Source: a virus. From it: a stretch of DNA of 21,427 bases. The notes below the pieces were generated by a model. The model worked only from the letters and a program-made list of their open reading frames with translations. It had not been told where the DNA came from and did not search any database. The translations under genes and the position numbers were made by a program. The DNA lies in the IMG/VR virus record IMGVR_UViG_3300017770_000212, positions 1-21,427 of that record; one strand, 5' to 3'. Positions within the stretch are counted from its first letter, which is position 1, and the number at the start of each line of letters is the position of its first letter. This document shows, piece after piece, positions 1-21,427 of the stretch.

Positions 1-1
1 G

Positions 2-3000
2 AAGAGACGTAATGCTGAATCTAATTTATTAGTTGATGATTTAAGAGTACAGGATCAACTTAATGTTGATGGTAATGCGTTTATTACAGGTGACTTAACA
101 GTTGATGATATTACTGCTGATGTTATTGATGCAAATATATTTAGAGATCGTGGTAATACTGGATATTATTTAGATCCTGCGACTTCAGGTACATCACTCA
201 ATGTTCGTGGTGAAATACGTAACCCATCAGTTTGGATTAACGACGGTGATAACTATAATTCATATAATGAAAACATTCGTTTATTCAATGCTCCTAACGC
301 AGTATCAGTAATTGCATTTAGTGCAACAGGAACCGCAGGTGCACCTGCTACTTCAATCTTAGGATACTCCGATAGATTAGAAACTCGTCGAGTTAATAGT
401 TGGCAACAAAGAACATATGACGGCAGATCTGAATTCGTAGGTGATATTCGTCCTACGTTAATGTATGATAGGAATGATACTAGTTATTATTTAGATCCTA
501 ATAGTAACGGTCGTGTATTACAATTAGGTATTGGTTATCGTGCAGGTGGTAAGAGATTAGATGTAACTGGTGATCACGGTAATACGGCAATAAGATTAGC
601 GCTTGCTGCTGGTAATAACGGTAATGGTACAGGAGAATTTGCATTACAAGCTTGGGTATCAGAACCAGGAAGAACATGGGAAGGTGCAGGTTTTGGTTAT
701 AACGTTGATAATAATCTTAACGCAAATACAAACCAATATTACTTAGGTAGACCTAATACAGTTGGTGGTCAGGCCTATATGAGGTTTGAACGAGATGGTC
801 ATACAGTATTCTATAATACGAATACATCAGGTACTCGTTATACTTCTATGTCAATGTTCTCAAGTAATTATATCACTGTTGGTAATTACTTACAAGCTGC
901 TAACTCGTTAAGAGCACCAATCTTCTACGATTCAAATGATACTGCTTGGTATACAGATCAAGCAAGTACTTCTCGACATAATGTTCAACAAGCAAACTTC
1001 TTCTCAAATGATGGTGCTGTTTCGGATAGTGGTCAGTTTGGTTTATACTTTGCTTCAGGTAGAAGTACAGCATATGCTATCTATAAAGAAGGTGGAGCAT
1101 GGACAAATCCATATCCTGATTTAAGAATTGCGTTCCATACAGGTATTAAGTTTGGTGCTTACCATGGTTATAATGGTATGCGATTCTATAATGACTATAA
1201 CATGGTCACTCAGGTCATGTCAGTTAATAACAGTGCTGATCCATTAGGTGCCAATAACGTATTTGTTAATAATAGTTTACAAGCAAATTCTTCGTTAAGA
1301 GCTCCAATATTTTATGATTCAAATGATACTGGATATTACTATGACCCTAATTCAACATCTAATTCTGCTGGTAGACAGAGAGGTGGTACATTCTACGGTC
1401 CTAATACATCCTGGAGTCAATACTTATATGTAGGTACAAACGGTCATGCATCTACTTCGCATTCTTCAGTTGCCGTTACAAACGGTAACTTGCATCTTGA
1501 CTCTAAGTCAGGTAATAACCTATACTTACAATGGTATGTAGGTGGTACTACATATGTAAATGGTGCAGTTCAAGCCAACATTTACTATGACAGGGACAAT
1601 ACAAGTTATTATGGTAACTTTGCTTCTACTTCATATATGAATGATTTAAGAGCAAATATATTCTACGAACGCGAAAATACAGCATATTACTTTGGTTCAA
1701 GCCAAGGTGATGCAAGAATGCGTAATGTTAGATTTAATGAAGTTAGAATTGAGAATGGCGTTACGATTCAATCAGTAAATGGTAATGGTAGAATTTATCT
1801 TGGTGGTAACTTCCATATTGATGCTCAGAACGGCAACGATTTATACCTCAACTATTATTCTGGTCGAAGAACAAGAATGTATGCTCCTGGTCAGGTTGAG
1901 GCAGCAAGATTAGATACTAACCGTATCTTCTACGCGTTCTATGATTTCAGAACTCCAATCTTCTATGACTATAACGATACAACTTATCGTGTAGATCCTA
2001 ATGGAACTTCAGTATTAAGAAACTTAACAATTAACGACAGGTTAAATGGTTACTATCCTGATAACTTTGGTAGGTTCAGATGGAGTACAGGATACTTTAA
2101 TAACGGTACTTCAACCAATAACTTTATTGGTGATCTAGGAGATAACGAAGCTTTATCACAAGGCTTTACTGCACAGAAGGTTCCATGGTCATACGCTGGT
2201 AACTCTAACGTTAATACAGGTATTACTTCAATTGAAATGGCAGGATCTGCTTTAGCAACCTGGCATGATGGTTCTTATTATACAACATTAGTTATTCGTC
2301 CTACGACCGGTGCAGGTGGTGGAGCTGTTTATATTTACAACAACCAAGGCGGTAGTTATTCTCCAGGTTGGAGACAGGTAGCAACATCTTCCACAGACTT
2401 CTATAACTATAACAGTATTCGTTCACCTATATTCTACGACACAAATAATACAGGTTTCTATACTAATCCAGCAAGTACTTCAATATTACAAGAACTTACA
2501 ATTGGTAACTATGGAACAATTTCATTAAGAACTCAATCAGGTAACGTTCGTGGTTATATTCAATCACGTGAAGAAAACGATGGCCACTTAATCATTGCCA
2601 CATCAGGTAATGAAGATATATCATTCAGAGATGGTGGTACAAGTGGATCTTGGAACCAAATCATTCGTGGTAACGGCCATGTATTAGTTGCATCAAGACA
2701 TGATTCACCTATCTATTATGATCGTAATAATACTGGTTATTATATGGATCCTGAAGGTGCTACTAACTTAGGTACATCTTTAAGAGCAACTGAAATCTAC
2801 GCAAGAAACTGGTTCAGAAACGATAATAGTGGTGAAGGTTTATATAACCAAGCAACAGCAATGCATTGGTACTCTGATAGTTCTTCAAGATTCAGATTGT
2901 ATTCTACATCAAGTACTTCACAGATCTTATTTACTACTTCAGGTAATAATGCTCGTGGTTATGTATATGCTGATAACAGTAATAATATTGGTTTCTTAAA

Positions 3001-5389
3001 TAGAAGTGGAAGTTGGTCATTACGTATGGACAACAGTGGTAACTCATTCCACACTGCTTCTGCTCGTGCTCCAATCTTCTATGACAATAATGATACTGGG
3101 TATTACTTAGATCCTAATTCAACTTCTAATGCTGCTTTAAGAATTAGAGGTGGTGCATTCCATGGACCTAACACATCTTGGGGTAGATATCTTGCTGTTG
3201 GTACAAATGGTCGATATAGTAACGAAGCTTCGGTTGCGACTACAAACGGTAACTTACACTTAGATTCTCGTTCAGGAAATAGCCTATACTTACAATGGTA
3301 TGTAGGCGGAACCACTTATGTAAACGGTTCAGTACAAGCTAATATTTACTACGATAGAGATGATACTTCCTATTACGGTAACTTTGCTTCTACTTCGTAT
3401 ATGAATGATGTAAGAGCTAACATTTTTTACGATAGAAATAATACTGCTTATTACTTTGGTTCAAGTTCAGGTGATTCAAGATTTAGAACAACAAGAGTAG
3501 GAGAAGGTTACTCTGACGGTTGGTGGAGAAACTATAACTCAGGACAAGGTTTATATAACCAAGCAACAGGCCGACATTTCTATAGCCCAGGTTCAACTTA
3601 TTGGCATCTAGACGGTGCAAGTGGTTCTGGTGGATTAATTATATACGATCGTTATCAAGGTTCTCAGGGGTCATCTACAGGACGACGTGGTTACTTATAT
3701 TACGATGGTTCAGGTTTCGGTCTCTTAAACAGTAATGGAAGTTGGGGTGTAAGACTTAACCCAGGAAATTCATATACTGAAATTTATCGTATTACATATT
3801 TGGATGATGCTCGAGCTAATATCCTATATGACAGAAACAATACTGCTTATTACTTCAACGGTGCATCAACTAACTCAACACGATTTGAAGGTGTAAGTAA
3901 CAGGACAATGGCATTTATAGGTCAGCCGGGTCATACAAGAAATAGCGGTGAATATTATAGAGCTAGACCTCGTCAAACCAGTGATACTAACTATTGGACT
4001 GGTTCATTTGGTTGGGGTCGTCAGGACATGAACGTCGTTTCAACTTGGGGTTCAGGCTTTATTGATTCTTGGAGTAATCCACCTAATCAGCCATCAGGTA
4101 CATCTCACTGGGTTGGAATGCAGGCCTTCCACTATAGAAATAGTAATACTTCTGGTTATGGTTGGCAGATGGTTGGTGGACCAATTACTAACTTACGATT
4201 CAGAAGTTCATGGGCCGGTTGGAGATCTTGGAGAACAATTCCAATATTAGATGAGAATAGTACTAACGGCGGTTCAATGTATGCCGGTCGTTATTACGAT
4301 TCAAATAATACTGGTTATTATATAGATCCAGCAAGTACTTCAGAAATGAATACTACAAACCATCGTGGAAGATTCTACTTCTCTAATTATGTTAGAGCTC
4401 GTGGTCAGGGTGGTATGATGGGAGACTACAATGATTCCGGTACCAGAGCTAAGGTAATATGGACAATTGGTGATTCATGGCCAATTGGTAATATGTATGG
4501 ATTAGCTTATGAGTATAACGGATCTTATGGTCACCACCTTGCATTAAAGAACAACGGTAGTACATATCATAGGATTTCATTCGCAAGTCAGGGTGCATCG
4601 TTATCTGGTACTTGGCAGGCTTCGTCTTCGCTAAGAGCGCCGATCTTCTATGATTCAAATAATACTGGTTATTATGCTGATCCTAATGGTACAACCGTTC
4701 TAAATGCTCTTGAGGTTCGTGGTAACCAAATAATATTACAAGGTAGTTCACCAACTATCTACATGAGAGATACGAACAACTATACCTCGATGATCCATCA
4801 GAACTCTAATGTACATTACATATTGAGTGGTAGATCTAATAATACTACAAGTTGGTCAACATACAATGGATATTGGCCTGCTACTTGGTCAATGGTAAAT
4901 AATGACTGTCAGATGGGTGGTAATTTAAGAGCAAGATATAATGTTATTGCTTATTCATCAGACATCAGATTAAAAACTAACATTAAGCCAATTGAAAATG
5001 CCCTTGAGAAATTAATGACATTAAGAGGTGTTACTTTTGATTGGACTGATGAGGCAGGTGAAGCAGGATTTACTCCTGAACAGAAATATAACGATGTTGG
5101 TGTTCTTGCTCAGGAAGTTGAAAAAGTATTACCTCAACTTGTAATGCCTGCACCGTTTGACTTGTATCAACCTAATCCTGGTTCTGAACATGACCCTGAT
5201 GGTCTAACTGAAGCAGAAAAGATGGGTCAATCAAAATCAGGTAAGAATTATAAGACGGTTGAATATGGTAGAATGGTTGCTTTAACAATTGAAGCGATTA
5301 AGGACCAACAAACCATTATAAATAAACAGCAACAAGAAATCACTGAACTTAAAGAAGTGGTCTTGAAATTGTTGGAAAAACTTTCATAA
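2..5389 (+). CDS. Giant repeat-rich tail fibre/adhesin with C-terminal S74 chaperone domain (5' end outside window)
   Basis: The frame is open from base 2, so the gene starts upstream of the window; the ATG at 461 is internal because the same repeat type continues in front of it. 1795 residues are visible. Nearly the whole length is Gly/Asn/Ser/Tyr-rich, with 15 copies of a motif like PIFYDSNNTGYYxDPxxTS at irregular spacing, as expected of a long beta-structured trimeric fibre. The last ~143 residues match the peptidase S74 / intramolecular chaperone family: SDIRLKTNIKPIENAL, then DVGVLAQEVEKVLPQLV, then YGRMVALTIEAIKDQ, ending in a coiled-coil-like helix rich in Q, E, K and L. In that family the domain trimerises the fibre and then cuts itself off. 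The gene lies where T4 keeps baseplate and short-fibre genes, so a host-recognition role is likely. The receptor is unknown. Confidence 0.88.
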   Translation, partial: KRRNAESNLLVDDLRVQDQLNVDGNAFITGDLTVDDITADVIDANIFRDRGNTGYYLDPATSGTSLNVRGEIRNPSVWINDGDNYNSYNENIRLFNAPNAVSVIAFSATGTAGAPATSILGYSDRLETRRVNSWQQRTYDGRSEFVGDIRPTLMYDRNDTSYYLDPNSNGRVLQLGIGYRAGGKRLDVTGDHGNTAIRLALAAGNNGNGTGEFALQAWVSEPGRTWEGAGFGYNVDNNLNANTNQYYLGRPNTVGGQAYMRFERDGHTVFYNTNTSGTRYTSMSMFSSNYITVGNYLQAANSLRAPIFYDSNDTAWYTDQASTSRHNVQQANFFSNDGAVSDSGQFGLYFASGRSTAYAIYKEGGAWTNPYPDLRIAFHTGIKFGAYHGYNGMRFYNDYNMVTQVMSVNNSADPLGANNVFVNNSLQANSSLRAPIFYDSNDTGYYYDPNSTSNSAGRQRGGTFYGPNTSWSQYLYVGTNGHASTSHSSVAVTNGNLHLDSKSGNNLYLQWYVGGTTYVNGAVQANIYYDRDNTSYYGNFASTSYMNDLRANIFYERENTAYYFGSSQGDARMRNVRFNEVRIENGVTIQSVNGNGRIYLGGNFHIDAQNGNDLYLNYYSGRRTRMYAPGQVEAARLDTNRIFYAFYDFRTPIFYDYNDTTYRVDPNGTSVLRNLTINDRLNGYYPDNFGRFRWSTGYFNNGTSTNNFIGDLGDNEALSQGFTAQKVPWSYAGNSNVNTGITSIEMAGSALATWHDGSYYTTLVIRPTTGAGGGAVYIYNNQGGSYSPGWRQVATSSTDFYNYNSIRSPIFYDTNNTGFYTNPASTSILQELTIGNYGTISLRTQSGNVRGYIQSREENDGHLIIATSGNEDISFRDGGTSGSWNQIIRGNGHVLVASRHDSPIYYDRNNTGYYMDPEGATNLGTSLRATEIYARNWFRNDNSGEGLYNQATAMHWYSDSSSRFRLYSTSSTSQILFTTSGNNARGYVYADNSNNIGFLNRSGSWSLRMDNSGNSFHTASARAPIFYDNNDTGYYLDPNSTSNAALRIRGGAFHGPNTSWGRYLAVGTNGRYSNEASVATTNGNLHLDSRSGNSLYLQWYVGGTTYVNGSVQANIYYDRDDTSYYGNFASTSYMNDVRANIFYDRNNTAYYFGSSSGDSRFRTTRVGEGYSDGWWRNYNSGQGLYNQATGRHFYSPGSTYWHLDGASGSGGLIIYDRYQGSQGSSTGRRGYLYYDGSGFGLLNSNGSWGVRLNPGNSYTEIYRITYLDDARANILYDRNNTAYYFNGASTNSTRFEGVSNRTMAFIGQPGHTRNSGEYYRARPRQTSDTNYWTGSFGWGRQDMNVVSTWGSGFIDSWSNPPNQPSGTSHWVGMQAFHYRNSNTSGYGWQMVGGPITNLRFRSSWAGWRSWRTIPILDENSTNGGSMYAGRYYDSNNTGYYIDPASTSEMNTTNHRGRFYFSNYVRARGQGGMMGDYNDSGTRAKVIWTIGDSWPIGNMYGLAYEYNGSYGHHLALKNNGSTYHRISFASQGASLSGTWQASSSLRAPIFYDSNNTGYYADPNGTTVLNALEVRGNQIILQGSSPTIYMRDTNNYTSMIHQNSNVHYILSGRSNNTTSWSTYNGYWPATWSMVNNDCQMGGNLRARYNVIAYSSDIRLKTNIKPIENALEKLMTLRGVTFDWTDEAGEAGFTPEQKYNDVGVLAQEVEKVLPQLVMPAPFDLYQPNPGSEHDPDGLTEAEKMGQSKSGKNYKTVEYGRMVALTIEAIKDQQTIINKQQQEITELKEVVLKLLEKLS
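1295..1723 (+). repeat. Internal fibre duplication, copy 1 (143 codons)
   Basis: This segment encodes LRAPIFYDSNDTGYYYDP through SSQGDARMR and aligns almost end to end with 3062-3487. Shared stretches include GPNTSW, VGTNG, TNGNLHLDS, LYLQWYVGGTTYVNG, VQANIYYDRD and STSYMND. The two copies differ mainly at third codon positions and in a short central segment, where copy 1 reads HASTSHSSVAV. Confidence 0.88.
3062..3487 (+). repeat. Internal fibre duplication, copy 2 (142 codons)
   Basis: This is the second copy of the segment at 1295-1723. It encodes ARAPIFYDNNDTGYYLDP through SSSGDSRFR and is one codon shorter. The main divergence is at RYSNEASVATT, the place where the other copy has its own variable stretch. 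It therefore looks like a duplicated fibre module with one exposed variable loop. Confidence 0.88.
4958..5386 (+). other. S74-type self-cleaving chaperone domain of the fibre
   Basis: The segment starts at the Ser codon of SDIRLK (Ser at 4958-4960, Lys at 4973-4975), which matches the Ser-x4-Lys dyad known from endosialidase-type intramolecular chaperones. In that family cleavage occurs just before this Ser after trimer folding. Here it would release a fragment of 143 residues. Both dyad residues are present, so self-cleavage is expected to be active, by inference. Confidence 0.8.
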
Positions 5390-5393
5390 ACTA

Positions 5394-5422
5394 TTGACAA
5401 GATCATTAGTTTTTGATATAAT
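5394..5422 (+). promoter_or_regulatory. Perfect-consensus sigma70 promoter with extended -10
   Basis: TTGACA at 5394-5399 and TATAAT at 5417-5422 are separated by exactly 17 bases. A TGA immediately before the -10 (5414-5416) gives an extended -10 (TGnTATAAT). All 12 consensus positions match. It lies 5 bases after the fibre stop codon and upstream of the small gene at 5480, so host RNA polymerase could transcribe the downstream genes without phage late factors. Confidence 0.8.
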
Positions 5423-5432
5423 AGAAATAAAT

Positions 5433-5440
5433 TATAAATA
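5433..5440 (+). promoter_or_regulatory. T4-type late promoter TATAAATA
   Basis: This is an exact match to the T4 late promoter octamer, 10 bases downstream of the sigma70 -10 element. By T4 geometry transcription would start near 5446, leaving a leader of about 34 nt before the ATG at 5480. A ribosome site (TTAGGAGA) lies about 7 nt before that ATG. Confidence 0.75.
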
Positions 5441-5479
5441 GAATTATAACATAAAAGTTATTAATTAGGAGAAAATAAA

Positions 5480-5938
5480 ATGGCACTAAGTACAGATTAT
5501 ACTTGGACATGGTCAGTATCTGGTTTGAAGAAAAGAGACCAAGTTAATGCTGAAGGCGCAACTTTAGAAGGCGCAATTGTTCAAACATATTGGAAAGTGG
5601 TCGGAGCAGACTCAGACGGCAACGAAGGTGAATTCTCAGGAGCTACACCTTTTACTGCGGTTAATGTACCAGCAGGATCATTTGCAGCATTTGACGATTT
5701 AACGGAAGATACTGTTTTGGGTTGGATTCAAAACGTTGTAAACTCAGATCAAGGATATGCGGATCATATCTCAGAAAGAGTAGCTATTCAAATCGACGAA
5801 GTCGCAATTGAAGATGCAACAATGCCTTGGGCACCTGATGATGTTACACCGACTCCTGGAGGAGACGGGGCATATGACCCAGAGAATCCAGAATCACCAG
5901 ATTCTGAGCCGGGTGAAGATCCAGCTGCACCAGAATAA
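5480..5938 (+). CDS. Small acidic phage protein of unknown function, paralogue of the next gene
   Basis: The product has 152 residues. I do not recognise a function; it looks like a small conserved protein family of marine T4-like phages. Residues 6-120 form a compact domain: YTWTWSVSGLKKRDQVN, VQTYWKVVG, FSGATPFTA, then an FDDLTEDTVLGWI helix and a final AIQIDE...MPWA. After residue ~120 comes a Pro/Glu/Asp-rich, probably disordered tail (PGGDGAYDPENPESPDSEPG) that the paralogue at 5949 lacks. There is no signal peptide or membrane segment. It has a strong ribosome site (TTAGGAGA) and is the first gene behind a tandem sigma70 plus late promoter, so it should be abundantly made. The setting suggests a virion-associated or assembly role, but this is inference. 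Confidence 0.8.
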   Translation: MALSTDYTWTWSVSGLKKRDQVNAEGATLEGAIVQTYWKVVGADSDGNEGEFSGATPFTAVNVPAGSFAAFDDLTEDTVLGWIQNVVNSDQGYADHISERVAIQIDEVAIEDATMPWAPDDVTPTPGGDGAYDPENPESPDSEPGEDPAAPE

Positions 5939-5948
5939 GGTTTAAACA

Positions 5949-6278
5949 ATGACTTATTCTTGGCAAATAGTAGACTTTGAAACCGTTGATGAAGTCAACG
6001 GTGACGGAGTGACTTTATCGGACTCTGTTGTTAGAATCCAATGGATTAGAACCGGTACAGAAGGTGATAAATATGCAAGTGTAGTTGGTTTTCATAAACT
6101 AACTGCATCCGCAGTTGCCGAGGCTGACTTTGTTTCGTTTTCTGATTTAACAGAAGCAAAGGTTATAGAATGGTTAGACGAAGGAATATCTGACGAACTA
6201 ATCAATTCTTATAATACCAAAATTCAGGAAAAAATTGAAAGACAAGGAACAACTTCAAGAAATATTCCTTGGTCTTAG
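5949..6278 (+). CDS. Small phage protein of unknown function, paralogue of the preceding gene
   Basis: The product has 109 residues and shares the fold pattern of the preceding protein: YSWQIVDFETVDEVNGDGVTL against YTWTWSVSGLKKRDQVN...GATL, then VRIQWIRTG, F.SFSDLTEAKVIEWLDE, and a C-terminal IQEKIERQ...IPWS ending. It stops where the paralogue's acidic tail begins. The ATG is 10 bases after the previous stop, and a weak AAGG overlaps that stop codon, so translation is probably coupled. The identity of the family partner or ligand cannot be read from the sequence. The pair probably arose by tandem duplication. Confidence 0.8.
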   Translation: MTYSWQIVDFETVDEVNGDGVTLSDSVVRIQWIRTGTEGDKYASVVGFHKLTASAVAEADFVSFSDLTEAKVIEWLDEGISDELINSYNTKIQEKIERQGTTSRNIPWS

Positions 6279-6281
6279 ATG

Positions 6282-6289
6282 AATAAATA
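6282..6289 (+). promoter_or_regulatory. Late promoter motif AATAAATA
   Basis: This octamer fits the relaxed NATAAATA late-promoter form seen in marine T4-like phages and lies in the 39-base gap before the sugar cassette. The predicted start is near 6295, with the ATG at 6318 and a TATGGAG ribosome site between them. It would give the cassette late expression. Confidence 0.6.
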
Positions 6290-6317
6290 AAATTTTGATA
6301 TACATTATGGAGTTCAC

Positions 6318-7361
6318 ATGCATGATTTACGTCATCACGGATTGGTGCACTATGCATTAAAACGTGGCGGAAGCATCCACCCGATTACACTACCCAAAGA
6401 GTTAACTGGCGAGACAGGGATTATGAATCCTTCCATCTTTCTACATGAAGGAAGGATTCTATTGAATGTCCGCCATGTTAATTATACTCTTTATCATTCC
6501 GAAGGAAAAAATTGGCCTCATTTTTGGGGTCCTCTTCAATACATCCACCCAGAAAACGATATCACGTTAACCACGTATAATATTATGTGCGAGTTAAATG
6601 GTGACCTAGATATTGTTCATTCTCAACGTATTGATACAAGTGATCTTGATACTAAACCTTTATGGAACTTTATTGGTCTTGAAGACGGTCGACTCTTTAA
6701 TTGGGAAGGTCGTTTATTCCTTTGTGGAGTACGTCGAGACTGTTATGATGATAAAGGCACAGGTAGAATGGAACTACAAGAAATAGAATATATTGACGGT
6801 CAATGGAAAGAAGTTGCTCGTTTTCCTATTCCTGCTCCAGGTTTAAACGATACATATTGTGAAAAGAATTGGATGCCTATTATTGATATGCCATGGCATT
6901 TTGTTAAATGGTGTAATCCTACCGAGGTCGTTAGATACGATATTAAGAAAGGTATAACTGAGACAGTTCATTTAACTGAAGAATCTGTAGGTAGAGGTGT
7001 TGATTTATTCAGAGATTTAAGAGGCGGTACTCAAGTATATCCACTTAATGATGGAAGACATATGACAATCACTCATGAGGTTGATTTAAAGAAAGATGCC
7101 TTTGGTCGTAAAGATGGTCATTATAATCATAGAGTACTTGTATGGGATAAGGATTGGAAATTAGAACATTATACAAAAGACTTTCATTTCTTAGGTACTC
7201 AAAAGGATCCTACGACAGGTCTTGAATATAATATTGAGTTTGCGACTGGTATGGTATTCTTAGATGGTAATGTAATCATTGCATTTGGTTATCAAGATAA
7301 TGGTACATTCTTATTGAAAATGCCTGAAGAATTATTCTTTGATTTTGTGAAGAGAGGTTAA
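6318..7361 (+). CDS. GH130-like beta-propeller glycoside hydrolase/phosphorylase-family protein
   Basis: The 347-residue product has the blade-by-blade signatures of the GH130-like five-bladed propeller proteins: MNPSIF (36-41), GLEDGRLF (120-127), EKNWMP (182-187), RGGTQV (235-240), THEVD (252-256), IEFATG (306-311) and FGYQDN (323-328). GH130 enzymes are mostly beta-mannoside phosphorylases or hydrolases. Many divergent members accompany glycosyltransferases, and their substrate is unknown. No signal peptide is visible, so it acts in the cytoplasm or is packaged. It is followed after 2 bases by a TPR-methyltransferase gene and then by a nucleotidyltransferase-cupin gene, forming one apparent operon. 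Catalytic competence cannot be judged. A lectin-like or glycosyltransferase-like role is an alternative. Confidence 0.68.
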   Translation: MHDLRHHGLVHYALKRGGSIHPITLPKELTGETGIMNPSIFLHEGRILLNVRHVNYTLYHSEGKNWPHFWGPLQYIHPENDITLTTYNIMCELNGDLDIVHSQRIDTSDLDTKPLWNFIGLEDGRLFNWEGRLFLCGVRRDCYDDKGTGRMELQEIEYIDGQWKEVARFPIPAPGLNDTYCEKNWMPIIDMPWHFVKWCNPTEVVRYDIKKGITETVHLTEESVGRGVDLFRDLRGGTQVYPLNDGRHMTITHEVDLKKDAFGRKDGHYNHRVLVWDKDWKLEHYTKDFHFLGTQKDPTTGLEYNIEFATGMVFLDGNVIIAFGYQDNGTFLLKMPEELFFDFVKRG

Positions 7362-7363
7362 TT

Positions 7364-8644
7364 ATGAAAATTAAAAGATACATTACAGAGAGTGATGTTT
7401 TTGATGTAAATGATAAAAAGAATTTACAAGATGTTCTTGAAACTCATATCATGGATCCAAAGAATCCATATAAGATTTATGACTTGGCTCGAGTTTATGA
7501 TAAAATGGAAAACGGAGCAATGGGAGTATCGTTATATTTAAAAGCTGCCGATATTTCAACGGATCCTGACCTTCAATATAAATCATTAATTGGTATTGCT
7601 CGATGTTATGATAGACAACGAGATAGAAACTTTACAACAGAAGGTGCATTAATTGATGCTGCTGGGTTATTACCAGAAAGACCTGAAGCTCATTATCTTT
7701 TATGTGCTCTTTACGAAAAGATGAAGAAATGGAAAAATTGTTTTTTACATGCTAACTTAGGATTGAATATCGAAGATCTTACTCCTAATGAAGAATTAGG
7801 TTTTCCAGGTAAAATAGATTTAGAATATTATCATGCATTAGCCAAATGGTCAATTACAGCACAACAGGATGGAAAACAATTATTCTTTAATTTAAAACAT
7901 AAACGTAATCTTCCTGAGCGTATTAGAGAAAAAGTTCAAGCAGCATTGGATTGGAATTTTTATCCTGACATTATTCCTTACGAAGGTTCTGATCTTGAAA
8001 GATTCAAGTTTCCTTTTGACGGTATTGAGAGAATCAAAAAGAATCACTCTAAACATTTTCAAGACATGTTTGTATTATCTGCTTATAAAGGTAAACGAAA
8101 TGGCTCTTATTTAGAAATTGGTTCAGGAGATCCACACGTTCATAATAATACTGCATTGCTTGAAGAAGAGTATGGTTGGAAAGGTATTTCAATTGATAAC
8201 TCTGAATCATTATGTTATGAATTTAGACAAGCAAGAACTAACACGGTGATCTGCGCTGATGCAACTCAAATTGATTATGAAGATTTATTTTATAAACATT
8301 GTATGGACCCAGTGATAGATTATTTACAAATTGATTGTGATGAATTATCAATTTCAGTATTAGAAAGAATGCCTTTAGATAAAGTTAAGTTTGGTGTCAT
8401 TACTTTCGAGCATGATTCGTATCGTTTAAGTACACCTAAAAAGTTTGCTGCTAAAAAGATATTAGAAAAACATGGATATGTTTGTGCTGTTCCAAATGTA
8501 GGATTTCATGCTGATGGATACCCTTACGAAGATTGGTACTATCATCCTGATGTTGTTGATATTCCAAAAGAGATGTTAACAACTAAAGATACTAATTTTG
8601 TGTTTGATTATTTTATGAACCCTCTGATTACTAAAAAGGACTAA
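7364..8644 (+). CDS. TPR-repeat protein with C-terminal FkbM-type methyltransferase
   Basis: The 426-residue product has two parts. Residues ~35-135 are helical repeats of TPR type (YDLARVYDKMEN, SLIGIARCYDRQ, AHYLLCALYEKMKKWKNC). Residues ~235-390 resemble the FkbM family of SAM-dependent methyltransferases: LEIGSGD (250-256) as SAM motif I, ISIDNSE (275-281) with an acidic residue for the SAM ribose, DYLQIDCDE (319-327) and ITFEHD (346-351). FkbM enzymes typically O-methylate sugars or small hydroxylated metabolites, and TPRs of this kind often occur in glycosyltransferase-linked proteins. The start is at the first ATG after a GAGAGG site, 2 bases after the previous stop. Methylation of a glycan is the likeliest role; the substrate is unknown. 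Confidence 0.75.
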   Translation: MKIKRYITESDVFDVNDKKNLQDVLETHIMDPKNPYKIYDLARVYDKMENGAMGVSLYLKAADISTDPDLQYKSLIGIARCYDRQRDRNFTTEGALIDAAGLLPERPEAHYLLCALYEKMKKWKNCFLHANLGLNIEDLTPNEELGFPGKIDLEYYHALAKWSITAQQDGKQLFFNLKHKRNLPERIREKVQAALDWNFYPDIIPYEGSDLERFKFPFDGIERIKKNHSKHFQDMFVLSAYKGKRNGSYLEIGSGDPHVHNNTALLEEEYGWKGISIDNSESLCYEFRQARTNTVICADATQIDYEDLFYKHCMDPVIDYLQIDCDELSISVLERMPLDKVKFGVITFEHDSYRLSTPKKFAAKKILEKHGYVCAVPNVGFHADGYPYEDWYYHPDVVDIPKEMLTTKDTNFVFDYFMNPLITKKD

Positions 8645-8645
8645 A

Positions 8646-9407
8646 ATGATAACTGTAGTTGCCACGGGCGGCTTTGACCCAATTCATTCAGGACATATTC
8701 AGTATTTAAAAGATGCGTCATTATCTGGTACTCAACTTATTGTTGGCGTTAATTCAGACGAATGGCTCATACGAAAGAAAGGTAAATACTTTATGCCTTG
8801 GGAAGAACGTGCAGCTATTGTTTCAGAACTTGCTTGTGTTGATAAAGTAATTTCTTTTGACGATTCAGATGGAAGCGCGATACATTGCTTAGAACAGGTT
8901 AAACTTTTATATCCTTCAGATACTATTATATTTGTAAATGGTGGTGATAGAACATCAGACAACATCCCTGAGATGGCAGTAGAAGGTATTGAGTTCGAGT
9001 TTGGAATTGGTGGAGAAGATAAAAGAAATTCATCAAGTTGGATATTAAAAGAATGGTCTCAACCTACGACTCAACGTAAATGGGGAACATATAAGATCTT
9101 AGATACCAATGGACAATGGAGAGTTAAAGAATTAAGTTTTGATGTTGGTCAATCATTAAGTGACCAAAGACATTTTCATAGATCTGAACATTGGCATATT
9201 GTAAGTGGTTCTGTTTTAATGGAACTTGATAGAGATGATGGAATGCCAGGATCAAAGCATACTAAAATTTATCATGCAGGTATGAGTGTCGACATTCCAA
9301 AAGAAACATGGCATAGAGCAACTAATGTTGGTAAAGAATCAGCAAAAGTAATCGAAGTATGGCTTGGAGATAAACTCGAAGAATCTGATATTGAAAGAAG
9401 AGACTGA
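8646..9407 (+). CDS. Nucleotidyltransferase fused to phosphomannose-isomerase-type cupin
   Basis: The 253-residue product is a two-domain fusion. Residues 1-140 are a cytidylyltransferase-like nucleotidyltransferase close to the heptose-1-phosphate adenylyltransferase type: GGFDPIHSGH (8-17, with the HxGH nucleotide motif), IVGVNSDEW (32-40), and FVNGGDR (96-102). The KRNSSSW segment (126-132) sits where the second nucleotide motif (IS-T/S-xxxR type) is expected. Residues 148-253 form a cupin very like type II mannose-6-phosphate isomerase: RHFHRSEHWHIVSG (175-188, with metal-ligand candidates His176, His178 and Glu181), then VDIPKETWHRATN and VIEVWLGDKLEESDI. The likely job is activation and perhaps isomerisation of a sugar phosphate for a nucleotide-sugar. 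The ATG lies 1 base after the previous stop, with AAGGA ahead of it. Confidence 0.8.
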   Translation: MITVVATGGFDPIHSGHIQYLKDASLSGTQLIVGVNSDEWLIRKKGKYFMPWEERAAIVSELACVDKVISFDDSDGSAIHCLEQVKLLYPSDTIIFVNGGDRTSDNIPEMAVEGIEFEFGIGGEDKRNSSSWILKEWSQPTTQRKWGTYKILDTNGQWRVKELSFDVGQSLSDQRHFHRSEHWHIVSGSVLMELDRDDGMPGSKHTKIYHAGMSVDIPKETWHRATNVGKESAKVIEVWLGDKLEESDIERRD

Positions 9408-9408
9408 G

Positions 9409-9416
9409 TATAAATA
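9409..9416 (+). promoter_or_regulatory. T4-type late promoter TATAAATA
   Basis: An exact late octamer begins 2 bases after the stop codon of the sugar cassette. The predicted start is near 9422, giving a ~35 nt leader with a CGGAGGA ribosome site before the ATG at 9457. It should drive the surface-protein cluster. Confidence 0.75.
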
Positions 9417-9456
9417 AACTATATAACATTTAAACGCTAATAGTCGGAGGACGAAG

Positions 9457-10473
9457 ATGGCGATAAAGCTAGCTGGCACTACTGTAATTGATAATTCTGT
9501 CGTCATTGGTACACTTGATGGCAATGAGTCATTCTTTGACAATGTCAATTTTACAAACTTTCATCCTGATGTACAAACAATTCCTGCGAACGGTCAAGTA
9601 GCAATCGGAGATAGTGATTCTGGAAGCGCTTCTAACCAAGGCTATTCTGTATTTACTTTTGCCATGACTCAAAACTTACAGTTTACTTTTAATCCATCTG
9701 GATCTTTTTCTTCTGGACACTTTGGTAGTCATTTTACTATATACTTAGATCGTGGTGCTTCTGGGTATACTCCAACTTTTGCTGCTCAATTTGCGTTTAC
9801 AACAACGCCTAGTTGGTCAGGAGACAGGTATTGGACAATCAGCGGTGTAATATGGCCTGACGGCGTCGCAAGATGTACCGCCGTACCTTTTGATGCAGTT
9901 AGTACTCCATCATCCTCATTTAGTAATTTTTTAGAAGGTCTTGGCCAACAGTGGGATAACACAAACAGTTCTTATGGATCAGGTACGCCTTGGGCAGCAG
10001 CTTCTATATCCTTTAATCATGACGCGGCAAACAATAGAGTTACAGTAGTTCACGGAACTGGTAATTCAAGAGTTGGAACTACTCAATATACTACATATGC
10101 AAACTATACAGGACTTACTGGAATAACATCAGTTGAAGTTCAGTATAATCCAGGCACTCAAACCTGTTCGGGGTCCAATTGTGGATCTAACTCAGGACAA
10201 AGCTACGGGCCGTTACCAACTGACGACGGCAAGGCAGCAGGAACTTATTATAGTTGTGCTTCTTCTACCGTGTTCTTTGGTTGGACTGCCGAGGCAGATA
10301 GTAACTCAGGATCTGATAGTATTACGACAGCATCGTTTAACTCGTCTGACCCAGATCTTAGAATTAAAATTGTATGTAACGAAGGAACTTTTTATTCAAC
10401 AGCTGATGTTGGTTCATTGCAGTTATTTGTTAACTTTGGACCAAATGCAGGCTTCGGCGGAGGAGGTCTTTAA
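9457..10473 (+). CDS. Putative virion surface protein with shared 'IK.aGT.VI' head (paralogue A)
   Basis: The 338-residue product has no recognised function. Its N-terminus MAIKLAGTTVIDNS is shared with the products at 10473 and 11069 and probably anchors these proteins to a common virion site (inference). Around residues 124-150 a second shared motif occurs: PSWSGDRYWTISGVIWPDG. The rest is Ser/Thr/Gly/Asn-rich and beta-predicted, with a CSGSNC pair near 230 and a glycine-rich GFGGGGL end. That composition is typical of phage fibre or decoration proteins. There is no signal peptide or transmembrane helix. The gene has a strong CGGAGGA ribosome site behind a TATAAATA promoter. Its stop TAA overlaps the next ATG by one base, and the glycine codons GGA GGA GGT double as the next gene's ribosome site. 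Confidence 0.72.
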   Translation: MAIKLAGTTVIDNSVVIGTLDGNESFFDNVNFTNFHPDVQTIPANGQVAIGDSDSGSASNQGYSVFTFAMTQNLQFTFNPSGSFSSGHFGSHFTIYLDRGASGYTPTFAAQFAFTTTPSWSGDRYWTISGVIWPDGVARCTAVPFDAVSTPSSSFSNFLEGLGQQWDNTNSSYGSGTPWAAASISFNHDAANNRVTVVHGTGNSRVGTTQYTTYANYTGLTGITSVEVQYNPGTQTCSGSNCGSNSGQSYGPLPTDDGKAAGTYYSCASSTVFFGWTAEADSNSGSDSITTASFNSSDPDLRIKIVCNEGTFYSTADVGSLQLFVNFGPNAGFGGGGL

Positions 10474-10907
10474 TGGCAATTAAAATAACAGGAACTTCGG
10501 TAATAGATAGATCCACAAGCGCACCTTTAGCAGGGATGCGGTTTAAAAATCTTACTGGAGTAGAAGGTGAATACGATAATGTCCAACCAAAATACTCAAC
10601 ACAAACGATTGGGACAGGTAATTTAACGCCCTCCATGGCAGATGAACATCAAGAGTTTTTAACACTGAATGGTTCTAATGTAATCATACAAGGAATATCT
10701 GGTACTACAGGTGGTGATCAATTTACATATTTTGTTGACGGTTCTAACCAATTACATGATTTATCATTTGTATCTGGTGGTAGTATAACTTGGCTTTTTG
10801 AAAATGATTCAGAACCTGATTGGACAACCGCAAGATATTGGACCATCGTTATAACATCTTGGGACGCGTCTGTACATTCAGTCACAGCGACAAGTTGGGG
10901 AGCATAA
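10473..10907 (+). CDS. Short putative virion surface protein, head-domain-only paralogue B
   Basis: The 144-residue product begins MAIKITGTSVIDRS, the same head as its neighbours. It ends just after the second shared motif (PDWTTARYWTIVITSWDASV, 115-134), so it consists of little more than the common base domain without the distal part seen in paralogues A and C. It overlaps the previous stop by one base (TAATG), so translation is probably coupled. I cannot assign a function. It may be a minimal decoration protein, a remnant of a longer gene, or an assembly partner for the longer versions. No internal frameshift is obvious: the stop is followed directly by a new small gene with its own reading frame. 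Confidence 0.72.
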   Translation: MAIKITGTSVIDRSTSAPLAGMRFKNLTGVEGEYDNVQPKYSTQTIGTGNLTPSMADEHQEFLTLNGSNVIIQGISGTTGGDQFTYFVDGSNQLHDLSFVSGGSITWLFENDSEPDWTTARYWTIVITSWDASVHSVTATSWGA

Positions 10908-10910
10908 GAA

Positions 10911-11066
10911 ATGGCTTTAACAGGATTATTTAAATCATCAAAAGTTGAAAGAGAAGACGCAGATGGTAACGTGTGGGAAGAATGGATTCAATATCCAGAA
11001 CACGATAATGAAGAAGATAATTTAGCCGAGCTGCTTGAAGCTATTAACAGGTTAAATGGAGATTAA
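10911..11066 (+). CDS. 51-residue acidic small protein
   Basis: This small frame starts 3 bases after the previous stop and ends 2 bases before the next ATG, filling the gap between paralogues B and C. That fit supports a real gene. The product begins MALTGLFKSSKVERED and continues with NVWEEWIQYPEH. It finishes with a strongly acidic, helix-prone stretch, EEDNLAELLEAINRLNGD. It contains no cysteine, signal peptide or membrane segment. Function is unknown. A small chaperone or adaptor for the flanking surface proteins is conceivable but unsupported. The nearest purine-rich stretch upstream is weak, so expression probably depends on coupling to the gene before it. Confidence 0.6.
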   Translation: MALTGLFKSSKVEREDADGNVWEEWIQYPEHDNEEDNLAELLEAINRLNGD

Positions 11067-11068
11067 GA

Positions 11069-12499
11069 ATGTCGATTAAAATAGCTGGAACAGTTGTAAT
11101 TAACAATGATAGAGAATTAAAAGAAATTACTGGAAATGTAGGAAGAATTAAAACTAATAATTCTGGTTATGGAATTAGTTCAACTACTGATAATATAAAT
11201 TTTTCAACTCCGATGATGAATTGTATATTAGGTGGTGATACCACTTTTACTGAAACTTCTGTACTAGTTGGAAATTCTGCACAGATGTTATTAGACCTTA
11301 GTACAAATAATCATACACCAACGTTTTCATCAAATGTTAGTTGGGCAGACGGAACAACTCCAACATGGTCAGGTTATCAAAGATGGCACATATGTTTTAC
11401 TGTAATAGCCGCAGACGAAATTAGAGCAGTTGCTTTTGGATATACTGCTGCTAGTGGTGGTACTCCTCTGGGTTGGCCTGGAGCTACTACAATTACTGCT
11501 AGAGAAGGTGGAACTAATCTTACTGGAGTATCAGACAAGCACGTAAGTTTGAGTTATGGAGTACAAGATCCGGTCACCTCTACTTCAAGTTGTACTGTAG
11601 CTTTTTATAGAAGATCTGTTAATGGCTCAGAAATATTCTTTACTCCAACTGGTACAGGCGGAGCTACTAACGGATATTATACTCAAAGCTCAGGTGCATT
11701 TGTATCAAGAACATCTGGTCAGACAACCGAAATATGGGAAGAAAACTCAGTATCACCGGACTCAACTCGATGTGTTATTAAATCAACAAGTGGAACTATT
11801 ATATCAGATACAGGATATGTTGCGTCGGCCTCAGTTGGAACAGGTGCATCAGCGTCTGTATCCACTACTGCATCAACGACTTCTTCAATGGGAACAAACA
11901 CAAGTAATAGTACAACTACAAGACTTCTTGAATGTTGGGCTCGAAAGTCAGGATACGAAGATACTAAAGTAGCTACCTGGAGATTTGAGGCTAGTGCACA
12001 GGCATCAGGATCTGGATGTTTCCTTGGATCAGCCAACTTATATAGGTGGAATGTTGATACCAATACTGTTAACATTATGACGTTAGATTCAGCTTACAGC
12101 CAATGGTCAAGTAAAGAAGATGGTGAAGTTCATTATGTTATTGGAAAAGACGGTTTGCATAAAGAAATTACAGGGTTCAGAACTTTCCCATTACAAGATA
12201 CTTTTTACGCTATAAACGGAAGTGATGCTTTTGTTTCAAGTACTCACCCATTCTTAACAACTGACGGGTGGAAATGTCCTGGAGAAGATACTGATAGCCC
12301 AGATTATCCAGACCTCGATTTAACACAGCTTGCAGTAGGAGATATATTAAAGAAATATAATTCTGAAACAAATGAATATTATGACGAAGAAGTAACATCG
12401 ATTATTAGAGGACCAGAAAAAGTTAGAGATGTATATTCGCTTAGTGTTGGCGGAGACGATACATATATTGTTGATGGACACATTGTTCATAATAAGTAA
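11069..12499 (+). CDS. Putative virion surface protein with C-terminal Hint (intein/hedgehog-like) autoprocessing domain (paralogue C)
   Basis: The 476-residue product has three parts. The head is MSIKIAGTVVINNDRELKE, shared with the genes at 9457 and 10473; a second shared motif, PTWSGYQRWHICF, lies at 98-110. Residues ~150-316 are Ser/Thr/Gly-rich and end in LLECWARKSGYEDTKV...EASAQASGSG. From Cys317 to the C-terminus there is a Hint domain: CFLGSA (317-322) as the N-terminal nucleophile block, STHPFLTTDGW (391-401) as block B with His393, and VYSLSVGGDDTYIVDG then HIVHNK (455-476) as blocks F/G with His474-Asn475. Only Lys follows the HN pair, so there is no C-extein. By analogy with bacterial intein-like domains, self-cleavage or attachment of a nucleophile at Cys317 is expected rather than splicing. 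Confidence 0.8.
   Translation: MSIKIAGTVVINNDRELKEITGNVGRIKTNNSGYGISSTTDNINFSTPMMNCILGGDTTFTETSVLVGNSAQMLLDLSTNNHTPTFSSNVSWADGTTPTWSGYQRWHICFTVIAADEIRAVAFGYTAASGGTPLGWPGATTITAREGGTNLTGVSDKHVSLSYGVQDPVTSTSSCTVAFYRRSVNGSEIFFTPTGTGGATNGYYTQSSGAFVSRTSGQTTEIWEENSVSPDSTRCVIKSTSGTIISDTGYVASASVGTGASASVSTTASTTSSMGTNTSNSTTTRLLECWARKSGYEDTKVATWRFEASAQASGSGCFLGSANLYRWNVDTNTVNIMTLDSAYSQWSSKEDGEVHYVIGKDGLHKEITGFRTFPLQDTFYAINGSDAFVSSTHPFLTTDGWKCPGEDTDSPDYPDLDLTQLAVGDILKKYNSETNEYYDEEVTSIIRGPEKVRDVYSLSVGGDDTYIVDGHIVHNK
12017..12496 (+). other. Hint domain without C-extein or endonuclease
   Basis: This is the coding segment for Cys317 (TGT at 12017-12019) to Lys476. It has the three conserved Hint positions: a leading Cys, a block-B His within THPF, and the terminal His-Asn. 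At ~160 residues it is the size of a mini-intein or intein-like domain, with no room for a homing endonuclease and no sign of one. The block-B Thr is Ser here (SSTH instead of TxxH). Confidence 0.78.
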
Positions 12500-12511
12500 A
12501 GGAAATAAGAA

Positions 12512-13465
12512 ATGACAAGTCATACATTTAATACCGTAGCAGGAACAACCGCAACTGGTGGAACTGGCGGTGGCGCGGCAGGTGTTACTAGTAATGTAGT
12601 AACAGACCTCGTAGCAGATCAAAGTGAAGGTAGTGGGTTTGTTCATAACCAAGTTTGTAATGGTGGCAGCTCAGCCAACGCTGACACAATAATGGGTTTA
12701 CAATATACAGCGTCAAGTTCGACGTTACGTTTAATAGCCACTGATGATAGTTTAGCTACAGGAACTGGCAGTGGTGCAACACGTTTTGACTATGCATATG
12801 CAAGAGGACCTAATTCTACAAGTAACGCGCAAACAACATATAACGACCAGACTGGTGGAAGTAATGGACCACAAGGTACGTCGGGTTCTTACGAATGGCT
12901 AGAAACACAATATACTGATGGGGAAGGATTTACAGAAACAAGAATAGACGTTAGATGGAATAGTGTATTCGTATTTCAAGCTATGATATATGTCGGCCAA
13001 GGTTCAGTTACTGGTAGTGACGGATTAACATATACAAAAGGTTCTCAGTTTAACACATCTGGATCTGAAACGCGCTACCAACTAACACAATCGGACCCAG
13101 GAAAATCTATGTACGTGAATCAAACGACAAGTGGGACTATTACAGGTATAAGAATGAAAGTTACTGTTAATAACGTTAATAATGCGTCCGGAAATATTGC
13201 ACCTCTACGAAGCTTAACTAATACTGCTGGCGGTAATCATTCTCTTACAGCAACCGGAACTTTTGATAGTGGATGGTTAACAAGTAATATGTCTACTGGA
13301 TTAAATATAGTAGTAAGGCATCTGCCAAATATTGCCGGAAGTTCGTCTGGTAATTGTACTTACCTATTCCAAGCAAGTGTAGAATTATGGGCAAGAGCAT
13401 CTGGTGTAAGTGATACGAAAGTAAAAGATTTCTTAATGAGCGCGAGCACAATTATAGCTTTATAA
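12512..13465 (+). CDS. Putative virion surface protein ending like the Hint-protein's N-terminal part
   Basis: The 317-residue product has no recognised function. The N-terminus lacks the 'IK.aGT.VI' head and is Gly/Thr/Ala-rich (TATGGTGGGAAG). The middle is Ser/Thr/Asn-rich and beta-predicted (DVRWNSVFVFQAMIYVGQG, TGIRMKVTVNNVNN), as in many phage fibre or capsid-decoration proteins. The C-terminus ELWARASGVSDTKVKDFLMS aligns with ECWARKSGYEDTKV in the protein before it, and this protein stops where that one enters its Hint domain. An AAAGGAAA ribosome site lies 12 bases after the previous stop. Late, cotranscribed expression with the upstream surface genes is likely. It is the last gene before the gp13-gp20 block. 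Confidence 0.7.
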   Translation: MTSHTFNTVAGTTATGGTGGGAAGVTSNVVTDLVADQSEGSGFVHNQVCNGGSSANADTIMGLQYTASSSTLRLIATDDSLATGTGSGATRFDYAYARGPNSTSNAQTTYNDQTGGSNGPQGTSGSYEWLETQYTDGEGFTETRIDVRWNSVFVFQAMIYVGQGSVTGSDGLTYTKGSQFNTSGSETRYQLTQSDPGKSMYVNQTTSGTITGIRMKVTVNNVNNASGNIAPLRSLTNTAGGNHSLTATGTFDSGWLTSNMSTGLNIVVRHLPNIAGSSSGNCTYLFQASVELWARASGVSDTKVKDFLMSASTIIAL

Positions 13466-13469
13466 TATA

Positions 13470-13477
13470 GATAAATA
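13470..13477 (+). promoter_or_regulatory. Late promoter motif GATAAATA
   Basis: This NATAAATA-type octamer lies 5 bases after the preceding stop and 26 bases before the gp13 ATG. The predicted start is near 13483. It would head the neck and tail-completion transcription unit. Confidence 0.6.
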
Positions 13478-13502
13478 ATAAAAAACAATAGAGTAAATTA
13501 AA

Positions 13503-14246
13503 ATGGCACAACCAACAACAAGAGAACAATTCAAAAGCTGGGTACTCCGTAAGCTAGGTGCTCCTGTGATTGATATTAATGTGTCGGACGAACAGATTGA
13601 TGACCGTCTTGATGAAGCTATAGATTTCTGGAGAGATTATCATTATAACGGAAGTCAACTTGTTTATATGAAACATCAGATTACTCAAGAGAATAAAGAT
13701 AACGGTTATATAGAACTACCTACAACAATACTTGGTATTTCAGGTATCTTTAATATGCAATCAAGTATTTCTACAGGTGGTGGAATCTTTAATGTTCAGT
13801 ATCAATTTGTTTTAAATAATCTTGAAGATATTACTGGATATAACATTACAAATTATTATATGTCAATGCAGCATTTAGAATTCTTACAAGAAATGCTTGT
13901 TGGCAAACCAATGATTCGTTACAATAAACACATAAACAGATTACATATAGATTCAGGGGTTGACTCAATGCCTGTTGGTGAATACATTATTATAGAAGCA
14001 TATGATGTAATTGATGCAGATACTTATTCTGATGTATGGGGTGATCGTTGGTTACAAAACTATGCCGCTGCTTTAATTAAAGAACAGTGGGGATCAAACC
14101 TAACTAAGTTTACAGGTATGCAACTTGTAGGCGGTGTATCATTCAACGGAGAACAAATACTATCTGATGCCAAAGAAGAAAGGCGCTTAATGGAAGAAGA
14201 AGCCATTGAGAATTTACAACCTCTTCAGTATAATTATATCGGATAA
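13503..14246 (+). CDS. gp13: gp13-like neck (head completion) protein
   Basis: The 247-residue product starts AQPTTREQFKSWVLRKLGAPVIDINV, followed by QIDDRLDEAIDFWRDYH. This N-terminus is characteristic of the gp13 neck proteins of marine T4-like phages. T4 gp13 is longer (309 residues), and short versions are usual in marine relatives. With gp14 it forms the neck that closes the filled head and joins it to the tail. The next gene begins 3 bases after the stop, and the order 13-14-15 is the same as in T4. The ribosome site is weak (AGAG), so leader context or a late promoter 26 bases upstream must provide expression. No anomalies are visible in the frame. Confidence 0.88.
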   Translation: MAQPTTREQFKSWVLRKLGAPVIDINVSDEQIDDRLDEAIDFWRDYHYNGSQLVYMKHQITQENKDNGYIELPTTILGISGIFNMQSSISTGGGIFNVQYQFVLNNLEDITGYNITNYYMSMQHLEFLQEMLVGKPMIRYNKHINRLHIDSGVDSMPVGEYIIIEAYDVIDADTYSDVWGDRWLQNYAAALIKEQWGSNLTKFTGMQLVGGVSFNGEQILSDAKEERRLMEEEAIENLQPLQYNYIG

Positions 14247-14249
14247 GTA

Positions 14250-14939
14250 ATGGCTACGAATACATTCTTTAATAATTACTCTCAAGTTCAAGAGCAGTCT
14301 TTAATTGATGATTTGGTAATAGAATCTATCAAGCAATATGGTGTTGACGTTATATACATCAGTAGAGCAATTAAAGGCAGAGATGTAATTTTTAACGAAG
14401 ATGATTTTCCAGAATATAACGAAACTTTTGAATTTGAAACTTATGTTAAAAGCATGGAAGGTTTTGAAGGAGAAGGTGATTTCTTATCCAAGTTTGGTTT
14501 ACAAATAAGAGATACATTAACTCTCACAGTTGCGAATAGAACATTTGAAAGACATGTAACTCGAGAGGTTGTTGAACTTACTCGTCCTAGAGAAGGTGAT
14601 TTAATTTACTTCCCTTTAAACGAAAAGATGTTTGAAATTAAATATGTTGAACATGAAAGCATATTTTATCAAATGGGACAAACACAAGTATATGACATGC
14701 AATGTGAATTGATTGAATATGCTAACCAAAGATTTAATACTGGTCGTTCTAACATCGATGATTACTTTGCTGCATATAATACAGACATCGAAGTAGATGC
14801 TAATAATGCAACTTTATCTGTACTTGCTGCAACTGATGATAACGCAAGTAACCTCGACTTTGAAATTGAAGCAGACGGTATAATTGATTTCTCAGAAGTA
14901 GATCCGTTTAGTGAAAACATATCAATAAGTGATACCTAA
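14250..14939 (+). CDS. gp14: gp14-like neck protein
   Basis: The 229-residue product is close to T4 gp14 (256). Recognisable features are the N-terminal TNTFFNNYSQVQEQSLIDDLV, a QYGVDVIYISR segment, FEFETYVKSMEGFEGEGDFLSK, and ERHVTREVVELTRPREGDLIYFPL. These are typical of gp14 head-tail connectors. It works with gp13 on the assembled portal vertex after DNA packaging and offers the docking surface for the tail. The C-terminal ~40 residues are acidic (DFEIEADGIIDFSEVDPFSE). The stop TAA shares one base with the ATG of the next gene, which supports coupled translation with gp15. Assignment rests on motif recall and gene order together. Confidence 0.88.
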   Translation: MATNTFFNNYSQVQEQSLIDDLVIESIKQYGVDVIYISRAIKGRDVIFNEDDFPEYNETFEFETYVKSMEGFEGEGDFLSKFGLQIRDTLTLTVANRTFERHVTREVVELTRPREGDLIYFPLNEKMFEIKYVEHESIFYQMGQTQVYDMQCELIEYANQRFNTGRSNIDDYFAAYNTDIEVDANNATLSVLAATDDNASNLDFEIEADGIIDFSEVDPFSENISISDT

Positions 14940-15796
14940 TGGCAATAGCAAATTATTTTTATAACTCTACGATTCGTAAATATGTTGCTTTATTTGGTAC
15001 ATATTTTAATCAATTAGAAGTTCGTAGAACAAGCACTGATGGTACTTTAGATCAGAGGCAGATAGTACCTATATCTTACGGACCATATCAAAAGATTTTA
15101 GCAAGGCTTGATCAAGATCCTACTTTACAAGGTGGAGCAACTCAAGATGCGTTTGGTAAACCAACTGCAGGTCAACCTTATGCTATGACATTACCTCGTA
15201 TGGCATTTGAGTTAACAAGTTTTACATATGACGCAGAAAGAAAAGTTTCACCAACAAGAAAATTAAGAAAGAAAGTTGTAGATGTAGATAACGGTGGCAG
15301 ACGATTTGTATATTCAGGAACTCCATATAATATGGGATTCAGTTTATACATCATGGCAAAATACAACGAAGATGCCGTTAAATGTTTAGAACAAATATTA
15401 CCATTCTTTAATCCTGAGTTTACAAGTACTGTAAATTTAATACCAGGTTTAGAAGCAATAGATGTCCCTCTCATATTAAGTGATGTGACATCAGAAGATT
15501 TATACGAAGATGCCTTTACAACAAGAAGAAGTATTTTATATACATTAAACTTTACAATGAAAGGATGGTTCTTCGGTCCTGAGAAGGATAAAGCAGTTAT
15601 TAAATTTGTTGATACAAGATTGGCAGCTGATACGGCTGCGGATACTCGTTTCGAGGAATTCGTAACAGGACAACCAGGTTCTACGGCAAATAATGTAGCA
15701 ACCTCCGATATAACACAAACGATAGATTATAGTTTGATTGAGTTTGACGATAACTGGGCTTACATAGGACAAACATCCGATACTGAACCCAGTTAA
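14939..15796 (+). CDS. gp15: gp15-like tail completion and sheath stabiliser protein
   Basis: The 285-residue product is close in length to T4 gp15 (272). It begins AIANYFYNSTIRKYVALFGTY and contains QIVPISYGPYQKILARLDQD, YAMTLPRMAFEL, DAERKVSPTRKLRKK and an FVYSGTPYNMGFSLYIMAKY segment. These are hallmarks of the gp15/gp3 tail-terminator group. In T4, gp15 forms the hexamer that caps the sheath and tube and binds the neck. It overlaps gp14 by one base. The gene is followed not by gp16 but by an inserted TagD-like gene with its own AAGGA ribosome site. The C-terminal region, from ~residue 235, is Thr/Asp-rich and probably variable. Confidence 0.9.
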   Translation: MAIANYFYNSTIRKYVALFGTYFNQLEVRRTSTDGTLDQRQIVPISYGPYQKILARLDQDPTLQGGATQDAFGKPTAGQPYAMTLPRMAFELTSFTYDAERKVSPTRKLRKKVVDVDNGGRRFVYSGTPYNMGFSLYIMAKYNEDAVKCLEQILPFFNPEFTSTVNLIPGLEAIDVPLILSDVTSEDLYEDAFTTRRSILYTLNFTMKGWFFGPEKDKAVIKFVDTRLAADTAADTRFEEFVTGQPGSTANNVATSDITQTIDYSLIEFDDNWAYIGQTSDTEPS

Positions 15797-15811
15797 GAAG
15801 GAATTATTATT

Positions 15812-16258
15812 ATGAGAATTGGATTTACATGTAGTAGCTTTGACTTGCTCCACTCCGGACATGTTCAAATGTTGAGAGAAGCAAAATCTCAATGCAATTA
15901 TTTAATGGTAGGATTACAAATGAATCCTGCACTTGACCGACCTAAAGAAAAGAATCATCCAATCCAAAGTATTGTTGAAAGATATACTCAATTAAAAGCA
16001 GTGAGTTATGTTGATGAAATCATTCCTTATAACACTGAACAAGACCTTATAGACATTTTGGAATTATATCATATTGATGTTCGTATCTTAGGTGATGAAT
16101 ATAGAGATAAAGAATTTACAGGTAAAGATATTTGCCGAAAAAGAGATATTGAATTGTTCTTTAATAAAAGAGATCATAGGTTCAGTACATCGGGTTTACG
16201 AAAGGCTTGTGCTTGGGTAAACAAGGACGGTGATTGGAAGATGACCGCTGAGGGATAA
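15812..16258 (+). CDS. TagD-like (glycerol-3-phosphate) cytidylyltransferase-family protein
   Basis: The 148-residue product is a single-domain nucleotidyltransferase. Features are FTCSSFDLLHSGH (5-17) with the HxGH motif, IQSIVERYTQLKAVSYVDEI (51-70), IDVRILGDEY (88-97), and RFSTSGLR (123-130), which stands for the ISTTxxR-type second nucleotide motif. This pattern and length suit the glycerol-3-phosphate or ethanolamine-phosphate cytidylyltransferase group (Bacillus TagD is 129 residues). Such enzymes make CDP-activated alcohols for polymer or lipid head groups; the substrate here is not decidable from sequence. It sits between gp15 and gp16, an accessory insertion in the morphogenesis block. 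The C-terminus, CAWVNKDGDWKMTAEG, extends beyond the core fold. The ribosome site is AAGGAA. Confidence 0.82.
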   Translation: MRIGFTCSSFDLLHSGHVQMLREAKSQCNYLMVGLQMNPALDRPKEKNHPIQSIVERYTQLKAVSYVDEIIPYNTEQDLIDILELYHIDVRILGDEYRDKEFTGKDICRKRDIELFFNKRDHRFSTSGLRKACAWVNKDGDWKMTAEG

Positions 16259-16261
16259 ATA
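16254..16261 (+). promoter_or_regulatory. Late promoter motif GATAAATA overlapping a stop codon
   Basis: The octamer overlaps the stop codon of the TagD-like gene. By T4 geometry its start point would be near 16267, the A of the gp16 ATG. That would leave no leader, so it may be a weak or coincidental motif. The GAGGG at 16250-16254 is the only ribosome-site candidate, 12 bases from the ATG. Confidence 0.4.
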
Positions 16262-16266
16262 ATACT

Positions 16267-16809
16267 ATGAAAGATAAAGATGATAAAATTGCCCAAGTAC
16301 TTAATATGAGACCTTTAGATGAAGCGGCTGAAGAGCAGCAAGAAGCAATAGATAGATTAAATCCAGAAAAGATGCCTGATCTACCAACCAATTCTTTTTC
16401 TACTAACGAAGAAGTCGAACTTGTAGAAAGTGTAGATTCTGTTAAGAATTTACCGCAAGAAAGTGTAGTTGCACCACCTGCTGTTATTGAAAAGAATGCC
16501 GCTGAAAATTTAAAAGATATTGAATTGGCAAAGGCAAACATCGAGAATATTATTAATCTTGGTGATGACGCAGTTCGAGAAATGACAGAGATCGCAAAAC
16601 AATCCGAATCTCCTCGAGCGTTTGAAGTTGTATCTACCTTAATGAAAACATTACTTGATGCAAACAAAGATTATGTTGAAATGTCAACAAAGAAAAGATA
16701 CGCAAAAGAAGAAGATGTATCAAATCAAACGCAGGTTACGAATAATAATTTAATTGTGTCTACTTCCGATTTACTTAAAATGATTAAAGGCGACGAAGAT
16801 AAGAAATGA
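16267..16809 (+). CDS. gp16: gp16-like small terminase subunit
   Basis: The 180-residue product is similar in size to T4 gp16 (164). The N-terminal third is acidic and low in complexity (DEAAEEQQEAIDRL). From residue ~75 comes the helical core LKDIELAKANIENIINLGDDAV, then EIAKQSESPRAFEVVSTLMKTLLDANKDYVEMSTKKR, which matches the central coiled-coil region of T4 small terminases. In the T4 system this protein forms rings that recognise DNA ends and stimulate the gp17 ATPase. The stop overlaps the gp17 start in an ATGA arrangement, the classic small/large terminase coupling. ATG 16267 is the first usable start; Met15 at 16309 is an alternative because the ribosome site upstream is poorly spaced. 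Confidence 0.85.
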   Translation: MKDKDDKIAQVLNMRPLDEAAEEQQEAIDRLNPEKMPDLPTNSFSTNEEVELVESVDSVKNLPQESVVAPPAVIEKNAAENLKDIELAKANIENIINLGDDAVREMTEIAKQSESPRAFEVVSTLMKTLLDANKDYVEMSTKKRYAKEEDVSNQTQVTNNNLIVSTSDLLKMIKGDEDKK

Positions 16810-18422
16810 ATAATTTCGATAAAGGGTATCTAGGTAACTCCCATCTTAAAAAGATTGGTGAGCAGATAGAATTTACCCCAGAGATGCTTCAGGAATATAT
16901 GAAGTGTGCTGAAGATCCTGTATACTTCGCCGAAAACTATATTAAAATTGTACATGTTGACCACGGATTAGTTCCAATGGACATGTATGAATACCAAAAA
17001 GAAATCACTCAAAAGATTACAAAGTCAAGAAGAGTTGCTGTCCTTACATCAAGACAGGCAGGAAAGACTACGACTGCAGTAGCAGTTATATTGCACTACA
17101 TCTTGTTTAATGAATTTAAAACCGTAGCTATATTGGCAAACAAGGGAGACGGTGCTCGAGAGGTTTTAGGACGTATTCAGTTAGCTTATGAAGCATTACC
17201 TAAATGGATGCAGCAAGGTATTGAGGAATGGAATAAAGGTAACATTACTTTAGAGAACGGTTGTAAAATTTACGCAGGTACAACTACTTCTTCTGCCATT
17301 CGTGGTAAATCTATTTCTTTTCTATATCTTGATGAGGTTGCGTTTATTGAAGGATTTGATGAATTCTTTGCTTCAGTATATCCAACGATTTCATCTGGTA
17401 AAACTACAAAATTATTAATGACATCTACACCAAACGGATTAAACCATTTTTGGAAAACATGTAAAGGTGCCAAAGAAGGTACAAATGGTTATGAATATGT
17501 TGAGGTTATGTGGAACGATGTCCCAGGTCGAGATGAACAATGGAAAGAGGAAACTCTTGAAGCGTTAGATTTTGATAACGAAAAATTTGAACAAGAATAC
17601 TGTTGTCAGTTCTTAGGTAGCTCAGGTACACTAATAAGCGGTGCCAAACTCAAAGAACTTGCACCTTCTACGCCAATACATGAGGCGGAAAACATAACTC
17701 AATATGAAGCACCACAAACGGACCGCTCATATGTTATGGTAGTTGATGTATCAAGAGGTAAGGGTCTTGATTACTCAGCGTTTAATATACTTGATACGAC
17801 GGAGATGCCTTACAAGCAAGTATGTGTCTTTAAGGATAACACCATAAGTCCAGTAGACTTTGCCTCCGTTATATATAGAATAGGGCTGATGTACAATGAG
17901 AGTGCTGTGTTAATTGAAATTAACGATATTGGTGAACAAGTTGCTGATATACTCTTTATGGATTACGGCTATGAAAATCTTCTCTTTACTGAAAACCACG
18001 GGAGAGCCGGGAAGCAAGTATCAAATTTTGGAGGGAAGAGATCAGATCATGGAATACGAACAACAAAAAGCGTAAAGTCTAAAGGTTGTTCAATATTGAA
18101 ACTATTAATTGAACAGAATCAGTTAATACTACAAGATTATAACACAATACAGGAGTTATCACGTTTTAGTAAAAGAGGAAATTCTTACGAAGCAGAATCA
18201 GGTCATAATGATGATTTGGTAATGACCTTAGTACTGTTTGCATGGTTATCTGACCAACGATTCTTTAGAGAATTAACAGATATCAATACATTGGCAGCAT
18301 TAAAAGAAAAAACAGAACAACAGCTTGATGAAGAATTGTTACCTTTCGGGTTTATTGATACAGGAGATCCACAGCCTGATGAGCATGGATGGATTGAATA
18401 CAGACCTGATAGAGTTTTCTAG
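16806..18422 (+). CDS. gp17: gp17-like large terminase (packaging ATPase-nuclease)
   Basis: The 538-residue product (T4: 610) is the DNA packaging motor. ATPase domain: TSRQAGKTTT (81-90) is Walker A, FLYLDEVAF (172-180) is Walker B with Asp176 and catalytic Glu177, and TSTPN (206-210) is the coupling motif. Nuclease domain: MVVDVSRGKGLDYSAF (311-326) gives Asp314, EINDIGEQVA (371-380) gives Glu371, and HNDDLVMTLVLF (467-478) gives Asp469/Asp470, equivalent to the T4 Asp-Glu-Asp triad at 401, 458 and 542. All key residues are intact. It cuts concatemeric DNA and drives it through the gp20 portal. It starts within the gp16 stop codon (ATGA), so the two are translationally coupled. There is no intron, insertion or intein in the frame. 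Confidence 0.96.
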   Translation: MNNFDKGYLGNSHLKKIGEQIEFTPEMLQEYMKCAEDPVYFAENYIKIVHVDHGLVPMDMYEYQKEITQKITKSRRVAVLTSRQAGKTTTAVAVILHYILFNEFKTVAILANKGDGAREVLGRIQLAYEALPKWMQQGIEEWNKGNITLENGCKIYAGTTTSSAIRGKSISFLYLDEVAFIEGFDEFFASVYPTISSGKTTKLLMTSTPNGLNHFWKTCKGAKEGTNGYEYVEVMWNDVPGRDEQWKEETLEALDFDNEKFEQEYCCQFLGSSGTLISGAKLKELAPSTPIHEAENITQYEAPQTDRSYVMVVDVSRGKGLDYSAFNILDTTEMPYKQVCVFKDNTISPVDFASVIYRIGLMYNESAVLIEINDIGEQVADILFMDYGYENLLFTENHGRAGKQVSNFGGKRSDHGIRTTKSVKSKGCSILKLLIEQNQLILQDYNTIQELSRFSKRGNSYEAESGHNDDLVMTLVLFAWLSDQRFFRELTDINTLAALKEKTEQQLDEELLPFGFIDTGDPQPDEHGWIEYRPDRVF

Positions 18423-18435
18423 ATATAGAAACTTT

Positions 18436-18443
18436 TATAAATA
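18436..18443 (+). promoter_or_regulatory. T4-type late promoter TATAAATA
   Basis: An exact late octamer sits 13 bases after the gp17 stop in an 83-base gap. The predicted start is near 18449, giving a ~57 nt AT-rich leader that ends in an AAAGGAGA ribosome site before the sheath ATG. It suits the very high demand for sheath protein. Confidence 0.78.
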
Positions 18444-18505
18444 AAACTGTGATAACTATAAATTAGTAAAAAAGATTTAATTAGATAATATTAAAGGAGA
18501 ATAAT

Positions 18506-20482
18506 ATGGCTTTTTCCGTAAGTCCTTCCGTAATTGTTCGAGAGGTGGACGCATCAGCATCGGTACCTGCCATCGCAACACCACCTGCAGCTATTGCTGG
18601 CGTGTTTAGATGGGGTCCTGTAGGTGAAGCAGTACTTGTTTCTTCAGAGAACGAATTAGTTAACAGGTTTAGTACACCTAATAAAGATAACTATGAAACA
18701 TTCTTTGTAGCAGCAGATTACCTTTCATACGCTAACGCATTGTATGTAGCTCGTGTTGACAATGGAGCAGTAACTGCTTCGTCAAGATCTACTACTTATG
18801 ACGCAAATGGAGATGTTGTCTCCACTCAAACTGGTGCATTTGATGCATTATATCCTGGAGCTCTAGGTAACAGTCTTGAAGTAGCATATGTTAAAGGTTC
18901 AGATTACAGCTCAGCCGACATAGCAGCAGAAGATATACCTAACACTAGAATAACAGGAACATCCGAGCAACAAGCGTTAGTTCAAACAATTGCTTTTAAC
19001 AATACATCATTTGAGTTTGAAATAATTCCAAACGACGAAATTACTTCAGTATCAAGTGGAGATGTAATTACAATTGGTAACGATTCAGTTGGTTACCAAG
19101 ATATAACTGTTGGGTCTCTAACAAAAACAAATAGAGATGTTAACGGTGACGAAACAGCAAACACAGTATTAATTACTGCTGTTAATCACGCATTTACTTT
19201 AGAAACTCCGTACTTGTTACCAGAAACAAAATTAAACGCGCTTTCTATTACAAGAAAATGGGCGTATTCAAATAACTTTGGCAAAGCTCCTGCTACAAAT
19301 AACTACCATATTGCTGTTATTGACAGTGACGGTGGAATCTCAGGAGAAGCTGGAACAGTATTAGAATTGTACTCTGACGTATCTACTACACCAACAGCAA
19401 AATTAGCAAATGGTAAAACAAACTATTACTTCGATATGATTGAACAAGAATCATCTTGGGTTAAAGTTGGCCATGCTAATACATTCGTTCTTGGTACATC
19501 TCAATATGAAAGATTGGGTGTTAACGTAGGTGATGCAGTTGGTAATACTTCAGTATCAAGTGTAAACGTTGGAACAGATGGTAGATCAGAATCAACAGCA
19601 ACACTCGGTGATTTAGCAAGCGGCTACGATTTATTTAAAAATTCAAATGAAATTGATGTTTCATTCGTATTAGGTGGTAAGTCAGATGATAACGGTAATG
19701 TAGGAACATACTTAATATCAAATATCGCAGATTACAGAAAAGACGCAATCGCGTTTATCTCGCCTCCTAAATCAAAAGTTGTTGACGAAAGCAAATCAGA
19801 AAAGATTCTTTCTAACATCAAAGCTTTCAAAGGTAATTTACCTAGTTCTTCATACTCTGTAGTTGACTCCGGTTACAAATACAGATATGACAGATATAAC
19901 GATGTATATAGATACACTCCACTTAACGGTGATATCGCAGGTTGTGCTTCAAGAGTTGAACCTTTTGAAAGTCCAGCAGGATTCCGTAAAGGTGTAATTA
20001 AGAATGTTGTAAAACTTGCTTTCAATCCTAACAAGGCTCAGAGAGATCAGTTATACGGCGCAGATATAAACCCAGTCATGGCTCAATCAGGAAGAGGAGT
20101 TGTCCTATTCGGTGATAAGACAGGATTAGGCGGAAACAGTGCTTTCGATAGTATCAACGTTAGAAGATTGTTCATCGCAGTTGAAAAGGCAATTGCCAAT
20201 GCTGCTGAATCATTCTTGTTTGAATTGAATGACGAGTTTACTCAAGCTCAGTTCAAAGGAATCGTTGAACCATTCTTAAGAGACATTCAGGGTAAAAGAG
20301 GAATTGTTGATTTTAGAGTTGTTTCTGATACAACAGTAAACACACCGTCAGTAATTGACTCAGGTAAGTTCAGAGCTAATATCTTTATTAAGCCTGCACG
20401 TTCAATCAATGTGATTGAGTTAACCTTTGTTGCTACAAGATCAGGTGTAGAGTTTGAAGAAATTGTTGGGTCACTAACATAA
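18506..20482 (+). CDS. gp18: gp18-like contractile tail sheath protein
   Basis: The 658-residue product is practically the length of T4 gp18 (659). The N-terminus has the sheath signature: FSVSPSVIVREVDASASVPA, then AIAGVFRWGPVGEAVLV and NRFSTPNKDNYETFFVAADYL. The C-terminal core includes YRYTPLNGDIAGCASR, SPAGFRKGVIKNVVKLAFNP, and LFIAVEKAIANAAESFLFEL. The final strand region FIKPARSINVIELTFVAT is used in sheath proteins to link neighbouring subunits. The middle (about 120-360) is the variable, outward-facing part. Many copies form the contractile cylinder around the gp19 tube. The gene has its own late promoter and a strong AAAGGAGA ribosome site, as expected for an abundant structural protein. 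Confidence 0.96.
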   Translation: MAFSVSPSVIVREVDASASVPAIATPPAAIAGVFRWGPVGEAVLVSSENELVNRFSTPNKDNYETFFVAADYLSYANALYVARVDNGAVTASSRSTTYDANGDVVSTQTGAFDALYPGALGNSLEVAYVKGSDYSSADIAAEDIPNTRITGTSEQQALVQTIAFNNTSFEFEIIPNDEITSVSSGDVITIGNDSVGYQDITVGSLTKTNRDVNGDETANTVLITAVNHAFTLETPYLLPETKLNALSITRKWAYSNNFGKAPATNNYHIAVIDSDGGISGEAGTVLELYSDVSTTPTAKLANGKTNYYFDMIEQESSWVKVGHANTFVLGTSQYERLGVNVGDAVGNTSVSSVNVGTDGRSESTATLGDLASGYDLFKNSNEIDVSFVLGGKSDDNGNVGTYLISNIADYRKDAIAFISPPKSKVVDESKSEKILSNIKAFKGNLPSSSYSVVDSGYKYRYDRYNDVYRYTPLNGDIAGCASRVEPFESPAGFRKGVIKNVVKLAFNPNKAQRDQLYGADINPVMAQSGRGVVLFGDKTGLGGNSAFDSINVRRLFIAVEKAIANAAESFLFELNDEFTQAQFKGIVEPFLRDIQGKRGIVDFRVVSDTTVNTPSVIDSGKFRANIFIKPARSINVIELTFVATRSGVEFEEIVGSLT

Positions 20483-20488
20483 TAAATA
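20481..20488 (+). promoter_or_regulatory. Late promoter motif AATAAATA
   Basis: The octamer overlaps the sheath stop codon (TAA at 20480-20482). The predicted start is near 20494, giving a short leader with AAAGGAGAAA before the tube gene. It allows separate expression of gp19. Confidence 0.6.
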
Positions 20489-20510
20489 ATTTTAATAAAG
20501 GAGAAAAAGA

Positions 20511-21044
20511 ATGGCATTTAATATTAATGAGTTCAAATCCCAACTAGTTGGTGGCGGCGCTCGTTCCAATCTTTTCCAAGTACAACTTCTTAATCCTGTA
20601 GATCCTTCTGCCGATTTTAAGATACCGTTTATGGTTAAAGCCTCAACTTTACCCGCAAGTACAATTACTTCAATTGACAGTGTCAATTACTTTGGCCGAC
20701 AGGTTAAATACGCAGGAAGTAGAACATTTGCTGAATGGGGAGTAACGGTTATTAACGACGAGGATTTCTTAGTAAGAAATTCAATGGAAGCTTGGATGAA
20801 TAGTATAGCAACGCATGATACTAATTTAAGAGGATTACCTCAGGATTACAAAACTACTGCGTTGATTACACAATATAGTAAAAATGGTGAAGCATTACGT
20901 ACTTACAAGTTTGAAGGGTTATTCCCAACAAGTATTGCTGCACAAACTATGGATTGGGATACTGACGGAATACAAACTTTTGATGTAACCTTCTCCTACG
21001 ATCTATGGATGGTCGAAGGGAAGACTGGCATCCCAACTACATAA
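20511..21044 (+). CDS. gp19: gp19-like tail tube protein
   Basis: The 177-residue product (T4 gp19: 163) begins AFNINEFKSQLVGGGARSNLFQVQ, a typical T4-family tube start. It continues with FMVKASTLPASTITSIDSVNYFGRQVKYAG, WGVTVINDEDFLVRNSMEAW and a C-terminal QTFDVTFSYDLWMV strand. These are conserved in the tube/Hcp-like fold. Hexameric rings of it stack into the rigid tube inside the sheath through which DNA passes. It follows the sheath gene by 28 bases, with an AAAGGAGAAA ribosome site and its own late-type octamer. There are no insertions or frame problems. The gene order 18-19-20 matches T4 exactly. Confidence 0.95.
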   Translation: MAFNINEFKSQLVGGGARSNLFQVQLLNPVDPSADFKIPFMVKASTLPASTITSIDSVNYFGRQVKYAGSRTFAEWGVTVINDEDFLVRNSMEAWMNSIATHDTNLRGLPQDYKTTALITQYSKNGEALRTYKFEGLFPTSIAAQTMDWDTDGIQTFDVTFSYDLWMVEGKTGIPTT

Positions 21045-21052
21045 TATAATAT

Positions 21053-21056
21053 AGGA
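21053..21056 (+). promoter_or_regulatory. Ribosome site deciding the TTG start of the portal gene
   Basis: AGGA lies 7 bases ahead of TTG 21064. The in-frame codon at 21052-21054 is a stop (TAG), and no in-frame ATG exists before Met49, well inside conserved portal sequence. The ATG at 21056 is in another frame and stops after three codons. TTG is therefore the best start, with ATT 21061 the only other near-start option. Confidence 0.6.
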
Positions 21057-21063
21057 TGATATT

Positions 21064-21427
21064 TTGAAAATTTTTGGCTTTGATATAAAGAGGGCAGAGG
21101 AAGAGACTAATTTACCAGTTTCTTTTGCCGAACCCTCTAATGATGATGGAGCGATTACCGTTGGTAATGCGCTCGGTGGATTTTATAATACGATACTTGA
21201 TATGGAGGGTTCTGCCAAAACGGAATCCGAACTTATTACAAGATATCGTCACATGGCAATGCAGCCTGAAGTTTCTCAAGCAGTTGATGATATTGTAAAC
21301 GAAGCTATTAGTGTTGATACGAATGATAGAGTAGTTGATATTTCTTTAGGTGAAACAGATTTATCTGATAAAGTAAAGAAAACAATTATTAAAGAGTTTG
21401 ATAGTATACTTGCATTATTTGATTTTA
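21064..21427 (+). CDS. gp20: gp20-like portal vertex protein (N-terminal part, 3' end outside window)
   Basis: 121 residues are visible. The sequence SELITRYRHMAMQPEVSQAV, then DDIVNEAISVD and VKKTIIKEFDSIL is the strongly conserved N-terminal region of T4-type gp20, the region often used as a marine myovirus marker. The full-length family protein has 500-600 residues, so roughly four fifths lie beyond the window. The dodecameric portal is the DNA gate of the head and the docking site of gp17 and the gp13/gp14 neck. The start codon is TTG, 19 bases after the tube gene stop. A rare start on an essential gene needed in only twelve copies per particle would fit a low expression level, but that is inference. 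Confidence 0.92.
   Translation, partial: MKIFGFDIKRAEEETNLPVSFAEPSNDDGAITVGNALGGFYNTILDMEGSAKTESELITRYRHMAMQPEVSQAVDDIVNEAISVDTNDRVVDISLGETDLSDKVKKTIIKEFDSILALFDF

Follow-up and report, generated by a model that had tools for sequence, protein, structure and literature searches.

Genes and features at the locus

The window, meaning the whole 21,427-nt stretch of IMG/VR record IMGVR_UViG_3300017770_000212 that was analysed, comes from a marine T4-like phage whose terminase is nearest to those of Sinorhizobium phages phiN3 and phiM12 (about 59.5%). That terminase, and psbA and psbD searches with no over-threshold match in 15 related records, speak against a cyanobacterial host. Three open reading frames (A, B, and C, Table 1), all on the plus strand, form a cassette with intergenic gaps of 2 nt (A/B) and 1 nt (B/C). 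Thus, the tightly spaced three-gene operon described in an earlier note on this DNA was confirmed at its exact coordinates, and so was its place between the giant fibre and the surface-protein cluster. Two DUF7936 genes are directly 5′ of A, an arrangement kept in the marine clade, and genes of the gp13, gp14, and gp15 types are found beyond the Ser/Thr-rich cluster.

Table 1. Features of the cassette and its surroundings
Feature	Position	Strand	Description
Large tail fibre, S74-type chaperone end	461-5389	+	Possible acceptor
Two DUF7936 proteins (PF25590)	5480-6278	+	Possible acceptor or virion parts
Late-promoter-like ATAAATA	6283-6289	+	35 nt 5′ of A
Gene A	6318-7361	+	347 aa; GH130/GT108-like five-bladed propeller; predicted mannosyl-transferring enzyme
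Asp123 codon of A, within GLEDGRL	6684-6686	+	Counterpart of invariant GH130 catalytic Asp
Gene B	7364-8644	+	426 aa; TPR, ~aa 15-200; Rossmann, probably FkbM-like methyltransferase domain, ~aa 205-420
Gene C	8646-9407	+	253 aa; nucleotidyltransferase-cupin fusion
C, N-terminal HIGH-superfamily nucleotidyltransferase (PF01467)	8646-9059	+	HSGH at 8685-8696
C, C-terminal type-II mannose-6-phosphate-isomerase cupin (PF01050)	9060-9407	+	
Surface-protein/adhesin cluster, Ser/Thr-rich (24-27%)	9457-13465	+	3′ of cassette; fast-evolving; possible acceptors
gp13/gp14-type genes	13503-14939		

ATAAATA occurs nine times on the plus strand of the window and not at all on the minus strand, against 6.2 expected per strand, a modest excess. 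Since this count alone is near chance, conserved placement was used as the promoter evidence. The motif lies within 100 nt 5′ of A (-35 to -98) in 29 of 36 distinct marine-clade loci, and it was found 5′ of B at none of 55 loci and 5′ of C at none of 37. The late motif reported earlier therefore has a kept position.

Conservation of the cassette

A is encoded at no fewer than 595 IMG/VR places, and linkage was followed in about 150 sampled IMG/VR loci. B was present in every A locus with enough downstream sequence, and vice versa, while C usually comes after A-B in the marine clade. The earlier note had expected the three families to co-occur elsewhere, and they do. C is not an obligate member, since about one fifth of C loci lack A and B and two loci have a cupin alone at the place of C. 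The order A-B-C is retained among relatives down to about 45-60% identity. Ka/Ks values of 0.12-0.21 for A, B, and C indicate purifying selection and speak against decaying or passenger genes; together with the kept order, they place the cassette above chance. Compared with loci L005 and L010, the flanking s1, s2, and hint genes are 33-44% identical, whereas A, B, and C are 69-91% identical. Adhesin exchange around a stable cassette is a point against the adhesin decoration favoured below, and would fit a glycan or a conserved acceptor equally well.

Protein A is a GH130/GT108-like propeller

A had no match of its own in Pfam, PHROG, or NCBIfam, so profile and fold comparison were needed. Its AlphaFold2 model (pTM 0.86) resembles GH130 and GT108 propellers, and in the model it has the five-bladed beta-propeller that defines GH130. 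VIA scores were Z 22.1 to 9gph, 20-22 to GH130 entries, 17.4-18.3 to GT108, and 16.7 to the best GH43. N37-P-S, E122-D123, and D327 are invariant and in register with the NPS, xEDxR, and C-terminal Asp of GH130, and Asp123 is invariant across all aligned relatives. The Asp of xEDxR is catalytic in GH130 and the Asn is sugar-binding (PMC4599007). Fold and active site thus bear out the earlier call of a GH130-like propeller. The protein of the window did not reach the PF04041 family cut-off, and 5 of 21 relatives gave weak, partial matches (best E 1e-4); A is therefore filed only as GH130/GT108-like. Around the phosphate-binding basic residues of the phosphorylases and the Glu pair of the hydrolases, the profile alignment is too weak for residues to sort A into phosphorylase, hydrolase, or transferase. 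The link to GT108 is one of fold, and transfer from GDP-mannose is a prediction.

In some relatives, the A domain shares one polypeptide with glycosyltransferases (GTs), or else with FkbM and radical-SAM domains. Domains added in cassette relatives include GT25/GT2, FkbM, radical-SAM/SPASM, and DUF6445. Recent capture of A from a host was rejected: cellular matches are mostly phage-like MAG contigs with the same gp13/gp14/terL synteny, together with one distant match in Bradyrhizobiaceae, and a profile search of Pseudomonadota gave matches in just 4 of 398 genomes.

Protein B carries TPR and methyltransferase-like domains

The B profile matched consensus TPR proteins with E 3.9e-18. In its model (pTM 0.82), the N-terminal part consists of TPR helices in tandem helix-turn-helix repeats and the C-terminal part has an alternating beta/alpha fold; the VIA structural matches listed were filled by TPR domains. 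A TPR domain is no proof of a protein acceptor. The C-terminal part is Rossmann-like and carries a YLEIGSG motif. Against FkbM (PF05050), the protein of the window gave no match, whereas 7 of the 19 relatives searched did, the best at E 2.5e-4; hhalign gave a short match (E 0.008). Since FkbM matches are limited to these seven relatives, the TPR half of the earlier TPR-FkbM call stands, and B is probably, but not provenly, an FkbM-like methyltransferase, with sugar methylation as a predicted role.

Protein C joins a nucleotidyltransferase to a cupin

PF01467 matched C with 51.4 bits, above its cut-off, with the HxGH motif present, and PF01050 matched with 76.4 bits (cut-off 23.6), in agreement with the nucleotidyltransferase-cupin fusion first read from the sequence. 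C stayed under the full-length score of ManC-type GMP-PMI (TIGR01479; 67.7 bits against 372.95, matching in the cupin part only) and under the equivalog cut-offs of HldE/RfaE domain II (68.6 against 181.5) and TagD (40.6 against 165.4). We know of no HIGH-type enzyme that activates mannose-1-phosphate. The nucleotidyltransferase (NTase) of C is about 48-50% identical to those adjoining phosphomannomutase (PMM) in small alphaproteobacterial genomes. In these bacteria the C halves flank PMM in NTase-PMM(PF03332)-cupin clusters, which adjoin GDP-mannose dehydratase and GT4 genes. Three large phages with C encode PMM elsewhere in the genome, and at locus L169, C lies within a sugar-nucleotide/GT cluster. 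Between the mannose and heptose substrates suggested earlier, context supports mannose and not heptose.

Collagen-like fibres and bacterial fusions

A Thr-rich collagen-like fibre gene lies just 5′ of A in 21 of 25 lake-phage loci, compared with 1 of 73 in the marine clade and 0 of 15 controls. The tail fibre of the window has no collagen repeat, and thus the acceptor in its clade is a guess. Rare bacterial fusions of 1261-1310 aa have the order GT2, TPR, A domain, GT32 DXD, and a methyltransferase-like end, the last assigned by sequence reading. The B profile matches their TPR (E to 1e-11), and their A domain matches with E to 1e-24. In all three fusion-bearing genomes, every collagen-family match detected is in the locus adjoining the fusion gene. 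These genomes may be close relatives and so represent one event.

Proposed function and alternatives

We favour, at a probability of about 0.45, a late phage-encoded cassette that builds mannose-type, methyl-capped glycans on fibre or adhesin proteins; from the data above we infer the sugar, the direction of transfer, the methylation site, the protein acceptor, and the benefit. The cupin of C would supply mannose-6-phosphate, a phosphomannomutase (the host's, or a viral one in some phages) would convert it to mannose-1-phosphate, and the nucleotidyltransferase of C would turn this into activated mannose. A, as a propeller of the GH130/GT108 clan, would pass the mannosyl unit to the acceptor. 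The TPR domain of B may bind the acceptor or the complex, while its methyltransferase domain would methylate the sugar or the chain. Late expression alongside the fibre and adhesin genes would then yield a mannosylated, methyl-capped fibre or adhesin with changed adsorption, protease resistance, or recognition. The earlier note had allowed for building, methylating, or trimming a glycan; the bacterial GT2-TPR-A-GT32-methyltransferase fusions and the phosphomannomutase link of C favour building and methylating over trimming. The presence of phosphorylases and hydrolases in the GH130 clan counts against reading A as a transferase.

As to the target, said earlier to be the virion or the host envelope, collagen adjacency favours a fibre or adhesin, but the fibre of the window's clade is not collagen-like, and the envelope is the main rival. 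On that somewhat unlikely reading, A, B, and C would act late to alter the O-chain of host LPS, or else the capsule, so that receptors are hidden from co-infecting phages or progeny no longer re-adsorb to debris. Methylated mannose is an O-chain cap in bacteria, and C lies within sugar-nucleotide/GT clusters in other phages. The same island in SAR11 T4-like phages is read as O-chain modification in PMC7029224. However, this reading does not account for the collagen-like genes that adjoin A or its fusions in lake phages and bacteria, or for the constant TPR partner of A, and the cassette has no membrane-anchored or polymerising partner.

A transferred unit other than mannose is unlikely: C would then feed an ADP-heptose- or CDP-polyol-type precursor, in keeping with HldE domain II and TagD as the nearest named models of its nucleotidyltransferase, but its scores are far under their cut-offs and its fused or adjoining partners are a PMI cupin and phosphomannomutase. 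It is very unlikely that A degrades mannosides of the host, as a phosphorylase or a hydrolase, for salvage or trimming in the manner of GH130 catabolism, with B and C processing the released sugar. GH130 phosphorylases and hydrolases do share its fold, and its best structural matches are oligomannan phosphorylases, yet the bacterial context is a GT2/GT32 fusion by collagen-like genes with no mannan-utilisation locus, the promoter is late, and neither a transporter nor a mannanase is in the vicinity. Least likely of all, A would be a virion-borne propeller that reads or cleaves receptors, with B and C as unrelated passengers of a variable tail-fibre island; A does lie among fibre genes and carbohydrate-active propellers can occur in tailspikes, but A is always with B, is fused to GTs or FkbM/radical-SAM domains in relatives, lacks a fibre-type shaft, and keeps its active-site residues strictly, where true adhesins diverge.

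If fibre or adhesin decoration is correct, widespread aquatic phages would modify their own fibres or adhesins post-translationally, adding a layer of host recognition not visible from fibre sequences. The GH130/GT108 propeller clan would gain a protein-modifying role, and a new route to activated mannose would be suggested. Because collagen genes adjoin the fusion in bacteria, tests of the idea need not be confined to phages. More tentatively, the cassette may be dedicated to the mannosylation and methylation of fibrous adhesins, collagen-like ones among them, and be shared between rare bacteria and phages of both marine and fresh waters. A would then be a protein glycosyltransferase of a new kind, built on the GH130/GT108 fold and obligately partnered by a TPR protein. 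In the marine clade, its supply would come from a ManC-like enzyme in which an unrelated HIGH-type domain had taken the place of the nucleotidyltransferase.

Comparison with known systems

The earlier note had suggested a new system. The genomic setting is already known, since PMC7029224 reports sugar genes in the tail-fibre island of T4-like marine phages. It describes, in pelagimyophages, a host recognition cluster that has tail/baseplate genes on one side and gp14 on the other and holds many glycosyltransferase genes as well as rfaE. The cluster is a variable island of fibre and carbohydrate genes 5′ of gp14, with radical-SAM cassettes, and this locus is probably of the same kind. It is defined from VrlC to gp14; here the gp13/gp14-type genes are present and VrlC, if present, is outside the window. 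The paper names mainly GT8 glycosyltransferases and O-chain change; a text search of it gave neither a methyltransferase nor mannose, and the passages covered describe no GH130/GT108-like and TPR unit. No description of the three-gene unit or its enzyme combination was found in the literature searched, which covered few subscription papers. Phage-encoded sugar transfer to virion proteins is known from mycobacteriophages Che8 and Rita (cited in PMC11256854), but there the targets are capsids, the enzymes are classical glycosyltransferases, and the host group is another.

GH130 mannoside phosphorylases and hydrolases (CAZy) such as Teth514_1788 share the five-bladed propeller of A (Z 22 over 274 residues), but identity is only about 11%, under the PF04041 cut-off. 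Unlike GH130, A has its own invariant motifs (NYTLYHSE, CEKNWMP, and RGG) and GT, TPR, and methyltransferase partners. The GT108 mannosyltransferase/phosphorylases (MTP) of Leishmania have the fold of A and are a precedent for a GDP-mannose-dependent transferase on a GH130-like fold, whereas they are about 13-16% identical to A, eukaryotic, and without a TPR or methyltransferase partner. ManC-type GMP-PMI and C are both fusions of a nucleotidyltransferase and a PMI cupin, and the C cupin matches the PMI part (positions 358-460 of 467), but the C nucleotidyltransferase belongs to the HIGH (HldE/TagD) superfamily, unrelated to the NTP_transferase fold of ManC. Collagen-like glycoproteins and their transferases, with BclA and mimivirus L230 as examples, likewise pair Thr/Ser-rich Gly-X-Y fibres with dedicated glycosylation genes. 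To our knowledge, no GH130/GT108-type enzyme acts in these systems; the GT25 domain in some cassette relatives is a lead toward them.

A conserved, probably late unit

The window record, an IMG/VR virus sequence of 21,427 bases, contains genes for tail fibre, head-tail connector, terminase, tail sheath, and tail tube. The phage is T4-like, and its nearest terminase relatives are Sinorhizobium phages phiN3/phiM12 (~59.5%). The three ORFs reported in the earlier note (A, B, and C) were recovered at the exact coordinates, on one strand, with gaps of 2 and 1 nt. A late promoter had also been proposed. The motif ATAAATA was found upstream of A, at variable distance, in 29 of 36 distinct relatives from the marine clade of the window, with no occurrence before B (0/55) or C (0/37). 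This placement supports a single late transcription unit, while the raw ATAAATA count of the window is not significant taken alone.

Features in and around the cassette
Feature	Position	Strand	Remarks
Tandem DUF7936 proteins	5480-6278		conserved immediately before the cassette in marine relatives (72/76 B loci)
ATAAATA	6283		5' of A
A	6318-7361	+	347 aa; predicted GH130/GT108-like propeller
B	7364-8644	+	426 aa; TPR, probable FkbM-like methyltransferase
C	8646-9407	+	253 aa; nucleotidyltransferase-cupin fusion
Adhesin cluster	9457-13465		replaced or strongly diverged between relatives, A-B-C and neck genes much better conserved; a typical swapping hotspot
Ser/Thr-rich surface protein	11069-12499		last ~165 aa intein/Hint-like (PF14890 at E 0.004, under the cut-off; C-terminus IVHNK)
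Second HIGH-type nucleotidyltransferase, without cupin	15812-16258		phrog_7878; between tail sheath stabiliser and small terminase genes; kept in relatives

A scan of IMG/VR for A found at least 595 relatives. Wherever a sampled locus extends far enough downstream of A, B is present, and wherever it extends far enough upstream of B, A is present. C comes after A-B in most marine loci and is also found alone. The co-occurrence supposed earlier is supported outside the window. Ka/Ks was 0.12-0.21 for A, B, and C, showing purifying selection weaker than on neck genes; divergence is far greater in the flanking adhesins. Among public phages, A adjoins B in Synechococcus phages S-SCSM2R and DSL-LC02; in DSL-LC02 the pair lies between tail-fibre genes and adjoins a 'collagen-like protein'. 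Synteny identifies the bacterial MAG contigs L087-L091 (Pirellulales, Rhodobacteraceae, and Bacteroidetes bins) as belonging to phages of this group that were binned with unrelated hosts.

Domains of A and B

Domain-profile searches gave no family match for A of the window, which is below the Pfam cut-off for GH130. Its AlphaFold2 model, built with 21 relatives, had a pTM of 0.86. The top Foldseek and VIA ranks were GH130 mannoside phosphorylases/hydrolases (Z about 20-22), followed by GT108 Leishmania mannosyltransferase/phosphorylases (Z 17-18) and GH43 (up to 16.7). In hhalign, NPS (N37), GLEDGRL (D123), and GYQDN (D327) fall on the corresponding GH130 positions, which in that family hold the invariant Asp of the catalytic site and residues that contact mannose (PMC4599007). 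Given these fold ranks and the residues in register, A is probably a mannose-handling enzyme of the GH130/GT108 clan; the reaction type is not readable from the residues.

B firmly contains TPR. In the model, its C-terminal half adopts an alternating beta/alpha fold and carries YLEIGSG, and 7 of 19 B relatives match FkbM (best E 2.5e-4). The other domains vary, with FkbM, radical SAM/SPASM, or DUF6445 added to B or shifted onto A, and in two lake-phage B proteins DUF6445-type sequence aligned where the methyltransferase would be. Since the make-up outside TPR differs between relatives, A and TPR are the constant core and the decorating domains are exchangeable. In loci L054, L074-L081, and L057, A occurs in fusion proteins, either with both FkbM and radical-SAM/SPASM domains (about 870 aa) or with radical-SAM/SPASM only (631 aa). 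The variant cassette of locus L180 (85-5768) encodes A, a methyltransferase protein, a GT25-GT2 protein, and a DUF6445 protein, then C and gp13.

Association with collagen-like genes

The A profile matched 4 of 398 Pseudomonadota genomes. Three encode proteins of 1261-1310 aa with GT2, TPR, A domain, and GT32 DXD in that order; the sequence of their last part looks like a methyltransferase, on which Pfam made no call. Their TPR was found by the B profile (E 8e-10 to 1e-11), and their A domain (E 3e-21 to 1e-24) retains NPS, NYTL, EDxRL, NWMP, RGG, and HE. All collagen-family matches listed for these three genomes adjoin the fusion gene, within roughly 3-15 kb, and consist of Gly-Ala/Ser-Thr triplets; the fourth genome, with an unfused A-like match, has no adjoining collagen-family gene. 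A Thr-rich Gly-X-Y run lies upstream of A in 21 of 25 distinct lake-phage loci, usually ending 0.4-1.2 kb away, versus 1/73 marine loci and 0/15 C-only control loci. We give no p-value for the adjacency because the loci are not independent and these bacteria might be closely related to one another. Bacterial and lake-phage patterns alike link the A domain to Thr-rich fibrous proteins.

Proposed function

We propose that C supplies activated mannose and that A would transfer it onto an acceptor rather than cleave it. The TPR of B might present or hold the acceptor, and B would also add methyl groups, perhaps as a cap. The acceptor is most likely a protein, a fibre or adhesin made concurrently with the cassette, from whose modification the phage would presumably benefit. 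In lake phages it could be the collagen-like fibre directly upstream of A; in the window it might be the tail fibre, the DUF7936 proteins, or the Ser/Thr-rich cluster (24-27% Ser+Thr). The intein/Hint-like end of one protein in this cluster suggests putative self-processing; variants recur at the same position in marine relatives, with no match in public phage records.

The main rival remains that the cassette modifies the host O-chain against co-infection, which is the published view for what appears to be the same island in T4-like phages of SAR11 (PMC7029224). It keeps this standing because the fibre of the window does not resemble collagen and the cassette is retained as the adhesins change. 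The collagen association described here is the pattern that favours a fibre acceptor.

Mannose activation and known systems

The earlier note had named mannose and heptose phosphates as substrates to try; the context of C points to mannose phosphate activation and away from heptose. A C-type fusion occurs in 1 of 190 alphaproteobacterial genomes. In three others, which are small (L344, L346/L358, L347/L356), the nucleotidyltransferase adjoins a eukaryote-type phosphomannomutase (PMM, PF03332), with the PMI cupin on the far side of PMM in two of them, and these clusters are possibly an alternative route to activated mannose. A GDP-mannose dehydratase and a GT4 adjoin the cluster in L356, and L357 has between nucleotidyltransferase and cupin an epimerase read as GDP-fucose synthase-like. 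Three large phages with C outside a cassette carry eukaryote-type PMM elsewhere (L360, L361, and L362, from the records of L144, L170, and L169).

Phage-encoded glycan modification of virion or host is already known. In the literature accessible for search, we found no description of the A-B-C enzyme set, the obligate TPR pairing, or the collagen-gene association. C itself fuses a HIGH-type nucleotidyltransferase and a type-II PMI cupin, each over the Pfam cut-off. ManC (GMP-PMI) shares this arrangement, with an unrelated nucleotidyltransferase.

Follow-up and report, generated by a model that had tools for sequence, protein, structure and literature searches.

Phage Hint domains that nearly always carry a basic +1 residue form a widespread group and are often C-terminal on tail proteins of different kinds

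Inteins in general carry Cys, Ser or Thr at the +1 position. A-type BILs are defined by a His-Asn end followed by a non-nucleophilic +1 residue (PMC4031507, PMC7765530), and they are described as occurring in variable, non-conserved proteins (PMC7765530). For A-type BILs, which lack a +1 nucleophile, PMC4031507 describes a thioester at Cys1 and cyclisation of the Asn, after which ligation is proposed to occur when the amine set free attacks the thioester; products of cleavage are reported there to predominate. BIL2 of Tetrahymena BUBL1 (PDB 6y75 and 6tmm) is another intein-like domain, with ubiquitin-like flanking domains and an acceptor Lys in the next domain according to PMC8616854; unlike the domain described here, its construct has Met at +1.

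We analyzed a Hint domain encoded in a 21,427-nucleotide stretch of viral DNA (IMG/VR record IMGVR_UViG_3300017770_000212; hereafter, the window). The domain resembles A-type BILs in its Cys1, its T/S-x-x-H motif, its C-terminal His-Asn and the absence of Cys, Ser or Thr at +1. In contrast to A-type BILs, however, the viral Hints of its group have a nearly fixed Lys (or Arg) at +1, are terminal in 41 of the 140 cases listed and in many cases stand on tail proteins. B-type BILs are without the intein-like block G, whereas the window domain has the HN pair. As in hedgehog, whose C-terminal autoprocessing domain (1at0) acts on the preceding part of the protein, the Hint is C-terminal; unlike hedgehog, the window protein keeps HN and ends at Lys476 without a sterol-recognition region. 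Hint-annotated proteins of uncultured phages are already present in databases, and searches of open-licence PMC papers gave no recognisable paper on a Lys-ended Hint on phage tails.

The window protein and its Hint domain

PHROGs gene names and gene order place the window in a T4-like phage with a contractile tail. Its first ORF (461-5389) matches tail-fibre families (PHROGs) and has an S74 domain at its end (Pfam). From position 13503 onwards, PHROGs names head-tail adaptor Ad2, head closure Hc2, sheath stabiliser, small and large terminase, sheath and tube; the T4 counterparts of the Ad2-to-tube genes are presumably gp13 to gp19. The Hint-bearing ORF, which has the length and position stated by the initial annotation, is located between the fibre and neck genes (Table 1). 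In marine T4-like phages, the stretch from the baseplate gene VrlC to gp14 is named the host recognition cluster in PMC7029224, with tail fibres and glycosyltransferases; by gene order, the fibre-to-neck stretch of the window would be its match. Gene order and weak fold matches (below) also point to a virion location of the Hint-bearing protein.

Two tandem DUF7936 proteins (5480-5938 and 5949-6278) lie 3' of the S74 tail fibre. Two heptose adenylyltransferase-like proteins (8646-9407 and 15812-16258) are encoded in the tail gene region, and the second half of the former is cysteine-dioxygenase-like. Rfam gave nothing at gathering scores over the window, and promoter-like and terminator-like sites in the window showed no excess over shuffles.

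Table 1. Features of the Hint-bearing protein and its neighbours (positions in the window)
Feature	Position	Strand	Basis
CDS of Hint-bearing protein, 476 aa	11069..12499	+	ORF and translation
N-terminal host part (N-extein), residues 1-316: short common head, then beta-rich domains	11069..12016	+	AlphaFold2, pLDDT 71
Shared head motif MSIKIAGTVVINN, also at the start of ORFs 9457 and 10473	11069..11107	+	sequence comparison
Host-part end RKSGYEDTKVATWRFEASAQASGSG; 25 residues from motif Arg to the residue before Cys317	11942..12016	+	motif count
Hint domain with +1 Lys, residues 317-476	12017..12496	+	Pfam, profile, AlphaFold2, fold alignment
Cys317, predicted thioester former	12017..12019	+	Cys1 conserved in viral domains
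His393, block B (S/T-x-x-H)	12245..12247	+	conserved in viral domains
His474-Asn475-Lys476 (block G and the +1 Lys), then stop TAA	12488..12496	+	translation, family comparison
Neighbour protein, same head	9457..10473	+	head motif
Short neighbour protein, same head	10473..10907	+	head motif, BLASTP
Hint-less neighbour with common C-terminal motif	12512..13465	+	last 23 residues (13394-13462) correspond to 11942-12016

Residues 317-476 had been annotated as a C-terminal Hint, and this assignment was confirmed by the residues present and by profile matching. The domain starts with CFLGSA, contains SSTHPFLTTDGW with His393 and ends in HIVHNK directly before the stop codon. The +1 residue is thus Lys476 in place of the Cys, Ser or Thr of an intein, and there is no C-terminal extein apart from this single residue, as had been claimed. 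Pfam Intein_splicing matched the domain alone with E = 3e-4 (21.1 bits, below the Pfam cut-off of 35.8), and NCBIfam intein_Cterm gave 12.7 bits, also below its cut-off. Pfam Hint_2 (PF13403) had no match in the window, and the window protein had no family worth naming in PHROGs and NCBIfam. A profile of 47 domains, the window's own included, matched Tetrahymena BIL2 with E = 4.5e-14 and the Clostridium thermocellum BIL (PDB 2lwy), which we take to be A-type, with 1.9e-13; inteins followed close behind. Among the 47 members, Pfam matches at E 0.001 were Hom_end_hint (35), Vint (34), AXH (25) and Intein_splicing (21). The 25 AXH (ataxin) matches were taken as cross-matches between similar beta folds.

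A horseshoe Hint fold had been set beforehand as a condition for this reading, and such a fold was predicted. The AlphaFold2 model, built on the same 47 domains, had a pLDDT of 92 and a pTM of 0.87, and VIA-align placed it on BIL2 (6y75_B) with Z 17.8 and 2.2 A over 139 residues. The NrdJ-1 intein scored 17.1, further inteins 16.7 or less, the Clostridium BIL 15.2 and hedgehog (1at0) 14.5. Z was at least 8 for 84 of the 997 PDB chains compared, and the 50 matches listed were inteins, BILs and hedgehog. The Hint fold of the modelled residues 317-476 is secure. Since scores within Z 1 of each other count as tied, and BIL2 and NrdJ-1 are tied in this way, the exact nearest relative is not secure. 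The aligned range of 6y75_B extends to residue 144, one beyond the mutated Asn143; a Lys at +1 in BIL2 was considered and rejected because this residue is Met in the construct.

The host part, residues 1-316, is 27-81% identical across 11 relatives. The initial annotation had the protein sharing its head with two neighbours. This sharing is genuine but brief: a motif, M[AS]IK[IL][AT]GTxVI[DN], opens ORFs 9457, 10473 and 11069, and BLASTP of the whole host part was weak or nil (E 9.3 against ORF 9457 and 0.009 against ORF 10473). The AlphaFold2 model of the host part was modest. For residues 31-126, the top three fold matches were a phage capsid spike (Z 7.1), a phage baseplate/tail-interface protein (6.4) and T4 gp9 (5.6). 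The comparison of the host part gave weak matches only, with no Z of 8 or more and no clear match to any fold, ubiquitin-like or other.

Relatives of the domain and the +1 residue

Scanning with the window Hint returned 13 loci. In two of them, L012 (a fragment) and L013, the Hint is mounted on a quite different protein; the L013 host matches Phage-tail_3 and is here called J-like. Wider scans covered the best 80 of 226, the best 80 of 360 and the best 80 of 89 relatives, the figures of the 360-relative scan holding among the matches listed. Distinct domain sequences were counted, with near-copies counted apart; some loci are one contig under two ids.

Among the matches listed in the wider scans, there were 140 distinct complete viral domains. 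At +1 they carry Lys (126), Arg (10), Ala (2), Gly (1) or Cys (1), and neither Ser nor Thr occurs there among the 140. Cys1, block-B His and HN are present in 140 of 140, HN having been a requirement for collection as a complete domain. Among the rejected matches listed that start by position 3 and reach past 100, there was no complete viral domain without HN. Since one scan pattern contained HNK, the fairer set is that of 116 viral domains listed from the two scans without this pattern (L002 and L093 left out), with 102 Lys, 10 Arg, 2 Ala, 1 Gly and 1 Cys at +1; 40 of these domains are terminal. In the set found only via HPxLTxxGWK, a pattern without Cys1, Cys1 was present in 57 of 57 domains. 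Chance was rejected as the source of HNK, because domains collected with patterns that left out block G show it too.

In 41 of the 140 viral domains listed, the +1 residue is the last one of the protein, and it is Lys in all 41. Among the listed viral domains with a visible stop, none continues for just 1-10 residues beyond the +1 position. A nucleotide-level cause of the Lys-stop was rejected: in the 42 terminal forms (L190 included), the Lys codon is AAG in 23 and AAA in 19, and the stop codon is TAA in 30, TAG in 7 and TGA in 5. The residue at -1 is Gly in 18 of the 41 terminal forms listed and Asp in 8; therefore, the junction is not uniform. The view that the Lys is a mere leftover does not agree with these results, since the Lys is almost fixed at C-termini and at internal positions alike.

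A quick tree, calculated for 91 domains from few columns, grouped 23 of the 25 terminal forms together with SH-aLRT 94, below the tool's mark of 95. Many independent origins of the terminal form are not supported, as two changes suffice on this tree; the hosts of L083 and L267 lie outside the main terminal group. The length of 27 terminal domains listed is 138-160 aa, which is too short for a homing endonuclease. A +1 control in other HN-type Hints gave no match within three genomes.

Tandem Hints were detected in L245, L053, L142, L127 and L146. Ten of their junctions have one residue, Lys in 8 and Arg in 2, between the Asn of one Hint and the Cys1 of the next. In L043, L044, L128, L135, L144 and others, a complete Hint precedes a second copy that matches over only the first ~30 residues, with other sequence after it. 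L211 encodes two different Hint-ended proteins near each other in one cassette (3570-4664 and 5077-6477).

On bacterial genome contigs, 20 complete domains had Lys (12), Thr (4), Val (2), Ser (1) or Ala (1) at +1. The Lys cases include eight Aeromonas proteins and, from a Pirellulales bin, L190, whose type is that of the window phage; L190 carries the window's phage cassette and is probably a phage contig inside a bacterial bin. The Aeromonas proteins (L178, L181-L187) are chromosomal and consist of a short N-terminus, Hint, HNK and a Gly/Asp-rich tail, so Lys at +1 occurs outside phages too.

Neither the window Hint nor the window host part had a tblastn match in 50,697 phage records. Other family members matched GenBank phage records annotated mostly as helicase, RecA-like and portal, with terminase also named; by annotation, the hosts of these Hints are not tail proteins.

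Host proteins and the start of the Hint

BLASTP (E 1e-4, 50 residues) left the 42 terminal host parts (L190 included) in 12 unlinked groups; the group of L014 and that of L012, a short fragment, may belong together. Family searches identify several of the 12 groups as tail proteins. Of 19 host parts searched in PHROGs, 15 of them terminal and 4 internal, 10 were without a family at E 0.01; thus, virion-protein status does not follow for all hosts. The families named were phrog_2048, whose GenBank relatives include "minor tail protein L" (gpL-like), phrog_32 (tail assembly protein) for the gpI-type host of L094, phrog_358 / DUF4815, and a virion structural protein family for that of L066. In L100, the gene order is gpL (Phage_tail_L), a JAB and NlpC/P60 protein (gpK-like), a gpI-like protein with the Hint and a gene without a Pfam match; the order in L094 is similar. 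According to PMC1779556, lambda gpI is ubiquitin-like, may be a substrate of the gpK JAB domain and is missing from the mature tail. Hint-Lys modules apparently occur both in a contractile-tail phage (the window) and, to judge from the gpL and gpI hosts, in non-contractile ones. The group as a whole is a widespread phage Hint group with a nearly fixed basic +1 residue, many members of which stand at the ends of different tail proteins.

In L255 and L257, HNK is followed directly by SSDIRLKKNIKF or SSDVRLKKNIKF, which reads as an S74 chaperone end; upstream of the Hint, L257 has tail-fibre family matches. The protein PJWF_00028 of Achromobacter phage JWF also has a Hint near its end, and its annotation gives a match to the T4 gp36 tail fibre; unlike the window domain, this Hint has no recognisable HN end in translation. 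Its gene (L102, 4077-5528) is two genes before one annotated as anaerobic sulfatase-maturating enzyme.

The distance from the motif Arg to Cys1 is 24-25 residues in 12 window-type Hint proteins. Hint-less proteins encoded in these loci end 23 residues on from this Arg in six cases, one of which is the window neighbour at 12512-13465, and 25 and 26 residues on in the others. Three further Hint-less types (L289, L292, L297) stop after 24-25 residues. Except for these three types, the counts are from 15 hand-picked loci, an unrelated L211 ORF (30 residues, a false pattern match) having been dropped. As Cys1 falls where the Hint-less paralogues end, removal of the Hint would restore the ordinary end; thus, N-terminal release is the simplest outcome. 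The paralogues end without Lys. For gpL and for gpI hosts, two Hint-less homologues each end roughly 15-40 residues short of the Cys1 position; a Gly/Ser-rich linker is added in the Hint forms.

A single-protein scan with the window protein gave 9 loci, all on contigs already bearing the Hint. A profile scan of the window-type protein gave 22 loci, among which L289-L293 and L297 had no Hint among the ORFs searched. These are not clean empty sites, because their syntenic head proteins, judged by eye, also end roughly 60 residues earlier. Since such syntenic Hint-less cassettes exist, the module is dispensable.

Processing models

We favour, with moderate confidence, an A-type-BIL-like module at the natural C-terminus of a probable phage surface (host-recognition) protein, acting by thioester formation, N-terminal cleavage and cyclisation of Asn475. 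The window Hint domain probably cuts itself off. After folding, Cys317 would attack the carbonyl of Gly316 to form a thioester, cyclisation of Asn475 would free Lys476, and resolution of the thioester would give a mature protein of residues 1-316, of ordinary length, and a shed Hint domain. When the A-type BIL scheme is applied to the window protein, the freed piece is a single lysine. The +1 Lys would be part of the module, either tuning the active site or serving as the amine that takes the acyl group, and Lys476 may be the amine that resolves the thioester. Here we infer the cleavage itself, its timing, the resolving agent and the presence of the host protein in the virion. If the domain is active, phages would use an intein-like system as a finishing tool for several kinds of tail protein; they may thus finish their tails with one spare-part "protein cutter or gluer".

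Cleavage or transfer, rather than splicing, had been proposed at the outset. This proposal is supported in part: the Hint start agrees with the Hint-less stops. The near-invariance of the Lys and the presence of related modules on several other tail proteins had gone unnoticed. Hedgehog-type domains do without the Asn and the +1 residue. Simple release is therefore an incomplete account, because Asn and Lys are kept without need and because tandem junctions consist of one residue. These tandem Lys/Arg junctions and the kept Asn and Lys make the moving unit look like "Hint plus Lys", and since the one-residue "extein" recurs in tandem Hints, ligation to that Lys may occur. This raises the question why a self-processing domain should retain its Asn and one Lys as the last residues of a protein.

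Two alternatives overlap with the favoured release by an A-type-BIL-like module, so that the chances given to them are not exclusive of it or of each other. In the one, the module is a ligase: the amine of Lys476 or of a partner Lys attacks the Cys317 thioester, Lys476 by its alpha-amine after Asn cyclisation or by its epsilon-amine before, and the product is an added Lys or a covalent link. A +1 Lys that is nearly fixed at protein ends and inside proteins alike, written with both codons before all three stops, would be expected of such a ligase, as would the exact ending at Lys (41 of 41 listed, none with 1-10 extra residues) and the ten tandem junctions whose sole residue is Lys (8) or Arg (2). 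BIL2, the best profile and fold match, is reported to form an isopeptide bond to Lys; its acceptor, however, is in the following domain (PMC8616854), and its crystal construct has Met at +1. As Arg, a poor amine nucleophile, replaces Lys in 10 cases and the Hint-less paralogues end without Lys, we regard Lys transfer as unlikely. The broader proposal of a "Hint-Lys" ligase family, whose last-residue Lys is the acyl acceptor and which finishes tail or adhesin proteins by an added Lys or by an amide or isopeptide link to a virion or host partner, is quite unlikely. If it were true, tandem Hint-Lys-Hint-Lys arrays would attach multiple lysines or create a branched linkage, and the gpI-type case would place a ligase on a ubiquitin-like assembly protein next to gpK with its JAB isopeptidase-type domain; a Lys-accepting Hint would be another ATP-free route to protein ligation. 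In the other alternative, the Hint acts like S74 as a timed chaperone that aids folding of the beta-rich tip or prevents sticking and is shed at assembly, with the Lys as a structural cap. This fits the natural C-terminal position, the Hint directly before an S74-like stretch in L255 and L257 and the S74 end of window ORF 461-5389. However, we know of no Hint that acts as a chaperone, and gpL- and gpI-like proteins of cultured phages exist without a Hint; this reading is doubtful.

The remaining two alternatives give the domain little or nothing to do. A mobile passenger, derived from a mini-intein and able to sit on any tail protein, would account for the patchy presence, with Hint-less cassettes L289-L293 and L297, and for tandem and truncated copies. 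We consider it very unlikely, because catalytic residues and the +1 Lys are kept across domains of less than 30% identity, the domain is under purifying selection, and the 27 terminal domains measured are too short for a homing endonuclease. A dead structural domain, to which the 21 bits of the window domain against the Pfam intein model would correspond, is scarcely credible, since every active-site residue is present and under selection.

Purifying selection on the Hint domain was observed in 15 pairs from six sequences. The dN/dS of the Hint was 0.14-0.34, and that of the host part in the same pairs was 0.24-0.55, except for a near-identical pair with 1.35. In 11 of the 15 pairs the Hint had the lower value of the two, and in 4 it did not; synonymous change was high in the L010 pairs of this comparison. 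The Hint of L001-L004 is 100% identical, and those of the other window-type relatives are 65-88% identical.
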